DNA of 64,000 bases from Micromonospora sp. WMMD882. GTDB lineage: Bacteria; Actinomycetota; Actinomycetes; Mycobacteriales; Micromonosporaceae. The notes beneath the pieces are model-generated. The model was not told where the DNA came from and searched no databases. It worked only from the letters and a program-made list of their open reading frames with translations. The stretch is taken from positions 1,364,001-1,428,000 of the forward strand of contig NZ_CP114903.1 of the NCBI RefSeq assembly GCF_027497255.1, read 5' to 3'. Made by a program: the position numbers and the translations under genes. Of this stretch, positions 1 through 64,000 are shown piece by piece. The first letter of the stretch is position 1, and each line of letters starts with the position of its first letter.

Positions 1-486
1 GGCGTCGGCAAGGACCGGGTCGAGGAGCTGCTGCGCATCATGAACTGGTGCTCCGCCCCGCTGGGCACGAGCGAGGCGCAGCTGCGGGACTACGGGGTGG
101 AGGGCAGGCACCACACCCGGACGCCGAACGGGCCGGTCAAGACCGACCTGGCGTTCAAGGAGATCGCCAACCAGTACTACTTCATCAGCGGTCGCAACCC
201 CACCATCGGCCCCTTCCCGGACACCCCCAACTACGTGCGGGACGTCCTAAACTACTCCAACGAGATGGTCAAGTACCTGGAGAAGGACCCCTGGGACGGG
301 CTGAAGATCGAGATGCCCGACTCGTACAAGGCCAACACCGTGCCCACCGAGGACAAGTTCACCGACGTGCTGCGCGGCCGTCGGCCGATGTCCGACGTCG
401 ACGCGATCGTGAGCGAGTGGAAGTCCAGCGGGGGAGAGGAGGCGAGGAAGCTGCTCGCCGACGCCCTGGCCAAGGCTGGGCGATGA
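1..486 (+). CDS. sugar ABC transporter substrate-binding protein, C-terminal part
   Basis: The gene is open from the first base (frame 1) and ends at 484-486, so only the last 161 residues are present; signal peptide and lipobox lie outside. The visible part resembles the C-terminal lobe of large extracellular solute-binding proteins for oligosaccharides (LplA-like). Its stop overlaps the ATG of the first permease (ATGA at 483-486), so the three genes form one operon. The family captures a sugar outside the membrane and hands it to the permeases. Substrate cannot be read from this fragment. Family call rests mainly on the operon context. Confidence 0.8.
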   Translation, partial: GVGKDRVEELLRIMNWCSAPLGTSEAQLRDYGVEGRHHTRTPNGPVKTDLAFKEIANQYYFISGRNPTIGPFPDTPNYVRDVLNYSNEMVKYLEKDPWDGLKIEMPDSYKANTVPTEDKFTDVLRGRRPMSDVDAIVSEWKSSGGEEARKLLADALAKAGR

Positions 487-1505
487 CCGCACCGGAAACG
501 ACCGTCGCGGCCGGGTCGACGACCCGGCCCGACGGGCCCCCGTCCCCGGCGGCCGGTCGGGAGACCGGCCGCCGCCGGCCGTCCCTGGGCAGCCGGCTGC
601 GCCGCGACTGGCAACTGCTGGCCATGGTGACGCCCGGCTTCCTGGTCCTGCTCGTCTTCAGCTACGTGCCGATCCTCGGCAACGTCATCGCCTTCCAGGA
701 CTACAACCCGTACGTCGGCGACAACCCGCTCGACGCGTTCGTCCAGAGCAACTGGATCGGCTTCGGTCAGTTCCAGCTCCTCTTCGAGGACCCGGCGTTC
801 TGGGACGCGTTCCGCAACACCCTGGCGATCACCGCGTTCCAGTTGGTGTTCTTCTTCCCGTTGCCGATCTTCCTGGCGATCATGCTGCACAACCTGCTCT
901 CCAGCCGGCTGCGCGGCTTCGTCCAGACCGTCGTCTACCTGCCGCACTTCTTCAGTTGGGTGCTGGTGGTCAGCTTCTTCGTGGCGATGCTCGGCGGCGC
1001 GGGCCTGCTGTCTCAGACCATGCGCGAGGCCGGGATGGAACCGTGGAACATCATGACCAACCCGGACACGTTCATCATCCTGGTCACCGCCGAGGCGGTC
1101 TGGAAGGACGTCGGCTGGGGCACCATCGTCTTCCTCGCCGCGCTGTCCACCATCGACCAGAACCTCTACGAGGCGGCCGCCTCCGACGGCGCCGGACGGT
1201 GGCGGCGGATGTGGCACGTCACGCTGCCCGGCCTGCGCCCGGTGATCGTGCTGCTGCTCATCCTGCGGCTCGGCGACGCGCTGTCGGTCGGCTTCGAGCA
1301 GTTCCTGCTGCAACGTGACGCGGTGGGGCGGCAGGCCAGCGAGGTGCTCGACACCTTCGTCTACCACTTCTCCATCGCCACCGGGAACTACGGCTACGGC
1401 GCCGCCGCCGGCCTGTTCAAGGCCGCCGTCGGGCTCGTCCTGATCCTGGCCGCCAACAAGATCGCACACAAGCTCGGCGAACGAGGGATCTACTCAAGGT
1501 CATGA
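483..1505 (+). CDS. sugar ABC transporter permease (LplB/UgpA-like)
   Basis: A 340-residue inner-membrane permease. After a basic, Pro/Arg-rich N-terminus of about 50 residues come six hydrophobic segments. The cytoplasmic coupling (EAA) loop is visible as EAAASDGAGRWRRMWHVTLP, the contact for the ATPase. The start at 483 is chosen because it overlaps the preceding stop (ATGA) and because the much longer upstream reading frame is a shadow of the binding-protein gene. It overlaps the next permease by the same ATGA arrangement (1502-1505). No ATPase gene is present; actinobacterial sugar importers of this type often use a shared MsiK-like ATPase encoded elsewhere, which is inference here. Confidence 0.9.
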   Translation: MTAPETTVAAGSTTRPDGPPSPAAGRETGRRRPSLGSRLRRDWQLLAMVTPGFLVLLVFSYVPILGNVIAFQDYNPYVGDNPLDAFVQSNWIGFGQFQLLFEDPAFWDAFRNTLAITAFQLVFFFPLPIFLAIMLHNLLSSRLRGFVQTVVYLPHFFSWVLVVSFFVAMLGGAGLLSQTMREAGMEPWNIMTNPDTFIILVTAEAVWKDVGWGTIVFLAALSTIDQNLYEAAASDGAGRWRRMWHVTLPGLRPVIVLLLILRLGDALSVGFEQFLLQRDAVGRQASEVLDTFVYHFSIATGNYGYGAAAGLFKAAVGLVLILAANKIAHKLGERGIYSRS

Positions 1506-2422
1506 CCGCGACCACCGTCCGCAAGCGCCCCCGGGCCGCCAACCGCCGCCCGGCGTGGGAGGAGAAACCGACCCCGGTCGGCCAGGCCGCCAAGGCCGTC
1601 GTCCTCTCCCTGCTCGTCCTCGGCGTGCTGTTCCCGCTCTGGGTCATCCTGGTCACCAGCCTGTCCTCGCGGGAGACCATCGCCGCCGCCGGCGGCATGG
1701 TCGTCGTCCCCCGGGGCATCGACACCGCCGCCTACGAGACCATCCTGGCCGGCGGGGCGGTCACCCGGGCGCTGTGGATCAGCACCCTGGTCACCGTGAT
1801 CGGCACCGCCGTGGCGCTGACCGTGACCGTGCTGGCCGCGTACGGCCTGTCCCGGCCCGGCTCGCTCGGCTACCGTTGGCTGCTCGCCTACTTCCTGATC
1901 CCGTTCCTGATCTACCCGCCGCTGGTGCCGAAGTACCTCGTGGTGACCGGCCTGGGCCTCAAGGACACCATCTGGGCGCTGATCCTGCCGCCCGCGATCA
2001 GCGTGTTCAACCTGGTCGTCGTACGCGGCTTCTTCCAGGGCATCCCGCAGGAGCTGCTCGACAGCGCCCGCATCGACGGGGCCAGCGACCTCCGTACCCT
2101 GCTGCGGATCGTCCTGCCGGTATCCCGGGCGGTCGTCGCGGTCGTCGGGCTGTTCTACGCGGTCAGCTACTGGAACGTGTGGTTCGACGCGCTGCTGTTC
2201 ATGGACCGCAACGACATGTATCCGATCCAGCGGGTGCTGCAGAGCTACCTGCTGGCCGGGCAGGCGCCGCACACCTCCGGCGCGAGCGGGGCGACCCTGC
2301 CGCCCACCGAGTCGATCAAGATGGCGGTGGTCGTCCTCACCGTCGCCCCGATCGTCGCCGTGTACCCGTTCATCCAACGGCACTTCATCAAGGGCGTCCT
2401 CATCGGCGCCGTCAAGGGCTGA
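1502..2422 (+). CDS. sugar ABC transporter permease (LplC/UgpE-like)
   Basis: A 306-residue second permease of the importer, translationally coupled to the first. The coupling loop SARIDGASDLRTLLRIVLP is the EAA motif; around it lie about six membrane spans starting near residue 35. Together with the first permease it would make the heterodimeric translocation channel. The gene ends the operon on present evidence: only 23 bases separate it from the following MBL-fold hydrolase, so read-through is possible. Confidence 0.9.
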   Translation: MTATTVRKRPRAANRRPAWEEKPTPVGQAAKAVVLSLLVLGVLFPLWVILVTSLSSRETIAAAGGMVVVPRGIDTAAYETILAGGAVTRALWISTLVTVIGTAVALTVTVLAAYGLSRPGSLGYRWLLAYFLIPFLIYPPLVPKYLVVTGLGLKDTIWALILPPAISVFNLVVVRGFFQGIPQELLDSARIDGASDLRTLLRIVLPVSRAVVAVVGLFYAVSYWNVWFDALLFMDRNDMYPIQRVLQSYLLAGQAPHTSGASGATLPPTESIKMAVVVLTVAPIVAVYPFIQRHFIKGVLIGAVKG

Positions 2423-2445
2423 CCCGCGGTCGTAGGGTGTCCGGG

Positions 2446-3051
2446 GTGAAGGTCACCAAGTTCACCCACGCCTGCGTCCGCCTGGAGCTCGACGGGCGGG
2501 TCCTCGTCATCGACCCGGGCACCTGGAGCGAGCCCCGGGCTCTGGCCGGCGCGGACGCCGTCCTGGTCACCCACGAGCACACCGACCACGTCGACGTGCT
2601 CCGGCTGGCCGGGCTCGGCGTGCCGGTGTACGTGCCGTACGACGCCCGGCTGGGTGACCTCGCCCCGCTGCCGGTGGTCCGGGCGCGTCCCGGCGAGCGG
2701 TTCACCGCCGCCGGGATCCCGGTCACCGCCCTCGGTGGCCGGCACGCCACCATCCACGGCGGGCAGCCCGACTGCGCCAACCTCGGTTACCTCGTCGCGG
2801 ACCGGCTCTACCACCCGGGCGACTCGCTGACCCCGCCCGACCGGCCGGTGGAGACCCTGCTCGTACCCGCTCAGGCGTCCTGGCTGAAACTGACCGAGGC
2901 GATCGACTTCGCGGCCACGGTGACCGCGGACCGGGTGCACCCGATCCACGACGCGCAGCTCAACGAGCGTGGGCTGGCCAGCGTCGACGGCTGGTTCACC
3001 GAAACCCTCGGCCCCCGCTACCGGTACCTGGCCCCCGGCGAGACCGCCTGA
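2446..3051 (+). CDS. MBL-fold metal-dependent hydrolase (UlaG-like)
   Basis: About 201 residues. The metal-binding signature VTHEHTDH (HxHxDH) sits near residue 45, with further histidines at GGRHATIHGG, YHPGDS and PIHDAQ in the order expected for the small UlaG-like/beta-lactamase-like fold. Two in-frame GTG starts are possible (2437 and 2446); 2446 gives the usual family N-terminus MKVTKFTHACVRLE. Substrate is unknown; UlaG itself opens a sugar lactone, but many relatives are uncharacterised. It follows the sugar permease closely, so cotranscription is plausible but not shown. Confidence 0.85.
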   Translation: MKVTKFTHACVRLELDGRVLVIDPGTWSEPRALAGADAVLVTHEHTDHVDVLRLAGLGVPVYVPYDARLGDLAPLPVVRARPGERFTAAGIPVTALGGRHATIHGGQPDCANLGYLVADRLYHPGDSLTPPDRPVETLLVPAQASWLKLTEAIDFAATVTADRVHPIHDAQLNERGLASVDGWFTETLGPRYRYLAPGETA

Positions 3052-3089
3052 GGTGCGACAGTGGGTGGCACGGGGGGAGCGAGGAGGCC

Positions 3090-4577
3090 GTGACCGTGGA
3101 CCACGTCGACGTGCTCATCGTCGGGGCCGGTCTGTCCGGCGTCGGCGCCGCCTGCCACCTGCGACGGAGCTGCCCGGACAAGACCTTCACCATCCTGGAG
3201 GCCCGGGACGCCATCGGCGGCACCTGGGACCTGTTCCGCTACCCGGGCGTCCGCTCCGACTCGGACATGTTCACCCTCGGGTACTCCTTCCGTCCGTGGG
3301 CGGACCCGAGGGCGATCGCCGACGGCGCGTCGATCCGCCGCTACGTCCGCGACACCGCCCGCGAGTACCGCGTCGACGAGCGGATCCGCTTCCGGCACCG
3401 GGTGCTGGCCGCCGAGTGGTCCAGCGCCGACGCGCGCTGGACGGTCCACGCCCAGCGCGCCGACACCACCGAGACGGTGACGCTGACCTGCGGTTTCCTC
3501 TACGTCTGCGCCGGCTACTACCGCTACGACGAGGGTTACACCCCGGACCTGCCCGGCCTCGGACGCTTCGCCGGGCGGATCGTGCACCCTCAGCGCTGGC
3601 CGGCTGACCTGGACCACGCCGGGGCCCGGGTGGTGGTGCTCGGCAGCGGCGCCACCGCGGTCACCCTCGTCCCGGCGCTGGCCGAACGGGCCGCCCACGT
3701 GACCATGCTGCAACGCTCACCCGGCTACCTGCTCGCGCTGCCGTCGCGGGACGCCCTCGCCGACGCGCTGCGCCGCCGGCTGCCGGGCCGGCTGGCGTAC
3801 CCGCTGGTGCGCGCCAGGAACGTGCTGCTGTCCACCCTGACCTACCGGGCCAGCCGGCGCGCCCCCCGGTTGGCCCGGTCGGCGCTGCGCCGGGGGGTCC
3901 GCCGCCGGCTGCCCGCCGGGTTCGACGTCGACAGGCACTTCTCCCCCCGCTACGACCCGTGGGACCAGCGGCTCTGCGTCGTTCCCGACGGGGACCTGTT
4001 CACGGCCGTCCACGCCGGACGCGCCTCGGTGGTCACCGACACCGTCGAGACCGTCACCGAGACCGGCGTACGCCTCACCTCCGGGTCGGAGCTGCCGGCG
4101 GACGTGCTGGTCACCGCCACCGGCCTGAACCTGCTCGCGCTCGGCGGCCTGACGCTGACCGTGGACGGCGAGCCGGTCGACCCGGCCGGCACCGTCGCCT
4201 ACAAGGGCATGATGCTCTCCGGCGTGCCGAATCTGGCCCTCACCCTCGGCTACACCAACGCCTCCTGGACGCTGAAGGCCGATCTCGTCGCGGGTTACGT
4301 CTGCCGGCTGCTGCGGCACATGGACCGGCACGGCCACCGGGCCTGCACCCCGCTGGCCCCGGACACCACCGACCTGCGACCGATCATCGACCTCACCTCC
4401 GGGTACGTGCGGCGCAGCGTGGACGCCCTGCCCAGGCAGGGTCCGGTCCCGCCCTGGCGGCTGCACCAGAACTACCTGCGGGACCGGTGGCTGCTGCGGC
4501 ACGGCCCCGTCGACGACGCGGTGGTCTTCTCCGGGCCGGGCGTCCCGGGTCGTCCGCCCGAGCCGCCATCTCCGTGA
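3090..4577 (+). CDS. flavin-dependent monooxygenase (FMO/Baeyer-Villiger type)
   Basis: 495 residues. An N-terminal FAD Rossmann motif (VGAGLSGVGAACHL) is followed by GGTWDLFRYPGVRSDSD, typical of flavin monooxygenases. The diagnostic FxGxxxHxxxW motif appears as FAGRIVHPQRW near residue 157, followed by the NADPH-binding fold VLGSGATAVTL. The enzyme should use NADPH and oxygen to oxygenate a ketone or a heteroatom; substrate is not predictable. GTG start at 3090 has a good ribosome site GAGGAGG at 3081-3087. It is convergent with the photolyase gene, with 69 bases between the stops. Confidence 0.9.
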   Translation: MTVDHVDVLIVGAGLSGVGAACHLRRSCPDKTFTILEARDAIGGTWDLFRYPGVRSDSDMFTLGYSFRPWADPRAIADGASIRRYVRDTAREYRVDERIRFRHRVLAAEWSSADARWTVHAQRADTTETVTLTCGFLYVCAGYYRYDEGYTPDLPGLGRFAGRIVHPQRWPADLDHAGARVVVLGSGATAVTLVPALAERAAHVTMLQRSPGYLLALPSRDALADALRRRLPGRLAYPLVRARNVLLSTLTYRASRRAPRLARSALRRGVRRRLPAGFDVDRHFSPRYDPWDQRLCVVPDGDLFTAVHAGRASVVTDTVETVTETGVRLTSGSELPADVLVTATGLNLLALGGLTLTVDGEPVDPAGTVAYKGMMLSGVPNLALTLGYTNASWTLKADLVAGYVCRLLRHMDRHGHRACTPLAPDTTDLRPIIDLTSGYVRRSVDALPRQGPVPPWRLHQNYLRDRWLLRHGPVDDAVVFSGPGVPGRPPEPPSP

Positions 4578-4646
4578 TGTCGCGGCGTCCCGACGCCAGG
4601 ACGCCCCCACGCCGCCGAAACGGGCGTGGATGGCCCGCCGTGGCTC

Positions 4647-6095
4647 TCAGGGGGCCGCGCTGCCACGCCGCTCCTCCTGCCGCAGCACCGCGTCCCGGCG
4701 CCGCGGGTCGACCTGCCGGGCCAGTTCGCCGGCCAGCCGGGGATCATCGGCCAGCCGGGCGTGGTGGCGGTGCAGGAACGCCGCGAAACCCCCGGTGTAC
4801 GGGCAGGCCGTCGCGCCCAGCGTCTGCTCCGGCCGGTACGCGCAGCCACCGCAGTGGTCACCGATCCGGTCCAGGTGCCCGCCGTCCACCACGTACGGGC
4901 GGGTGTCGATCCGGGCCAGGTCGGCGTACTGGCTCATGCCCACCACCGTCGCGTTCATCACCCAGTCCGTGCCGTCGACGAAGCTGTCCCGGAACCACGC
5001 CGCCACCTCGCTCGACCGCCACCCCCGCTGCAACGCGTGGTTGCCGAGCACCAGCAGCCGCTGCGTCTGGTGCGCCCATCCGGTGTCCCGGACGGCGCGT
5101 AACGCCTCGGACAGGCAGCGGGCCCGCACCGCGTCGGCGTCCAGGTCACGGAACCAGGCCGGGACGGACCCGGTCAGTGGGAGCCAGTCGCGTCCCCGGT
5201 AGTCCGGGTCGAGGTACCAGTAGAGCTGCCAGAGGAACTCCCGCCAGCCGAGAAGCTGCCGGAGGAAGGCGTCCACCGCCGACCTCGGGGCCCGCCCGGA
5301 CAGGTACTCCTGCTCGGCCGCCCCGATCGCCTCCCCGGGGTCGAGCAGGCCCAGGTTGAACGACGACGACAGCAGGCTGTGCGCCAGGGTCGGGTCACCG
5401 GCGCGCAGCACGCCGTGCCGCCGTCCGTACGCCGGCAGCCGGTGGGTCAGGAAGTGCCGCAGCCGGGCGGCGGCCTCGGCGTGCGTCACCGGGTACGCGC
5501 GGGGCCCGTCCCGGCCGACGAACCGGACGCCTTCGGCGGCCCACCGGTCCAGATCCCGGCGGACCCCGGCGTCGATCTCGTCCTCCTCGACCGGCGGGGG
5601 CGGCGCGAGGCCGTCGTCGGTGAGCCGGCGAGCCCGTCGGGGCCGGACCGGCCGGGCCCGGTCGGTCAGCACGCCGTGCCGGGCCCGGGCGAACCGGTAG
5701 AAGTCGTCGACCCGCAGCGGGGCGCGCCGGTTGCCGTCGGCCCATTCGGCGAAGTCCTCGAACCGGGTGACGAACCCCCGCGGCGGCAGCACCCGCAGCC
5801 CGTCGACCGAGCGGACGAACCGCAGCGCCGCACGGGACGACGGGTGCCGGACCTCGACCGGGCCTTCCACCTGGCGCAGCGCCTCCCGGAACGTCTCGGT
5901 CCGCAGCAGCAGCGCCCGCCCGCCCAGCTCGGCCGCCCGGTGCCGCAACGCGGACAGGATCAGGTGCGCCTTCTGCCGGTGCATCGGCCGGGCCCGGAAC
6001 ACCGCCCGGGCCTCGACCAGCAGCACCGGCTGGTGGGCGTCATCGAGGAAGTGCGGCCCGAGTTGGTCGGCGAACAGCCAGCGGCGGTGGAGCAT
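4647..6095 (-). CDS. iron-sulfur bacterial cryptochrome/photolyase (FeS-BCP, PhrB-like)
   Basis: 482 residues beginning [16 protein letters not shown], the usual N-terminus of the deoxyribodipyrimidine photolyase-related family. Longer frames upstream overlap the divergent formaldehyde dehydrogenase and are rejected. Four cysteines at about residues 327, 415, 418 and 431 have the spacing (88, 3, 13) of the [4Fe-4S] ligands of the Agrobacterium (6-4) photolyase PhrB as I recall it. The FAD-binding helical domain lies in the C-terminal half ([26 protein letters not shown]). Role: light-driven repair of (6-4) photoproducts. It is divergent from mscR with a 163-base shared upstream region. Confidence 0.93.
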
Positions 6096-6258
6096 CCGTG
6101 GATTCTGGCGCACCAAGCCGGCCGTCGCGGCTCGGCACACCGGTGGATTCCTCACCTTTCCTCCCGACCGCGCCGCGGTGGGCGCGACCGGAGAACCGGG
6201 GGTAGGTTGCCAGGTGATCGGCGCGTCCGGCGCGGCGGCGGGCAGCGAGGAGGAGAGC

Positions 6259-7344
6259 GTGAGCCAGGAGGTCCGGGGAGTGATCTCGCGGCGCAGGGGC
6301 GCCCCGGTCGAGGTCACCACCATCGTGCTGCCCGACCCGGGGCCGGGCGAGGCCATCGTCCGCGTCCAGTCCTGCGGGGTGTGCCACACCGACCTGCACT
6401 ACCGCGAGGGCGGCATCAACGACGACTACCCGTTCCTGCTCGGCCACGAGGCCGCCGGCATCGTCGAGCAGGTCGGCGACGGGGTCACCGGGGTCGCCCC
6501 GGGTGACTTCGTGGTGCTCAACTGGCGGGCCGTCTGCGGCGACTGCCGGGCCTGCCGGCGGGGCCGGCCGTGGCACTGCTTCGCCACCCACAACGCCGCC
6601 CAACGGATGACCCTCACCGACGGCGTCGAGCTGGCCCCGGCCCTGGGCATCGGCGCGTTCGCCGAGAAGACGCTGGTGCACGCCGGGCAGTGCACGAAGG
6701 TCGACCCGGCGGCCCGGCCCGCCGCCGTGGGCCTGCTCGGCTGCGGGGTGATGGCCGGGCTCGGCGCGGCGATGAACACCGGCGGGGTCACCCGGGGCGA
6801 CTCGGTCGCGGTGATCGGCTGCGGCGGCGTCGGAGACGCCGCGATCGCCGGCGCGACGCTGGCCGGCGCGACCACGGTCGTCGCCGTGGACCGGGACGCC
6901 CGCAAACTCGACTGGGCCCGCAGGTTCGGCGCGACGCACACCGTCGACGCCTCCGCCGAGGACCCGGTCGAGGCGATCCGCGCCGCCACCGGCGGCTTCG
7001 GGGCGGACGTGGTCATCGACGCGGTCGGCCGCCCGGAGACCTGGAAGCAGGCGTTCTACGCCCGCGACCTGGCCGGCACAGTGGTGCTGGTCGGGGTGCC
7101 CACCCCGGAGATGACCGTCGACCTGCCGTTGCTGGACGTCTTCGGTCGCGGTGGCGCGCTCAGATCGAGCTGGTACGGCGACTGCCTGCCCAGCCGCGAC
7201 TTCCCGCTGCTGACCGAGCTGTACCTGCAGGGCCGGCTCGACCTCGACGCCTTCGTGACCGAGGAGATCGGCCTGGACCAGGTCGAGGCGGCGTTCGCCC
7301 GGATGCACGCCGGTGACGTGCTCCGCTCGGTGGTGGTCCTCTGA
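6259..7344 (+). CDS. mscR: S-(hydroxymethyl)mycothiol dehydrogenase
   Basis: 361 residues, the length of the mycobacterial mycothiol-dependent formaldehyde dehydrogenase (MscR/AdhE2). It shows the catalytic-zinc motif [22 protein letters not shown], the structural-zinc cysteines in [15 protein letters not shown], and the NAD fold [12 protein letters not shown]. It oxidises the spontaneous formaldehyde-mycothiol adduct to the formyl thioester with NAD. GTG start at 6259 has GAGGAGGAG at 6247-6255. Its stop overlaps the ATG of an MBL hydrolase (TGATG at 7342-7346), a conserved actinobacterial pair. Mycothiol itself is made elsewhere. Class III alcohol dehydrogenase is the wider family. Confidence 0.93.
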
Positions 7345-7973
7345 TGGCGGCCCGCGTCGACCACGCCGTCACCAGCGGCGTCTTCTCCCTCGACGGGCAG
7401 ACATTCGACGTCGACAACAACGTCTGGATCGTCGGCGACGACACCGAGTGCGTCGTCGTCGACGCCCCGCACGACGTCCCGACGATCCTCGCGGCGGTGG
7501 CAGGTCGCCAGGTCCGGGCGATCCTGGCCACGCACGCGCACGACGACCACGTCCGGGTCGCGCCGGAGCTGAGCCGGGCCACCGGCGCGCCGGTGCTGCT
7601 GCACCCCGCCGACCGGGTGCTGTGGGACATGGTCCATCCGCACGTGCCGCCCGGGGGCGAGCTGGGCGACGGCGACACCGTCGAGGTCGCCGGGGTCGCC
7701 CTGCGGGTGCTGCACACCCCCGGTCACAGCCCCGGCGCGTGCAGCTTCCACGCCCCGCGGCTCGGGGTGGTGTTCACCGGCGACACCCTGTTCGCCGGCG
7801 GGCCGGGCGCGACCGGCCGGTCGTTCAGCGACTTCGCCACGATCGTCACCTCGATCCGGGAGCGGCTGCTGACCCTGCCGCCGGAGACGGTGGCGCACAC
7901 CGGCCACGGCGACAGCACCACCATCGGCGCGGAGGCCCCGCACCTGCCGGAGTGGCTGGCCCGCGGCCACTGA
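7344..7973 (+). CDS. MBL-fold hydrolase paired with MscR (glyoxalase II-like)
   Basis: 209 residues with the binuclear metal motif THAHDDH near residue 61, followed by HTPGHSPG, FTGDTLF and HTGHGDSTTIG, the order of glyoxalase II-type thioesterases. Translationally coupled to mscR, so the likely role is hydrolysis of an S-acyl or S-formyl mycothiol, completing formaldehyde removal; that is inferred from the pairing and from known neighbours of mscR. The stop at 7971-7973 is seven bases from the 3' end of the convergent MEDS gene. Confidence 0.88.
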   Translation: MAARVDHAVTSGVFSLDGQTFDVDNNVWIVGDDTECVVVDAPHDVPTILAAVAGRQVRAILATHAHDDHVRVAPELSRATGAPVLLHPADRVLWDMVHPHVPPGGELGDGDTVEVAGVALRVLHTPGHSPGACSFHAPRLGVVFTGDTLFAGGPGATGRSFSDFATIVTSIRERLLTLPPETVAHTGHGDSTTIGAEAPHLPEWLARGH

Positions 7974-7980
7974 GCGGCGG

Positions 7981-8940
7981 TCACCGGACCGGCAGCGGCG
8001 GGCCGGTGAGGCGCATGTGCAGGCGGACGGTCGTGCCGGCGTCGGTGGTGTGCAGCAGCACCAGGTCGCAGAGCGCATGGACGATCACCAGACCCCGGCC
8101 GCCGACGTCGTCGGCGGCCGGGGTCAGCCGTCCCGCGAGCGGGTCGACCAGGTGACCGTCGTCGGCCAGCTCACAGACCAGATGCTCCCCGGTCCGCCAG
8201 ATCCGCAGGTCACCGCTGCCGCCGGCGTGCGCCACGCTGTTGGCGGCCAGCTCGGTCACCGCGATCTGCAGGTCGGCCTGCCGTTCCTCGTCCAGGCCGA
8301 CCGCCGCCGCGTGCCGGGTGACGAGACGACGCACCCCGGAGAGGGTGGCGAGGTCGTAGCGCAGCGCGGTGACCGGCGTGGTCGGCTCGGGCAGCGGCCG
8401 GTTGTGCCGGGCGACCACGCCGTCGGGGTCGTAGTGGGCGCTGGGCCGCCGGCCGGCGGGGCCGACGAGGACCGGATGGGCGGCCCGGGCGTCGACGAGC
8501 GCCGGCGCGTCCAGCCCCACGCGGTCGTACGGGCACAGGATGTGGGCGGGCCGGTGGCGCAGCGCCGAGTTGACCAGCGCCTCGTGCTGGGCGCAGGCCG
8601 GATACTCGGGCGCGGCGCGGCCCGGCCAGATCGCCTCGCTGACGATCCGCACCCGCCGCCCCGGATGCCTGTCGACGAACGCCTGGAACACGTACGGGAT
8701 GATCCGGCCCGGGTTGCGGCCGGCCTCGGCCAGGTCGACGAAGTCGACGGCGTCGCCGGTGTGGCGCAACGCGACGCGGAGCAGGTCGAGGTGCGGGCCG
8801 GGCATCGCCACCAGGATCGGCTCACCGCCGGCCAGCCCGGCCTCGACGAAGGGGACCGTCCCGGCCAGCAGGTCGGCCCGCCCCCGGTAGAGCAGGCCCT
8901 CGTGCGTCAGCGTGCCGACCTGGTGACTCGACATCGTCAT
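7981..8940 (-). CDS. MEDS-domain / anti-sigma-type histidine kinase-like ATPase protein
   Basis: 319 residues. The first half looks like a MEDS (methanogen/methylotroph DcmR sensory) domain, beginning with HEGLLYRGRADLLAGTVPF. The second half is an RsbW-like ATPase: N-box AVTELAANSVAHAGG and G-box VGGRGLVIVHALCD. No phospho-accepting histidine domain or membrane segment is seen, so it is a soluble switch protein rather than a classic sensor kinase. Two ATGs lie close together (8940 and 8934); both give nearly the same protein. Possible role: partner-switching control of a stress sigma factor; partner not visible here. Confidence 0.87.
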   Translation of the reverse strand: MTMSSHQVGTLTHEGLLYRGRADLLAGTVPFVEAGLAGGEPILVAMPGPHLDLLRVALRHTGDAVDFVDLAEAGRNPGRIIPYVFQAFVDRHPGRRVRIVSEAIWPGRAAPEYPACAQHEALVNSALRHRPAHILCPYDRVGLDAPALVDARAAHPVLVGPAGRRPSAHYDPDGVVARHNRPLPEPTTPVTALRYDLATLSGVRRLVTRHAAAVGLDEERQADLQIAVTELAANSVAHAGGSGDLRIWRTGEHLVCELADDGHLVDPLAGRLTPAADDVGGRGLVIVHALCDLVLLHTTDAGTTVRLHMRLTGPPLPVR

Positions 8941-9258
8941 GCCGGATGTTCCACCGCCTCGCCCGTCCCACGTTCCGGTACCGCTTGGGCGACCGCGCCC
9001 CGGGACGTCCGGTCCCACGGTTGCCCAAGCCGCCGACGGCCACCTGCCCGCTGCGACCCCGCCGGCTGCCCGTGCCCGCTGCGGTCCGCGGGGTTCGCCG
9101 ACGACGGCGCGACCCCGTACTCCCCGGAGCAGGCACGGCGTCCCACAATAGCGGTCGTCACCCGGGCCGGCAGCGGTCCCGCCGGCGGGCGGCGCCGTTT
9201 CCGCGCCGCCGGTCGTCGACCGGCCCGGGACGACCGGCGTGGGGGAGCGGGGCGGCGC
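8941..9258 (-). other. intergenic region between phoD end and MEDS gene start
   Basis: This 318-base stretch has no convincing gene; the reading frames crossing it are arginine/proline-rich shadows. It must hold the promoter of the MEDS gene on the minus strand and the terminator of phoD, for which the hairpin at 9188-9210 is the best candidate. Confidence 0.6.
9188..9210 (-). terminator. hairpin after phoD
   Basis: A perfect 8-bp inverted repeat, GGCGGCGC and GCGCCGCC, with a 7-base loop lies 49 bases past the phoD stop on the minus strand. There is no long T-run, as is common in actinobacteria, so intrinsic termination is probable but not certain. Confidence 0.5.
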
Positions 9259-10884
9259 TCAGGTCAGCGGGCCGGACTCCGGGCGCAGCCGCGCCGAGCC
9301 GGCCGCCACCGACCAGCCCGCCACCCACGAGCTGCCGCTGGTGGCGCTGGTCCGGTCGGCCAGGTGGTACCAGTCCATCCGGCACTGCTGCGGGGTCACC
9401 TCCAGCACGCCGTAGCCGTGCCCGTCCAGCTCCGTCCAGCGCACGTGCGGGTTGGTCGTACGGATCAACGACGCGCCCAGCGCGCTCAGCGAGTTGCCCG
9501 GCGGCAGGCCCAGGAAGTCGTCGATGTTGTCGCTGGTCACCGACGGCACGACGAACTCGACGGCAGCCGGTCCGGTGAGCAGCGTCGACCGGGTGGTGAC
9601 CTCGTTGGCCCACGAGCAGTGGATGTCGCCGGTGAGGAACACCACGTCCCGGGTACGGTGTGCCCGCAGGTGGTCGACCAGCTCGTTGCGGTCGGCGTTG
9701 TACCCGTCCCACTGGTCGGGGTTGAGCACCGCGCCGTTCTGCGGGATGCCGAGCAGGTCCCGTAGCGGCCCGAGCAGCCAGGCCGGCAGGGTGGCCAGGT
9801 CGAGCCGGGCCATCATCACCGGGTTGCCGACCAGCTTCCACCGTGCGGTCGACGTGACCAGCCCGGACTTCAGCCAGGACAGTTGGGCGTCCCCGGTGAT
9901 CGTCCGGGTCGGGTCGTCGACGGCCGGGCCGGACGCCTGCGCCGACCGGTAGGAGCGCAGGTCCAGCATGGACAGCTCCGCGAGCTGCCCGAACCGCAGC
10001 CGCCGGTGGATCGCCCCGTTCGCCCCGGCCCGCACCGGCATCCACTCGAAGTACGCCTGCCGGGCCGCCGCCAACCGGGCCGCGAAGTCGCCCTCGACAC
10101 CGGGGGTGTGGTTCTGCGCCCCGCCGGACCACTGGTCGTTGGCGACCTCGTGGTCGTCCCAGGTGATCACCCAGGGCAGCGCGGCGTGCAGCGCCTGCAG
10201 GTCCGGGTCGGTCTTGTACAGGCCGTGCCGGGTCCGGTAGTCGGCGAGGGTGAGGATCTCGTGGGCCGGGCGCACCGGACGGACCACGGTGCCGCCCGCG
10301 TCGAACTCTCCGGTGCCGTACTCGTAGAGGTAGTCCCCGAGGTGCACGACGAGGTGCAGGTCACCGCGGGCGGCCAGGTGCCGGTACGCGGAGAAGTGCC
10401 CGGCCTCCCAGTTGGCGCAGGAGACCACGCCGAGCCGCAGCCGGTCGATGGTCGCGTCCACCGGCGGGGCGGTCATCGTCCGGCCGGTCGGCGACCACGT
10501 GCCGGCCAGCCCGAAGCGGTACCAGTAGGTGGTGGCCGGCGTGAGACCGCCCACCTCGACCTTGACGGTGTGGTCGCGGGCCGGGCCGGTCGGCGTGACG
10601 CCCTGCCCGACGATCGTCGTGAAGTCCGGATCGGTGGCGACCTGCCAGGACACCTGCGTGTCGGGGCCAACGCCGGAACCCGGCTGGGCGTCGTCGGTGG
10701 GCGTCACCCGGGTCCACAGCAGGACGCCGTCGGGGAGCGGATCGCCGGAGGCGACCCCGTGCCGGAACGCGCCGCCGGCCGCGCGGGCGGGGGAGACGCT
10801 GGTCAGGGCCGCGGTCAGGACGGCGCCGCTGGTGGAGGCGCCGGCGACGCGCAGCAGGGTACGACGGTCGATGGTGTTCGTCAT
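9259..10884 (-). CDS. phoD: secreted alkaline phosphatase D (PhoD family)
   Basis: 541 residues. The N-terminus carries a twin-arginine signal ([12 protein letters not shown], followed by a hydrophobic stretch and ARA-AGG), so the enzyme is exported folded by Tat. The mature part starts with [19 protein letters not shown], the PhoD N-terminal domain, followed by the metallophosphatase core with [28 protein letters not shown] and [10 protein letters not shown]. These supply the iron/calcium ligands known for PhoD. It releases phosphate or alkyl groups from phosphodiesters outside the cell. No PhoP-type box was recognised upstream. Confidence 0.95.
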
Positions 10885-10976
10885 GGTCTATGTCCTACCG
10901 ATCACCCCCGCGACCGCGCTGCCCCCGGACGGAAACGTTCGTCTGGTTTTCCCCGCCGGTTCCCGGATGCGACGTC

Positions 10977-11093
10977 TACGCCGCCGGGTCGCGTCCGGCG
11001 GCGTCCACGGCGCCGCGCCGCGTCCGGCGGTGACTACAGGCCGGGTCGTGCCTGCGGCGTTACGCCGCCGGGTCGCGTCCGGCGGCGTCCACG
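10977..11093 (-). repeat. two identical 33-bp direct repeats, each containing a terminator-like hairpin
   Basis: Copies at 10977-11009 and 11061-11093 are identical over 33 bases and separated by 51 bases. Each contains an 8-bp stem GCCGCCGG / CCGGCGGC with a 7-base loop (10980-11002 and 11064-11086). The second copy overlaps the last codons and stop of the MFS gene. A third, partial match (CGTCCGGCGG) lies between them near 11020. They look like a duplicated terminator for the minus-strand MFS gene, upstream of phoD. Confidence 0.75.
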
Positions 11094-12526
11094 TGTGCCG
11101 GCGTGCCCCGGTGGTGTCGGCTGTCGAGCAGGGCGGCGACGAGCGCCAACGCGATGATGCCGGCGGCGAGCAGCAGGGAGCGCCGGAAGGCCGCCGACCA
11201 CTGGTCGCCCCCACCGGCCGACACCGACGAGAAGAACAGCGCGCCGACGGCGGCGATGCCGGCCGCCGAGCCGAGTCGCTGCCCGGTCTGGAGCATCCCG
11301 GCGGCGCTGCCCGCCTCGGGCACCGGCACCTGGGCGAGGGTGAGGGTCTGGTTGGGTGTGATCACCAGGCCGCTGCCGATGCCGGCGACCAGCAACGGCA
11401 GGGCCGCGACCAGAGGCGCCGGGGCGTCCGGCAGGACCCGCAGCGCCAGCACCACCGCGCCGAGCCCGACGACCACCGTGGCCAGCCCGACGGTGACCAG
11501 CGGACGGCCGTACCGGTCGACGATCCGGCCGCCCACCGCCGAGGCGACGGCCGACCCCAGGGCGAACGGGGTGATCGCCAGACCGGCGACCAGCGCGCTG
11601 TAGCCCAACCCGATCTGCAGGTAGAGGGTGAAGACGAAGAACAACGCGGTGAAACCGCCGAAGTAGATCAGGGCGATCAGCGAGCCGAGGGCGTACGACC
11701 GCAGCCGGAACAGCCGCAGGTCGAACAGTGGCTCGGCGTGCCGGGCGTACCGCCGTTCCCACCAGCCGAAGGCGGCGAGCGCGAGCAGCCCGACCGGGAC
11801 CAACGCCCACTTGGCCGGCCCCGGCCACTGTTCCCGCTGCACCAGCGGCAGGAGCAGCAGCACCACCCCGGCGCCGAGCAGCAGCACCCCGACCGGGTCC
11901 AGCCGGCGCGGTCGGCGACCACCCTCGGGGACGGTCGGCAGCAGCCGCCAACCGAGCACGACCGCCATGACCCCGACCGGCACGTTGACGAAGAACACCC
12001 ACCGCCAGCCGTGCTCGGGGCCACCGACCGCGATGAGCAGGCCGCCGAGCAGCGGGCCGATCGCCGTGGAGATCCCGATGGTCGCGCCGAGCAACCCGAA
12101 CGGGCGACCCCGTTCCGGCCCCCGGAACAGTTGCTGGATCAGCCCGGTCACCTGCGGGTTGACCAGTCCCGCCGCCGCGCCCTGGACCAGCCGGGCGGCG
12201 ATCAGCCAGCCGGCCGACGTGGCGAGGCCGGCCACGGCGCTGGTCGCGGTGAACAGGGCGATACCGACGACGAAGGCGTCGCGCCGTCCCCGGGTGTCAC
12301 CGAGACGTCCGGCGGGCACCAGCACCAGCCCGAACGTCAGCGCGTACCCGGACAGGACCCACTGCAGGTCGCTGGGGGTGGCGTCCAGGGACCGCTCGAT
12401 CGACGGCACGGCCACGTTGACGATGCTGACGTCGAGCAGGGTCATGAACGCGGCGACCAGCCCGACGGCCAGCGCCGGCCAGCGCCGCCGCTGGCCCCCG
12501 CCGGTCAGGCCATCTGCCGGGCGCAC
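11060..12526 (-). CDS. MFS drug-efflux transporter (DHA2, EmrB/QacA type)
   Basis: 488 residues, with about 14 hydrophobic segments, matching the DHA2 subfamily. Motif A appears as GRLGDTRGRRDAF near residue 77 and the first helix has LLDVSIVNVAVPSIERSL, typical of EmrB/QacA exporters. The proton-driven pump would expel lipophilic drugs or metabolites. The GTG start at 12526 overlaps the end of the upstream winged-helix gene by 22 bases, so the two are probably cotranscribed and the small protein may regulate it. The start could also be an internal codon some residues later. Confidence 0.9.
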   Translation of the reverse strand: MRPADGLTGGGQRRRWPALAVGLVAAFMTLLDVSIVNVAVPSIERSLDATPSDLQWVLSGYALTFGLVLVPAGRLGDTRGRRDAFVVGIALFTATSAVAGLATSAGWLIAARLVQGAAAGLVNPQVTGLIQQLFRGPERGRPFGLLGATIGISTAIGPLLGGLLIAVGGPEHGWRWVFFVNVPVGVMAVVLGWRLLPTVPEGGRRPRRLDPVGVLLLGAGVVLLLLPLVQREQWPGPAKWALVPVGLLALAAFGWWERRYARHAEPLFDLRLFRLRSYALGSLIALIYFGGFTALFFVFTLYLQIGLGYSALVAGLAITPFALGSAVASAVGGRIVDRYGRPLVTVGLATVVVGLGAVVLALRVLPDAPAPLVAALPLLVAGIGSGLVITPNQTLTLAQVPVPEAGSAAGMLQTGQRLGSAAGIAAVGALFFSSVSAGGGDQWSAAFRRSLLLAAGIIALALVAALLDSRHHRGTPAHVDAAGRDPAA

Positions 12527-12741
12527 CAGCGGGGGCCGAAGTCCAGCCCGGCCATCGGCGAGTCCTCCCGGTGCAGCAGGTTCTTCTGCGACAGCAGCCG
12601 CAACGGCGTGACGATCTCGTCTTCGGTGAGCCCGGACTCCTCCGCGATCACCGCCGGGTACGGCACCTGCCCCCGCGCCTCGAGGGCGTACACCGCCTGA
12701 TAGACCCGTTCCTCCAGGTCCGAAAGCTGCACCTGCCGCAT
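12505..12741 (-). CDS. small winged-helix-like protein, possible regulator
   Basis: 78 residues, starting MRQVQLSDLEERVYQAVYAL. The start at 12741 is preceded by AAAGGGGG at a good distance; upstream extension is low-complexity. A helix-turn-helix-like pattern (YPAVIAEESGLTEDEIVTPL) spans residues 27-46, followed by a wing-like segment LLSQKNLLHRED. This suggests a compact winged-helix DNA-binding fold. It overlaps the efflux gene and is transcribed just ahead of it. I do not recognise a named family; regulation of the exporter is inferred from position only. Confidence 0.7.
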   Translation of the reverse strand: MRQVQLSDLEERVYQAVYALEARGQVPYPAVIAEESGLTEDEIVTPLRLLSQKNLLHREDSPMAGLDFGPRWCARQMA

Positions 12742-12902
12742 GGCGTCCCCCTTTCGGGCTGCCCGCCCCCGACGGGCGGTCCGCGCAGCGCCGGTTACCC
12801 CGCCCGGTGGCGATGATGCTCCCTCGACCGGGCGGTCCGGCGCGGGCGCCACCGCGCGGCGCTCACCCGGGCGGCAGGCAGGGCGGTACTAGGCTGCCTG
12901 AC

Positions 12903-14051
12903 ATGATCGTCTGGGACTGTGTCGTCATCGGAGCCGGCCCGGCCGGCCTGAGCGCCGCGCACGCCGCCGCCCGTGCCGGCGCGCGGACGCTCGTCGTGGA
13001 GCGGACGGCGCACCCCAGGTACAAGACCTGCGGCGGGGGTCTTGTCGGCGCCTCGCTCGCCGCCGTCGACGGCCGGATCGACGTGCCGGCCCACGACCGG
13101 GTCGACCGGGTCACCTTCACCCGCGACGGCCGCCGCGAGTTCACCCGCCGGCACCCCACGCCGCTGGTCACCATGGTCCGCCGGGAGGAGTTCGACCTGG
13201 CGCTGCGGCAGGCCGCGACCGACGCCGGGGCCCAGGTGCGGGAACGCGCCCCGGCGCGCGCCGTCGAACAGGACCCCGACGGGGTACGCGTCCGGCTGGC
13301 CGACGGCGAGACCGTCACCGCCCGGTACGCGGTCGGCGCGGACGGCTCGTCCGGGGTGACCGCCCGACACGTCGGCGTCGGGTACCGGCAGGTCGATCTC
13401 GGGCTGGAGTGGGAGCTGCCGGTGCCGGCCGTCGAGCAGGACCGCTGGCGGGGCCGGGTTCTGCTGGACTGGGGGCCGATCCCCGGCTCGTACGCGTGGG
13501 TGTTCCCCAAGGGCGACCGGCTCACCGTCGGCGTGATCGCGGCGCGCGGTGAGGGCGAGCGGACCCGCGCCTACCTGCGGGACTTCCTGGACCGGTTGGG
13601 TCTGTCGGGCCTGGAGCCGGCGCACGACTCCGGGCACCTGACCCGCTGCCGCGCCGACGACGCGCCGCTGCGCCGGGGTCGGGTGCTGGTCGCCGGGGAC
13701 GCGGCCGGTCTGCTGGAGCCGTGGAGCCGGGAGGGGATCAGCTACGCGTTGCGTTCCGGCGCCCTGGCCGGCGCGGCGGTGGCTGCCGGCGACCTGGACG
13801 GGTACGTGCGGGCGGTGCACGCCGAGCTGGTGCCCCCGATGCGGGCCGGTCACCGGTTGCTGGAGGTGTTCGCCCGCCGCCCGGAGGTGTTCCACGCCCT
13901 GCTGGCGAGCCCGCCGGGGTGGCGGATGTTCGTCCGGTTCTGCCAGGGGCGGGCGTCCTTCGAGCAGACCCTCACCCGACCGCCGGTGCGCGCCGCCCTG
14001 GCCCTGCTGGACCGGCTGCCCGTGCCGCGCACCCCGGCTCGCGCCCGCTGA
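12903..14051 (+). CDS. geranylgeranyl reductase-family FAD-dependent oxidoreductase
   Basis: 382 residues. FAD-binding GAGPAGLSAAHAAARAG at residue 9, then the family signature HPRYKTCGGGL, and the second flavin motif GDAAGLLEPWSREGISYA near residue 265. These are features of the geranylgeranyl reductase/digeranylglycerophospholipid reductase family, which saturate isoprenoid double bonds, for example in menaquinone side chains. Exact substrate unknown. ATG at 12903 is chosen over the longer frame because the upstream region is shared with the divergent small gene. The next 1.2 kb downstream is gene-poor and begins with a hairpin. Confidence 0.88.
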   Translation: MIVWDCVVIGAGPAGLSAAHAAARAGARTLVVERTAHPRYKTCGGGLVGASLAAVDGRIDVPAHDRVDRVTFTRDGRREFTRRHPTPLVTMVRREEFDLALRQAATDAGAQVRERAPARAVEQDPDGVRVRLADGETVTARYAVGADGSSGVTARHVGVGYRQVDLGLEWELPVPAVEQDRWRGRVLLDWGPIPGSYAWVFPKGDRLTVGVIAARGEGERTRAYLRDFLDRLGLSGLEPAHDSGHLTRCRADDAPLRRGRVLVAGDAAGLLEPWSREGISYALRSGALAGAAVAAGDLDGYVRAVHAELVPPMRAGHRLLEVFARRPEVFHALLASPPGWRMFVRFCQGRASFEQTLTRPPVRAALALLDRLPVPRTPARAR

Positions 14052-14076
14052 GCACGCCCTCGCGCCCGCGTCCGCT

Positions 14077-14142
14077 CTCGCCGTATCCCTGAAACGGGCC
14101 CCTTCGCCGGGGCGGTCACCCCGACATCAGCGTTACGGCGAG
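14077..14142 (+). terminator. hairpin downstream of the geranylgeranyl reductase-family gene
   Basis: Outer arms CTCGCCGTA (14077-14085) and TACGGCGAG (14134-14142) are perfect complements; CTGA/TCAG pairs inside them and a second stem GCCCC/GGGGC (14098-14113) forms the tip. It starts 26 bases after the stop codon, as expected of a terminator or a 3'-end structure. Its outer arms share the GCCGTA/TACGGC core with the hairpin at 15051-15114. Confidence 0.5.
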
Positions 14143-14286
14143 GGGCATACCGTCGTCCGGCCGGTTAGTCGGCTTCTTCCCGGAGGCGGGGCCGACGGTC
14201 AGCGAGCCACGCCTCAAGGTGGTCCCGCGCGGAACGGTCGCGGGGGGTTCGCGGTCGGTGTCCGGCTCCCCGATGGATGTTGGCTT

Positions 14287-14329
14287 TCGGAGGCTGTCGA
14301 GCTGCCCCGTATCTGGGGCACGCCTCCGA
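14287..14329. other. two-part hairpin
   Basis: Outer 8-bp stem TCGGAGGC / GCCTCCGA and inner 5-bp stem GCCCC / GGGGC with loop GTATCT. The loop repeats the CCGTATC motif also present at 14082, 14355 and 15055. No gene ends close by, so it is not simply a terminator. Confidence 0.5.
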
Positions 14330-14392
14330 CGACCGACCCAGGCCGGTCCGCCGTGCCGTATCTTCGGGCGACACCCGCTGGCCCCGACCGGG

Positions 14393-14470
14393 ACCGACCG
14401 ACCCCCGGGACCGACCGACCCCCGGGACCGACCGACCCCCGGGACCGACCGACCCCCGGGACCGACCGGG
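14393..14470. repeat. 17-bp tandem repeat, 4.6 copies
   Basis: Four identical units of ACCGACCGACCCCCGGG (14393-14409, 14410-14426, 14427-14443, 14444-14460) and a 10-base partial fifth unit. Units are contiguous without spacers, so this is a minisatellite and not CRISPR. The unit length is not a multiple of three and no gene covers it. Confidence 0.92.
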
Positions 14471-14646
14471 ATAGACGACCCGGACCTACCCCGGGCGACC
14501 CGGGCGAGACCACCGGCTCCCCGAGGACGACCAAGCCGTACGACGACGGGTCCTCTGCGCCGCCGGGATGCCTGACGGTCGACGCGGTCTGTTGCGCGTC
14601 GGCCGCCACGAACCCTGCGCCGGCCGGCTCACCCAGGTCCGAACTC

Positions 14647-14697
14647 CAGATCTTGGACAGTTGCCGTCGTAATACGACGGCAACTGTCCAAGATCTG
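14647..14697. repeat. 51-bp perfect palindrome (25-bp arms, one-base centre)
   Basis: Bases 14647-14671 are the exact reverse complement of 14673-14697, with a single A at 14672. The outer arm begins CAGATCTTGGACAGTTGCCG. Base composition is lower in GC than the surroundings. Transcribed, it would give a very stable hairpin; as DNA it could extrude a cruciform. The motif looks like an extragenic palindromic element, but a copy number cannot be determined from one window. Confidence 0.9.
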
Positions 14698-14773
14698 CGA
14701 GAAAGGGCGGATCCGGGGCGGCAGCCGGGCGAAGCTGATCGGTACGGGGGAGGCTGGAAGGCAACCCCTGGAG

Positions 14774-15065
14774 GTGTCTGAGCAGGCGTCGGAACCGCAG
14801 CCAGCGGCGGGGCGGGTACAAGAGCCGACTCGACGGACGACGGACGGGAAACGGTCGTGCCGCCAGCCGTACCCGAGGTCTTCACGTCGTGCGGCCACGC
14901 CGACGACCCGGAATCGGCGGCCGAGGTGCTCAGGTTTGGGTCTTCGCCCTGCCGGACGGGCGGGTGCTCATGGTGACCGCCGGCCGGGGACGCCGCGAGA
15001 TCGTCTGGTGGGCGTCCCTGGCGATCGGAGCTGATCTTTCGAGCCTGGCCGCGCCGTATCGCTGA
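14774..15065 (+). pseudogene. possible frameshifted remnant of a small protein gene
   Basis: Three adjacent pieces in different frames read like one broken gene: a GTG start giving MSEQASEPQPAAG (14774), a middle piece ending FTSCGHADDPESAAEVL (to about 14930), and a C-terminal piece VWVFALPDGRVLMVTAG and REIVWWASLAIGADL ending with TGA at 15063-15065. The last piece has natural codon use and residue composition, unlike random GC-rich frames. Two frameshifts would be needed. Function unknown. It could instead be a short intact gene starting at the ATG at 14970. Confidence 0.35.
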
Positions 15066-15114
15066 TCTGGGGTCGTCCCGCCTGGCGGACGGCCCCACAT
15101 CGGCGGTACGGCGC
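15051..15114. other. 64-base imperfect hairpin
   Basis: Outer arms GCGCCGTATCGCTGAT (15051-15066) and ATCGGCGGTACGGCGC (15099-15114) pair with two G-U positions; further pairs TGGGGTC/GGCCCCA and GTCC.GCC/GGCGGAC continue inward almost to the centre. It overlaps the stop codon of the proposed remnant and could be its terminator, or an independent repeat element related to the hairpin at 14077-14142. Confidence 0.5.
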
Positions 15115-15260
15115 TGTGGGCCGATCCTCCGGCGGTCCCGACTACGGCGAGCCCCGCCTCGCGGGGTGGGCGGTCGTGCGTGGCGCGGGCGTTTCCCGGT
15201 GACGCCGCCGGGTAGCACAGAACCGGACAGGTCGCCCCTGGCACGCGAGGAGACACCATA

Positions 15261-16157
15261 GTGAGCAAGGACCAGTACAGCCAGCAGGACCCGCAGGGCC
15301 AGTACCCGCAGGGGCAGCCCGAACAGCAGCAGACGCCGCCCGGCTCGACGGCCCAGATGAGTCCGAAGCCCGACCACGGCGAAAAGTCGTACCGGGGCAG
15401 CGGCCGACTGAAGGGCAAGCGCGCTCTGATCACCGGCGGTGACTCCGGCATCGGCCGGGCGGTGGCCATCGCCTACGCCCGGGAGGGCGCGGACGTGCTC
15501 ATCTCGTACCTGGGTGACGAGGAGGACGCCGACGCCCGCGACACGGTGCGGCTGGTCGAGGATGCCGGCCGGCGCGGCGTCGCCGTCAAGGGCGACATCA
15601 CCGACGAGGCGTTCTGCCAGTCGCTGGTCGACCGGGCGGTGTCCGACCTCGGTGGCCTCGACATCCTGGTGAACAACGCCGCCTACCAGATGGCGCAGGA
15701 CAAGGGCATCGCCGGCATCACCAGCGAGCAGTTCGACCGGGTGCTCAAGACCAACCTGTACGCGATGTTCTGGTTGTCCAAGGCGGCCGTGCCGCACCTG
15801 CCCGACGGCGGGGCGATCATCAACACGTCGTCGATCCAGGCGTACCAGCCGTCACCGCAGCTCCTGGACTACGCCACCACGAAGGCGGGCATCGCCAACT
15901 TCACCAAGGCGCTCGCCGACGACCTGGCCGATCAGGGCATCCGGGTGAACGCGGTGGCGCCCGGCCCGATCTGGACCCCGCTGATCCCGGCCACCATGCC
16001 GGAGGAGAAGGTCGAGTCGTTCGGCGAGGACACTCCGATGGGCCGCGCCGGCCAGCCCGCCGAGCTGGCCCCCGCGTACGTCTTCTTCGCCTCGCAGGAG
16101 TCGAGCTTCATCACCGGCGAGGTGCTCGGCGTGACCGGCGGCAAGCCGATCAGCTAG
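15261..16157 (+). CDS. SDR-family oxidoreductase (general stress protein 39/YhdF type)
   Basis: 298 residues. A hydrophilic Gln/Pro-rich N-terminal tail of about 45 residues precedes the Rossmann domain: TGGDSGIGRAVAIAYA for NAD(P), NNAAYQ, and the catalytic Ser with YATTK. The extended N-terminus and length fit the YhdF/YdaD/YghA clade associated with general stress in bacteria; substrate unknown. GTG start at 15261 has AGGAGACACC just upstream. It converges on the acyl-CoA oxidase gene with a 4-base stop overlap at 16154-16157. Confidence 0.9.
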   Translation: MSKDQYSQQDPQGQYPQGQPEQQQTPPGSTAQMSPKPDHGEKSYRGSGRLKGKRALITGGDSGIGRAVAIAYAREGADVLISYLGDEEDADARDTVRLVEDAGRRGVAVKGDITDEAFCQSLVDRAVSDLGGLDILVNNAAYQMAQDKGIAGITSEQFDRVLKTNLYAMFWLSKAAVPHLPDGGAIINTSSIQAYQPSPQLLDYATTKAGIANFTKALADDLADQGIRVNAVAPGPIWTPLIPATMPEEKVESFGEDTPMGRAGQPAELAPAYVFFASQESSFITGEVLGVTGGKPIS

Positions 16158-18148
16158 ACGGATCCCGCCGGCAGGTCCGCACCGGTCGCGTCGTGGGCGG
16201 CCATGGTCTCCTGCCGGCCGGGCTCCTCGGCCAGGATGGCGCAGTGCAGCCACCGCTCCGGGATGGCGAAACCGTCCACCAGCGTCCGCATCTGCGGGCG
16301 CAGCTCCTTGAGCAGGCTGTTGACCACACCCGTGATCGTCTTCGAGCGGACCGGGGTGAGGCGGCCGTGCTCCAGGAACCAGCCCCTGTGGGCCTCGATG
16401 ACGGTGAGCGCGTACAGGTCGCACACCCGGGACAGCAGCGCCCGTACGGCCGGGTCGTCGGTGTCCTCGACGCCCGCCACGAAGGCCTCCAGGGTGACCC
16501 GGTCGACGTGGGCGGCGGCGACCGCGAGGACGTGGTCCTGGACGTCGTTGAAGATGTCGAAGGGCCGGTCCTTCTTCCTGGCCGCGCCGTTGCGCAGCCG
16601 GCGCACCACGCCGTCGAGCAGGTGCCGCTCGCGGTCCTCGAACAGCGTCAACTGCCAGCCACGGTCGGTGACGGCGACCTCGTCGTCCCGGCCGGGCACG
16701 GCGCTGACCAGCCGCTCGATGAGCGACCGGGCGGCGGTGCGTTCCAGCACCATCTCGCGGACCTGTTCGGCGACGAACGAGGCGCGCCCCCAGCCGTCCA
16801 GCGAGCCGAACTCGTCCCGGTAGCCGGTGAGCAGCCCCTTGCCGACCAGTTGCAGCAACACCGTGTTGTCGCCCTCGAACGTGGTGAAGACGTCGGTGTC
16901 GGCCTTGAGACCGGGCAGCCGGTTCTCGGCCAGGTAGCCGGCGCCGCCGCACGCCTCACGGCACATCTGGATGGTGCGGGTGGCGTGCCAGGTCTGCGCG
17001 GCCTTGAGGCCGGCGGCCCGGGACTCCAGCTCCCGCTGCCGGTGCTCGTCGACCGGCTCGTCACCGCCCTGCGCCGCGCTCAACGCGCTGACCAGCTCGG
17101 CCTGGGCGAAGTGCAGCGCGTACGTGGTGGCCAGGGCGGGCAGCAGCTTACGCTGGTGGGCCAGGTAGTCGTTGAGCAGCACCTCCCGGCCCGCGTCGGG
17201 CGCGGGGAACTGCCGGCGGACGTCGCCGTAGCGCACCGCGATGGTCAGCGCCGACTTGGTGGCCGCCGCGGCGGCCCCGCCCACGCTCACCCGGCCCCGC
17301 ACCAGGGTGCCGAGCATGGTGAAGAAGCGCCGTGAGTCGTTGTCGATCGGGCTGGAGTACGTCCCGTCCTCGGCCACCTGCCCGTACCGGTCCAGCAGCA
17401 TGTCCCGGGGCACCGTCACGTGGTCGAAGCTGAGCCGTCCGTTGTCCACGCCGAGCAGCCCGGCCTTGGGCCCGGCGTCGCCGATGGTCACGCCGGGCAG
17501 CGGGTCGCCCCGCTCGTCGCGGATCGGCACCAGCCAGGCGTGCACGCCGTGCCGCCGCCCGCCGGAGATCAGTTGCGCGAACACCACCGCGAGTCGCCCG
17601 TCCCGGGCGGCGTTGCCGATGTAGTCCTTGCGGGCCGCCTCGTGCGGGGTGTGCAGGTCGAACGTCTGCGTCTGCGGGTCGTACACGCAGGTGGTGCGCA
17701 GTTGCTGGACGTCGGAGCCGTGGCCGGTCTCGGTCATCGCGAAGCAGCCGAACGTGCTGCCGGAGACGATGTCGCGCAGGTAGGCGTCGTGGTGCCGCCG
17801 CGTGCCGAGGGCGTAGACGGCGCCCCCGAACAACCCCCACTGCACGCCTGCCTTGACCATCAGCGACAGGTCGACCTGGGCCAGCATCTCGCAGGCGACG
17901 ATCGAGCCGCCCGGGTCGGCCCGGCCGCCGTACTCGGTGGGGAAGGCCGAGGCGATGCCCAGCTCCACGGGGAGCTCGTGGAGCAGTCGGGTGATCCGCT
18001 CCCGGGCCTGGTCACCGGTCTCGCCGTACACCGGGAGGAAACGCGCGTCGAGTTGGTCCCGGTGCGCGTTGCGGACCTCCACCCACGGTCCGTCGAGCAC
18101 TTCCTGCAGGCGGGTGAGGTCGATGTGGCCGGACGCGTGAACAGGCAT
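16154..18148 (-). CDS. acyl-CoA dehydrogenase/oxidase (ACOX-like)
   Basis: 664 residues, longer than ordinary acyl-CoA dehydrogenases (about 380) and matching the acyl-CoA oxidase-type family. Features: CFAMTETGHGSDV (flavin/substrate loop) near residue 131, ARKDYIGNAARDGRLAVVFA, and CREACGGAGYLAENRLPGL with TDVFTTFEGDN near residue 405. It would catalyse the first step of fatty acyl-CoA beta-oxidation. Start at 18148 is preferred because GAGAGG precedes it and because the alternative ATG at 18172 almost touches a palindrome likely to be the operator (18177-18189). Confidence 0.9.
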   Translation of the reverse strand: MPVHASGHIDLTRLQEVLDGPWVEVRNAHRDQLDARFLPVYGETGDQARERITRLLHELPVELGIASAFPTEYGGRADPGGSIVACEMLAQVDLSLMVKAGVQWGLFGGAVYALGTRRHHDAYLRDIVSGSTFGCFAMTETGHGSDVQQLRTTCVYDPQTQTFDLHTPHEAARKDYIGNAARDGRLAVVFAQLISGGRRHGVHAWLVPIRDERGDPLPGVTIGDAGPKAGLLGVDNGRLSFDHVTVPRDMLLDRYGQVAEDGTYSSPIDNDSRRFFTMLGTLVRGRVSVGGAAAAATKSALTIAVRYGDVRRQFPAPDAGREVLLNDYLAHQRKLLPALATTYALHFAQAELVSALSAAQGGDEPVDEHRQRELESRAAGLKAAQTWHATRTIQMCREACGGAGYLAENRLPGLKADTDVFTTFEGDNTVLLQLVGKGLLTGYRDEFGSLDGWGRASFVAEQVREMVLERTAARSLIERLVSAVPGRDDEVAVTDRGWQLTLFEDRERHLLDGVVRRLRNGAARKKDRPFDIFNDVQDHVLAVAAAHVDRVTLEAFVAGVEDTDDPAVRALLSRVCDLYALTVIEAHRGWFLEHGRLTPVRSKTITGVVNSLLKELRPQMRTLVDGFAIPERWLHCAILAEEPGRQETMAAHDATGADLPAGSV

Positions 18149-18176
18149 GGTCACCTCTCGGCTGGCGGACATATGG

Positions 18177-18189
18177 GTACAGTCTGTAC
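18177..18189 (-). promoter_or_regulatory. 13-bp palindromic operator candidate upstream of the acyl-CoA oxidase-like gene
   Basis: GTACAGTCTGTAC is a perfect dyad (6-bp arms, one-base centre) 29 bases from the chosen start. GGGTAC is repeated on both sides (18175 and 18199). Such short dyads are typical of TetR-family fatty-acid regulators, but no such gene is adjacent, so the regulator is unknown. Confidence 0.45.
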
Positions 18190-18226
18190 TCGATCAAGGG
18201 TACCGGCCGGTCGGGTGGCGACGCGG

Positions 18227-18886
18227 TCAGCGCGGCCAACCGGCGAGACGTTCCCGCAGCCGGCGCACCTGGTCGGCGTCCAGGCCGTAGCGGGCGAACC
18301 GCCGCCCGGGCAGCCGGTCCAGGTAGTGGCCGGCGGCGCGGACGTCCGCCGGGTCCAGCGCCGGGTCGAGCTGCCGGGCCAGCTCCAGCAGCTCGTCGAC
18401 CGAGTAGTGCTCCAGGGCGGCGGCCACGTCGACGTAGTCGCGCACCTCCCGCCGGTTGACCAGCGCGGCGGTCTTGCTGGCCACCAGGTCGCGGACGTCC
18501 ATCACCGGCCCGAGGTCCATCACCACCGGGCTGCGGCGTCGGTCCAGCCGGGCCAGGGTCAGCCGGAGCTGCCGCCCGCCGCGGGTCACCACGAAGTCCT
18601 TCAGGTCCTGGTCGAAGCCGGCGAACAGGTCGGCCAGGTCGCTGTCCGGGTCGGCGTCGGTCACCGCGAACCCGGCGAGCTCCAGCGCCGTACGCACCTC
18701 GGTGGCGGCTGCCGCCGCGGCGCCCTCCACGTCGGCGAACAGGTCGACGTCCTCGGTGGGTCGGTGCACCAGGCCGTGCGCGGCCCAGGCGACCCCGCCG
18801 CCGAGCACGAACCGGTGCGGGCCGGCCGCGGACAGGGCGACCCGGGCGACCTCACGGTAGAACCCGCCCAGGTGGGTGGTGCTCAC
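18227..18886 (-). CDS. AbiEii/AbiGii-type nucleotidyltransferase protein
   Basis: 219 residues. The motif FVLGGGVAWAAHGLVHRPTE followed by DVDLF matches the nucleotidyltransferase core (GG, then TxDxD) of the AbiEii toxin family. Downstream come a predicted metal-binding strand and a helical region ending in LRERLAGW. It starts with GTG at 18886, overlapping the upstream gene by GTGA, so the pair is coupled. AbiEii proteins are toxins that modify tRNA or other acceptors with nucleotides; whether this member is a toxin is not established. Much of its upstream frame is a shadow of the partner. Confidence 0.78.
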   Translation of the reverse strand: MSTTHLGGFYREVARVALSAAGPHRFVLGGGVAWAAHGLVHRPTEDVDLFADVEGAAAAAATEVRTALELAGFAVTDADPDSDLADLFAGFDQDLKDFVVTRGGRQLRLTLARLDRRRSPVVMDLGPVMDVRDLVASKTAALVNRREVRDYVDVAAALEHYSVDELLELARQLDPALDPADVRAAGHYLDRLPGRRFARYGLDADQVRRLRERLAGWPR

Positions 18887-19224
18887 GCGGCGCGCAGGCA
18901 GTGGTGGCGGCTCTCCCATGCCTGCCGTACGCCCCGGGGGAGGTTGAGCAGCGGCCAGACCCGCCGCAGCGTCTCCCCGTCGATCAGCCGGCGCAGGTCG
19001 TCGCCGCGGGTCGACTCGCGCAGGACGTTCTCGTACATCCAGAGCAGGTCGTCCGGGTCGGCGAGGTCGAAGGCGCGGTCGGCGCTCCACATCAGGCGCA
19101 CCGGCAGCTCCACCACGCCGTGTCGGGGGCCGACCAGCTCGGCGAGGCTGCGCGCCACCACGGCCGGACGGCCCGGACGGGCCAGGAACGCCACGCCGGC
19201 GGCGGTGGGGGAGAGGCCCTGCAT
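18883..19224 (-). CDS. hypothetical protein coupled to the AbiEii-like gene
   Basis: 113 residues beginning MQGLSPTAAGVAFLARPGRP; the frame extends further up but with poor codons. No named domain recognised. It has alternating hydrophobic/charged helices (FDLADPDDLLWMYENVLRES) and a conserved-looking C-terminus CLRAA. Position upstream of and overlapping a nucleotidyltransferase suggests an antitoxin or partner, as in AbiEi/AbiEii order, but I see no clear AbiEi-type winged helix. Upstream is a palindrome-bearing region shared with the formate dehydrogenase operon. Confidence 0.65.
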   Translation of the reverse strand: MQGLSPTAAGVAFLARPGRPAVVARSLAELVGPRHGVVELPVRLMWSADRAFDLADPDDLLWMYENVLRESTRGDDLRRLIDGETLRRVWPLLNLPRGVRQAWESRHHCLRAA

Positions 19225-19289
19225 GCAGTCAGGGTAACCCCGCCCGCGCCGGTCGGGGACCTCCGCCGCGGTTCCCGGCCCCACACCAT

Positions 19290-19301
19290 CATCCTAGGAT
19301 G
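19290..19301. promoter_or_regulatory. palindrome CATCCTAGGATG, shared operator candidate
   Basis: A perfect 12-bp palindrome in the 193-base region between the divergent AbiEii-pair and formate dehydrogenase operons. A near-identical sequence occurs at 33705-33716, each followed by a similar TTTA-containing tail. Candidate binding site for one regulator. Confidence 0.45.
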
Positions 19302-19417
19302 CTTTAGGCGGTGTGCCCACCCGCACACCACGGAACCAGCCTTGCGGCCACACCGGTCGCAACGTCACCCGGGCTGGCCTAAGGTCAACGAAGAAGACCG
19401 GAGGGAGGTGTCGGGCG

Positions 19418-22400
19418 ATGGGGCTGCGGACGTTCATCGAGGGCTGGCCGGTCTACCGGCAGCTCACCGGCGCCGACCCGCTCGGGCGGGGAGCGGCGGC
19501 CCAGTCGGCCCGCTCCCGCGAGCTGACCGCGCGCACCGAGACCGCCGACCGGGTGGCCCGCTCGGTGTGTCCGTACTGCGCGGTCGGCTGCGGCCAACGG
19601 GTGTTCGTCACCGGCGGGCAGGTCACCCAGATCGAGGGCGACCCGGACAGCCCCATCTCGCGGGGCCGGCTCTGCCCGAAGGGCTCCGCCAGCAGATCCC
19701 TGGTGACCAGCCCGCTGCGCCAGACCACGGTCCGCTACCGCCGGCCGTACGGCACCGAGTGGGAGGACCTGGAGCTCGACACCGCGCTGGACATGATCGC
19801 CGACCGGATCCTCGCCGCCCGCGACGAGACCTGGGAGGACGTCGACGGCGAGGGCCGCCCGCTGAACCGGACGCTGGGCATCTCCAGCCTCGGTGGCGCG
19901 ACCCTCGACAACGAGGAGAACTACCTCATCAAGAAGCTGTTCACCGCGATGGGGGCGCTCCAGATCGAGAACCAGGCCCGGATTTGACACTCCGCCACCG
20001 TCCCCGGTCTGGGGGCCAGCTTCGGTCGCGGCGGCGCGACGGACTTCCAACAGGACGTCGCCAACGCTGACGTCATCGTCATCCAGGGCTCCAACATGGC
20101 CGAGGCCCACCCGGTGGGTTTCCAGTGGGTGATGGAGGCGAAACGGCGCGGCGCCACGGTCTTCCACGTCGACCCGCGGTTCACCCGCACCAGCGCGCTG
20201 GCCGACGTGTACCTGCCGATCCGGGCCGGCACCGACATCGCGTTGCTGGGCGGGGTGGTCCGGTACATCCTGGACAACGAGCTGGACTTCCGGGAGTACG
20301 TGCTGGCCTACACCAACGCCGCGACGATCGTCAGCGAGCAGTTCGTCGACGCCGAGGACGGCGACGGGTTCTTCTCCGGGTTCGACCCGGAGACCGGCAG
20401 CTACGTGCAGGACACCTGGCAGTACGCCGGGCACGAGGCGGACTCCGGCAGCGGGGGCACCGCCGCCGAGCGGGACAGCGCCGCCGGGTTGCAGCACGAG
20501 TCGCACGGCGCCCCGGTCGCCGGGCAGACCGAGCGGGACGAGACGTTGCGGCATCCGCGCTGCGTCTACCAGATCCTGCGGCGGCACTTCGCCCGCTACA
20601 CCCCGGAGATGGTCGAGCGGGTCTGCGGCATCCCGCAGGAGAAGTTCCTGGCCCTGGCGCGGGCGTGGACGCGCAACTCGGGCCGGGAACGGACCGGCTG
20701 CCTGATCTACTCGGTGGGGTGGACGCAGCACAGCGTCGGCGTGCAGTACATCCGGACCGGGGCGATCATCCAGTTGCTGCTGGGCAACATGGGCCGCCCG
20801 GGCGGCGGGATCCTGGCCCTGCGGGGACACGCCAGCATCCAGGGCTCGACGGACATCCCGACCCTGTTCAACCTGCTGCCGGGCTACCTGCCGATGCCGC
20901 ACCACGCCGACCACCCGACGTTCGACCAGTGGGTGGACAGCATCGCGCATCCGGGGCAGAAGGGGTTCTGGGGCAACGCCCGCGCGTACGCGACGAGCCT
21001 GCTCAAGGCGTACTGGGGGGACGCGGCCACCCCGGAGAACGACTTCTGCTACGGGCACCTGCCCCGGATGACCGGGGACCACGGGACGTACCAGCAGGTG
21101 TTGAACATGATCGACGGCAAGGTGAAGGGTTACTTCCTGCTGGGGCAGAACCCGGCGGTCGGGTCGGCGCACGGCCGGGCGCAGCGGCTGGGCATGGCGA
21201 ACCTGGACTGGCTGGTGGTCCGCGACCTGTTCATGATCGAGAGCGCGACGTTCTGGAAGAACGGCCCGGAGGTCGCCACCGGGGAGATCGTCCCGCAGGA
21301 GTGCCGCACGGAGGTGTTCTTCCTGCCGGCGGCGTCCCACGTGGAGAAGGAAGGCACGTTCACCCAGACGCAGCGGTTGCTGCAGTGGCGGGAGAAGGCC
21401 GTCGAGCCGCCGGGCGACTGCCGCTCGGAGCTGTGGTTCTTCTACCACCTGGGACGCCGGCTCCGGGAGAGGCTGGCCGGCTCCGACCGGCCACGGGACC
21501 GCGCGCTGCTGGACCTGACCTGGGACTACCCGACACACGGCCGGCACGCGGAGCCGAGCGCCGAGGCGGTGCTGCGCGAGATCAACGGCTACGACGTGGC
21601 GTCCGGACGGCTGCTGTCGTCGTTCGGCGAGGCGGCCGAGGACGGCTCGACGGCGATCGGATGCTGGATCTACACCGGCGTGTACGCCGACGGCGTGAAC
21701 CAGGCGGCGCGGCGTCGGTCGCGGCTGGAGCAGGACTGGGTGGCGGCCGAGTGGGGCTGGGCGTGGCCGGCGAACCGGCGCACGCTGTACAACCGGGCGT
21801 CGGCGGATCCGGCCGGTCGGCCGTGGAGCGAGCGGAAGAAGTACGTGTGGTGGGACGCCGGGGCCGGCGAGTGGACCGGCTACGACGTGCCGGACTTCGA
21901 GCGGACCAAGCCGCCGACGTACCGGCCGCCGGAGGGCGCGGCTGGGGTGGCGGGCATCGCCGGCGACGACGCGTTCATCATGCAGGGCGACGGCAAGGGC
22001 TGGCTGTACGCGCCGAGCGGGGTGCTCGACGGGCCGTTGCCGACGCATTTCGAGCCGGCGGAGTCGCCGGTGCGCAACCCGCTCTACGGGCAGCAGGCGA
22101 ATCCGACACGTAAGGTGTACCGGCATCCGGTGAACTCGGTGAACCCGTCGCCGCCGCAGGCGCACGGCGACGTGTTCCCGTACGTGTTCACGGTGTCCCG
22201 GTTGACCGAGCACCACACGGCCGGCGGGATGTCGCGGACCGTGCGGCCGCTGGCGGAGCTGCAACCGGAGCTGTTCGTGGAGGTGTCGCCGGAGTTGGCC
22301 GAGCTGTGCGGGCTGGCGCATCTGGGCTGGGCGCACCTGGTGTCGGGGCGCGCGGTCGTCGAGGCGCGGGTGCTGGTGACCGACCGGTTGACGCCGCTGC

Positions 22401-22705
22401 GGGTGGAGGGCCGGATCGTGCACCAGGTGTGGCTGCCGTACCACTTCGGGTCGGAGGGGCTGGTGACCGGCGACTCGGCCAACGACCTGTTCGGGATCAC
22501 CCTCGACCCGAACGTGCTGATCCAGGAGAGCAAGATCGGCACCTGTGACGTGCGCCCGGGGCGGCGGCCGGTGGGCCCGGCGTTGCTGGCGTTGGTGGCG
22601 GAGTACCGGCGGCGGGCGGGGATGTCCGACGAGCCGACGGGGCCGCTGCTGACCGCGCGGCCCCCGACCGACCCGGCAGGACAGGACGGGAGCCAGGATG
22701 CCTGA
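19418..22705 (+). CDS. fdhA: formate dehydrogenase alpha subunit, selenocysteine-containing
   Basis: 1095 codons with an in-frame TGA at 19985-19987 read as selenocysteine 190 (context QARI-Sec-HSATVPG). The [4Fe-4S] motif CPYCAVGCGQ...GRLCPKG and molybdopterin-guanine-dinucleotide domains continue on both sides, e.g. GSNMAEAHPVGFQWV. A bSECIS-like hairpin follows the TGA. ATG at 19418 has GGAGGGAGG at 19401-19409. Oxidises formate to CO2. Unlike E. coli FdnG it shows no twin-arginine signal, so it should face the cytoplasm. It overlaps the beta subunit gene by 8 bases. An automatic caller would split it at the TGA. Confidence 0.95.
20002..20014 (+). promoter_or_regulatory. SECIS element of fdhA
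   Basis: Stem CCCC (20002-20005) and GGGG (20011-20014) enclose the loop GGTCT, which contains the GGUC expected in SelB-binding bacterial SECIS loops; flanking bases can extend the stem. The loop lies 19-23 bases after the TGA, within the normal distance. Confidence 0.75.
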
Positions 22706-23630
22706 CCGCAACAGTTTCTCCGGGCCGCTGGATCCGGCGCCGGACGCGGGATGGGTCGACGCCGAGCCCCGGGTGGGGTTCTTCACCGACACGAGCGTCT
22801 GCATCGGCTGCAAGGCGTGCGAGGTGGCCTGCAAGGAGTGGAACGGGGTGCCCGACTCCGGGTTCGACCTGCTCGGCATGTCGTACGACAACACGGGCGC
22901 GCTGACGGCCAACTCGTGGCGGCACGTGGCGTTCGTGGAGCAGCCGCGCCCGGCCGGTCCTGGTCCGGCGACGTTCGCCGGGGAGCCGACCGGCGGTCCG
23001 CAGCCGCTGGGCATGCCGGGCTCGCAGCCGCCGGGCCGCTCCACCGGCGTCGAGCAGCGCTCGGATTTCCGCTGGCTGATGATGTCGGACGTGTGCAAGC
23101 ACTGCACGCACGCCGCGTGCCTGGACGTGTGCCCGACGGGCTCGTTGTTCCGTACCGAGTTCGGCTCGGTGGTGGTGCAGGAGGACATCTGCAACGGCTG
23201 CGGCTACTGCATCTCGGCGTGCCCGTACGGGGTGATCGACCAGCGGGCCGGTGACGGTCGGGCGTGGAAGTGCACGTTGTGCTACGACCGGCTGGGCGCG
23301 GGGCTGACGCCGGCGTGCGCGCAGGCCTGCCCGACGGAGTCGATCCAGTTCGGGCCGTTGGACCAGTTGCGGGAGCGGGCCGCCGAGCGGGTGGCTGCGC
23401 TGCACGAGCGGGGCGTGCCGCAGGCCCGCCTGTACGGGCACGACCCGGCGGACGGGGTGGGTGGCGACGGGGCGTTCTTCCTGCTGCTCGACGAGCCCGA
23501 GGTGTACGGGCTGCCACCGGATCCGGTGGTGGCCACCCGTGATCTGCCGCGGATGTGGCGGCGGGCGGGGTGGGCGGCGGCGGCGATGGCGGCCGCCGTG
23601 GTGGCGGCGTTCGTGGGTGGCGGGTCGTGA
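22698..23630 (+). CDS. fdhB: formate dehydrogenase beta subunit, four [4Fe-4S] ferredoxin
   Basis: 310 residues. Four cysteine clusters are seen: CIGCKACEVACKEW, CKHCTHAACLDVCPTG, CNGCGYCISACPYG and CTLCYDRLGAGLTPACAQACP, the FdnH arrangement that wires electrons from the molybdenum site to the membrane. A single hydrophobic segment at the C-terminus (AAAAMAAAVVAAFVGGGS) anchors it. An insertion of about 60 residues between the first and second clusters is Gly/Pro-rich. It overlaps fdhA at its start and the gamma subunit (GTGA at 23627) at its end. Confidence 0.95.
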   Translation: MPDRNSFSGPLDPAPDAGWVDAEPRVGFFTDTSVCIGCKACEVACKEWNGVPDSGFDLLGMSYDNTGALTANSWRHVAFVEQPRPAGPGPATFAGEPTGGPQPLGMPGSQPPGRSTGVEQRSDFRWLMMSDVCKHCTHAACLDVCPTGSLFRTEFGSVVVQEDICNGCGYCISACPYGVIDQRAGDGRAWKCTLCYDRLGAGLTPACAQACPTESIQFGPLDQLRERAAERVAALHERGVPQARLYGHDPADGVGGDGAFFLLLDEPEVYGLPPDPVVATRDLPRMWRRAGWAAAAMAAAVVAAFVGGGS

Positions 23631-24646
23631 GCGGGGACGACGGCACCGACGGCCGGGGGCGGCAGCCGCGTCGGCGTCGCGGTGGTGGCGGGGAGCCGTT
23701 GGCGGTGCCGCCGGCGGAGTTCACGTCGTACTACGGGCGGCCGGTGCTGAAGCCGCCGGTGTGGCGGTGGGACATCGCCGCGTACCTGTTCACGGGCGGG
23801 TTGGCGGCCGGGTCGTCGCTGGTGGCGGCGGGTGGGCAGGTGACGGGCCGGCCGGCGCTGCGGCGGGCGGGCCGGTTGACGTCGTTGGCGGCGGTGGGCG
23901 CGAGCACGTACTTCCTGATCAACGATCTGGGGCGGCCGGCGCGGTTCCATCACATGCTGCGGGTGGCGAAGGTGACGTCGCCGATGTCGGTGGGCACCTG
24001 GATCCTCAGCGTGTTCGGTCCGGCGGCGGCGGTCGCGGCGGTCGCCGAGGCGGCGCCGTTGCTGCCGGGGCGGGGCGTGTGGGGTCTGGGACGCCGGGCG
24101 CTGCCGCCGGCGGGAGGCGCGGCGGGTCTGGTGGCCGCCGTGGCCGCGCCGGCGTTGGCCACGTACACCGGGGTGCTGCTGGCCGACACGGCGGTGCCGT
24201 CGTGGCACGAGGCGTACCGGGAGTTGCCGGTGCTGTTCGCCGGTAGCGCGTTGGCCTCGGGCGCGGGCGTGGGGTTGCTGGCGGCGTCGCCGGGGGAGGC
24301 GGGGCCGGTACGGCGGTTGGCGGTGGCGGGCGCGGCGATGGAGTTGTGGGCCGCGCGTCGGGTGGAGCACGGTCTGGGCCTGGTCAGCGAGCCGTACGCG
24401 ACGGGTCGGCCGGGCCGGCTGCTGCGGGCGGCCCGGGTGTTGACGGCGGTGGGCGCGGTGGGCGCGGTGGGCGGGCGGCGCAGTCGGGTGGTGTCGGCGG
24501 TGTCGGGGGCCGCGTTGGTGGCGGCGGCGGTGTGCGCCCGGTTCGGGATCTTCCACGGCGGGGTGGCTTCGGCGCGGGATCCGCGCTACACGGTGGTGCC
24601 GCAGCGGGAGCGGCTGGATCGACGCGCGGCGGGCGGTGGCGGCTAG
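23627..24646 (+). CDS. fdhC: formate dehydrogenase membrane subunit, NrfD/polysulfide-reductase type
   Basis: 339 residues. After a basic leader come about eight hydrophobic segments with short loops, including WDIAAYLFTGGLAAGSSL, a signature of NrfD-type quinone-interacting subunits, and RFHHMLRVAKVTSPMSVGTW. It lacks the heme ligands of FdnI cytochrome b, so the complex should pass electrons to menaquinone through an NrfD-like subunit. Starts at GTG 23627, coupled to fdhB. The tRNA-Sec gene begins 58 bases after its stop, so the tRNA may be part of the same transcript. Confidence 0.9.
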   Translation: MSGDDGTDGRGRQPRRRRGGGGEPLAVPPAEFTSYYGRPVLKPPVWRWDIAAYLFTGGLAAGSSLVAAGGQVTGRPALRRAGRLTSLAAVGASTYFLINDLGRPARFHHMLRVAKVTSPMSVGTWILSVFGPAAAVAAVAEAAPLLPGRGVWGLGRRALPPAGGAAGLVAAVAAPALATYTGVLLADTAVPSWHEAYRELPVLFAGSALASGAGVGLLAASPGEAGPVRRLAVAGAAMELWAARRVEHGLGLVSEPYATGRPGRLLRAARVLTAVGAVGAVGGRRSRVVSAVSGAALVAAAVCARFGIFHGGVASARDPRYTVVPQRERLDRRAAGGGG

Positions 24647-24704
24647 GGCCTCCTGGCGCGGACTGGTCGCGCGTGGGGCGGGCCGCTGTGGTTGACTGCT
24701 GCCT

Positions 24705-24797
24705 GGAGGCGTTCAGGCGGCTGGTGCCCCTCCCGGTCTTCAAAACCGGTGTGGTCCGGGATCCGGGCCAGGCGGGTTCGATTCCCGTCCGTCTCCG
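24705..24797 (+). tRNA. selC: tRNA-Sec (anticodon TCA)
   Basis: A 93-base tRNA with anticodon loop CTTCAAA (TCA at 24740-24742) on a 5-bp stem CCGGT/ACCGG, a long variable arm (about 24752-24770, TGGTCC/GGGCCA) and T loop TTCGATT. Acceptor (7 bp, from GGAGGCG) plus T stem (6 bp) stack to 13 bp, as needed for SelB. No CCA is encoded; the bases after discriminator G are TCT. It lies between fdhC and selA. Confidence 0.93.
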
Positions 24798-24825
24798 TCT
24801 GTCAACTTCGGTGGGGATGACGTCG

Positions 24826-26136
24826 ATGTCCGGTGGTGTGGCCGATCCTCGGCGTCGGGTGCCGCGTACGGACGTGGTGCTGGCCGATCCGGCGGTGGCC
24901 GCGGCGGTGGCCGAGTTCGGCCGGCCCCGGGTGAAGGCGGCCGTCGGCGTCGCCCAGGAGCGGGCCCGTCGTGGCGAGGTCGCCCCGGAGGCGGTGGCGC
25001 AGGCGGCCCTGGCGGCGTTGGCCGCGCCGACGCCGCGGGTGGTGCTGAACGCGACCGGCGTGGTGCTGCACACCAACCTGGGGCGGGCGGCGTTGTCGGC
25101 GTCGGCGGTGGCGGCGCTGGTGGCGGCGGCCGGGCACACGGACGTGGAGTTGGATCTGCGGACGGGCCGGCGGGCCCGCCGGGGGCGGGACACGCTGGCC
25201 GTGTTGGCGGCGGCGGTGCCGCACGCGCAGGCGGCGCACGTGGTCAACAACGGCGCGGCGGCGTTGGTGCTGGCGGCGACGGCGTTGGCCGGGGGCCGTG
25301 AGATCGTGGTCAGCCGGGGTGAGCTGGTCGAGATCGGCGACGGGTTCCGGTTGCCGGAGCTGCTGGAGAGCACCGGCGCGCGGCTGCGGGAGGTGGGCAC
25401 GACCAACCGGACGACGGTGGCCGACTACGCGGCGGCGGTGGGGGAGCGCACCGGGTTCGTGTTGAAGGTGCATCCGTCGAACTTCGTGGTGTCGGGTTTC
25501 ACCTCGGCGGCGCCGGTGCGGGACCTGGCCGGGTTGGGCGCGCCGGTGGTGGTGGACATCGGTTCGGGTCTGCTGGCGGCGGATCCGTTGCTGCCGGCGG
25601 AGCCGGACGCGGGCAGCGCGCTGCGGGCCGGGGCGGCGTTGGTGACGGCCAGCGGTGACAAGTTGCTCGGTGGGCCGCAGGCGGGTCTGCTGTTCGGTAC
25701 GGCGGACGTGGTGGACCGGCTGCGACGGCATCCGTTGGCGCGGGCGTTGCGGGTGGACAAGTTGACCCTGGCGGCGTTGGCGGCGACGGTGGCCGGTCCG
25801 GTGTCGCCGACATGGTCGGCGTTGCGGGCGGATCCGGTGGCGTTGCGGGGGCGGGCGCAGCGGCTGCGGGAGGATCTGGTGGCGGCGGGCCACGCGGCGG
25901 AGGTGACGCCGTGCGTGTCGGTGGTGGGTGGTGGGGGCGCCCCGGGGGTGGAGTTGCCGTCGTGGGCGGTGGCGTTGCCGCAGCGGTACGCGCAGCCGTT
26001 GCGGCTGGGTGAGCCGGCGGTGCTGGGTCGGGTGGCCCGGGGGCGGGTGTTGCTGGATCTGCGGTGTGTGCCGGCGGAGGCGGACGGCCGGTTGCGGGAG
26101 GCGGTCCTGCGGGTGGGCGGCGCGCGGTGTGGGTGA
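24826..26136 (+). CDS. selA: L-seryl-tRNA(Sec) selenium transferase
   Basis: 436 residues from ATG 24826, which has GGTGGGG at 24810-24816; ATG 24817 would sit directly on that site and is less likely. The PLP-binding motif TASGDKLLGGPQAG gives Lys279; other family signatures are VLNATGVVLHTNLGRA, VNNGAAALVLA and VHPSNFVVSGFT. The enzyme converts seryl-tRNA(Sec) to selenocysteinyl-tRNA(Sec) using selenophosphate. It starts 28 bases after the tRNA and overlaps selB by 10 bases. Selenophosphate synthase (SelD) is not encoded in this window. Confidence 0.96.
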   Translation: MSGGVADPRRRVPRTDVVLADPAVAAAVAEFGRPRVKAAVGVAQERARRGEVAPEAVAQAALAALAAPTPRVVLNATGVVLHTNLGRAALSASAVAALVAAAGHTDVELDLRTGRRARRGRDTLAVLAAAVPHAQAAHVVNNGAAALVLAATALAGGREIVVSRGELVEIGDGFRLPELLESTGARLREVGTTNRTTVADYAAAVGERTGFVLKVHPSNFVVSGFTSAAPVRDLAGLGAPVVVDIGSGLLAADPLLPAEPDAGSALRAGAALVTASGDKLLGGPQAGLLFGTADVVDRLRRHPLARALRVDKLTLAALAATVAGPVSPTWSALRADPVALRGRAQRLREDLVAAGHAAEVTPCVSVVGGGGAPGVELPSWAVALPQRYAQPLRLGEPAVLGRVARGRVLLDLRCVPAEADGRLREAVLRVGGARCG

Positions 26137-27881
26137 TCGCCACGGCGGGGCACGTGGACCACGGCAAGTCGACGTTGGTGCGGGCGCTGACCGGGATGGA
26201 GCCGGACCGGTGGGCGGAGGAACGTCGTCGGGGCATGACCATCGATCTGGGGTTCGCCTGGACGCGGTTGCCGTCGGGGGGCACGGTGGCGTTCGTGGAC
26301 GTGCCGGGTCACGAGCGGTTCGTGCCGAACATGCTGGCCGGGGTGGGGCCGGCGCCGGCGGCGTTGGTGGTGGTGGCGGCCGACGAGGGGTGGATGCCGC
26401 AGTCGGCGGAGCACCTGGCGGCGTTGGACGCGTTGGGCGTGTCGTTCGGGTTGGTGGCGGTGACGCGGGCGGATCTGGCTGATCCGGGTCCGGTGTCGGC
26501 GCGGGCCCGGGCGGAGCTCGCCGCGTCGTCGTTGGGCGAGGTGGAGGTGGTGGCGGTCAGCGCGGTCACCGGGGCCGGGCTGGCGCGGTTGCGGGCGGCG
26601 TTGGACCGGTTGGCGGCGCGGTTACCGCCGCCGGCGTTGGCGGGGCCGGTGCGGTTGTGGGTGGACCGGTCGTTCTCGGTGCGGGGCAGCGGCACGGTGG
26701 TGACGGGCACGTTGGGGGCGGGCCGGTTGCGGGTCGGTGACCGGCTGGCGGTGGCCGGCGTGGACGCCTCGGTGCGGGTGCGGGCGTTGCAGTCCCTGGG
26801 GGTGGCGCGGGATCAGGTGGACGCGGTGGCCCGGGTGGCGGTGAATCTGCGGGGGGTGGCGCGGGAGCGGGTGGGCCGGGGCGCCGTGCTGGTGTCGCCC
26901 GACGCGTTCGGCCTGACGGATCTGGTGGACGTGCGGGTGGCCGGCACGCCGGCCGGTGAGCTGCCGGCGACGGTGATGCTGCACGTGGGGTCGGCGGCGG
27001 TGCCGGCGCGGGTGCGGCCGTTGGGGGCGGACACCGTGCGGCTGCGGTTGGCCCGCGCGTTGCCGCTGTTGGTGGGGGATCGCGCGGTGCTGCGGGATCC
27101 GGGCCGGCGGCTGGTGGTGGGTGGGGTGACGGTGTTGGACGTGACGCCGCCGGGGTTGGCGCGGCGGGGCGCGGCGGCGGCGCGGGCGGTGGTGCTGGCC
27201 GGGTTGGACGGTCGGGCGGACGCGGTGGGCGAGGTACGTCGGCGCAGGCTGGTGCGGGCGGCGGAGCTGGCCCGGATGGGGGTGCCGGTGACGCTGACGC
27301 CGGTGGCGGGGGACTGGTTGGCCGACCCGGAGCACTGGGCGGGTCTGGCGGCGCGGTTGACGGCGGAGGTGGCCCGGTACGCGGGCGAGCATCCGTTGGA
27401 GGTGGGCGCGCCGGTGGAGGTGCTGCGGCAGCGGCTGGGGCTGCCGGACCGGGCGCTGGTGGAGGCGTTGGTGGGTCCGCCGTTGTGGTTGCGGGGTGGC
27501 CGGGTGGGCGCGTCGTCGGCGGTGGGGCTGCCGGAGCCGGTGGCGCGGGCGGTGCAGCGGGTGCGGGCCCACCTGCGGGGGCGGCCGTTCCGGGCCCCGG
27601 AGGCGGATCAGCTGGCGCGGTGGGGGTTGGGGGCGCGGGAGGTCGCCGCGGCGGCGCGGGCGGGGCAGTTGCTGCGCCTGGCGGAGAACGTGGTGTTGTT
27701 GCCGGACGCCCCGCAGGAGGCGGCGCGGGTGTTGGCGGGGCTGCCGCAGCCGTTCACGGTGGCGGCGGCGCGGGGGGCGTTGGACACGTCACGGCGGGTG
27801 GCGGTGCCGTTGCTGGAGCTGTTGGACCGGCGGGGGCTCACCCGGCGGCTGCCGGGTGACGTCCGGACGGTGGTGACGTGA
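26127..27881 (+). CDS. selB: selenocysteine-specific elongation factor
   Basis: 584 residues. The GTPase domain begins at once: ATAGHVDHGKSTL (G1), DVPGHERFVPNML (G3), TRADL in place of the usual NKxD (G4). Domains II and III follow (RSFSVRGSGTVVTGT), then winged-helix repeats at the C-terminus that read the SECIS hairpin. GTG 26127 or GTG 26133 are both possible starts inside the end of selA. It delivers Sec-tRNA to the ribosome at the fdhA TGA. Codons end strongly in G, following the local + strand skew. Confidence 0.95.
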   Translation: MWVIATAGHVDHGKSTLVRALTGMEPDRWAEERRRGMTIDLGFAWTRLPSGGTVAFVDVPGHERFVPNMLAGVGPAPAALVVVAADEGWMPQSAEHLAALDALGVSFGLVAVTRADLADPGPVSARARAELAASSLGEVEVVAVSAVTGAGLARLRAALDRLAARLPPPALAGPVRLWVDRSFSVRGSGTVVTGTLGAGRLRVGDRLAVAGVDASVRVRALQSLGVARDQVDAVARVAVNLRGVARERVGRGAVLVSPDAFGLTDLVDVRVAGTPAGELPATVMLHVGSAAVPARVRPLGADTVRLRLARALPLLVGDRAVLRDPGRRLVVGGVTVLDVTPPGLARRGAAAARAVVLAGLDGRADAVGEVRRRRLVRAAELARMGVPVTLTPVAGDWLADPEHWAGLAARLTAEVARYAGEHPLEVGAPVEVLRQRLGLPDRALVEALVGPPLWLRGGRVGASSAVGLPEPVARAVQRVRAHLRGRPFRAPEADQLARWGLGAREVAAAARAGQLLRLAENVVLLPDAPQEAARVLAGLPQPFTVAAARGALDTSRRVAVPLLELLDRRGLTRRLPGDVRTVVT

Positions 27882-27937
27882 GGGCCGGTTTCCCGAAGGT
27901 CGGGGTGGGGCGGGGGCTGTCCGGTTACGGTGCGGGT

Positions 27938-28135
27938 GTGGATCCGTCCGCGGTCTGGCGGGACCGGCTGCACCGGTGGCGCATCGAGGCGTACCGGGCG
28001 CCTGATCTGCGGTTCGCGGTGTTCGCGACGAACGGTCCGACGGAGTCTGCGCCGTTGTGGTTGTTCGGGATGCCGGCGTTGGCGCGGTGGTTGATGACGC
28101 ACGCCATCGAGCTGGACGACCTGGAACCGGACTGA
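27938..28135 (+). CDS. small conserved-looking protein of unknown function
   Basis: 65 residues from GTG 27938: starts VDPSAVWRDRLHRWRIEAYR and contains RFAVFATNGPTESAPLWLFG and ARWLMTHAIELDDLEPD. No domain recognised; composition is that of a real soluble protein. An alternative GTG at 27878 would overlap the selB stop (GTGA) and add a 20-residue Gly-rich leader with little coding character. Cotranscription with selB is possible. Function unknown; no evidence that it takes part in selenium metabolism. Confidence 0.6.
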   Translation: MDPSAVWRDRLHRWRIEAYRAPDLRFAVFATNGPTESAPLWLFGMPALARWLMTHAIELDDLEPD

Positions 28136-28203
28136 CCACCCCGAACGGGTGACAACACCGCTTTTGCCCGTTTCGCCGCTCGGGTGGCCCTACCGTCGGC
28201 GAG

Positions 28204-28389
28204 GTGAAGGATCGAGGGCTGCGGGTCTTCGTGGCCGTGCTCACCGGTCTGGCGGTGCTCTACTTCGGCGGCGCCGGCCGGGACCCGGCCGAGGGTGGCC
28301 GGGTGTCCAACGGGGTGATCGTCCTGGCGGTGCTCGCCGCGCTGCTGGTGTGGCAGGTCACCAAACCGGGCGACACCTCGGCCAAGTAG
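28204..28389 (+). CDS. small membrane protein, hypothetical
   Basis: 61 residues with two hydrophobic segments (VFVAVLTGLAVLYFGGA and VIVLAVLAALLVWQVT) separated by a short polar loop. GTG start at 28204 directly follows GAG, with GGCGAGG just upstream as a possible ribosome site. It converges on the HhH-GPD gene (7 bases between stops). Unknown family; a small inner-membrane protein is the only supported statement. Confidence 0.6.
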   Translation: MKDRGLRVFVAVLTGLAVLYFGGAGRDPAEGGRVSNGVIVLAVLAALLVWQVTKPGDTSAK

Positions 28390-28396
28390 CGGCCGG

Positions 28397-29050
28397 TTAC
28401 CGGGTCGACGCGGCCCGGGTCACCGCGGCGGCCGACTCGGCCCCCAACGCCACCCGCACCAGCGCCGAGGTGAGCCGGCCGAGGTCCGCCGGCGCGACGA
28501 GCGCGGCCAGGTCCCGCGCCGAGGGGGGCAGGCCGAGCCGGTGGGCGCCGGCCAGGGCCCGCCGGTCGGCGAACGGCCGCAGGTCCGGCCAGACCGCCTG
28601 GACCTCCCGCAGGAAGATGTCCGCGCCGGTGGGGCCGATGCCGGGGAACGCGGTGAGCAGCCGGCGCAGCCGGTCCGGGTCCCCGGCGCCGGCGGCGCGC
28701 AACCGACGCAGGTCGCCGTGCCACCGCTCCAGGCACAGCCGCGCTCCGGTACCCAGCAGCGTGGCGGTCCGTTCGTCGTAGCGGCGGTAGTGGCCGCGAC
28801 CGAGAGCGTCGACGCGGTCCTGCCAGTCGGCGGCCTCCATCCGCTGCGGCGTGGTCCAACCGGCGGCGAACAGCTCCCGGGCGGCGGCCACGGCCACGCC
28901 CGCCCGGATCCGGGTGCTGAGCAGGGTGGCCAGCACCAGCAACTGGTAGAGGGCGGCAGGCCGGTCGGCTAACCGGATGCCGGCCTCGTCGGCGTAGGTG
29001 TGGGGTTGGCGGCGCAGCAGGACCCGGGCCAGAGTGCGGTGGTCGCTCAC
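28397..29050 (-). CDS. HhH-GPD base-excision DNA repair protein (endonuclease III-like)
   Basis: 217 residues. The helix-hairpin-helix LLTAFPGIGPTGADIFLREV lies near residue 139 and follows YELLVLATLLSTRI-like helices of the HhH-GPD fold (here LYQLLVLATLLSTRI). There is no C-terminal four-cysteine cluster, and the conserved Asp/Lys catalytic pair is not obvious, so enzymatic activity is uncertain. GTG start at 29050 chosen; the frame extends further but crosses the promoter of the divergent small gene. Likely a DNA glycosylase-type or related DNA-binding protein. Confidence 0.78.
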   Translation of the reverse strand: MSDHRTLARVLLRRQPHTYADEAGIRLADRPAALYQLLVLATLLSTRIRAGVAVAAARELFAAGWTTPQRMEAADWQDRVDALGRGHYRRYDERTATLLGTGARLCLERWHGDLRRLRAAGAGDPDRLRRLLTAFPGIGPTGADIFLREVQAVWPDLRPFADRRALAGAHRLGLPPSARDLAALVAPADLGRLTSALVRVALGAESAAAVTRAASTR

Positions 29051-29183
29051 GGTGACCGGATACCCACCGGCGGGCCGGTTCAGCCGTCGGACGGGCGGCC
29101 CGCCGCATGGGCCCGACCGGGTCGGGTACGCGGTGCGGACGCGGCCCGCGACGGTGGGTCGCAGGTTCCGGAAGGAGACTCCC

Positions 29184-29381
29184 GTGACGAACCCGCAACA
29201 GCCCGAGCTGCGACGTAACGGCCGCAACGACGCCGTACAGGACGCGAAGGGCCCGGGCCCGGGCGCGCGTCCGCGTGGCGGCGCCTCCCGGGGCGACGAA
29301 GGTCGTCCGGTGCCCCGCGGCCAGAGCTCCCCGTACGGGCCGGCCGCCGGGCAGGTCGCCGACGACGACAGCGACGACTAA
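29184..29381 (+). CDS. small hydrophilic, probably disordered protein
   Basis: 65 residues rich in Arg, Gly, Pro, Asp and Asn, beginning VTNPQQPELRRNGRNDAVQD and ending in an acidic tail DDDSDD. GTG at 29184 is preceded by GAAGGAGA at a good distance, the best argument that it is real. No hydrophobic core, so probably unstructured; similar short proteins occur in actinobacterial stress loci, but the function is unknown. It overlaps the next, convergent gene by 4 bases. Confidence 0.6.
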   Translation: MTNPQQPELRRNGRNDAVQDAKGPGPGARPRGGASRGDEGRPVPRGQSSPYGPAAGQVADDDSDD

Positions 29382-29851
29382 CCCCGCCATGGGGTGGCTG
29401 GCCGTAGCCGGTTCCAGGTGGCGGCGGCCACCACCCCGTACACCAGGTGCGGCACCAGGTCGGACAGCCAGTCCACGCGGCTCCACCGGCGCGGGTCGGT
29501 GACCCCCAGCGCGGTCATGCCGCCGTCGGAGAGGGCCATCACGCCCAGGCCGAGCACGGTTGCCGACACCGGCAGCGGTGGCCGGCGTCCCCGGGTGAGC
29601 AGCGCGAACCCCACCGCCGCCCCGACGCCGAGCCCGTAGCCGAGCAGCGGCCCGAGACCGGCGCGGCGGTTGGCCGCCGGCTCCGACGGCCCGAGGTCGA
29701 CGTGCGCGGCGTCGGCGAGCCGTCCGGCGGCGGCGTCCGGGGTGCCGCTGGCGGGTCGGGCCCGGGCCACCATGTCCAGGTAGGTGGTCATGTTCAGCGC
29801 GGTGCTGCCGGCGGCGCCGGCGATCATCGCGTCGACCAGGGCCCCGCTCAT
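29378..29851 (-). CDS. hypothetical membrane protein
   Basis: 157 residues with about four hydrophobic stretches: a first helix near residues 5-25, LLGYGLGVGAAVGFALL, ATVLGLGVMALSDGGMTALG and LVPHLVYGVVAAATW. A polar segment of about 40 residues follows helix one. No named family recognised. It is coupled to the upstream 69-residue gene (ATGA at 29848-29851), so the two probably form a small operon. Confidence 0.7.
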   Translation of the reverse strand: MSGALVDAMIAGAAGSTALNMTTYLDMVARARPASGTPDAAAGRLADAAHVDLGPSEPAANRRAGLGPLLGYGLGVGAAVGFALLTRGRRPPLPVSATVLGLGVMALSDGGMTALGVTDPRRWSRVDWLSDLVPHLVYGVVAAATWNRLRPATPWRG

Positions 29852-30057
29852 CGCGGGTCGCCGGGTTCCCGCTCGCCCTTCGGGCCGAAGGTCCGCTCGC
29901 CACGGGGCACGCCCCGCTGGCCCCGGTCCTGTTGCAGGATCCGGTTGGCGACCTCGTCGGCGGCGCCGTCGGCGGCGCGTCCGGAGTTGTCCACCTGGTT
30001 ACGCAGGCGGGCGCGTTGCTTGTCGTAGGCGTTGCTGCCCGGTCGTGGTCCCGGCAT
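29848..30057 (-). CDS. small charged protein, hypothetical
   Basis: 69 residues, MPGPRPGSNAYDKQRARLRN and then VDNSGRAADGAADEVANRIL, ending basic/Pro-rich. An amphipathic helix pattern covers residues 10-45; no hydrophobic core beyond it. A start at 30057 follows GGGGACGACGTC, a weak ribosome site. Its stop overlaps the ATG of the membrane protein gene. No function can be assigned; a partner role for the membrane protein is only positional. Confidence 0.6.
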   Translation of the reverse strand: MPGPRPGSNAYDKQRARLRNQVDNSGRAADGAADEVANRILQQDRGQRGVPRGERTFGPKGEREPGDPR

Positions 30058-30174
30058 GACGTCGTCCCCTCCGTGCTGGTGGTCACCTTCCGCAGGGCCG
30101 GGTACCCGCCGTGTCGGCGGCCATGCCGCCCACCGGCCCTGGCCAGGCGGCCGTGCCGGGCCGGCCAGCGGCGC

Positions 30175-31056
30175 TCAGTGCGGGGGACGGACCACGGCCA
30201 CCGGGCAGGCGGCGTGGTGCAGCATGGACTGGCTGACCGAGCCGAGCAGCAGGCCGGTGAGCTCGCCGTGCCCGCGAGCGCCCACGACCAGCAGTTGGGC
30301 CTGCCGGGACGCCCCGGCCAGGGCCGGGCCGGGCCGGTCGCGCGCCACCTGCCGGGTCACCGGCACCTGCGGGTAGCGGTCGGCGAGCCCGGCGACGGAC
30401 TCGGCCAGGAGCCGCTCCTCGTCGCCGCGCAACGCCGTGTCGTCGTGCACGAGGGGTTGCATGTCGCCGGGGCCGGTGGAGGCGGGATGCCGGTAGGCGT
30501 GCAGCGCGACCAGGCCGACGCCGCGCGCGGCGGCCTGCTCGGCGGCCACCTCGACGGCGTACCGGGACAGCGGGGAGCCGTCCACGCCGACGAGCACCGG
30601 CGCGCCGGGGCGGTCGACGCCGCGGGCCACCAGCACCGGGCAGTCGGCGTGCGCGGCGACCTGCACGGCGACGGAGCCGACCAGCAGCGCGGTGAACCCG
30701 CCGAGCCCCCGGTCGCCGATGACGACCAGGGCGGCGGTCGGTGACTCGCCGAGCAGCACGGCGGAGGCCGCGCCGTCGATGATCTCGCCGGTGATCCGCA
30801 GGTCCGCGTCGACCCGCTCGGCTTCGGCGACTGCCTCGTCGACGAGGTGGCGGGCCTGCTGGCGCAGCCCGCCGGCGCGCGGCCCGCCGGGCGCCGGCTC
30901 CCCGCTGACCCGCAGCAGCGGCCAGATGAAGGCGTGCACGATCCGCAACGGCCGTCGACGGCGGCCGGCTTCGGCGGCGGCCAGCCGCACGGCGCGCAGC
31001 GCGGCCGGTGAACCGTCCACACCGACGACCACCGCCGCCGAGTCCGCCGTGTTCAC
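30175..31056 (-). CDS. tandem universal stress protein (two UspA domains)
   Basis: 293 residues made of two UspA domains, roughly 1-145 and 150-293. Each starts with the strand VVVGVDGSPAA / VLVGVDGSPLS and ends with an ATP-binding G-2x-G-9x-G(S/T) pattern, seen as GDRGLGGFTALLVGSVA and GARGHGELTGLLLGSVS. Both domains thus should bind ATP, as in Mycobacterium Rv2623-type proteins. GTG start at 31056 has AAGGAGA. It is divergent from the DUF574 methyltransferase with 119 bases between. Confidence 0.93.
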   Translation of the reverse strand: MNTADSAAVVVGVDGSPAALRAVRLAAAEAGRRRRPLRIVHAFIWPLLRVSGEPAPGGPRAGGLRQQARHLVDEAVAEAERVDADLRITGEIIDGAASAVLLGESPTAALVVIGDRGLGGFTALLVGSVAVQVAAHADCPVLVARGVDRPGAPVLVGVDGSPLSRYAVEVAAEQAAARGVGLVALHAYRHPASTGPGDMQPLVHDDTALRGDEERLLAESVAGLADRYPQVPVTRQVARDRPGPALAGASRQAQLLVVGARGHGELTGLLLGSVSQSMLHHAACPVAVVRPPH

Positions 31057-31175
31057 CTCGTCGTCTCCTTCCCGTGACTCCCAGTATCGCCTGCGTGCGG
31101 GTCGTGGCGGGCCGATACCGGCCGGCCGGGGCGTCGGTACGCTGTCGGCCACCACAGTGGAGAGGGACGACACGC

Positions 31176-31922
31176 ATGGACGAGCCGAGCGGGCCGAGCA
31201 CCGCACGTATGATCGACTTCTGGTTGGGCGGGGACGACCACTTCCCGGTCGACGTGGCCGCCGCGCGGGCCTTCGAGCAGGCGTACGGGCCGTGCGCGCC
31301 GGTGTTCCGCTCGCTGCGGGCGTTCCTGGGGCGGGCGGTGCGGCACGTCGCCGACGCCGGGGTGGATTCCTTCCTGGTGTTCGGGGCGGGGGTGCCGACG
31401 TGCGGCAACGTCCACGAGATCGTCCCGCAGGCCCGGGTGCTCTACACCGATCTCGACCCGGTGATCGTGCGGCACGGCCAGCGGCTGCTCGCCGGCCAGA
31501 ACCGGGTGGGCTACGGCTTCGGCGACGCCCGCGACGTCGCCGGCATCGACCCGGCGCTGCGGGAGCGGTTCCTGCCCGGTTGGGGCAGCCGCCCGGTGGG
31601 GCTGGTGTTCCTCGGGCTGGCCGCGTTCCTCGACGACGACACCCTGGCCGGCGTCCTGGACGACCTGTACGAGGCGGTGGCCCCGGGCAGCCGGCTGGCC
31701 GTCGACTTCGACACCGAGGAGCTGGCCGGGTATCCGCAGGCGCTGGCGATGATGGGGCCCGAGTTCCGGATGCGGGCCCCGAAGGAGTTCGCGGCGCTGC
31801 TGGGGCGGTGGCAGCCGACCGACGACGGGATCGTGCCGGTGGCCCGGTGGCGTCCGGACGGTTCGCCGGAGCAGGTGCCGGACGCGTTCTACGGGGCGGT
31901 GGCGGTCAAGCCCGCCGGGTGA
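31176..31922 (+). CDS. SAM-dependent methyltransferase-like protein (DUF574)
   Basis: 248 residues. Starts with STARMIDFWLGGDDHFPVD, the signature of the actinobacterial DUF574 family (often labelled S-adenosyl methyltransferase), followed by FLVFGAGVPT in place of the usual DxGxGxP motif, YTDLDPVIVRHGQ and the acidic GDARD. This Rossmann-type fold suggests SAM binding, but the substrate is unknown, and this member has FGAG where most have DIGTG, so activity may be altered. ATG 31176 follows GGAGAGGGA. Confidence 0.85.
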   Translation: MDEPSGPSTARMIDFWLGGDDHFPVDVAAARAFEQAYGPCAPVFRSLRAFLGRAVRHVADAGVDSFLVFGAGVPTCGNVHEIVPQARVLYTDLDPVIVRHGQRLLAGQNRVGYGFGDARDVAGIDPALRERFLPGWGSRPVGLVFLGLAAFLDDDTLAGVLDDLYEAVAPGSRLAVDFDTEELAGYPQALAMMGPEFRMRAPKEFAALLGRWQPTDDGIVPVARWRPDGSPEQVPDAFYGAVAVKPAG

Positions 31923-31961
31923 GGGCCGGCGAGAGCGCCGGGGCGTCCTCCGTATGCTTGC

Positions 31962-31975
31962 TTGCCGTACGGCAA
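31962..31975 (+). promoter_or_regulatory. 14-bp perfect palindrome upstream of the PP2C-type phosphatase
   Basis: TTGCCGTACGGCAA lies 22 bases before the start codon at 31997, between the stop of the methyltransferase and the ribosome site. TTGC is repeated just upstream (CTTGCTTGCC). Its symmetry and position indicate a repressor site or overlapping promoter. The MarR-family gene downstream in the same direction is one possible regulator. Confidence 0.5.
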
Positions 31976-31996
31976 ACAGTTTCTCGGAGGGTATCC

Positions 31997-33166
31997 ATGC
32001 CGCAGGCGCCCGCATCGGTGTCGCGCGTGTTGCGTCACGCCCCGCCGGACCGGCTGGTCGAGGTCGCCGACCGGGCCATCCGGTCGGCGACCGGCGCGGT
32101 GCGGACGGACGTCTTCGTCGCCGACTACCGCATCGCCGGGCTGTGGCCGGTGTTGGACCCGAGCCTGTCGGCGTCCGACCCGTCGGCCGGCGGTGACGAC
32201 GCGCAGCGGTGTTTCCGCAGCCAGCAGCCGGTTGTCGACAGCCCTGACGGGGGCCGGTGCCGGATGTGGTTGCCGCTGACCGTGTGGGGTGAGCGGCTGG
32301 GCGTGCTGCTGGTGGAGTTGTCGGGGCCGCCCGCCCCGGAGACGGTGGACTGGGTGGGGGAGGTCGCCGGTGACCTGGCGGTGGCGTTGCGCGCCGCCGA
32401 CCGGGAGACCGACAGGTACCGTCGGGCACGCCGGCGGGAACGGCTGACCATGGCCGCCGAGCTGCAGTGGGACCTGCTGCCCGGACGCAGCCTCACCCAT
32501 CCGGCGTTCCGGCTGGCCGGGCAGCTCGAGCCGGCGTACTCGGTGGGCGGGGACCACTTCGACTGGTCACTGGACACCGACCGGTTGACCGTCACGGTCC
32601 TCAACGGCACCGGCAGCGGTCTGTCCGCGGCGTTGCTGACGTCGGTGGCGGTCAACGCGATGCGCAACGCCCGCCGGTCCGGGGGCAGCCTGGTCGAGCA
32701 GGCGGAGCTGGCCTCGGACACGCTGTTCTACCAGCACCGGGGCGTCCGGCACGTGGCGACGCTGCTGTTGGAGGTGGACGTGCGCCGGGGCCGGGTGCGC
32801 GCGGTCGACGCCGGGTCGCCGCACCTGCTGCGGGCCCGTGCCGGCGCGGTCGAGCGGATCACGTTGGAGCAACAGTTGCCGCTGGGCATGTTCCCCGAGA
32901 CCCGCTACCACCCGCAGGAGTTCGACCTGGACGTCGGGGACCGGCTCTTCGTGGTCAGCGACGGGGTGTACGCGGCCGATCCGACGGGCGCGGAGCCGTA
33001 CGGGTCGCGGGCGATGGCCCGGTCGATCCGGTCGACGCGGCTGCAACCGGCCGCCGAGGCGGTTGGTACGGTGATGCGCGAACTGCACGCCTACCACGCC
33101 GACGCGGATCTGCGCGATGATGCGGTGGTCGTGTGCCTTGACTGGCGGGGCGGGTGGGAGCAGTAG
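31997..33166 (+). CDS. PP2C-type serine phosphatase (RsbU/SpoIIE family)
   Basis: 389 residues. The N-terminal half (about 30-130) looks like a GAF-type sensory domain ending with DLAVALRAADRETDRYRR, a helical linker. The C-terminal half is a SpoIIE/RsbU phosphatase: MAAELQWDLLPGRS, YSVGGDHFDW (GGD metal motif), LNGTGSGLSAALLTSVAVNA and DRLFVVSDGVYAA, LRDDAVVVCLDW. It would dephosphorylate an anti-sigma antagonist. In some family members SD/GGDxxD aspartates bind manganese; here the first is present. ATG 31997 has CGGAGGG. Confidence 0.9.
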   Translation: MPQAPASVSRVLRHAPPDRLVEVADRAIRSATGAVRTDVFVADYRIAGLWPVLDPSLSASDPSAGGDDAQRCFRSQQPVVDSPDGGRCRMWLPLTVWGERLGVLLVELSGPPAPETVDWVGEVAGDLAVALRAADRETDRYRRARRRERLTMAAELQWDLLPGRSLTHPAFRLAGQLEPAYSVGGDHFDWSLDTDRLTVTVLNGTGSGLSAALLTSVAVNAMRNARRSGGSLVEQAELASDTLFYQHRGVRHVATLLLEVDVRRGRVRAVDAGSPHLLRARAGAVERITLEQQLPLGMFPETRYHPQEFDLDVGDRLFVVSDGVYAADPTGAEPYGSRAMARSIRSTRLQPAAEAVGTVMRELHAYHADADLRDDAVVVCLDWRGGWEQ

Positions 33167-33214
33167 CCGTACGTGTGGGGTAACCACGAGCGGGACAATC
33201 GCAGGGGACATCGG

Positions 33215-33688
33215 GTGGAGCGACCTCCGAATCTGGCTGCGGCGATCGAGGCGGCCGCCGGGGCTCTGGTCGGCGTGCTGGAGCAGGCCGGCTCCCGGCA
33301 CAGCGTGTCGGTGCCGCCGACGCAGCTTCGGGTGCTGTCGATCGTCAGCGCCCGGCCGGACACGAACGTGAACCGGTTGGCGGAGCTGCTGGACGTGGTG
33401 CCGTCGTCGGCCAGTCGGCTCTGTGACCGGTTGGAGGCGACCGGCCTGTTGCGGCGGGTGGCCGATCCCCGGGACCGGCGGGAGGTGCACCTGGTCCTGA
33501 CCCCGGCGGCGGAGAACCTGCTGCGGGAGATCACCGAGCGGCGGCACCGGGCGGTGCAGGCGGTGCTGGACCAGATGCCGCACCGGACCCAGCACGAGTT
33601 GCTGCTGGCCCTGGCGGCGTTCGGTCAGGCGGCCGCGTTGGTGGAGGCGGCCGCCGCCCCGCAGGACCGGACGGCCTGGACGGCCTGA
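33215..33688 (+). CDS. MarR-family transcriptional regulator
   Basis: 157 residues from GTG 33215, which has AGGGGA upstream; a GTG at 33173 is also possible. The winged helix is clear: PTQLRVLSIVSARPDTNVNR, LAELLDVVPSSASRLCDRLE (recognition helix) and the wing LLRRVADPRDRREVHLVLT. MarR dimers bind palindromic operators and usually sense small phenolic or oxidising ligands. It lies 48 bases after the phosphatase and may control that operon through the palindrome at 31962-31975. Confidence 0.9.
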   Translation: MERPPNLAAAIEAAAGALVGVLEQAGSRHSVSVPPTQLRVLSIVSARPDTNVNRLAELLDVVPSSASRLCDRLEATGLLRRVADPRDRREVHLVLTPAAENLLREITERRHRAVQAVLDQMPHRTQHELLLALAAFGQAAALVEAAAAPQDRTAWTA

Positions 33689-33993
33689 GCGTCCCACACT
33701 CTTTCATCCTAGGACGATTTACAGAATATGGCACCCGCCACCAGCGCCACCCAACCGCCTCGACGACCGGAAACGGAAAAAGCGAGAGCCACACCCAGCG
33801 CAACGACCAGCCGCACGGAGTGGTCACGGGGGCCGGATATAGTGGCACCGCAGCGGGCCAGCCCATGATCGTCACGACCGGGCCGGGCCGCCGATCGCCC
33901 CGGCCCGGGGCGGAGGGCGCCCGACAGCGCACGTTCCTCCGCAGCGCCCCGACCGTCGGCCGGGAGTCGGACCTGTCACGGAGGGGAGGGTCG
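33689..33993 (+). other. intergenic region ahead of the pgsA-like operon
   Basis: 305 bases without a supported gene; the pgsA-like reading frame extends back into it but loses coding character. It contains an AT-richer patch at 33700-33730 with TCATCCTAGGACGATTTA, a near copy of the site at 19289-19306, and an A-rich tract at 33770-33785. The promoter of the conserved operon is expected here. Confidence 0.6.
33705..33716. promoter_or_regulatory. CATCCTAGGACG site, second copy of the 19290 motif
   Basis: Differs from the perfect palindrome at 19290-19301 by one base in the right half; the flanks T upstream and TTTA downstream are also shared. Located 17 bases after the marR stop and 278 bases before the pgsA-like gene. 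Confidence 0.4.
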
Positions 33994-34632
33994 GTGACGC
34001 GTCGCGAGGTTCGGCCGGAGCGCTCCCGGCCCTCCGGTGACGCCGCCGACCGGGCCACGGACTCCGGGGTGTGGACGGTGCCCAACCTGATCAGCTTCGT
34101 GCGGCTGCTCGGGGTGCCGCTGTTCCTGTATCTCTTCCTGAGCCTGCGGGCCGACGTGGCGGCGATCGTGGTGCTGGCCGTGGGCGGCACCACCGACTGG
34201 GTCGACGGCTGGGTCGCCCGGCGGCTGCGTCAGGTGAGCCGGTTGGGGGAGCTGCTCGACCCGTTCGCCGACCGGCTCTACATCCTCGCCACGCTGCTGG
34301 CGTTCACCGCCCGGCAGGTGGTGCCGTGGCAGTTCACCGTCGCGCTGCTCGGCCGGGAGGTGCTCCTGCTCGGCGCGTTGGCCGTGCTGCGCCGCCACGG
34401 GTACGGTCCGCCGCCGGTGCACTACGTCGGCAAGACCGCCACCTTCCTGCTGCTGGCGGCGTTCCCGATCCTGCTGCTGGCCGCGACCGTCCCGGCCGCG
34501 GCCGGGGTCGCCACCGCGATCGGCTGGGGGCTGGCCTGGTGGGGCCTGGCGCTGTACTGGGTGGCCGGTTTCTTCTACGTGGTGCAGGCCGGCCAGCTCG
34601 TGCGGGTCCGTCGCGGGGAGGGCGCCCGATGA
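33994..34632 (+). CDS. CDP-alcohol phosphatidyltransferase (PgsA-like)
   Basis: 212 residues. The CDP-alcohol phosphotransferase motif D-G-x2-A-R-x8-G-x3-D-x3-D is complete, beginning at DWVDGWVARR near residue 68. About five to six membrane helices surround it. It makes a phospholipid head group from CDP-diacylglycerol; its position at the head of the DUF881/gcvH/garA locus corresponds to Rv1822 (pgsA2) of M. tuberculosis. The true acceptor alcohol is not proved. GTG start at 33994 follows GGAGGGGAGGG. The stop overlaps the next gene (ATGA). Confidence 0.9.
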   Translation: MTRREVRPERSRPSGDAADRATDSGVWTVPNLISFVRLLGVPLFLYLFLSLRADVAAIVVLAVGGTTDWVDGWVARRLRQVSRLGELLDPFADRLYILATLLAFTARQVVPWQFTVALLGREVLLLGALAVLRRHGYGPPPVHYVGKTATFLLLAAFPILLLAATVPAAAGVATAIGWGLAWWGLALYWVAGFFYVVQAGQLVRVRRGEGAR

Positions 34633-35540
34633 GCGGCCCCGACCGGCGTGAGCGCGGCTACCCGGCGGACTTCCTCACCGAGCTGTTCCGCAACCCGCTC
34701 GACGCCGGCTACACCGACGCGGCGGCCCGGCGACGCTCGCAGCCGCCGTCACCGGCGCGGCTGCGGGCCGGCCGGGCGGTCACCGCGGTGGTGCTGGTGG
34801 CGTTGGGGTTCCTGCTCGCCGTGGCGTACCGGCAGACGGTCGAGGAGGAGCCGAGCCGCAGTCAGGCCCGCTCGGGGCTGGTCGACCAGATCCGGGACCG
34901 GCAGGACGAGACCGACCGGCTGACCGCCCGGGCCGAGCAGTTGCGGGCGGAGGTGGCCCGGCAGCGCGACGCCGCCCTGTCCCGCAGCGCCGCGGCCCGA
35001 CTGCGCGACCTGGAGGCGGCCACCGGGCTGGGCCCGGTCCGCGGTGACGGGGTGGTGGTGCGTCTCGCCGACGCCCCGGACAACGCCGACGTGGTGACCG
35101 GCGCCGGCGGTCCCGGGCCTGGTCGGGTGCTCTACCGTGACCTGCAACTGGTGGCCAACGCGTTGTGGGCGGCGGGCGCGGAGGCGATCGCCGTCAACGA
35201 CCAGCGGTTGACCTCCACGTCGACGATCCGGTCGGCCGGGGAGGCCATCCTGGTGGACTTCCGGCCGGTGACCGGGCCGTACCGGGTGTCGGCGGTCGGG
35301 CCGGAGTCGATGCGGGACCGGTTCGAGGCCAGCTCGGCGGCGGCGCTGCTGCGTCGGGTGGCCGAGCAGACCGGGCTGTCGTTCGGCGCGCGGGAGGTCG
35401 AGGGGCTGACCCTGCCGGAGGCGGCGACCGATTCGGCCCTGCGGTACGCCCATCCGCCGCCGTCGCCGTCAGGTTCCTCCGTTCCGCGGCCGTCCGGGTC
35501 GGGAACGTCGTCTCCCCGTTCTTCCGGAGGTGGCCGATGA
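34629..35540 (+). CDS. DUF881-family membrane protein
   Basis: 303 residues. One transmembrane segment (AVTAVVLVALGFLLAVAYR) at about residues 50-68 is followed by a coiled-coil stretch (RDRQDETDRLTARAEQLRAE) and the DUF881 domain with DGVVVRLADAP, LVANALWAAGAEAIAVNDQR and AILVDFRPVTGPYRV. The C-terminus is Ser/Pro-rich and likely flexible. Related to Bacillus YlxW/YlxX near cell-division genes; a role in the cell envelope is presumed, not shown. Coupled both ways: ATGA with the pgsA-like gene and with sbp. Confidence 0.88.
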   Translation: MSGPDRRERGYPADFLTELFRNPLDAGYTDAAARRRSQPPSPARLRAGRAVTAVVLVALGFLLAVAYRQTVEEEPSRSQARSGLVDQIRDRQDETDRLTARAEQLRAEVARQRDAALSRSAAARLRDLEAATGLGPVRGDGVVVRLADAPDNADVVTGAGGPGPGRVLYRDLQLVANALWAAGAEAIAVNDQRLTSTSTIRSAGEAILVDFRPVTGPYRVSAVGPESMRDRFEASSAAALLRRVAEQTGLSFGAREVEGLTLPEAATDSALRYAHPPPSPSGSSVPRPSGSGTSSPRSSGGGR

Positions 35541-35869
35541 TCGCGGTGCTGGCGCTGATCGCCGGGGTGGCGCTCGGGGTGTATCTGGATCCGACCGTTC
35601 CGGCCGGGCTTCAGCCGTACCTGCCGATCGCCGTGGTGGCGGCGCTGGACGCGGTGTTCGGCGGGGTCCGCGCCAAGCTGGACCGGATCTTCGACGACAA
35701 GCAGTTCGTGGTGTCGTTCATCTCGAACGTGCTGGTGGCGGGCCTGATCGTGTATCTGGGTGACCAGTTGGGCGTGGGTGGTCAGCTCTCCACGGGCGTG
35801 GTGGTGGTGCTGGGTGTGCGGATCTTCGGCAACGTGGCCGCGATCCGCCGGCATCTGTTCCGGGCGTAG
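35537..35869 (+). CDS. sbp: small basic family membrane protein (DUF1290, Sbp-like)
   Basis: 110 residues with three hydrophobic segments and the family signature YLPIAVVAALDAVFGGVRA followed by FDDKQFVVSFISNVLVAGL. This is the Bacillus Sbp/YlxW-cluster protein family, always near DUF881 genes and division or lipid genes. Its biochemical role is unknown. ATG 35537 overlaps the DUF881 stop and has GGAGG at 35526-35530. It is followed 31 bases later by a second DUF881 gene. Confidence 0.9.
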   Translation: MIAVLALIAGVALGVYLDPTVPAGLQPYLPIAVVAALDAVFGGVRAKLDRIFDDKQFVVSFISNVLVAGLIVYLGDQLGVGGQLSTGVVVVLGVRIFGNVAAIRRHLFRA

Positions 35870-35900
35870 TGGCCGGTTTTCGGGCGTAGGTTGGCAGGCG

Positions 35901-36866
35901 ATGAGCGACGAACGCGACGACACGGGCACCGGCTGGCCGGAGCCGACGGGCCCGTCCCGGCCGATCGGGCCGGCGGCCGAGCCGGATCCCCGTCCGGACG
36001 CCCCGGATCCGGACCAGACGGCGCCGCTGCGGGCCGAGCCGGTCGACGACGACGTGGCCGAGCGGCGTCCCGTGCCGTCGGAGCCGTCGCCGGACGATCC
36101 GACGGTCGAGTTGACCCGTCGGCGGCCGACGGCCGGCGAGCAGGAGCCGGTCGCCGCGACGCCGCCGCGGCGACCGGTCAGCGTGGCCTCGGTGATGATC
36201 GTGGTGTTGCTGGCGCTGCTGGGGTTCACCCTGGTGGTGCAGTTGAGGAGCACCTCGGCGGATCCGACGTTGGCGGCGACCCGGCAGGAGGACCTGGTGC
36301 GGATCCTGTCGGACCTGGACGCCCGGGAGAGCCGGCTGCGGCAGGACATCGCCCAGTTGGAGGAGAGTCAACGGCAGTTGGCCTCGGGCGCGCAGGGCCG
36401 TGAGGCGGCGTTGGAGGAGGCCGCGCGGCGAGCTGACGAGCTGGGGATCCTCGCCGGGACGCTGCCGGCGACCGGGCCGGGGATGTTGATCCGGCTCAGC
36501 GGCGGCGGCAAGCCGGTGTCGGCCAGTCGGGTGCTGGACGCGGTGCAGGAGCTGCGGGGCGCGGGCGCGGAGGCGATGCAGATCTCCGGTGGGTCGGGCT
36601 CACCGGTGCGGATCGTCGCGTCGACGTACTTCCTGGACGGCGACGGCGGTGGGCTGGTCGTGGACGGGCGGCGGATCTCGGGGCCGTACGCGATCATGGT
36701 TATCGGTGATCCGGCCACGATGCGAACGGCGTTGAACATTCCCGGCGGGGTGGCCGCATCGATCAGGGGTGACGGCGGTACCGTGCTCTTCGAGGATCGT
36801 GCGGCGGCCGAGGTTTCGGCGTTGCACGCGCCGATCAGGTTGGAACACGCCCGTCCGGTCTCCTGA
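35901..36866 (+). CDS. DUF881-family membrane protein, second copy
   Basis: 321 residues. A long acidic, Pro-rich cytoplasmic N-terminus (about 90 residues) precedes one transmembrane helix (VASVMIVVLLALLGFTLVV), a coiled coil (ESRLRQDIAQLEESQRQL) and the DUF881 domain (GPGMLIRLSG, LDAVQELRGAGAEAMQISGG, ISGPYAIMVIGDP). Equivalent to Rv1825. The disordered tail distinguishes it from the first copy. A terminator-like hairpin (36878-36898) separates it from gcvH. Confidence 0.88.
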   Translation: MSDERDDTGTGWPEPTGPSRPIGPAAEPDPRPDAPDPDQTAPLRAEPVDDDVAERRPVPSEPSPDDPTVELTRRRPTAGEQEPVAATPPRRPVSVASVMIVVLLALLGFTLVVQLRSTSADPTLAATRQEDLVRILSDLDARESRLRQDIAQLEESQRQLASGAQGREAALEEAARRADELGILAGTLPATGPGMLIRLSGGGKPVSASRVLDAVQELRGAGAEAMQISGGSGSPVRIVASTYFLDGDGGGLVVDGRRISGPYAIMVIGDPATMRTALNIPGGVAASIRGDGGTVLFEDRAAAEVSALHAPIRLEHARPVS

Positions 36867-36877
36867 CCGTACGGGCG

Positions 36878-36898
36878 GCGCCGGGCGACCCCCGGCGC
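36878..36898 (+). terminator. terminator hairpin between DUF881 gene and gcvH
   Basis: Perfect 8-bp stem GCGCCGGG / CCCGGCGC with a five-base loop, 12 bases after the stop, followed by GCCGTTTGTC with a short T-run. It probably ends or attenuates the pgsA-like operon before gcvH. Confidence 0.55.
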
Positions 36899-36933
36899 GC
36901 CGTTTGTCGGTACGAGGACGAAGGACGCGTCTG

Positions 36934-37314
36934 GTGATTCCCGAGGACCTGCGGTACACCGCCGAGCACGAGTGGGTGGCGGGTGACGGCGACGGCCCCG
37001 TGCGGGTCGGCATCACCCATTTCGCGCAGGACGCGCTGGGTGACATCGTGTACGTCCAGTTGCCGGACGAGGGCGCGGTGGTGGCGGCGGGCGAGTCGTT
37101 CGGCGAGATCGAGTCGACCAAGAGCGTGTCGGAGATCTACGCGCCGCTGAGCGGCACGGTCTCGGCCCGCAACGAGGCGCTCGCCGACACGCCCGAGGTG
37201 ATCAACACCGATCCGTACGGCGACGGCTGGTTGGTGGAGATCCGCCCGGACGATCCGGCGGCGGTGGCGGGTCTGTTGACCGCGGCCGCGTACCGGGACG
37301 TCACCGGGAGCTGA
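36934..37314 (+). CDS. gcvH: glycine cleavage system H protein
   Basis: 126 residues, normal length. Lipoyl-lysine motif ESTKSVSEIYAP with Lys63; also EHEWV, GITHFAQDALGDIVYVQLP and NEALADTPEVINTDPYGDGW. It shuttles the aminomethyl group between GcvP, GcvT and the lipoamide dehydrogenase. GTG 36934 (VIPEDLRYTAEHEWV) has AAGGA at 36921. Its partner gcvP is 6.5 kb downstream and gcvT is not in the window; the gcvH-garA linkage is the mycobacterial order. Confidence 0.95.
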   Translation: MIPEDLRYTAEHEWVAGDGDGPVRVGITHFAQDALGDIVYVQLPDEGAVVAAGESFGEIESTKSVSEIYAPLSGTVSARNEALADTPEVINTDPYGDGWLVEIRPDDPAAVAGLLTAAAYRDVTGS

Positions 37315-37355
37315 GTTTCCTTTCGCCGGAGCGAGGGTCGTCTCCGCGCGTCCGG

Positions 37356-37384
37356 TTGCCCTGCATTTCGGCGCTGGCTAGGCT
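37356..37384 (+). promoter_or_regulatory. sigma-70-like promoter of garA
   Basis: TTGCCC (37356-37361) and TAGGCT (37379-37384) are separated by 17 bases. This would give a leader of about 145 bases containing a 9-bp hairpin GCCGCCGGG / CCCGGCGGC (37457-37484). Position and spacing support it; no experiment is implied. Confidence 0.45.
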
Positions 37385-37536
37385 CGCCCAGTCGACCGAG
37401 ACAACCCAAAATTAGTTGAGCGTCGTGGAAATAGCCTTCCCGGGCACGGGGAGCCAGCCGCCGGGTGTTCCTGGGCCCGGCGGCCAAGACCGGTCATTAC
37501 CCGACGCCGACCGAACAAGATCCGTGAGGTGGTCCC

Positions 37537-37989
37537 ATGACGCGCCCAGACGACGAGTTCCCCCCGCTCGACGTCACGTCGACGCTCAATCTCGGCTCGC
37601 TCGACGAGGTCCTGGAGGGCCCGGACGCCGACGTGGTGCCGAGCCGGATGTCGGGCTCGCTGCCGCCGGGTATGGCGTTGCTGGTGGTCCGTCGCGGGCC
37701 GAACGCCGGCGCCCGGTTCCTGTTGGACCATGACGTGACGACCAGTGGCCGGCATCCCGATTCCGACATCTTCCTCGACGACGTGACGGTGTCGCGTCGG
37801 CACGCGGAGTTCCACCGTGACGGTGGCACGTTCACGGTGCGGGACGTGGGCAGTCTCAACGGCACGTACGTGAACCGGGAGCGCGTGGAGGCGGCGACGC
37901 TGAGCAACGGCGACGAGGTGCAGATCGGTAAGTTCCGCGTCGTGTTCATCGCCGGTCCGCGCCCGGAGGAGGAGGCCGGCCGGGGGTGA
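37537..37989 (+). CDS. garA: FHA-domain regulator of 2-oxoglutarate metabolism (GarA/OdhI type)
   Basis: 150 residues. The FHA domain (about 50-135) shows GRHPDSDIFLDDVTVSRRHA and DVGSLNGTYVNRE, which bind phosphothreonine. The N-terminal tail DVTSTLNLGSLDEV takes the place of the ETTS(T) phosphorylation motif of GarA; here the phospho-acceptor would be within TST. GarA, controlled by PknG/PknB kinases, inhibits 2-oxoglutarate dehydrogenase and activates glutamate synthase. Position between gcvH and ftsR equals Rv1827. Confidence 0.93.
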   Translation: MTRPDDEFPPLDVTSTLNLGSLDEVLEGPDADVVPSRMSGSLPPGMALLVVRRGPNAGARFLLDHDVTTSGRHPDSDIFLDDVTVSRRHAEFHRDGGTFTVRDVGSLNGTYVNRERVEAATLSNGDEVQIGKFRVVFIAGPRPEEEAGRG

Positions 37990-38747
37990 ACGAGCCTGCG
38001 GCCTCCATGCCGCCCGGGGCGGCCCGGTCCCAACCGCTGATGAGCATCGGCGAGGTGCTGGCCCAGTTGCGGGTGGACTTTCCGGACACCACGATTTCGA
38101 AGTTGCGGTTTCTTGAGGCCGAGGGCCTGGTGGAGCCGCAGCGCACCCCGGCGGGGTACCGGAAGTACAGCTGGGACGACGTGGCCCGGTTGCGTTTCGT
38201 GTTGACCGCGCAGCGGGACCAGTACCTGCCGTTGCGGGTGATCCGTGAGCAGTTGGCGGAGTGGGACGCCTCGTCGGACGGTTCCGGTCGACCGCGGCCG
38301 ACGCTGGTCGCGGTCGGTCCGGGCGGTGAGGTGCCGGGGCGTGCCCCGGCGGAGCCCGAGCCGGTCGAGTCGGCCGCGGTCCGGTTGAGCCGGACGGATC
38401 TGGTGGCCCGCAGCGGGGTGGACGAGTCGACGCTGGGTGAGCTGGAGCGGCTCGGGGTGGTGGTGTCGAGTCCGCCCGGCTGGTACGACGGCGACGCGTT
38501 GATCATCGCGCAGGCGGTGGCCGGGTTGGCGGCGTACGGGCTGGAGCCGCGGCACCTGCGGGCGTTCCGGACGGCCGCGGACCGCGAGGCGGGCCTGTTC
38601 GCGCAGTTGCTGCTGCCGTTGGCGCGGCAGAGCGACCCGCAGGCGCAGGCGCGGGCGGCAGAGACGGCCCGGGAGTTGGTGGCGTTGTCGCAGCAGTTGC
38701 ACGCGGCGTTGGTGCGGGTGAGCCTGCGGTCGTCGCTGGGTCGGTGA
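37986..38747 (+). CDS. ftsR: MerR-family regulator FtsR
   Basis: 253 residues. A MerR helix-turn-helix (MSIGEVLAQL, ISKLRFLEAEGLVEPQRTP, AGYRKY) lies near residues 19-60, with a second winged region further on (SRTDLVARSGVDESTLGELE). Orthologue by order and domains of Rv1828 and corynebacterial FtsR, which activates ftsZ and affects division. Coupled to garA by a 4-base overlap with GTG start. Confidence 0.9.
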   Translation: MNEPAASMPPGAARSQPLMSIGEVLAQLRVDFPDTTISKLRFLEAEGLVEPQRTPAGYRKYSWDDVARLRFVLTAQRDQYLPLRVIREQLAEWDASSDGSGRPRPTLVAVGPGGEVPGRAPAEPEPVESAAVRLSRTDLVARSGVDESTLGELERLGVVVSSPPGWYDGDALIIAQAVAGLAAYGLEPRHLRAFRTAADREAGLFAQLLLPLARQSDPQAQARAAETARELVALSQQLHAALVRVSLRSSLGR

Positions 38748-38915
38748 GCGGTCGGCAGAGATCTGTCCGGCCGTAGCGTGCCGTAGGCTTGCGGGGGTAA
38801 TCCCTCTCTGTCGCGGGTGCGCGGCGGGCGTGGTGCGCGGGGACGCTCCTTCCGGGGGCGCGTGTACCGTGCAGGGAAGGCGCGGTGCGTAGGTGACGAC
38901 GACACGGAGGCGGCG

Positions 38916-39380
38916 GTGCGCGAGCTGAGCGTGGTCGGAGTGCGGGTGGAACTGCCCACCAACCAGCCGATCGTCCTGCTCAGGGAGGTCGAGGGGGACC
39001 GCTACCTGCCGATCTGGATCGGCGCGGTGGAGGCGACGGCGATCGCCTACGAGCAGCAGGGGGTGAAGACGGCCCGCCCGTTGACCCATGATCTGCTGCG
39101 GGACGTGCTGGCGGCGTTGAAGGCGCCGCTGCGGGCGGTGGAGATCATGGAGCTCAAGGAGAACGTCTTCTACGCCGACCTGCTGATCGGTGACGGCCTG
39201 CGGGTGTCGGCGCGGCCGAGCGACTCGATCGCGTTGGCGTTGCGGGTGGGCGCTCCCATTCGTTGTGCCGAGCAGGTCCTCACCGAGGCGGGGATCGTGA
39301 TTCCCGACGAGCAGGAGGACGAGGTGGAGAAGTTCCGGGAGTTCCTGGACCAGGTGCGCCCGGAGGATTTCGCCGGTTGA
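38916..39380 (+). CDS. bifunctional nuclease-family protein (BFN, DUF151)
   Basis: 154 residues starting VRELSVVGVRVELPTNQPIV; GTG 38916 follows ACGGAGG. The DUF151 core is complete: YLPIWIGAVEATAIAYEQQG, RPLTHDLLRDVLAAL, VFYADLLI and RPSDSIALALRVGAPI. It is the Rv1829 counterpart. Plant relatives have RNase and DNase activity; the bacterial function is not settled. The C-terminus is acidic (DEQEDEVEKFREFLDQV). Confidence 0.9.
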   Translation: MRELSVVGVRVELPTNQPIVLLREVEGDRYLPIWIGAVEATAIAYEQQGVKTARPLTHDLLRDVLAALKAPLRAVEIMELKENVFYADLLIGDGLRVSARPSDSIALALRVGAPIRCAEQVLTEAGIVIPDEQEDEVEKFREFLDQVRPEDFAG

Positions 39381-39585
39381 CCCCCGCCGTCGAGCGGGTT
39401 CACCGGGTGGGCGGCGCGACAGCAGCCGCCACCCGCTCTGGTGACGGTGCGTGAAGCACGGTGATCGTTCGGCGTGTCGCGCCCGTGCCTGCCCGGTGAC
39501 TCCTGAACCGCGCTATAGGGTTGCGGTGTCGAGGGGTGCGCGTCCCGCGAGCGACGTGGCGCCGCACGGGCGGGGAGGTTTCGGG

Positions 39586-40176
39586 ATGCACGGGCCACGA
39601 GATTCTGATCCGGGTACGGCGTCGCAGAGCCCGGACGTGGTGTCGCCGTCGGCGACCGACAGTGACGGCTCGGTGGGCTACCGGGGCGTGACGGCGTGCG
39701 CGGCGGTGGGGATCAGCTACCGCCAGTTGGACTACTGGGCGCGGACGGCGCTGGTGGTGCCGAGCGTGCGGGACGCCTCCGGGTCGGGTACGTCCCGGCT
39801 GTACTCGTTCCGGGACCTGGTCGTGTTGAAGGTCGTCAAGCGGCTGCTGGACGCCGGGGTGTCCCTGCAGAACATCCGCAAGGCGATCGAGGCGTTGCGG
39901 TCCCGTGGGGTGGGTGACCTGGCGGGCATCACGTTGATCTCCGACGGGACGACCGTGTACGAGTGCCGGTCGCCGGAGGAGGTGGTCGACCTGTTGCAGG
40001 GCGGCCAGGGGGTGTTCGGCATCGCCATCGGCGGCGCGTTCAAGGAGATCGAGGGTTCCCTGTCGCATCTGCCGGCGGAGCCGGCGGTGGCCGGGGTCGA
40101 GGAGCCCACGCCGACCGCCGGCGACACGGTGGGTGACGAGTTGGCGGCGCGGCGGGCACGCCGCCGGGCGGGTTGA
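39586..40176 (+). CDS. MerR-family transcriptional regulator (Rv1830-like)
   Basis: 196 residues. After a 40-residue variable N-terminus, a MerR-type helix-turn-helix spans GITACAAVGISYRQLDYWAR-like residues (here VTACAAVGISYRQLDYWAR) to SGTSRLYSF, followed by VVKRLLDAGVSLQNIRKAIE. ATG 39586 has GGGGAGG. Its order after the BFN gene matches Rv1830, a regulator linked to division and drug tolerance in mycobacteria. Upstream a -10-like TATAGG occurs at 39513. Confidence 0.9.
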   Translation: MHGPRDSDPGTASQSPDVVSPSATDSDGSVGYRGVTACAAVGISYRQLDYWARTALVVPSVRDASGSGTSRLYSFRDLVVLKVVKRLLDAGVSLQNIRKAIEALRSRGVGDLAGITLISDGTTVYECRSPEEVVDLLQGGQGVFGIAIGGAFKEIEGSLSHLPAEPAVAGVEEPTPTAGDTVGDELAARRARRRAG

Positions 40177-40341
40177 CCGAACGGTTGAGCGTCACCCGTC
40201 CGCTGTGGACGCCACCGGGACGCCGACAGGCCGGGCGCGGGTCGTCCACAGCGGCACGCTAAGGTCCGTCACACGGTTGGCTGGCGTGGCTGCGCGGGTT
40301 GGGCCAGCGACCGCGCTGTTCCCCTCCCGGAAGGAAACCCC

Positions 40342-40737
40342 GTGACGGTTACCGAGCAGACCTCCCCCTCGCACTACGAACGTATCGGGGGCGCGGCCTC
40401 CGTGAAGACCGCGGTCGACCTGTTCTACGACCGGGTCCTGGCCGACCCGGAGCTGGCCGGCTACTTCTCCGGCGTGGACATGGCGCGGCAGCGCCGGCAC
40501 CTGGCGTTGATGCTGACGGTGGTGCTGGGCGGTCCGAACGAGTACGCCGGTCGGGGGTTGGCCGAGGCGCACCAGCCGTTGGGTATCACCGTCGCGCACT
40601 ACCAGCGCGTCGGGGCGCACCTGGTGGACACGCTCACCCAGTTGGGGGTGCCGGCGGACGTGCTGGACCACGTGGGCGTGGTGCTGGCGCAGGTGCAGGA
40701 CCAGGTGGTGGCCGCCGGGAACCGTCCGGGCGTCTGA
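40342..40737 (+). CDS. glbN: group I truncated hemoglobin
   Basis: 131 residues: HYERIGGAASVKTAVDLFYD, DPELAGYFSGVDMARQRRHL and LGGPNEYAGRGLAEAHQPLG are the family's pre-F, B/C and E/F elements; the proximal histidine is in EAHQPLGI. The protein binds oxygen and NO and in mycobacteria converts NO to nitrate. It is followed two bases later by a flavohemoprotein-like gene, so the operon would pair a heme oxygenase of NO with a reductase. GTG start at 40342; GGAAGGAAA upstream. Confidence 0.92.
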   Translation: MTVTEQTSPSHYERIGGAASVKTAVDLFYDRVLADPELAGYFSGVDMARQRRHLALMLTVVLGGPNEYAGRGLAEAHQPLGITVAHYQRVGAHLVDTLTQLGVPADVLDHVGVVLAQVQDQVVAAGNRPGV

Positions 40738-40739
40738 GC

Positions 40740-41918
40740 GTGGACGTCGCGCGGCTCAAGCAGAGCTGGCATCAGGTCGCGGCGTACGGTGACCAGGTTC
40801 CGCTCTATTTCTATTCGGCGTTGTTCCTGTCCCATCCGGAGACCCGGCAGATGTTCCCCACGAACATGGCCGGGCAGCGGGACCGGCTGGTCACGGCGCT
40901 GGGGCACATCGTGTCCCACGTGGACCAGGTCGACCGGCTGACGGGGTTCCTGGGGGATCTGGGCGCGGACCACCGCAAGTTCGCGGTGCGGCCGGAGCAC
41001 TATCCCGCGGTGGGGGAGGCGTTGCTGGCGACGCTGCGGCACTTCCTCGGTGACCGGTGGACCGACGAGCTGGCCCGGGACTGGGCCGGCGCGTACGGGC
41101 TGGTGTCGCAGGTGATGATCGAGGCGGCGCAGGCCGCGGAGCAGGTCCACCCGCCGTGGTGGGTGGCGGAGATCGTCGGGCACGAGCGGCGCACGTTCGA
41201 CGTGGCGGTGCTGACGGTGCGCCCGCAGTACCTGCTGCCGTTCGTCGCGGGCCAGTCGATCGGGGTGTCGCATCCGGCGGTGCGGGCGTGGCGGTACTAC
41301 TCGCCGGCGAACGCGCCCCGCCCGGACGGCACCCTGGAGTTGCACGTGCGGGCGGCGCCCGGCGGGGTGGTCAGCTCCCGCCTGGTGTACGGGTGCGCGG
41401 TGGGCGACCACATCCATCTGGCGGCGCCGGTGGGGGAGCGGTTGACCCTGTGGCCGGCCGGCGGCGCGGATCTGCTGCTGTTGGCCGCCGGCACCGGGTG
41501 GGCGCCGGTGCGGGCGCTGGTGGAGCAGGTGGCGGCGGAGGGCGCCCGACGGCGGGTCGACCTGTACGTGGGGGCGCGGTCACGGACGGAGTTCTACGAC
41601 ACCGAGATGATCGACAAGTTGGCCGCGACGTACCCGTGGTTGACGGTGACGTACGTGGTGGGCGTGGATCCGCGGCGTCCGGGGGAGGTCGTGCAGGTGG
41701 TGGACCGGGCGTTGGCCGACGGTGACTGGCGGTCCCGGCACGTGTACGTGTGCGGTTCCGACGAGATGGTGGGCCGGGCGGCGCAGACGTTGGCGGCGGC
41801 GGGCTACCACGCCGGTCAGGTGCACCATGAGGGGCTGGGCCGGCACTGGTACGGCCCGGCGTGGCGGACGGCGGTGGATGCTTCCCCGGCGGGAGACGAG
41901 TCCGGAGGTGCCCGGTGA
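40740..41918 (+). CDS. globin-FNR flavohemoprotein-like protein (NO dioxygenase type)
   Basis: 392 residues. Residues 1-135 form a globin (FLSHPETRQMFPTNMAGQRD, HRKFAVRPEHY with the proximal histidine), and 140-380 a ferredoxin-NADP reductase-type domain with the FAD motif RAWRYYSPAN, the NAD motif LAAGTGWAPVRALVE and YVCGSDEMVGRAAQTL. This is the flavohemoglobin layout (Hmp), which oxidises NO to nitrate. The globin lacks the usual TLSxxF-type N-terminus, as in the actinobacterial variants. GTG start shared with the end of glbN. Overlaps divIVA (GTGA). Confidence 0.9.
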   Translation: MDVARLKQSWHQVAAYGDQVPLYFYSALFLSHPETRQMFPTNMAGQRDRLVTALGHIVSHVDQVDRLTGFLGDLGADHRKFAVRPEHYPAVGEALLATLRHFLGDRWTDELARDWAGAYGLVSQVMIEAAQAAEQVHPPWWVAEIVGHERRTFDVAVLTVRPQYLLPFVAGQSIGVSHPAVRAWRYYSPANAPRPDGTLELHVRAAPGGVVSSRLVYGCAVGDHIHLAAPVGERLTLWPAGGADLLLLAAGTGWAPVRALVEQVAAEGARRRVDLYVGARSRTEFYDTEMIDKLAATYPWLTVTYVVGVDPRRPGEVVQVVDRALADGDWRSRHVYVCGSDEMVGRAAQTLAAAGYHAGQVHHEGLGRHWYGPAWRTAVDASPAGDESGGAR

Positions 41919-42631
41919 GCGCGACCCCGATGAGCGGCTACGACGGCGTGCAGGTGACGCCGCAGGTGCGGATGACCGCCGACCGGGTGCGCCGGTGGGA
42001 GTTCTCCTCGGCGTCGTTCACCCGCCGCGGCTACGACCACCAGGACGTGGACCGGTTCCGGATGCAGGTGGCCGACGAGCTGGATCTGCTGGCCGCGCAG
42101 TTGGCGACCCTGCGGGCGGAGAACGAGCGGCTCACCGATCGGGTGGAGCTGCACCGGCACGGGGTGATCCCGAACGCCGGTCCGGCGGCGCCGGCGGCGA
42201 AGGAGGTGAACCTGCTGTCGGCCGCGCAGCGGGAGGCGGAGCAGATCATCGCCCAGGCGCACGACTACGCGCGTCGGGTCGCCGAGTACGCGCGGATGCA
42301 GTACGACAGCTATCTGCAGGCGGCGGCGGAGGAGGCCCGGCAGGAGGCGGAGCGGGCGGTGCAGGACTACCGCCGTGCCGCCGGGCCGCAGTTCGACGAC
42401 TCGGTGGCCACCCGGGAGGCGTTGCGCATCTACGGCGAGATGATGATCGCGCACATGCAGTCGGCGGCGCGGCAGCTCGACGACGGCAGCGACCATTTGG
42501 CGCGGACGATGCAGCGGCTGGCCGCCGGGCAGGCTCCGCCGGGCGGCCAGCCGCCGGCGGTGGGGCACGGCGGGCCGCCGGGCGGGCAGCAGCCGGCGGC
42601 GCTGCCCCGCCAGTACCACCCGCAGCGGTGA
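41915..42631 (+). CDS. DivIVA-domain coiled-coil protein
   Basis: 238 residues. Residues 30-75 carry the DivIVA N-terminal pattern FSSASFTRRGYDHQDVDRFR, MQVADELDLL; a long coiled coil with many Glu/Ala/Arg follows (AQREAEQIIAQAHDYARRVA), then a Gly/Pro/Gln-rich tail. Such proteins recruit partners to curved membranes, poles or septa. It is not the main DivIVA/Wag31 near ftsZ but a paralogue. GTG start at 41915 overlaps the flavohemoprotein stop. Confidence 0.85.
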   Translation: MSATPMSGYDGVQVTPQVRMTADRVRRWEFSSASFTRRGYDHQDVDRFRMQVADELDLLAAQLATLRAENERLTDRVELHRHGVIPNAGPAAPAAKEVNLLSAAQREAEQIIAQAHDYARRVAEYARMQYDSYLQAAAEEARQEAERAVQDYRRAAGPQFDDSVATREALRIYGEMMIAHMQSAARQLDDGSDHLARTMQRLAAGQAPPGGQPPAVGHGGPPGGQQPAALPRQYHPQR

Positions 42632-42704
42632 CCCACCGGGCCGGGCCACGACCCGGTGGCCCGGCCCGGTGGTCGTGACGGGTCGGCTGAGGCAGCATGG
42701 ACAC

Positions 42705-43553
42705 GTGACGGAGCAGGTCGACGCCCTCGCCGCGCTGGTGGCCGGCGGTCAGGTGGTGGTGCTCAGCGGGGCCGGGTTGTCCACCGAGTCGGGCATCCCG
42801 GACTACCGGGGGCCGAGCGGGGTGGCGCGCCGGCACGCTCCGATGACGTACCAGACGTTCACCGGTGACCCGTCGGCGCGTCGGCGCTACTGGGCGCGCA
42901 GTCATCTGGGGTGGCGGCTGGTGGCGCGGGCGGCGCCGAACGACGGGCACCGGGCGGTGGCCCGTCTGCAGCGGGCCGGGCTGGTGGATTCGGTGATCAC
43001 CCAGAACGTCGACGGGTTGCACACGGCGGCGGGCAGCCCGCGGGTGGTGGAGCTGCACGGCCGTCTCGACGAGGTGGTGTGTCTGGGGTGTGGCGCGCGC
43101 GGCGGCCGGGAGGAGCTGGACGGGCGGTTGCGGCGGGCCAACCCGGGGTTCGACGCGACGGTCACCGCCGTCAACCCGGACGGTGACGTGGATCTCACCG
43201 ACGACGAGGTGGCCCGGTTCCGGCCGGTGGACTGCGCGTCCTGCGGCACGGGCATGCTGAAACCGGACGTGGTGTTCTTCGGCGAGTCTGTTCCGGCGAC
43301 CCGGGTGGCCCGGTGTTTCGACCTGGTGGGCTCGGCGCGGCTGCTGCTGGTGCTGGGGTCGTCGTTGACGGTGATGTCGGGTCGCCGGTTCGTCACGTAC
43401 GCGGCCAGACGCGGCATCCCGGTGGTGATCGTCAACCAGGGGGTCACCCGGGGCGACGGGTACGCGACGTTCACCGTGGACGCGCCGCTGGGCCGGCTGC
43501 TGCCGGCCCTGGCCGACCGGGTCACCGCCGCGGGCGCCCTGACCGCCCCGTAG
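42705..43553 (+). CDS. NAD-dependent protein deacylase (sirtuin)
   Basis: 282 residues. GAGLSTESGIPDYRG, TQNVDGLH and the zinc cysteines in CLGCG and CASCG are present, with the catalytic histidine in VVELHGRLDE and LGSSLTVMSG near the end. It removes acyl groups from lysines, with nicotinamide release. An Arg/Ser-rich insertion (GGREELDGRLRRANPG) lies between zinc pairs. GTG start at 42705 overlaps no neighbour; 240 bases separate it from gcvP. Confidence 0.92.
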   Translation: MTEQVDALAALVAGGQVVVLSGAGLSTESGIPDYRGPSGVARRHAPMTYQTFTGDPSARRRYWARSHLGWRLVARAAPNDGHRAVARLQRAGLVDSVITQNVDGLHTAAGSPRVVELHGRLDEVVCLGCGARGGREELDGRLRRANPGFDATVTAVNPDGDVDLTDDEVARFRPVDCASCGTGMLKPDVVFFGESVPATRVARCFDLVGSARLLLVLGSSLTVMSGRRFVTYAARRGIPVVIVNQGVTRGDGYATFTVDAPLGRLLPALADRVTAAGALTAP

Positions 43554-43793
43554 GGGGCGTGGCGTGGGGCTCGACACGCGGCGGAAACACCGGCGCTGGT
43601 AGCGTTGACCATGCCGGTACCCACCCACGCGGGAGAGACCACCCGGATGTCACGGGTGGCGCCGAAGGGGCAACCCCTCCCCGGAACCTCTCAGGCAGAA
43701 GGACCGCGTGGGGCAGGCACTGTGGAGCGCCGTGCCCGGGCGTGACAGAGGGGGAGGCCGACCCGTCGACCTCACCTCCCGGGAGCGCAACCC
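43554..43793 (+). other. gcvP leader region
   Basis: 240 bases with no gene. It contains the glycine riboswitch aptamer (43625-43711) and a downstream expression platform. In the platform ACCTCCC (43774-43780) can pair with GGGGAGG (43751-43757) or with the ribosome-site GGGAG (43780-43784), so translation control is plausible. Confidence 0.7.
43625..43711 (+). promoter_or_regulatory. glycine riboswitch (single aptamer)
   Basis: P1 stem CCACGCGG (43625-43632) pairs exactly with CCGCGTGG (43704-43711). Inside are GGAGAGACCACCC, the hairpin GCCGAAGGGG...CCCCTCC with GGAACCTCTCAGGCAGAAG, the conserved glycine-aptamer core. Only one full aptamer is seen; the next 60 bases do not form a clear second one. 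It would switch on gcvP when glycine is abundant. Confidence 0.88.
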
Positions 43794-46622
43794 ATGACCG
43801 CAGCACCGTTCGCCGCCCGCCACATCGGCCCCGATCCGGACAGCGAGCGCCGGATGCTGGAGGCGGTGGGCTACGGCTCCGTCGAGGAGCTGATGGACGC
43901 GGCGATCCCCGAGGTGATCCGCTGGCACGGCGGCCTGGACCTGCCGGCGGCGGCCACCGAGCAGGAGGCGGTCGCCGAGCTGCGGGCCCTGGCCGCCCGC
44001 AACACCGTGGCCGTGTCGATGATCGGTCTGGGCTACCACGGCACGCACACCCCGGCGGTGATCCGCCGCAACGTGCTGGAGAACCCGGCCTGGTACACCG
44101 CGTACACCCCGTACCAGCCGGAGATCAGCCAGGGCCGGCTGGAGGCGCTGCTGAACTTCCAGACGATGGTCACCGACCTGACCGGTCTGGCCACCGCCAA
44201 CGCGTCGATGCTCGACGAGGCCACCGCCGCGGCGGAGGCGATGACCCTGGCCCGGCGGGCCGCCAGGGCGACGAGCAACGTGTACGTCGTCGACGCGGAC
44301 ACCCTGCCGCAGACCCTGGCGGTGATCGTCGGTCGGGCCGAGCCGCTCGGCATCGACGTGCGGGTCCTCGACGTCGACGTCGACGATCTGCCGGAGCAGT
44401 TCTTCGGTCTGCACCTGCAGTACCCGGGCGCGGGTGGGGCGGTACGCGACCATGCCCGGCTGGTCGAGGCGGCACACGCGGTGGGCGCCCTGGTGACCGT
44501 CGCGGCGGACCTGCTGGCGTTGACGCTGCTGCGTCCGCCGGGTGAGATCGGCGCGGACGTGGCCGCCGGCACCACCCAGCGGTTCGGGGTGCCGATGGGG
44601 TTCGGCGGCCCGCACGCCGGCTACCTGGCGGTGCGGGCGGGCCTGGAGCGGATGCTGCCGGGCCGGCTGGTCGGGGTGTCCCGGGACGCCGCCGGCGACC
44701 CGGCGTACCGGTTGGCCCTGCAGACCCGTGAGCAGCACATCCGCCGGGAGAAGGCGACCAGCAACATCTGCACCGCGCAGGTGCTGCTGGCGGTGATGGC
44801 CGGCATGTACGCCGTCTACCACGGCCCGGACGGGCTGCGGGAGATCGCCCGCCGCACGCACGCCATGGCGGCGCGGCTGGCGGCCGGGTTGCGGGCCGGC
44901 GGGGTCGACGTGGCGCACGTGGCGTTCTTCGACACGGTGACCGCGTGGGCGCCGGGCCGGGCCGCCGCGGTGGTCGCGGCGGCGGGGGAGCGGGGGGTGA
45001 ACCTGCGGCTGGTCGACGCCGACCGGGTCGGGGTGTCCTGCGACGAGACGACCACCGAGGCGCACCTGGGGGCGGTGTGGGCGGCGTTCGGGGTCGACGC
45101 GCCGCCGGCCGGGCAGCAGCCGCCGGACGCGCTGCCGGCCGGCCTGGTCCGCGACAGCGACTTCCTGACCCATCCGGTGTTCCACCGGCACCGCTCGGAG
45201 ACGGCGATGCTGCGGTACCTGCGGCGGCTGGCCGACGCCGACTACGCGCTGGACCGGGGCATGATTCCGCTCGGGTCGTGCACGATGAAGCTGAACGCCA
45301 CCACCGAGATGGAGCCGGTGTCCTGGCCGGAGTTCGCGCACCTGCACCCGTTCGCGCCGGCGGAGCAGACCGCCGGCTACCGGGAGCTGATCGCCCAACT
45401 GGAGCGTTGGCTGGCCGAGGTGACCGGCTACGACGCGGTGAGCGTACAACCCAACGCCGGCTCACAGGGGGAGCTGGCCGGTCTGCTGGCGATCCGCTCG
45501 TACCACCGCAGCCGCGGGCAGGGTCACCGTGACGTGTGTCTGATCCCGTCGTCGGCGCACGGCACCAACGCCGCGTCCGCGGTGATGGCGGGCATGCGGG
45601 TGGTGGTGGTCGGCTGCGACGCCGACGGTGACGTCGACCTGGCCGACCTGGACGCCAAGATCGACCAGCACCGGGCGGACCTGGCGGCGATCATGGTGAC
45701 GTACCCGTCGACGCACGGCGTGTACGAGAGCGGCATCGCCGGGTTGTGCGCGAGGGTCCACGACGCCGGCGGCCAGGTGTACGTCGACGGCGCTAACCTC
45801 AACGCCCTGGTCGGCTACGCCAAACCGGGCCGGTTCGGGGCGGACGTGTCGCACCTGAACCTGCACAAGACGTTCTGCATCCCGCACGGCGGGGGCGGCC
45901 CCGGGGTGGGGCCGGTGGCGGTGCGGGCGCACCTGGCGCCGTTCCTGCCGGGGGACTCCCTGGCCGGCCCGGACCGCGACCGGCCGGCGGTGTCGGCGGC
46001 CCGGTACGGGTCGGCCGGGATCCTGCCGATCCCGTGGGCGTACCTGCGGATGATGGGCGCCGACGGCCTGACCCGGGCCACCGGCACGGCGGTGCTCGCG
46101 GCGAACTACGTGGCGGCCCGGCTGCGCGCCCACTACCCGGTGCTGTACGCCGGCAACAAGGGCCTGGTGGCGCACGAGTGCGTCCTGGACCTGCGGCCCC
46201 TGACGAAGGCGACCGGGGTCAGCGTCGACGACGTGGCGAAACGACTCGTCGACTACGGCTTCCACGCCCCGACGATGTCGTTCCCGGTGGCCGGCACCCT
46301 GATGGTGGAGCCCACCGAGAGCGAGGACCTCGCCGAGCTGGACCGCTTCTGCGCGGCGATGATCGCCATCCGCGCCGAGATCGACAAGGTCGCCTCGGGG
46401 CAGTGGCCGGCGGGGGACAACCCGCTGCGCAACGCCCCGCACACCGCGGCGATGGTGTCGGCCGACGAGTGGCCGCACCCGTACCCGCGGTCGGTGGGCG
46501 GCTACCCCGACGGCGTGGACCGCGCCGGCAAGTACTGGCCGCCGGTGCGTCGCGTCGACGGCGCGTACGGCGACCGGAACCTGGTGTGCGCGTGCCCGCC
46601 ACCGGAGGCGTTCGCCGGGTGA
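43794..46622 (+). CDS. gcvP: glycine dehydrogenase (decarboxylating), P protein
   Basis: 942 residues, the fused P1/P2 form. PLP lysine 692 in [16 protein letters not shown]; other signatures: [49 protein letters not shown] and [14 protein letters not shown]. It decarboxylates glycine onto the lipoyl arm of GcvH (encoded at 36934). Controlled by the glycine riboswitch. Its end is followed by a perfect 9-bp hairpin (46639-46668). Confidence 0.97.
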
Positions 46623-46638
46623 GCGGCGCCGACCTCAC

Positions 46639-46668
46639 CCCGCCCCGGCGCGGACAGGTCGGGGCGGG
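46639..46668 (+). terminator. gcvP terminator hairpin
   Basis: Stem CCCGCCCCG / CGGGGCGGG (9 bp, perfect) with a 12-base loop, 17 bases past the gcvP stop. It also lies beyond the stop of the convergent DUF5999 gene and could work in both directions. Confidence 0.5.
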
Positions 46669-46718
46669 CGGCTAGCCTGTGCACCGGCGACGACGCCGGC
46701 GGGTCGACCAGGGGCAGG

Positions 46719-46919
46719 TCAGGCGACGAGGACGTGCCGGGCCGGCCCACGGTGCGGGGCGATGGTGCGGCCGTCGGGAAGCAGCTCGCCGGTGTCCTCG
46801 AACACGATCACCCCGTTGCAGAGCAGGCTCCAGCCCTGCTCGGGGAAACAGGCGAGGACACGGGCGGCTTCCCGGTCGGTCGCCTCAGCGGAGGGACAGG
46901 TGGGTTGGTGCTGGCACAT
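46719..46919 (-). CDS. DUF5999-family small protein
   Basis: 66 residues: MCQHQPTCPSAEATDREAAR, VLACFPEQGWSLLCNGVIVF and EDTGELLPDGRTIAPHRGPA. This matches a small actinobacterial family (DUF5999) present in streptomycetes and relatives. Two cysteines near the N-terminus plus His (MCQHQPTC) could bind a metal. Function unknown. The longer ATG at 46952 is less likely. It is divergent from pabB and the shared region holds an inverted repeat (46948-46964). Confidence 0.8.
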   Translation of the reverse strand: MCQHQPTCPSAEATDREAARVLACFPEQGWSLLCNGVIVFEDTGELLPDGRTIAPHRGPARHVLVA

Positions 46920-46947
46920 CGGGTTCTCCGGGCTGTGGGGGAACTGT

Positions 46948-46964
46948 GTCATGGTTCACATGAC
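46948..46964. promoter_or_regulatory. inverted repeat in the DUF5999/pabB divergent promoter region
   Basis: GTCATG and CATGAC separated by five bases. It lies in the AT-richest part of the 123-base region between the two divergent starts and could bind a regulator of either gene. It is short enough to arise by chance. Confidence 0.3.
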
Positions 46965-47042
46965 CAGTGACGCACAGTACCAAGCCGACGGGCGCGGTAT
47001 CGACAAGCAACCGACACCGTTCCCACGAAATCCGCTGAACGG

Positions 47043-48236
47043 ATGAGGCAGCATGAGCCGGTCGGCGTGGAAACGCTCCCACAGCGGCTGATCGACGCCC
47101 CCGCCGCCCCCACCCACTGCCGACCCCACCTCGTCGAGCGGGCCCGACTCCAGTGGCACACCACCGACGGCGGCGACCCCGCCCGCCTCGCCCAGGACTT
47201 CCTCACCGCCCACGGCCTGCCCGTCACCGACCTCGCCCGCCCCGCCCACCACCACCCCACCGGCGTCTGCGGCGCGTCCCTGTATCTCTCCGCCGCCGCC
47301 GGCGCCCACCTGACCGGCGCCCCACCCGGCCCACCCACACCCGTACCCACGCTGCCCGACCTCGTCGTGATCGTCTACCACCACGGCCGACCCCCCATCC
47401 CACCGGCCGACCCGCCGCCCCGCCCGTGGCGGCTCGGCCCCTGGCAGCCCAGCTGGACCCCCACCGCGCACGCCGCCGCCGTCGACACCGTCCGCGCCGC
47501 CATCGGCCGCGGCGACGTCTACCAGGTCAACCTCGTCGGACACGCCACCGCACCACACACCGGCGACCCCCTGCCCGCCCTCACCCGCCTCGGCGCGCTG
47601 CCCGGCGCCCGCTACGGCGGCACCCTGCACGGCGACGGCTGGGCCATCGGCTGCGCCTCCCCGGAAACCCTCGTCGCCGTCCACGCCGGCCGCGCCGTCA
47701 CCCGCCCCATCAAAGGCACCCGCCCCGCCACCGGCCAGGGCCACCGCGACCTGCTCGCCTCCGCGAAGGAACGCGCCGAACACATCATGATCGTCGACCT
47801 GGAACGCCACGACCTCGGCCGCATCGCCCGCACCGGCACCGTCCACGTCGACGAGCTGTTCACCGTCCGCCGCTGGTGCGACCTGTGGCAGGCCGAATCC
47901 AGCATCTCCGCCGCCGTCGCCGACGGCCTCGGCCTGGCCGACCTGCTACGCGCCGTCTGCCCCGGCGGCTCCGTCACCGGCGCCCCCAAAATCGCCGCCC
48001 TACGCCACATCGCCGCCGCCGAACCCGTCGGCCGGGGCGCCAGCATGGGCGCCCTCGGCTGGATCGGCGCCGGCCACCTCGACCTCGGCCTGACCATCCG
48101 CACCGCCGCCGCCGACCCCCACCGGCTGCACCTGTGGGCCGGCGGCGGCATCACCTGGGACAGCGACCCCACCGCCGAGGTCGCCGAAGCCGCCGCCAAA
48201 GCCGCCCCGCTACGCGCCGCCCTCACCGGCCACTGA
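47043..48236 (+). CDS. pabB: aminodeoxychorismate synthase component I
   Basis: 397 residues. The chorismate-binding domain occupies about 135-390: TRPIKGTRPATG, LLASAKERAEHIMIVDLERH, SVTGAPKIAALRHIAAAE and the closing WAGGGITWDSDP. It converts chorismate with glutamine-derived ammonia to aminodeoxychorismate for folate. The glutaminase subunit (PabA) is not adjacent. From here the + strand becomes very C-rich. ATG 47043 is taken; GTG 47067 is possible. Confidence 0.88.
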   Translation: MRQHEPVGVETLPQRLIDAPAAPTHCRPHLVERARLQWHTTDGGDPARLAQDFLTAHGLPVTDLARPAHHHPTGVCGASLYLSAAAGAHLTGAPPGPPTPVPTLPDLVVIVYHHGRPPIPPADPPPRPWRLGPWQPSWTPTAHAAAVDTVRAAIGRGDVYQVNLVGHATAPHTGDPLPALTRLGALPGARYGGTLHGDGWAIGCASPETLVAVHAGRAVTRPIKGTRPATGQGHRDLLASAKERAEHIMIVDLERHDLGRIARTGTVHVDELFTVRRWCDLWQAESSISAAVADGLGLADLLRAVCPGGSVTGAPKIAALRHIAAAEPVGRGASMGALGWIGAGHLDLGLTIRTAAADPHRLHLWAGGGITWDSDPTAEVAEAAAKAAPLRAALTGH

Positions 48237-48248
48237 CCACCACCCCCT

Positions 48249-49244
48249 TCACCCCCCGGCGAACCCGTCCACCGCGGCTACCACCGCCTCGGCCATCCCC
48301 GGCCCACCCGAGCCGTGCCCGGCCGCCTCCACCACCACCAACCGCGCCTCCGGCCACGCCCGCGCCAACCGCCACGCCCCCTCCAACGGAGTGGACACGT
48401 CCCACCGGCCGTGCACCAGCACCCCCGCAATCCCCGCCAACCGCGACGCCCCCCGCAACAACTGCCCCTCGTCGAGAAAACACCCGTGCCGCCAGTAGTG
48501 CGTCACCAACCGCGCGAACACCATCCGGAACCCCGCGTCAGCGAACCGAGGATCCGGCCCCCGTCCCGGCACCGTCGCCACATGCGTGTCCTCCCACGCG
48601 CACCACCGCCGGGCCGCCCGCTCCCGCACCACCGGATCCGGATCCACCAGCAACCGCGCGTACGCGTCGGCCAGACAACCGTCCCGGTCCGCCACCGGCG
48701 CCCCCGCCCGAAACCGCGCCCACTGCTCCGGAAACACCCGCCCCATGTCCCGCAGGATCCACTCCACGTCCCGCCGCTCACCCAACGTCACACTGAACAA
48801 CACCAGCTCCGACACCCGATCCGGATGCCGCTGCGCGTACGCCAACGCCAACGTGCTGCCCCACGACGCCCCCAACACCAACCACCGCCGCACCCCCAGG
48901 TGCTCCCGCAGCCGCTCCAGATCCGCCACCAGACGACCCGTCGTGTTCGTCGACAGATCCACCCCCGGATCCCCGGCGCCCGGCGTGGACCGCCCACACC
49001 CCCGCTGATCCAGGAACACGATCCGGTACCGGGCCGGATCGAAGAACCGCGCCCACCCCGGCGAACACCCCGACCCCGGACCACCATGCACCACCACCGC
49101 CGGCTTACCGTCCGGATTCCCACCCACCTGCCAGAACACCCGCTGACCGTCACCGACGTCGAGCATCCCCCCGGCATGCGCCCGCATCTGTGGATACACC
49201 ACGACCCCCTCACCCGGTCCACCACGAACACGACCCACCACCAT
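48249..49244 (-). CDS. pip: prolyl aminopeptidase (alpha/beta hydrolase, S33)
   Basis: 331 residues. HGGPGSGCSPGWARFFDPAR, LDQRGCGRSTP and the nucleophile LGASWGSTLALAYAQ mark the proline iminopeptidase family; catalytic Asp and His lie in WDVSTPLEG and EAAGHGSGG. It removes N-terminal proline. Upstream it is divergent from a TetR gene (88 bases). Its minus-strand sequence is G-rich, reflecting the C-rich + strand. Confidence 0.93.
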   Translation of the reverse strand: MVVGRVRGGPGEGVVVYPQMRAHAGGMLDVGDGQRVFWQVGGNPDGKPAVVVHGGPGSGCSPGWARFFDPARYRIVFLDQRGCGRSTPGAGDPGVDLSTNTTGRLVADLERLREHLGVRRWLVLGASWGSTLALAYAQRHPDRVSELVLFSVTLGERRDVEWILRDMGRVFPEQWARFRAGAPVADRDGCLADAYARLLVDPDPVVRERAARRWCAWEDTHVATVPGRGPDPRFADAGFRMVFARLVTHYWRHGCFLDEGQLLRGASRLAGIAGVLVHGRWDVSTPLEGAWRLARAWPEARLVVVEAAGHGSGGPGMAEAVVAAVDGFAGG

Positions 49245-49332
49245 CACCCACCACCGGCCACCCCGGCCACCCCCTTTCCCCACCCACCCGACCGGCGTAC
49301 GCCGTACGAACCGGCCGCTAGGGTGAACCACG

Positions 49333-50127
49333 ATGACCACCGAGTACAGCGGCACCGGCGACCCCGCCCGCAGCCTCGCCCTGCTCTGGCGCACCCGCGA
49401 ACGCCCCCACCGCAAAGGCCGCACCGACCTCACCGTCGACCGCATCGTCCACGCCGCCATCACCCTCGCCGACACCGACGGCCTGCCGGCCCTGTCCATG
49501 CGCCGCGTCGCCGAACACCTCGGCGTCGGCACCATGAGCCTCTACACCCACATCCCCGGCAAAGGCGAACTCCTCGACGTCATGCTCGACACCGTCCACG
49601 GCGAACCCGACCCCGAACCCACCCCACCCGACGCCGACTGGCGCGCCCGACTGGCCGCCATCGCCCGCAACGCCTGGGCCCGCTACCTACGCCACCCCTG
49701 GCTGCTGCAGGTCGCCACCACCCGCCCACCCCTGGGCCCCCACGTCATCGCCCGCTACGAACACGACCTACGCGCCGTCGACGGCCTCGGCCTCACCGAC
49801 CTCGAAATGGACGCCGTCGTCACCCTCGTCCACGGCTACGTCCACGGCGCCGTCCGCGGCGCCGTCGAAGCCGCCCAGGCCGCCCGCCACACCGGCATGA
49901 CCGACGACCAGTGGTGGCACGCCCACGCCCCCTACCTGGAAAAAGTCCTCGACGCCCGACGCTGGCCCACCGCCGCCCGCGTCGGCGCCGCCGCCGGCCA
50001 GGAATACGGCGCCGCCACCGACCCCACCCGCGCCTTCACCTTCGGCCTCGACCGTATCCTCGACGGCGTCACCACCCTCGTCGCCGCCCGCCGACCCACC
50101 CCGCCACCCAACGCCACCGACGACTAA
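49333..50127 (+). CDS. TetR-family transcriptional regulator
   Basis: 264 residues. HTH at residues 36-80: LTVDRIVHAAITLADTDGLP, MRRVAEHLGVGTMSLYTHIP. The C-terminal domain (residues 100-230) has the helical form of the tetracycline-repressor C-terminal family. It lies divergent from pip and just before def, so it may regulate either. Ligand unknown. Confidence 0.92.
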   Translation: MTTEYSGTGDPARSLALLWRTRERPHRKGRTDLTVDRIVHAAITLADTDGLPALSMRRVAEHLGVGTMSLYTHIPGKGELLDVMLDTVHGEPDPEPTPPDADWRARLAAIARNAWARYLRHPWLLQVATTRPPLGPHVIARYEHDLRAVDGLGLTDLEMDAVVTLVHGYVHGAVRGAVEAAQAARHTGMTDDQWWHAHAPYLEKVLDARRWPTAARVGAAAGQEYGAATDPTRAFTFGLDRILDGVTTLVAARRPTPPPNATDD

Positions 50128-50136
50128 CCTGCCGCC

Positions 50137-50640
50137 ATGACCATGCGCCCCATCCGGATCATCGGCGACCCCGTCCTGCGCACCCCCTGCCAACCGGTCA
50201 CCCACTTCGACGACGCCCTACGCGCCCTGGTCACCGACCTGATGGACACCCTCCTCGGCGCCCCCGGCCGCGCCGGCGTCGCCGCCCCCCAGATCGGCGT
50301 CGACGCCCAGGTGTTCGTCTACGACGCCGACGGCCACCGCGGCCACCTGATCAACCCCACCCTCGAACTGTCCACCGAGCTCGACCACGACGACGAGGGC
50401 TGCCTGTCCATCCCCGGCCTGTACTTCCCGACCCCCCGCGCCCGCCACGCCACCGCCCACGGCTTCGACCAGCACGGCCAACCCCGCACCGTCACCGGCA
50501 CCGGATTCCTCGCCCGCGCCCTGCAACACGAAACCGACCACCTCGCCGGCACCCTCTACGTCGACACCCTCCGCGGCGACACCCGCCGCCGCGCCCTGCG
50601 CGACATCCGCGCCGGCCGCTACGACTCACCCCGCCGCTGA
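50137..50640 (+). CDS. def: peptide deformylase
   Basis: 167 residues with all three metal-site motifs: GVAAPQIG, EGCLSIPGL and QHETDHLAG. It removes the formyl group from new proteins. ATG 50137 or 50143. It starts 9 bases after the TetR stop and overlaps the end of the convergent GNAT gene by 15 bases. This is probably one of two or more deformylases in the genome. Confidence 0.95.
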   Translation: MTMRPIRIIGDPVLRTPCQPVTHFDDALRALVTDLMDTLLGAPGRAGVAAPQIGVDAQVFVYDADGHRGHLINPTLELSTELDHDDEGCLSIPGLYFPTPRARHATAHGFDQHGQPRTVTGTGFLARALQHETDHLAGTLYVDTLRGDTRRRALRDIRAGRYDSPRR

Positions 50641-51417
50641 CCCACCCCACGCCGACAACGTCGTCTCCTCGTACCCGGCCACCACCGTGAACCCCAACCG
50701 CCCGTACAACCGCAACGCCACCGCGTTGTCCGCCCGCACGTTCAACACCACATGACCCACACTCGCCCGTAACCGCCCACACAGCCGCGCCAGCACCGCC
50801 GCCGCCAACCCCCGCCCCCGCCACCGCGGATGCGTCGCCACGTTCCCCACCGCCGCCACCCCGTACCCCGGCGACCACACGTGCACCCCCGCCACCGCCA
50901 CCAGCTCCCCACCGCGCCGCAACCCCACGTACGGCCCCGCCGCCAACATCCCCGGATCGAACCAGTTACCCGGATACGCCACCGCGTACAACGCCACCAA
51001 CTCCGGCAGATCCGCCACCGTCAACGCCACCCCCTCCGGCCGCACCCCCGCCAACCGGCCCGGATCCGTCAACGCCAACCTCCGGTGCGCCACCACCGGC
51101 CCCACCCGCACCACCCCACCCACCGCCGCCGCCACACCGGGGGACAGGTGCGCGTGCACCCGCGCCGGCAACACCGGCGCCGCCCCCACCAACACCTCCG
51201 CCAACGCGCCCACCCGCTCCGGCCGCGCCAACGCCACCACCGTCGCCGGAACCACCCCGTGGAACATCAACACCACCTCGTCCCCACCCCGCCACCACGT
51301 CGTGAACGGCCACCACACATCATCAAGATCACCCAACTGGTACGCGTGCAACACCGGATCCCGCCCCAACAAACCCGCCAACACCCCCCGGTCATGCTCC
51401 GCCCGCACCCCCACCAC
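50626..51417 (-). CDS. GNAT-family N-acetyltransferase
   Basis: 263 residues. The acetyl-CoA motif GNVATHPRWRGRGLAAAVLA lies near residue 205, followed by VVLNVRADNAVALRLYGRLG and FTVVAGYEET. The N-terminal half (about 130 residues) is a second, degenerate GNAT-like fold, as seen in two-domain GNAT proteins. Acceptor unknown. The GTG start directly follows the TauE stop codon (no gap), so the pair is coupled. Confidence 0.87.
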   Translation of the reverse strand: MVGVRAEHDRGVLAGLLGRDPVLHAYQLGDLDDVWWPFTTWWRGGDEVVLMFHGVVPATVVALARPERVGALAEVLVGAAPVLPARVHAHLSPGVAAAVGGVVRVGPVVAHRRLALTDPGRLAGVRPEGVALTVADLPELVALYAVAYPGNWFDPGMLAAGPYVGLRRGGELVAVAGVHVWSPGYGVAAVGNVATHPRWRGRGLAAAVLARLCGRLRASVGHVVLNVRADNAVALRLYGRLGFTVVAGYEETTLSAWGGSAAG

Positions 51418-52200
51418 TCACCCCACCACCCACTGGTCGTAACCCAACCGCGCCACCAACGCGCACACCACCACCAACAACACCACCCGCACGAAACCCG
51501 CGCCCCGCCGCACCGCCATCCGCGCCCCCACCACCGCCCCCACCACGTTGCACACCGCCATCGCCAACCCCAACCACCACCACACGTGCCCACTCACCCC
51601 GAACACCACCAACGCCCCCAGATTCGTCCCCGCGTTCACCACCTTCGCCATCGCCGAACCCCGCACGAAATCCGCCCCCACCAACACCGTGAACGCCACC
51701 ACCAGAAACGTCCCCGTACCCGGACCCACCAACCCGTCGTACAACGCGATCACCCCACCCGCCACCACCACCGCCACCACCACCCGCGCCCGGGTCCGCC
51801 GACCCGGTGCCGCCACCACCCCCAACCTCGGCCGCGCCACCACGAACACCGCCACCCCCACCAACACCACCAACACCACCGGCCGGTACGCCTGCCCCGG
51901 CACCAAACCCGCCAACGCCGCCCCCACCCCGGCCACCACCACCGCCAGCACCGCCGACGGACCCGCCACCGCCCAATCCACCCCCGTACGCCGCGCATAC
52001 GTCACCGCCGCCGTCGACGTCCCCGCGATCGCCGCCAACTTGTTCGTCCCCAACGCCGTCGCCACCGGCAACCCCGGCGCCGCCACCAGCAACGCCGGCA
52101 ACAACACCAGACCACCCCCACCCACCACCGCGTCCACCCAGCCCGCCAGCACGGCCACCGTCAACAACGTCACCACAGAACCCGCATCCACGGGCCGCAT
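51418..52200 (-). CDS. TSUP-family anion transporter (TauE/SafE type)
   Basis: 260 residues with about eight membrane spans. The family N-terminus LTVAVLAGWVDAVVGGGG is followed by LLVAAPGLPVATALGTNKLA, and the second half has LYDGLVGPGTGTFLVVAFTV. These proteins export or import sulfite, sulfonates or similar anions. Valine and glycine are unusually frequent because the coding strand is G-rich here. ATG 52200. Confidence 0.92.
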   Translation of the reverse strand: MRPVDAGSVVTLLTVAVLAGWVDAVVGGGGLVLLPALLVAAPGLPVATALGTNKLAAIAGTSTAAVTYARRTGVDWAVAGPSAVLAVVVAGVGAALAGLVPGQAYRPVVLVVLVGVAVFVVARPRLGVVAAPGRRTRARVVVAVVVAGGVIALYDGLVGPGTGTFLVVAFTVLVGADFVRGSAMAKVVNAGTNLGALVVFGVSGHVWWWLGLAMAVCNVVGAVVGARMAVRRGAGFVRVVLLVVVCALVARLGYDQWVVG

Positions 52201-52360
52201 TCTGCCCACCCACCCCACCCCTGACCCGCCCCCTGTGGCCAGCCTCACCGCCGCCGCCGCAACCCCCACCCCACCCACGCCACCACCACGAACACCACCA
52301 CCAGACAGCACCACACCTTGATCATCAGGTAACCCTCCCACGCCCACGTATGGTGCAGAA

Positions 52361-53140
52361 ATGCGCCTGGCCACCTTCAACCTCCTGCACGGCCGCTCCC
52401 TCGCCGACGGCCTCGTCGACCCCGACCGGCTCACCGCCGCCGTCACCGCCCTCGACGCCGACGTCCTCGCCCTACAGGAAGTCGACCGCGACCAGTCCCG
52501 CAGCGGCCACCACGACCTCACCGCCATCGCCGCCCGCGCCCTGCACGCCCCCGAACACCGCTTCGCCGCCGCCGTCGTCGGCACCCCCGGCCACCAGTTC
52601 CGCCCCCTCACCCACGACGACGACGGCCACGGCGAACCCTGCTACGGCGTCGGCCTCGTCAGCCGATACCCCGCCCGCACCTGGCAGGTCACCCGCCTAC
52701 GCCCCGCCCCACTACGCTCCCCGGTCCTCATCCCCGGCCCCGGCGGCGGACTCGTCCTGCTCCGCGACGAACCCCGCGTCCTACTCGCCGCCGTCCTCGA
52801 CACCCCCCACGGACCCCTCACCGCCGCCGCCACCCACCTGTCCTTCGTCCCCGGCTGGAACGCCCGCCAACTACGCCAAGCCATCCGCGCCCTACGCACC
52901 CTGCCCGCCCCCCGCATCCTCCTCGGCGACCTCAACCTGCCCACCACCCCCACCCGACTCCTCACCGGCTGGCAACCCCTCGGCCGACGCCCCACCTACC
53001 CCGCAGCCCAACCCCGCATCCAACTCGACCACATCCTCGCCGACCCCCACGACGCCCACCGCCTCCCACCCGTCACCGCCGTCACCACCCCACTGTCCAC
53101 CATCTCCGACCACCGCCCCCTCGTCGTCGACCTCGGCTGA
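52361..53140 (+). CDS. endonuclease/exonuclease/phosphatase-family hydrolase
   Basis: 259 residues: start LATFNLLHGRSLADG, catalytic Glu in LALQEVDRDQS, LLGDLNLPTTP and the closing SDHRPLVVDLG. These are the conserved Asn, Glu, Asp and His of the EEP fold, which cleaves phosphodiesters (DNA, lipid head groups or nucleotides). No signal peptide, so cytoplasmic. Substrate not predictable. ATG 52361 follows CCACGTATGGTGCAGAA. Confidence 0.9.
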   Translation: MRLATFNLLHGRSLADGLVDPDRLTAAVTALDADVLALQEVDRDQSRSGHHDLTAIAARALHAPEHRFAAAVVGTPGHQFRPLTHDDDGHGEPCYGVGLVSRYPARTWQVTRLRPAPLRSPVLIPGPGGGLVLLRDEPRVLLAAVLDTPHGPLTAAATHLSFVPGWNARQLRQAIRALRTLPAPRILLGDLNLPTTPTRLLTGWQPLGRRPTYPAAQPRIQLDHILADPHDAHRLPPVTAVTTPLSTISDHRPLVVDLG

Positions 53141-53208
53141 ACCCCACCATTGACACACCACACTCCATTGGAGATCGTCGGACCACCAGCCACCCCACAG
53201 GAGGACCG

Positions 53209-54756
53209 GTGCCCGACCACCCCCACCCCACCCGACGACACCGCTACCTCATCATCGGCGCCGGACCCTCCGGCCTCCAACTCAGCTACTACCTCCAGCA
53301 GACCGGCAGCGACTACCTCACCATCGAACGCGCCCCCGCCCCCGCCGAATTCTTCCGCCACTTCCCCCGCCACCGCCGCCTCATCTCCCTCAACAAAACC
53401 CACACCACCAGCGACGACCCCGAAATCAAACTCCGCTGGGACTGGAACTCACTCCTCCACGAACCCGCCGACCTGCCCTTCCCCCACTACAGCCACGACT
53501 ACTTCCCCCACGCCGACGACATGGTCCGCTACCTCACCGACTTCCACCACCACCACAAACTCAACATCCAGTTCGACACCCCCGCCCACCACATCGACCG
53601 CACCCCCCACGGCTTCACCGTCCACACCGACCACCACACCATCCACGCCCAATGCCTCATCGTCGCCACCGGCTGGGGCCACCCCCACATCCCCGACATC
53701 CCCGGCATCGAACACGCCACCGGCTACGAAACCATGTCCACCGACCCCACCCACTACACCAACCACCGCGTCCTCATCCTCGGCAAAGGCAACTCCGCCT
53801 TCGAAACCGCCTCCGCCCTCCTCGGCCACGCCGCCATGATCCACCTCGCCAGCCCCCGCCCCCTCCGCCTCGCCTGGAACACCAAACACCCAGGCGACGT
53901 CCGCGGCCACCACGGCGCCGTCCTCGACAGCTACCAGTTCAAAACCCTCCACTCCGTCCTCGACTGCGTCATCGACGACATCCGCCCCCTCGACAACCGC
54001 TACCAGGTCCACCTCACCTACACCCACGCCGACAACGAAACCGCCGTCATGGAATACGACACCGTCCTCCGCTGCACCGGCTTCACCATGGACACCACCC
54101 CCTTCACCCCCCACACCCGACCCCACCTCGCCCCCAACCGCCGCATGCCCGCCACCACACCCGACTGGCAATCCACCAACATCGACGGCCTCTACTTCGC
54201 CGGCACCATCGCCCAGGACCACGACTTCAAACGCGCCTCCTCCGCCTTCATCGACGGGTTCCGCTACAACCTCCGCACCCTCACCCACCTGCTCCGCGAA
54301 CGCTACGACAACCAACCCCTACCCCACACCCACCACCAACCCGACCCCGACACCCTCACCACCCTCATCCTCGACCGCGTCAACTGGAGCTCCGCCCTCT
54401 GGACCCAGTTCGAATACCTCTCCGACGCCATCGTCATCGACCCCGACAAACCCGCCCGCCACTACCAGGACCTACCCGAAAACCACATCCGCCAACGCTT
54501 CCAACACCACCCCTACTACTACACGATCAGCCTCCGCTGGGGCCGCGACCCCCACCCCGACGTCTTCCACATCCGCCGCCACCCCCAACCCGACCGCGCC
54601 GCCGAAAGCGCCTTCATCCACCCCGTCATCCGCCGCTACCACGGCCCCAACCTCACCGACGAACTCCACCTCCTCGAAGACCTCCTCGCCGAATGGCGCC
54701 GCCCCGACCGCCACATCACCCCCCTCCACACCTGGCTCACCACACACCTCACCTGA
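53209..54756 (+). CDS. FAD-dependent NAD(P)-binding oxidoreductase (FOXRED2-like)
   Basis: 515 residues. FAD motif YLIIGAGPSGLQLSYYLQ near residue 14, then CLIVATGWG, the second dinucleotide fold LILGKGNSAFETASALLG near residue 195, and LYFAGTIAQDHDFKRASSAF. The layout is that of pyridine nucleotide-disulfide oxidoreductase/FMO-related proteins without the CxxC redox pair. Substrate unknown. His, Thr and Pro are strongly enriched by the C-rich codon bias. GTG 53209 follows AGGAGG. Confidence 0.88.
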   Translation: MPDHPHPTRRHRYLIIGAGPSGLQLSYYLQQTGSDYLTIERAPAPAEFFRHFPRHRRLISLNKTHTTSDDPEIKLRWDWNSLLHEPADLPFPHYSHDYFPHADDMVRYLTDFHHHHKLNIQFDTPAHHIDRTPHGFTVHTDHHTIHAQCLIVATGWGHPHIPDIPGIEHATGYETMSTDPTHYTNHRVLILGKGNSAFETASALLGHAAMIHLASPRPLRLAWNTKHPGDVRGHHGAVLDSYQFKTLHSVLDCVIDDIRPLDNRYQVHLTYTHADNETAVMEYDTVLRCTGFTMDTTPFTPHTRPHLAPNRRMPATTPDWQSTNIDGLYFAGTIAQDHDFKRASSAFIDGFRYNLRTLTHLLRERYDNQPLPHTHHQPDPDTLTTLILDRVNWSSALWTQFEYLSDAIVIDPDKPARHYQDLPENHIRQRFQHHPYYYTISLRWGRDPHPDVFHIRRHPQPDRAAESAFIHPVIRRYHGPNLTDELHLLEDLLAEWRRPDRHITPLHTWLTTHLT

Positions 54757-55407
54757 TCACCGCCACACCAACACCTCCTCCAACGGCTTCCGCCCCACAT
54801 CCGGCACCCACGCATCCTCCGCCGGAAACCCCACCGGCATCACCACGAACGGACGCTCCTCCGGCGGACGCCCACACACCTCATTCAAAAACCGCATCGG
54901 ACTCGGCGTATGCGTCAACGTCACCAACCCCGCCAGATGCAACGCCGTCACCAACACCCCCACCGCCATCCCCACCGACTCCTTCACGTAATACGGCTTC
55001 GGCGACCGCGGCCCCTGATGCACCTCGAACACCACGATCACCACCGGCGCCACCTCCAGAAACGGCTTACGCCAATCCGTCCCCAACGGCGCCAACGCCT
55101 CCAACCACCCCGACGACGCCCGACGCCCGTAAAACTCCCGCTCCTCCGCCTCCGCCGCCTCCCGCAACCGCCGCTTCCGCTCCACATCCGTCACCACCAC
55201 GAACCGCCACGGCTGCACATTCGCCCCCGACGGCGCCGACGCCGCCGCCCGCACCGCCTCCTCCACCACCCCCAACGGCACCGGATCCGCCGAAAAATGA
55301 CGCACCGAACGCCGCACCACCACCCGATCCGCGAAACCCCGCGCCACCCCCACCATCTCCGCCGCCGACAACCGACCACCCCCAGAACCCACCAACCGAC
55401 CCACCAC
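54757..55407 (-). CDS. nitroreductase-family protein
   Basis: 216 residues. FMN contacts: RRSVRHFSADPV, ASAPSGANVQPWRFVVV and GVLVTALHLAGL, then PVGFPAEDAWVPDV. An FMN- and NAD(P)H-dependent reductase of the nitroreductase superfamily; some members dehalogenate tyrosines or reduce quinones. It is convergent with the FAD oxidoreductase, the stops being directly adjacent, and divergent from the GCS2 gene. GTG 55407 follows AGGGAG. Confidence 0.9.
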   Translation of the reverse strand: MVGRLVGSGGGRLSAAEMVGVARGFADRVVVRRSVRHFSADPVPLGVVEEAVRAAASAPSGANVQPWRFVVVTDVERKRRLREAAEAEEREFYGRRASSGWLEALAPLGTDWRKPFLEVAPVVIVVFEVHQGPRSPKPYYVKESVGMAVGVLVTALHLAGLVTLTHTPSPMRFLNEVCGRPPEERPFVVMPVGFPAEDAWVPDVGRKPLEEVLVWR

Positions 55408-55569
55408 ACACTCCCTTCACCCAAGACCACGACAGCCAACCCGCCGCGACCCCACCAGCCTCCCCCCACCACCACCCCCACCCCTAACGCCAAAAAGCCC
55501 AACCCCCACCACACCCTCCACACCCGACAACCACCACACCCCCACACCCCCACACAGGAGAAACACCCG

Positions 55570-56685
55570 GTGCCCCCACCCACCACCGCCCCCCGCATCG
55601 GCGTCGAAGAAGAATTCCTCGTCATCGACCCCACCACCGGAACCACCACCCCCCACGCCACCACCATCATCAACCACGCCACCCCCCACCTCGGCACCCG
55701 CGTCTCCGGCGAAATCACCACCCTCCACATCGAAACCCGCACCAACCCCACCACCTCCACCACCCAACTCCTCCACGAACTCCTCGACGCCCGCACCACC
55801 ATCGCCCACGCCGCCACCACCAACGGACTCCACGTCATCCCCACCGGCACCCCCATCCAACCCGGCGCCGTACCCCCACCCATCACCCCCGGCCCCCGCC
55901 AAGACCACGGCACCGCCACCTACCGCGCCCTCCACGACGAACTCGCCATCTGCGCCGCCCACATCCACGTCGAAATACCCGACACCGAACACGCCCTCTA
56001 CGTCAGCAACCACCTCCGCCCCCACCTACCCCTCCTCATCGCCCTCACCGCCAACTCACCCCACTGGGAAGGCCGCGACACCGGCTACGCAAGCTGGCGC
56101 ACCATGACCTGGACCCGCTGGCCCAACGCCGGCCCCCCACCCCACTTCACCTCCCTCACCCACTACCACCACACCATCCACACCCTCACCACCGCCGGCG
56201 CCCTCGTCGACCCCGCCACCCTCTTCTGGGACATCCGCCCCTCACCCACCCACCCCACCCTCGAAATCCGCGCCGCCGACGTCCCCATCACCGCCACCGA
56301 AACCGCCACCCTCGCCGCCATCGTCCGCGCCCTCACCACCCACGCCACCCACGCCATCCACCACGGCGACCACGGCCCCGACACCCCCACCGAAACCCTC
56401 CGCGCCGCCTACTGGCGCGCCGCCCGAGACGGACTCGACGGCCACCTACTCGACCCCCACACCCACCAACTACGCCCCGCCCACCACATCCTCACCGACC
56501 TCATCGACCACCTCACCCCCACCCTCCACGCCCACGACGACCACCACCTCGTCACCACCACCATCAAGCACCTCACCACCACCGGCACCGGCGCCACCCG
56601 CCAACGACACGCCGCCCGTCAACACGGCAACCTCACCGACGTCACCACCTACCTCGCCAACCACCTCACCGCCACCCACCCCTGA
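55570..56685 (+). CDS. glutamate-cysteine ligase-type carboxylate-amine ligase (GCS2/YbdK)
   Basis: 371 residues, start RIGVEEEFLVIDPTTG, the GCS2 signature. Also HVIPTGT, AAHIHVEIPDTEHAL (HxHxE), NSPHWEGRDTGYASWRTM and DIRPSPTHPTLEIRAADVP. This ATP-grasp-like glutamine synthetase fold joins an amine to a carboxylate, typically Glu plus Cys; the actual substrate in mycothiol-users is uncertain. GTG 55570 has CAGGAG upstream. The sequence is exceptionally rich in His, Thr and Pro from the C-biased strand. Confidence 0.9.
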   Translation: MPPPTTAPRIGVEEEFLVIDPTTGTTTPHATTIINHATPHLGTRVSGEITTLHIETRTNPTTSTTQLLHELLDARTTIAHAATTNGLHVIPTGTPIQPGAVPPPITPGPRQDHGTATYRALHDELAICAAHIHVEIPDTEHALYVSNHLRPHLPLLIALTANSPHWEGRDTGYASWRTMTWTRWPNAGPPPHFTSLTHYHHTIHTLTTAGALVDPATLFWDIRPSPTHPTLEIRAADVPITATETATLAAIVRALTTHATHAIHHGDHGPDTPTETLRAAYWRAARDGLDGHLLDPHTHQLRPAHHILTDLIDHLTPTLHAHDDHHLVTTTIKHLTTTGTGATRQRHAARQHGNLTDVTTYLANHLTATHP

Positions 56686-56757
56686 GACCCCACCACACCC
56701 ACACATCCCGCACGATCGCGACAGACCCCGCACCCCACCCACTGACACCATCGCCCC

Positions 56758-58032
56758 ATGGCCGACACCACGCACCTACGACACCGCGCCCACGCCCACA
56801 CCGACCTGCTCACCACCCGACTCCGACAACTCGTCGAACACGAAACCCCACCCGGCCACACCACCGCCCTCACCACCTGCGCCGACCTCCTCCACACCTG
56901 GGGAACCGCCGCCCTGCGCCGACCCCCCCGACACATCCACCGCGACGGACCACCCCACCTCCTCTGGGCCGCCGAAGACCAACGCGTCCTCCTCCTCGGC
57001 CACTACGACACCGTCTGGCCCGCCGGCACCATCCACGACTGGCCCTTCACCACCAACGGCCACACCGCCACCGGCCCCGGCATCTGCGACATGAAAGCCG
57101 GCATCGTCCAGATGCTCACCGCACTCGAACTGACCACCGACCCCACCCACATCGGCGTCCTGCTCACCAGCGACGAAGAAAGCGGCTCACCCACCTCCCG
57201 CGCCCTCATCGAAGAACAAGCCAGCCGATCCGCCGCCGTCCTCGTCCTCGAACCCAGCACCGAAACCGGCGACCTCAAAATCGCCCGAAAAGGCGGATCC
57301 GCCTACCAGATCCACATCCACGGCCGCGCCGCCCACGCCGGCGTCGAACCCCACCGAGGCATCAACGCCGCCGTCGAACTCGCCCACCAGATCCTCACCA
57401 TCCGCGACCACAACACCCCCGACACCACCGTCACCCCCACCGCCCTCACCGCCGGAACCATGTCCAACGTCGTCCCCGAAACCGCCACCCTCACCGTCGA
57501 CGTACGCGCCTGGACCCCCCACGAACTCCACCGCGTCGACACCCTCCTGCACAACCTCCGCCCCCACCTACCCGGCGCCACCCTCACCGTCACCGGCGGC
57601 ATCAACCGCAACCCCCTCACCGACACCCTCTCCCGCCCACTCCTGCGCCTCGCCCAGGACGCCGCCACCCAACTCGGCCTACCCCCCATCCACGGCGCCC
57701 ACGTCGCCGGCGCCTCCGACGCCAACTTCACCGGCGGCCTCGGCGTACCCACCCTCGACGGCCTCGGCGCAGTCGGTGGCCTACCCCACGCCCGCGGCGA
57801 ATGGATCGACCTCACCCGCATGCCCGAACGCGCCGCCCTGCTCGCCCTCATGCTCGAACACCTCACCACCACACCCCACGCCACCACCACCAACCCGCCT
57901 GACCTCACCCCACCAACCCCGCCAACACCCGATGCGTACGGTTCGACCGCACCGCCGCCCGCTGCTGACCCGCCGTCACCTCGATGTACGACTGCGACGA
58001 CGACAACGACGCATGCCCCAGCAACCGCATGA
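56758..58032 (+). CDS. M20-family metallopeptidase
   Basis: 424 residues. Metal site: LGHYDTVWPAG (H, D), GPGICDMKAGIVQML (D), SDEESGSPTS (Glu catalytic and metal); dimerisation domain follows and the last metal histidine is in GGLPHARGEWIDL near residue 345. The M20 domain ends near residue 375. The final 50 residues read through the convergent recombinase gene (128-base overlap) and are low-complexity, so the natural stop may be altered or the tail is non-functional. Confidence 0.88.
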   Translation: MADTTHLRHRAHAHTDLLTTRLRQLVEHETPPGHTTALTTCADLLHTWGTAALRRPPRHIHRDGPPHLLWAAEDQRVLLLGHYDTVWPAGTIHDWPFTTNGHTATGPGICDMKAGIVQMLTALELTTDPTHIGVLLTSDEESGSPTSRALIEEQASRSAAVLVLEPSTETGDLKIARKGGSAYQIHIHGRAAHAGVEPHRGINAAVELAHQILTIRDHNTPDTTVTPTALTAGTMSNVVPETATLTVDVRAWTPHELHRVDTLLHNLRPHLPGATLTVTGGINRNPLTDTLSRPLLRLAQDAATQLGLPPIHGAHVAGASDANFTGGLGVPTLDGLGAVGGLPHARGEWIDLTRMPERAALLALMLEHLTTTPHATTTNPPDLTPPTPPTPDAYGSTAPPPAADPPSPRCTTATTTTTHAPATA

Positions 58033-58894
58033 TCTCCGCCGCGCTCGCCCCGTCCTCGGCCAACCGCGTCGCGAACGTGTGCCGCAACGCGTGCAACCGC
58101 GCGCCCACCGGCACCCGATCGGTGACCCCTGCCCGCCGGTAACACGAATCCACCAGATACTGCAGCCCGCCACGGCGCAACGGCTCACCCCGACGGTCCA
58201 CCAGCAACGCCGAGTCCGGCCGTACCGAACGCCTACCGAACCGCCGCGCCCGGCTCTCCAGGTAGGCCACCAGCACCTCGTCCAACTCCGGCTCCACCGG
58301 CACCACCCGCGGCCGGCCACCCTTGCCCGCCACGTCCACCCGCCGCTCACCGGGCCGACCGGCCACACTCGCCACCCGTAACGCCAGCAGCTCCGACAGT
58401 CGCAGCCCCGTGCACAACGCCAGCGCCAGGACGGCCACGTCCCGCTCCGGCCACGGGTCGTGCTGCCGACCGGCGCCCTGCGCCACGGCGGCGAGCAGCC
58501 GCTCCGGGGTGTCCTCCCCGCGTAGCGGCTTGGGCTGGGGGAGTGGGGCGCGGGGCCGGTCCACCGCCGGCATCGGATTCCCGGCGACCACCCCCTCCGC
58601 CACCAGGTACGTGAAGAAGTTGTTCCAGGTGGACCAGGCCCGGTGCACCGACGCCGCCGCGCGGGGAGCGGCGTACGCCGCGAACGCGGCCCGCAGCAGC
58701 CGGGGGGAGAGGTCGGTGATCGTCAGGGCGTCCAGGGGGAGGGGAGTGGCCGCCCGTTCCGCCGCCAGGCGCGCCACCCCCACCAGGTCCCGCCGGTACG
58801 CGTCGAGCGTGTGCGGGGACGGCTTGCGGGTGGCCCGGGCGACGAGGAACTCCTCGACGAGCACCAGAAACACACTGTCCACTTTGTCATGCAT
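57905..58894 (-). CDS. tyrosine recombinase (XerC/XerD-like)
   Basis: 329 residues. N-terminal SAM-like core-binding domain (residues 10-110) then the catalytic domain with all six residues visible: Arg in CTGLRLSELLAL, Lys in GKGGRPRVVP, HxxR in LHALRHTFATRL, His in LLGHASLSSSQ and nucleophile Tyr303 in SQSYIEV. Length and domains fit Xer recombinases rather than longer phage integrases. The start at 58894 lies inside a dif-like palindrome; upstream extension is unsupported. A candidate dif is 466 bases upstream. Overlaps the M20 gene end by 128 bases. Confidence 0.93.
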   Translation of the reverse strand: MHDKVDSVFLVLVEEFLVARATRKPSPHTLDAYRRDLVGVARLAAERAATPLPLDALTITDLSPRLLRAAFAAYAAPRAAASVHRAWSTWNNFFTYLVAEGVVAGNPMPAVDRPRAPLPQPKPLRGEDTPERLLAAVAQGAGRQHDPWPERDVAVLALALCTGLRLSELLALRVASVAGRPGERRVDVAGKGGRPRVVPVEPELDEVLVAYLESRARRFGRRSVRPDSALLVDRRGEPLRRGGLQYLVDSCYRRAGVTDRVPVGARLHALRHTFATRLAEDGASAAEIMRLLGHASLSSSQSYIEVTAGQQRAAVRSNRTHRVLAGLVG

Positions 58895-58913
58895 AAGGGT
58901 AATTATGCATGAT
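58886..58913. promoter_or_regulatory. dif-like 11-6-11 palindrome at the recombinase start
   Basis: Arms GTCATGCATAA and TTATGCATGAT around six bases GGGTAA; the inner 10 bases of each arm are exact complements. The CATAA/TTATG core resembles a Xer site. It covers the start codon of the recombinase gene, so it may be an autoregulatory operator, an alternative Xer site, or both. Confidence 0.6.
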
Positions 58914-59184
58914 TTTCGGGTCCGGTGGCCAGGGCGGGGGAGAGCGGCAATCCGGCCGCCCACGTCTCCTCCGCCCCATGACGGGGACACGCCGGGCGCT
59001 CTGCGCGCATGACGGCCTGCGTCGCCGTACCGGAGAGGGACCCGACCACCGGGGGTGGAGACGGTGGCCCGACCCGGAGTGAGAGCCGTCGGGCCGGTGT
59101 CGGGCTGATCGGCCATCCGGCCGGCGCCACTCGGTACCACCCGGCCTCACGTCGGACCACGGATGCCTCGCGGTTGCTCGCGCC

Positions 59185-59224
59185 GCGCGAAGACGCCTCG
59201 CCGCGGCGCGAGGCGTCTTCGCGC
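59185..59224. other. long hairpin with 17-bp perfect stem
   Basis: GCGCGAAGACGCCTCGC and GCGAGGCGTCTTCGCGC flank six bases (CGCGGC). It lies between dif and the recombinase. It could be the terminator of the minus-strand SDR gene or a DNA-level structure; no T-run follows. Confidence 0.7.
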
Positions 59225-59359
59225 AGTAGACCGGACTCCGGCTGGTGCGAAAATCCCGACCGATCCCGACCGGACCGCATGATCGACTCCAGATCAGCGA
59301 GACGGGGTGATCCGCCTTCGGGAGACACTCCTGTTTCCGTGAACCGCTCGACCCAGCCA

Positions 59360-59387
59360 AAATTCGATAATGTACATTATGTCAAGT
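59360..59387. other. dif: candidate chromosomal dif site (XerCD recombination site)
   Basis: Eleven-base arms AAATTCGATAA and TTATGTCAAGT flank the six-base centre TGTACA. The core ATAA, TGTACA, TTATGTCAA is what I recall as the actinobacterial dif consensus; it is a markedly AT-rich island in very GC-rich DNA and coincides with the + strand skew switch. I cannot verify it against aligned sequences. Confidence 0.75.
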
Positions 59388-59417
59388 TGAGGATGGCGAG
59401 CCTCCTCCGCCCGAAGG

Positions 59418-60149
59418 TCAGAGGCCGCCGCCGACGCGCAGCACCGTCCCGGTGGTGTACGACGCGTCCGGTCCCAGCAGCCAGGCGACGGCGGCGGCCA
59501 CCTCGTCGGGTTCACCGGGACGGCCGAGCGGGATGCGGTCGGCGGAGCGGTCGGGTCGGTCCGGCATCCCGGACTGGGCGTGGATGTCGGTGCGGATGAT
59601 GCCGGGCGCGACCGCGTTGACCCGGATGCCGCGCGGGGCGAGCTCCTTGGCCAGGCCGATGGTGAGGGTGTCGGTGGCGGCCTTGCTGGCGGCGTAGTGG
59701 ATGTACTCCCCCGGGCTGCCGAGGGTGGCGGCGACCGAGGAGACGTTGACGATTGCCGATCCGGCTGCCATCCGGCGGGCGGCCTGTTGGGCGCAGAGCA
59801 GGTAGCCGACGATGTTGACGTCGACGACCTGGCGGATGTCGTCGACGGCGAGGTCGACGAAGGGGCCGATCGGGCTGGTGACGCCGGCGTTGTTGACCAG
59901 GCCGGTGATCGGGCCGAGAGTCTGGGTGGCGGTGTCGAACAGGTGGGTGACCTGGTCGGGTTCGCGGGTGTCGGTGGGCAGGGCGATGCCGTGGCGTCCG
60001 GCGGCGTGGATGTCGGCGAGCACCGCGGTGGCGGCGGCGTGGTCGCGTCGGTAGCACAGGGCGATGTCGTGGCCGGCGTGGGCGAGTCTGCGGGCGGTGG
60101 CGGCGCCGATGCCGCGTGCGCCGCCGGTGATGACGGTTACCGGTGCCAC
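59418..60149 (-). CDS. SDR-family oxidoreductase (FabG-like)
   Basis: 243 residues. TGGARGIGAATARRL, NNAGVTSPIGP, the catalytic Ser and YAASK (Tyr and Lys), and AVAPGIIRTDI are the classical SDR motifs. 3-Oxoacyl-ACP reductases of this type are typical, but the substrate is unspecified. GTG 60149 follows GAGAGGA. The gene sits beside dif and is unrelated to recombination on present evidence. Confidence 0.93.
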   Translation of the reverse strand: MAPVTVITGGARGIGAATARRLAHAGHDIALCYRRDHAAATAVLADIHAAGRHGIALPTDTREPDQVTHLFDTATQTLGPITGLVNNAGVTSPIGPFVDLAVDDIRQVVDVNIVGYLLCAQQAARRMAAGSAIVNVSSVAATLGSPGEYIHYAASKAATDTLTIGLAKELAPRGIRVNAVAPGIIRTDIHAQSGMPDRPDRSADRIPLGRPGEPDEVAAAVAWLLGPDASYTTGTVLRVGGGL

Positions 60150-60291
60150 GGTGTCCTCTCCCCCGGTCGGTGGTCGTGTCGGGGAGGTTACCGGCGTGGT
60201 CGGGTGGGGGTGGTCCCCCGGCGGGTGGGGTGTCGGGGCGGGCTGGTATCAAGGCAGGGAAATCAGACAGATGTTCGGAAATGAGGTTGGC

Positions 60292-61005
60292 ATGGGTGCC
60301 GAGGGCCAGGGTTTGTCCACTGACGAGGTGCAGGGCATCCGGGAGGCGTTGGCGGCGGGGCGGAAGCCGAGGGTGGTGTTCACGGCGTCGGCGGGGCAGG
60401 TGGCCGGTCAGGTGGGTCAGGTGGTGGAGTTGACGGATCCGGCGGTGTCGGACGAGTTCGTGGTGGTGCGGTTCGGGCGGGACGAGTTGCCCTTCTCCCC
60501 TGCCGATGTGGCGGTGGCGCCGCGGGGTGTGGGGCGGCGGGTGAAGGCGGAGCCGGAGCCGGAGGTGGCGCCGGTGGTGGAGGTGGCGCCGGTGGAGCCG
60601 GAGTTCGTGTTGGAGCGTCCGGTGTCGCGGGTCGAGGAGTCGGGTGGGCAGGGGGCGCGGCGGGAGGAGCCGAAGGTGGGGTCCGGGGAGGCGCGGCCGG
60701 CGCGGCGGCCGGTGAAGGCGGTGAAGGCGAAGGGGCCGTCGGGTCTGGTGGTGACGTTGCAGTACGCCGAGGGTGAGTGGACGGTGGCGGCGCAGCAGGG
60801 CAGTCGGTCGTTGGCGAAGCCGTACGTGGTGCGGCCGGCGGAGGCGTTGCGGATGGTGGCGTTGGTGGATGTGCCGGGGGTGCAGGAGGCGGTGGAGCAG
60901 ATTCTGGCGGCGGAGCGGGCTGAGGCGGAGCAGCAGGCGGAGAAGTTGCGGGCGGAGTTGGCGGAGATCGAGGCGCGGTTGGCGGAGTTGCGCGAGGCGG
61001 GTTGA
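60292..61005 (+). CDS. conserved-looking protein of unknown function, coiled-coil C-terminus
   Basis: 237 residues from ATG 60292 (GAGGTT at 60283); ATG 60271 is an alternative. Residues 5-75 form an N-terminal domain (LSTDEVQGIREALAAGRKPR, GQVAGQVGQVVEL) with a beta-barrel-like pattern; 76-145 is a Pro/Glu/Arg-rich linker; 145-195 a second small domain (VVTLQYAEGEWTVAAQQGS, SLAKPYVVRPAEAL); 200-237 a coiled coil (AERAEAEQQAEKLRAELAE). I do not recognise the family. Basic linker could contact nucleic acid. Ends at a strong shared terminator. Confidence 0.75.
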   Translation: MGAEGQGLSTDEVQGIREALAAGRKPRVVFTASAGQVAGQVGQVVELTDPAVSDEFVVVRFGRDELPFSPADVAVAPRGVGRRVKAEPEPEVAPVVEVAPVEPEFVLERPVSRVEESGGQGARREEPKVGSGEARPARRPVKAVKAKGPSGLVVTLQYAEGEWTVAAQQGSRSLAKPYVVRPAEALRMVALVDVPGVQEAVEQILAAERAEAEQQAEKLRAELAEIEARLAELREAG

Positions 61006-61026
61006 GGTTGTTCGGGTGGGTGGGGT

Positions 61027-61054
61027 GTGGCGCGGGGCGTTCGCTCCGCGCCAC
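61027..61054. terminator. bidirectional terminator between the coiled-coil gene and cydB
   Basis: Stem GTGGCGCGG / CCGCGCCAC (9 bp, perfect) extended inward by a G-T and two G-C pairs with a 4-base loop GTTC. It lies 22 bases after the + strand stop and six bases from the cydB stop on the other strand. Confidence 0.65.
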
Positions 61055-61059
61055 GGGTG

Positions 61060-62058
61060 TCAGTGGGTGGGGATGTGGGTGATGCCGATGCGGTGGCGGA
61101 AGACCCAGTAGGTCCAGCCCTGGTAGGTCAGGACGACGGGGGTGAAGAGGGCGGCGACCCAGGTCATGATGCCGAGGGTGTAGGAGGTGGAGGCGGCGTT
61201 GGTGGCGGTGAGGGTGCCGGCGGGGTCGGTGGTGGAGGGTAGGAGGGTGGGGTGGAGGGCGGTGAAGAGGGTGGCGGTGGTGAGGGCGATGGCGGTGGCG
61301 GTGGCGGTGAAGGCCCAGCCTTCGCGGCGGGCGCGGGTGGCGGTGAGGGCGGTGAGTAGGGCTGCGGTGGCGGTGGCGGCGAGGATGGTGGCGGTGGTGT
61401 TGCCGCGGATGGTGAGGGTCCAGGTGAGGAAGGCTGCGGTGGAGATGGTGGTGAGGGTGGCGAGGCGGGTGGCGAGGGTGCGGGCGCGGTGGCGGATGTC
61501 GCCGGTGGTCTTGAGGGCGGTGAAGACGGCGCCGTGGGTGAGGAAGAGGGTGGTGGTGGTGAGGCCGCCGAGGAGGGCGTAGGGGGTGAGGAGGTCGAGG
61601 AGGGTGCCGGTGTGGTCGTGGTGGTTGTTGAGGGGTACGCCGCGGAGGATGTTGGCGAAGGTGATGCCCCAGAGGAGGGCGGGGGTGAGGCTGCCGATGG
61701 TGATGGCGGTGTCCCAGCGGCGTTTCCAGGTGGTGTCGGGGCGTTTGTGGCGGTATTCGAAGGCGACGCCGCGGATGATGAGGGCGAGGAGGATGAGGAG
61801 GAGGGGTAGGTAGAAGCCGGAGAAGAGGGTGGCGTACCACTCGGGGAAGGCGGCGAACATGGCGCCGGCGGCGGTGATGAGCCAGACTTCGTTGCCGTCC
61901 CAGACGGGTCCGATGGTGTTGATCATGACTCGGCGTTCGCGGTCGTCGTGGGCGAGGAGGGGTAGGAGCGCGCCGACGCCGAAGTCGAAGCCTTCGAGGA
62001 TGAAGTAGCCGGTGAAGAGGACGGCGATGAGGACGAACCAGACGGTGGTGAGGTCCAT
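61060..62058 (-). CDS. cydB: cytochrome bd oxidase subunit II
   Basis: 332 residues with about eight membrane spans. N-terminus WFVLIAVLFTGYFILEGFDF and GPVWDGNEVWLITAAGAMFA are the CydB signatures; FPEWYATLFSGFYLPLLLI follows. With CydA it forms the bd-type quinol oxidase, which reduces oxygen at low tension without pumping. Starts 15 bases after the cydA stop. The coding strand is C-rich here, so Thr, His and Ala dominate. Confidence 0.96.
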   Translation of the reverse strand: MDLTTVWFVLIAVLFTGYFILEGFDFGVGALLPLLAHDDRERRVMINTIGPVWDGNEVWLITAAGAMFAAFPEWYATLFSGFYLPLLLILLALIIRGVAFEYRHKRPDTTWKRRWDTAITIGSLTPALLWGITFANILRGVPLNNHHDHTGTLLDLLTPYALLGGLTTTTLFLTHGAVFTALKTTGDIRHRARTLATRLATLTTISTAAFLTWTLTIRGNTTATILAATATAALLTALTATRARREGWAFTATATAIALTTATLFTALHPTLLPSTTDPAGTLTATNAASTSYTLGIMTWVAALFTPVVLTYQGWTYWVFRHRIGITHIPTH

Positions 62059-62073
62059 GGTGGGGCTCCGGGG

Positions 62074-63483
62074 TCAGTAGGCGAAGGCGAGGGGTCGGTC
62101 GGGGTCGTCGGTGTGGTCGGGTGGGTTGGGTTCGTCGGGGGGTAGGCCGGTTTTGGCGTAGCGGATGAGGAGCCGGACTTCGATGACGGCGAGGGTGGCG
62201 TAGACGAGGGTGAAGGCGGTGAAGCTGGTGAGGACTTCGGTGCGGCTGACGGCGCGGGAGACGCCGTCGCGGGTGAGCATTTCGCCGAAGACGATCCAGG
62301 GTTGGCGGCCCATTTCGGTGAAGATCCAGCCGAAGCTGTTGGCGGCGAGTGGGAGCAGGGGCATGGTGAGGCCGGCGCGGAGGAGCCATTTTCCGGTGGG
62401 GGTACGGCCTTTGCGGTGGGCCCAGAGGACCCAGAGGGCGATGGCCGCGGTGGCGAGTCCGAAGCCGATCATCATGCGGAAGCTCCAGTAGGTGACCGGG
62501 ATGATCGGGGTGTAGTTGCCGGGGCCGTACTGGGCGGCGTATTGGGCTTGAAGGTTGTCGATGCCGTGGACGGTGCCGTGTGGGTCGCCGGTGCCGAGGA
62601 CGCTGAGTAGGTAGGGGATTTTGAGGGCGTAGAGCTCGCGGCTTCCGTCGAGGCTGCCGATGGTGAGGACGCTGAGGGCGGCGGGGGTTTCGGTGGTGTA
62701 GAGGCCTTCGGCGGCGGCCATTTTCATGGGTTGGACGTCGGTCATGATTTTGCCTTGGATGTCGCCGGTGACGAGGACGGCGGTGGTGGCGGCGAGGGTG
62801 GTCCAGGCGCCGAAGCGGGCGGCGAAGCGGTAGGTGGGGGTGTCGGGGTGGTGGGGGTGTCGGGTGAGGTGCCAGAGGGCGACGGCGACGATGATGCTGC
62901 CGGCGACGAGGAAGCAGCCGGCGATGGTGTGGGGGAAGGTGACGAGGGCGACTTTGTTGGTGAGGACGGCGAGGAAGTCGGTGAGTTCGGCGCGGCCGGT
63001 GTCGGGGTTGATGTGGTAGCCGACGGGGTTCTGCATCCAGGAGTTGGCGGCGAGGATGAAGTAGGCGCTGAGGGTGGAGCCGGTGGCGGCGGCCCAGATG
63101 GTGGCGAGGTGGATGCGTTTGGGGAGGCGGTCCCAGCCGAATATCCAGAGTCCGAGGAAGGTGGATTCGAGGAAGAAGGCGACGAGGGCTTCGATGGCGA
63201 GGGGCGCGCCGAAGATGTCGCCGACGAAGCGGGAGTAGTCGCTCCAGTTCATGCCGAACTGGAATTCCTGGACGATGCCGGTGACGATGCCCATGGCGAA
63301 GTTGATGAGGAAGAGTTTTCCGTAGAATTTGGTGAGTTTGAGGTAGTGCTGGTGGCCGGTGCGGTGCCAGAGGGTCTGGAGGATGGCGACGAGGACGGAC
63401 AGGCCGATGGTGAGTGGGACGAAGAGAAAGTGGTAGACGGTGGTGACACCGAATTGCCAGCGGGCGACGTCCAATGCGTCCAC
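62074..63483 (-). CDS. cydA: cytochrome bd oxidase subunit I
   Basis: 469 residues. Heme-d axial His18 is in TTVYHFLFVPLTIG; the second heme ligand His is in FPHTIAGCFLVAGS. The periplasmic quinol loop is short (GRQPWIVFGEMLTRDGVS), so this is a short-Q-loop CydA like those of other actinobacteria. Transcribed with cydB (cydA first). A dyad-rich sequence (63502-63526) lies directly upstream and may regulate the operon. Confidence 0.96.
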   Translation of the reverse strand: MDALDVARWQFGVTTVYHFLFVPLTIGLSVLVAILQTLWHRTGHQHYLKLTKFYGKLFLINFAMGIVTGIVQEFQFGMNWSDYSRFVGDIFGAPLAIEALVAFFLESTFLGLWIFGWDRLPKRIHLATIWAAATGSTLSAYFILAANSWMQNPVGYHINPDTGRAELTDFLAVLTNKVALVTFPHTIAGCFLVAGSIIVAVALWHLTRHPHHPDTPTYRFAARFGAWTTLAATTAVLVTGDIQGKIMTDVQPMKMAAAEGLYTTETPAALSVLTIGSLDGSRELYALKIPYLLSVLGTGDPHGTVHGIDNLQAQYAAQYGPGNYTPIIPVTYWSFRMMIGFGLATAAIALWVLWAHRKGRTPTGKWLLRAGLTMPLLPLAANSFGWIFTEMGRQPWIVFGEMLTRDGVSRAVSRTEVLTSFTAFTLVYATLAVIEVRLLIRYAKTGLPPDEPNPPDHTDDPDRPLAFAY

Positions 63484-63501
63484 CAGGAACCCCCCAGGTC
63501 G

Positions 63502-63526
63502 TACTACATGGCGTAGTAGATACTAC
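63502..63526 (-). promoter_or_regulatory. TACTAC/GTAGTA inverted repeats upstream of cydA (BlaI/CopY-like operator)
   Basis: TACTAC (63502-63507), GTAGTA (63513-63518) and TACTAC (63521-63526) form two overlapping dyads, 19-43 bases upstream of the cydA start. BlaI/MecI/CopY-type repressors bind TACTACA-like boxes; mycobacterial BlaI is known to bind such a dyad and to affect respiratory genes. Assigned by resemblance only. Confidence 0.45.
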
Positions 63527-63655
63527 CGGGTGTCGTAGTCGTGGGGGTGGGAGCGGGGGTCCTGATCCGCCTCGGGTCGGATGACCCTGGTCACCCCGAC
63601 CGGGCGGCTACCCTGTCCCCCGCCGTCCGGCGCGGCGTGCGACCATCCTCTGCTG

Positions 63656-64000
63656 ATGGACACCTCCCCCTGGCGGACGCCGTGGTCGTGGCGTGCCGCC
63701 CAACTGGTCGCGCGGATCGTGGTCGCCGCGGTGGCCCGGCTGGAGGTCAGCGGCGACGTGCCGTCGGCGGCACGTCGGGGTCCGCTGATCCTGGCCGCCA
63801 ACCACATCAGCCCGTTCGATCCGGTGGTGCTGGCCGCGGCGTGCCGCGCCCGTGGGGTCGCGCCGCGGTTCCTGGCCACCGGCGGGCTGTTCCGGGCGCC
63901 GGTGGTGGGCGCGATGATGCGGCACGCCGGGCACATCCGGGTGGACCGGGGCAGCGCGGCGGTGGGGCGGGTGCTGCAGGAGGCCGCGGCGGCGGCCATG
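63656..64000 (+). CDS. 1-acylglycerol-3-phosphate acyltransferase, N-terminal part
   Basis: 115 residues are present; the gene continues past the window. After a hydrophobic helix, the catalytic motif NHISPFD (NHx4D) lies near residue 46 and the second-substrate motif FLATGGLFRAP follows. It transfers an acyl chain to lysophosphatidate in phospholipid synthesis. ATG 63656 is chosen; it is divergent from cydA with 172 bases between. Confidence 0.9.
   Translation, partial: MDTSPWRTPWSWRAAQLVARIVVAAVARLEVSGDVPSAARRGPLILAANHISPFDPVVLAAACRARGVAPRFLATGGLFRAPVVGAMMRHAGHIRVDRGSAAVGRVLQEAAAAAM

Follow-up and report, generated by a model that had tools for sequence, protein, structure and literature searches.

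The dif site is a textbook recombination site, which two recombinases serve. According to the accessible part of the corresponding report, the XerS/difSL system of streptococci relies on a single recombinase that adjoins its site (PMC5357621), and in Lactobacillus helveticus XerS occurs besides XerCD with xerS near the skew shift-point, no dif being reported for either in the available excerpt (PMC3025954). The existence of dif in Actinobacteria is already known, as excerpts of two studies indicate (PMC3025954, PMC3364876). Extracts from further reports describe fork-fusion over-replication in the termination area of E. coli recG mutants (PMC4999828), the polar motifs KOPS (PMC3269016) and AIMS (PMC5993296), which direct FtsK to dif, and elements that integrate at dif (PMC9765430).

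In the DNA analysed here (the window, a stretch of 64,000 nucleotides corresponding to bases 1,364,001-1,428,000 of a Micromonospora genome that forms a single contig of 6,366,961 bp) a dif site is accompanied by a further Xer-type recombinase gene and by a second Xer-type site at the start of that gene. The locus comprises the following features, given in window coordinates:

59360..59387, + strand: dif, 11-6-11 with centre TGTACA, sequence AAATTCGATAATGTACATTATGTCAAGT
57905..58894, - strand: XerM (the label used in this report), Xer-type tyrosine recombinase of 329 aa with a conserved ATG at 58894
58887..58912, no strand assigned: second Xer-type site, 10-bp perfect arms TCATGCATAA/TTATGCATGA round a 6-bp centre
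59418..60149, - strand: SDR-family oxidoreductase gene, adjoining dif
61060-62058, - strand: cydB
62074-63483, - strand: cydA, named by its place beside cydB and by sequence, not by a family-library match

The dif site and the recombinase gene beside it

Positions 59360-59387 are very likely the chromosome-dimer resolution site dif, located at the replication terminus of the Micromonospora chromosome. Counted by hand, this 28-mer is identical at 23 of 28 positions with dif of Frankia alni (PMC3025954) and equally at 23/28 with dif of Actinoplanes SE50/110 (PMC3364876), both as given in the available parts of these papers. The 22-bp core of the site, searched with up to 3 mismatches, was found once in the whole 6.37-Mb genome, the one copy that the original prediction had anticipated, and the reversed core pattern, taken as control, had 0 matches in the whole genome; thus the match at 59360-59387 exceeds chance. 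Among 61 genomes a dif match was present in 51, namely in all 37 of the genus and in 14 of the 24 that represent other families of the order; conservation in relatives, which had been named beforehand as a check, is evident from the one copy in each genome of the genus, and a duplicated dif was absent from all 37, the own genome included. The sole DnaA-domain match in the genome lies at 4,494,454-4,494,936 (gene 4,493,920-4,495,866), and its distance from dif is 3.07 Mb, or 48% of the chromosome. According to these data the assignment as a dif-type XerCD site holds, since the site matches published actinobacterial dif, is unique and conserved and lies opposite dnaA, and the reading of the window as the replication terminus is supported.

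An actinobacterial dif consensus was also tried as a search pattern and gave 0 matches within 3 mismatches, because it constrains the flanks, and the flanks differ here. In one genome from another family of the order (G038) two dif-type matches were noticed, at G038:C1:345305 and G038:C3:156273. When plasmid records were searched, all hits among the matches listed (20 of 218) fell on the SDR part of the query.

The XerM gene, 0.5 kb from dif, encodes a protein with the domains Phage_integrase (PF00589) and Phage_int_SAM_1 (PF02899), whose closest solved relative is XerD (PDB chain 1a0p, E 3e-22). Its scores lie below the equivalog cut-offs of the XerC model (170 bits, cut-off 335) and the XerD model (146 bits, cut-off 330), and below that of the XerS model as well (73 bits, cut-off 267). 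The catalytic set R-K-H-R-H-Y is complete in the window protein (R, K, H-x-x-R, H, Y), and each of its positions is retained in at least 71 of the 72 aligned XerM proteins of the window and its relatives (L104, too short, was omitted) and in 19 of 19 homologues from a second family, f15, which we take to be Pseudonocardiaceae. Searches were run with queries starting at codon 3 (58888), and the nearest named relatives were found in Micromonospora, with Salinispora. Besides XerM the genome contains seven further Phage_integrase matches. The XerD candidate (L003) reaches 309 bits to the XerD model and exceeds the cut-off of the broader PRK00283 subfamily, the XerC candidate (L004) reaches 288 bits to the XerC model, and both stay below the XerC/XerD equivalog cut-offs. 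XerM is a third Xer-type recombinase, besides these XerC and XerD candidates elsewhere. The XerC candidate (L004:775-2001) carries a long low-complexity insert ahead of its catalytic domain, and a further tyrosine recombinase gene (L005, G000:C1:1441990-1442517; 333 aa) lies 18.6 kb from dif.

The linkage of dif and xerM was followed through 73 loci, which were found via xerM, the informative part being the presence of dif; left out of 77 were L070, L105, L106, L111 (5' end missing) and L117 (unrelated). The distance between dif and xerM is 289-3142 bp (median 631) in 72 of the 73 loci, window included, and the sole locus without dif nearby is L107 of Actinocrinis puniceicyclus, with a 60% identical XerM homologue on an 8-kb contig. 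Among these 72 loci dif is oriented one way relative to xerM in 71 and inverted in the window only. The orientation of the window also occurs in G202, G363 and 11 f15 genomes; both orientations thus being in use, that of dif is evidently not essential. In f15, sampled as 19 of 32 genomes with a homologue (one f9 genome, G044, locus L287, whose contig ends beside the gene, was not counted), dif precedes the matched gene start by 329-998 bp in 11 of 19 genomes. Among the 51 relatives for which some 10 kb on either side could be read, the neighbouring SDR gene recurs in 33, cydB in 21 and cydA in 17; four further genes recur in none of the 51.

The second Xer-type site at the start of xerM

The arms of the second site occupy 58887-58896 and 58903-58912, and the site overlaps the XerM start codon. 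With inverted arms, a 6-bp asymmetric centre and ATAA/TTAT inner ends it has the make-up of an Xer-type site. Its exact core, TGCATAA-N6-TTATGCA, has a single position in each of 241 genomes of the 354 searched in the family, is missing from 113 and is never found twice, and the reversed pattern used as control was absent from all 354. The exact core is present in 72 of the 73 loci (window + 72) at a constant position relative to xerM. The first base of the centre is T in 72/72 loci and the last base C in 70/72, which makes the centre asymmetric, and the arm bases directly outside the core agree in 39/72. Distant members carry altered cores (CGCATAA/TTATGCG in G063, AGCATAA/TTATGCG in G202 and G363) or an imperfect site (G304, G115, G066). 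One genome of the same genus in 4 contigs, 96% complete (G275), showed no match to the second site, to xerM or to the strict dif pattern.

In f15 an ATAA-N6-TTAT site was found in all 11 genomes that have dif near the gene, so dif, XerM and the second site co-occur in two families. The f15 arms are of one kind in 9 of 11 (TGCATAA/TTATGCA or TGGATAA/TTATCCA) and read TGCATAA/TTATCCA in the other 2. The site lies entirely before the first in-frame start codon in 6 of 11, overlaps one in 3 and is ambiguous in 2, and in G063 and G066 it stands several hundred bp ahead of the open frame; since some f15 sites lie wholly before the start codon, the second site is more than a start-codon feature.

In the window the site also overlaps a -10-like CATAAT (58907-58902, - strand), which ends 7 nt before the ATG and was one of two 9-of-12 matches in a promoter scan, on the xerM strand. 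Judged from the sequence, this spacing suggests a leaderless transcript that XerM could repress. Rfam at the gathering threshold gave no match in 57-62 kb. Between xerM and dif (59185-59224) there is a GC-rich perfect 17-bp inverted repeat with a 6-nt loop, which was not among the results of the terminator scan.

Strand bias around the terminus

At the locus the + strand changes from C-rich to G-rich, with skew passing from about -0.56 to +0.45. The original prediction had set this change exactly at dif; the change itself is confirmed, and its position has to be corrected, since the best two-segment change point of the window lies 917 bp away, within the neighbouring recombinase gene XerM. The use of the skew as support for a terminus fails, because the sign change is origin-like, the reverse of what a terminus shows when its leading strand is G-rich; judged by cumulative skew, one would have assumed an origin here. 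In practice, origin finders based on skew could place an origin wrongly at such a locus.

In the own genome (G000) the absolute skew is at most 0.062 in 36 of 40 sampled 20-kb blocks, and the exceptions are the four blocks around dif (1,383,001-1,463,000). In 4-kb bins the strongly skewed zone extends about 40 kb to either side of dif with alternating sign, the + strand being G-rich from -38 to -13 kb, C-rich (to -0.50) from -12 to 0, G-rich (to 0.35) from 0 to +8 kb and C-rich from +28 to +40 kb relative to dif; isolated bins elsewhere reach as far as -0.15, at +130 kb. Composition at four-fold sites, for which genes were called by a simple script, delimits these zones in the window:

47043..58032: left inner zone, + strand mostly C with some A at four-fold sites, on either coding strand
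59418..63483: right inner zone as far as it lies in the window, + strand G-rich at four-fold sites, from 72% (SDR) to 95% (cydB)
20096..46622: outer zone with the sign reversed, G fraction of four-fold sites on the + strand 0.43-0.81, a mosaic with unbiased genes

Left of the locus, genes on the + strand have 78-94% C, 0-13% G and 0-3% T at four-fold sites, and the nitroreductase gene, which lies on the - strand of the left zone, presents the mirror image (coding strand G 91%, T 9%, C 0, A 0). Right of the locus G makes up 95% of four-fold sites on the + strand in cydB and 91% in cydA, and G-rich genes extend to about window coordinate 67157, beyond the window. Codon or gene-orientation bias was rejected as the cause of the skew, because genes of both orientations in one zone share the strand composition; the bias belongs to DNA strands rather than to genes. 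The XerC and XerD candidate genes elsewhere in the genome have balanced four-fold composition. Some genes within the zones are weakly biased or unbiased, as recent arrivals would be. A distorted base supply near the terminus affects gene evolution there, for example in the composition of an FMO-like protein with 10.5% His and 9.5% Thr.

Between 46622 and 47043 the four-fold sites turn from G-rich to C-rich abruptly, within 0.5 kb. The outer zones, one at 20-46.6 kb and one beyond the window at +30 to +41 kb to the right of dif, have the sign opposite to the inner zone, and it is possible that they are old inversions or mark earlier dif positions.

The place of the flip was determined by a two-segment fit in the 59 of 73 loci with enough flank. 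The change point lies a median 375 bp (IQR 358-437) from the second site, within xerM, and its distance from dif covaries with the dif-xerM spacing (Spearman 0.65). Thus in most loci the flip follows XerM rather than dif; in 10 of 59 the change point is more than 1 kb from the second site. The mean skew profile is near zero 0.3-0.75 kb before the second site, runs at -0.08 to -0.19 from 150 bp before it through the first 300 bp after it, and then rises sharply to about +0.3 within xerM. That the change point falls inside XerM may in part reflect constrained sequence at the front of this gene.

A relocated gene allows position to be separated from gene identity. From 61 genomes searched for cydA 30 loci were taken, 16 of them with dif on the same contig, and in these 16 readable genomes the coding strand of cydA always points at dif. 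Its four-fold GC skew on the coding strand is -0.94 at 2.7 kb in the window and -0.27 to -0.32 at 14-22 kb, with a Spearman correlation of 0.78 between skew and distance (p 4e-4, 16 genomes, uncorrected for relatedness) and one outlier, G035, where the bias at 9.4 kb (-0.19) is weaker than the trend. Since the bias fades with distance, position and not gene identity appears to set it.

The flip was compared between genomes with and without XerM through R-L, the skew 1.5-6 kb right of dif minus that in the same range left. The null, taken from the own genome only (34 blocks more than 60 kb from dif, 1088 positions), had an s.d. of 0.051 and a maximum of 0.121. In 18 genomes with xerM R-L was 0.15-0.85, and in 23 genomes with dif and without xerM near it was -0.16 to 0.32, with 20 of 23 at or below 0.121 (Mann-Whitney p 7e-8, and 8e-6 against the 12 same-family genomes, relatedness inflating both p-values). 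Absence of XerM meant no genome match at E <= 1e-40 for the 12 family genomes, and a profile search of the 8 kb on each side of dif that detected no XerM-like ORF near the site in any of the 23, apart from weak edge matches in G340 (76 bits) and G038 (27 bits). The three genomes exceeding 0.121 without XerM near dif were G168 (0.18), G048 (0.19) and G162 (0.32); the origin-like flip of the last (L251) has no XerM-like ORF within 8 kb of dif.

All 11 f15 genomes with dif, XerM and the second site had R-L of 0.24-0.73, and the 8 f15 homologues with neither dif nor the site close by had 0.01-0.16, three of them above 0.121 (0.15, 0.16, 0.16); centring was on the start of the XerM match instead of dif in f15, and on the second site in G208. 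Among dif-bearing genomes the own-genome null is exceeded by 29 of 29 with XerM against 3 of 23 with dif alone. In the named XerM loci, whose species partly overlap the other sample, 54 of 71 had enough flank, and 52 of these 54 exceeded 0.121 (median 0.42). Both exceptions belong to Planosporangium (L066 0.07, L093 -0.01); dif, xerM and the exact second site are all present there without a flip, so the trio is not sufficient. A DnaA tree, weakly supported except for some pairs, gave a Fitch count of 5 changes against mostly 6-8 with shuffled labels, and in one of its pairs (bootstrap 93) G337 with XerM has a flip of 0.49 and G340 without XerM -0.06. The association of XerM with the flip is strong.

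Proposed reaction, alternatives and known systems

The preferred reading is that dif, XerM and the single-copy Xer-type site of XerM form a conserved terminus module, in which XerM is predicted to recombine sister termini at this site and probably controls its own promoter; the chance that this is right is put at slightly below even. In such a module XerM would bind and cut the second site, which in Micromonospora-type loci would double as recombination site and autorepressing operator, and would act there, next to dif, on sister termini. As a less secure step, repeated cutting of strands or the processing of Holliday junctions could then launch DNA synthesis or processing outward from the locus. 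Outward synthesis would expose the strands running 5' to 3' away from the locus, and on these strands, with GC-biased fixation acting as well, C and A would give way to G and T.

Depletion in C and A is what the strands running 5' to 3' outward display. It would fit cytosine deamination on an exposed outward lagging-strand template, the A that arises opposite being then converted to C by GC-biased fixation. The opposite sign would be predicted for the 3' overhang that is left when a break undergoes ordinary 5' resection. The XerM locus may therefore help to cause the strand bias. The full proposal is a tentative one and rather unlikely as it stands: the third Xer system would cause outward synthesis to begin locally at the terminus and would thereby produce the most extreme strand asymmetry of the sampled chromosome, nearly all free G and T having been lost from one strand across some 10 kb to either side.

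The strongest rival is fork-fusion over-replication, according to which outward over-replication at the terminus produces the strand bias and XerM is linked without being causal. The sign near dif fits outward forks, and both the two Planosporangium loci with XerM and no flip and the three genomes that flip without XerM are in keeping with it. However, forks should fuse in dif genomes without XerM too, yet 20 of 23 of these have no flip; the change point tracks XerM rather than dif in most loci as the spacing varies, and fork fusion alone leaves the association with xerM unexplained. Such an origin of the bias is considered possible, though rather unlikely.

For the second site itself an alternative is that it is an operator and promoter of xerM and nothing else, the recombinase working at dif as a helper of XerC/XerD or a substitute for them. 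The overlap with the start codon in 72 of 73 loci and the -10-like CATAAT in the window agree with a purely regulatory site, as do the closeness of dif in 72 of 73 loci and the ATAA-N6-TTAT common to both sites. A single site per genome is equally expected of an operator alone, and the site overlaps an in-frame ATG in the window and in 3 of 11 f15 genomes. But Xer-type arms are kept where the site lies wholly before the start codon (6 of 11 f15) or far upstream of the frame (G063, G066), and the arms are unlike those of dif, which makes an exclusively regulatory role unlikely.

A mobile element integrated at dif by host recombinases, of which XerM and its site would be what is left, is quite improbable. 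XerM does score as a divergent tyrosine recombinase, but one gene kept beside dif across two families with its catalytic residues retained is unlike a remnant, and the flanking duplicated dif of an IMEX was not encountered, each of the 37 genomes of the genus having one dif. Least probable of all is a selected polarity guiding a DNA pump such as FtsK, of KOPS or AIMS type: the bias is polar about the terminus, but it affects nearly every four-fold site instead of a motif, and its G-rich strands run outward from dif, the reverse of KOPS.

If the reading of dif, XerM and the second site as a terminus module with its own reaction is true, the termini of these bacteria, which cover many genomes in two families, are handled by an additional reaction, and the strand bias is a readable evolutionary footprint of that reaction at the terminus. 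In the literature searched, mostly non-subscription, the matches listed included nothing on a third Xer gene that lies by dif and has a site of its own in these families and nothing on such local strand bias in them. The dif site itself is ordinary, the module surrounding it adds a new form to a familiar type of system, and the strand-bias footprint would surprise a specialist.

In comparison with XerCD/dif, the locus has the same 28-bp dif of actinobacterial type, one per chromosome and opposite dnaA, together with XerC and XerD candidates, and it differs in that dif has next to it a third gene of Xer type and another Xer-type site of greater symmetry. With XerS/difSL, as far as the available part of its description goes, it shares a recombinase gene directly adjoining the terminus site, whereas XerC/XerD candidates and an ordinary dif are present here and the centre measures 6 bp against 11 there. 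Lactobacillus helveticus, in the excerpt at hand, likewise exceeds the usual pair of Xer genes and has one such gene near the terminus, while here dif and a second site were found with the gene in two families. Fork fusion in E. coli, in the accessible portion of that work, offers the parallel that outward synthesis at the terminus would yield an origin-like bias; there it is prominent in mutants, and here a lasting footprint goes together with a recombinase locus.
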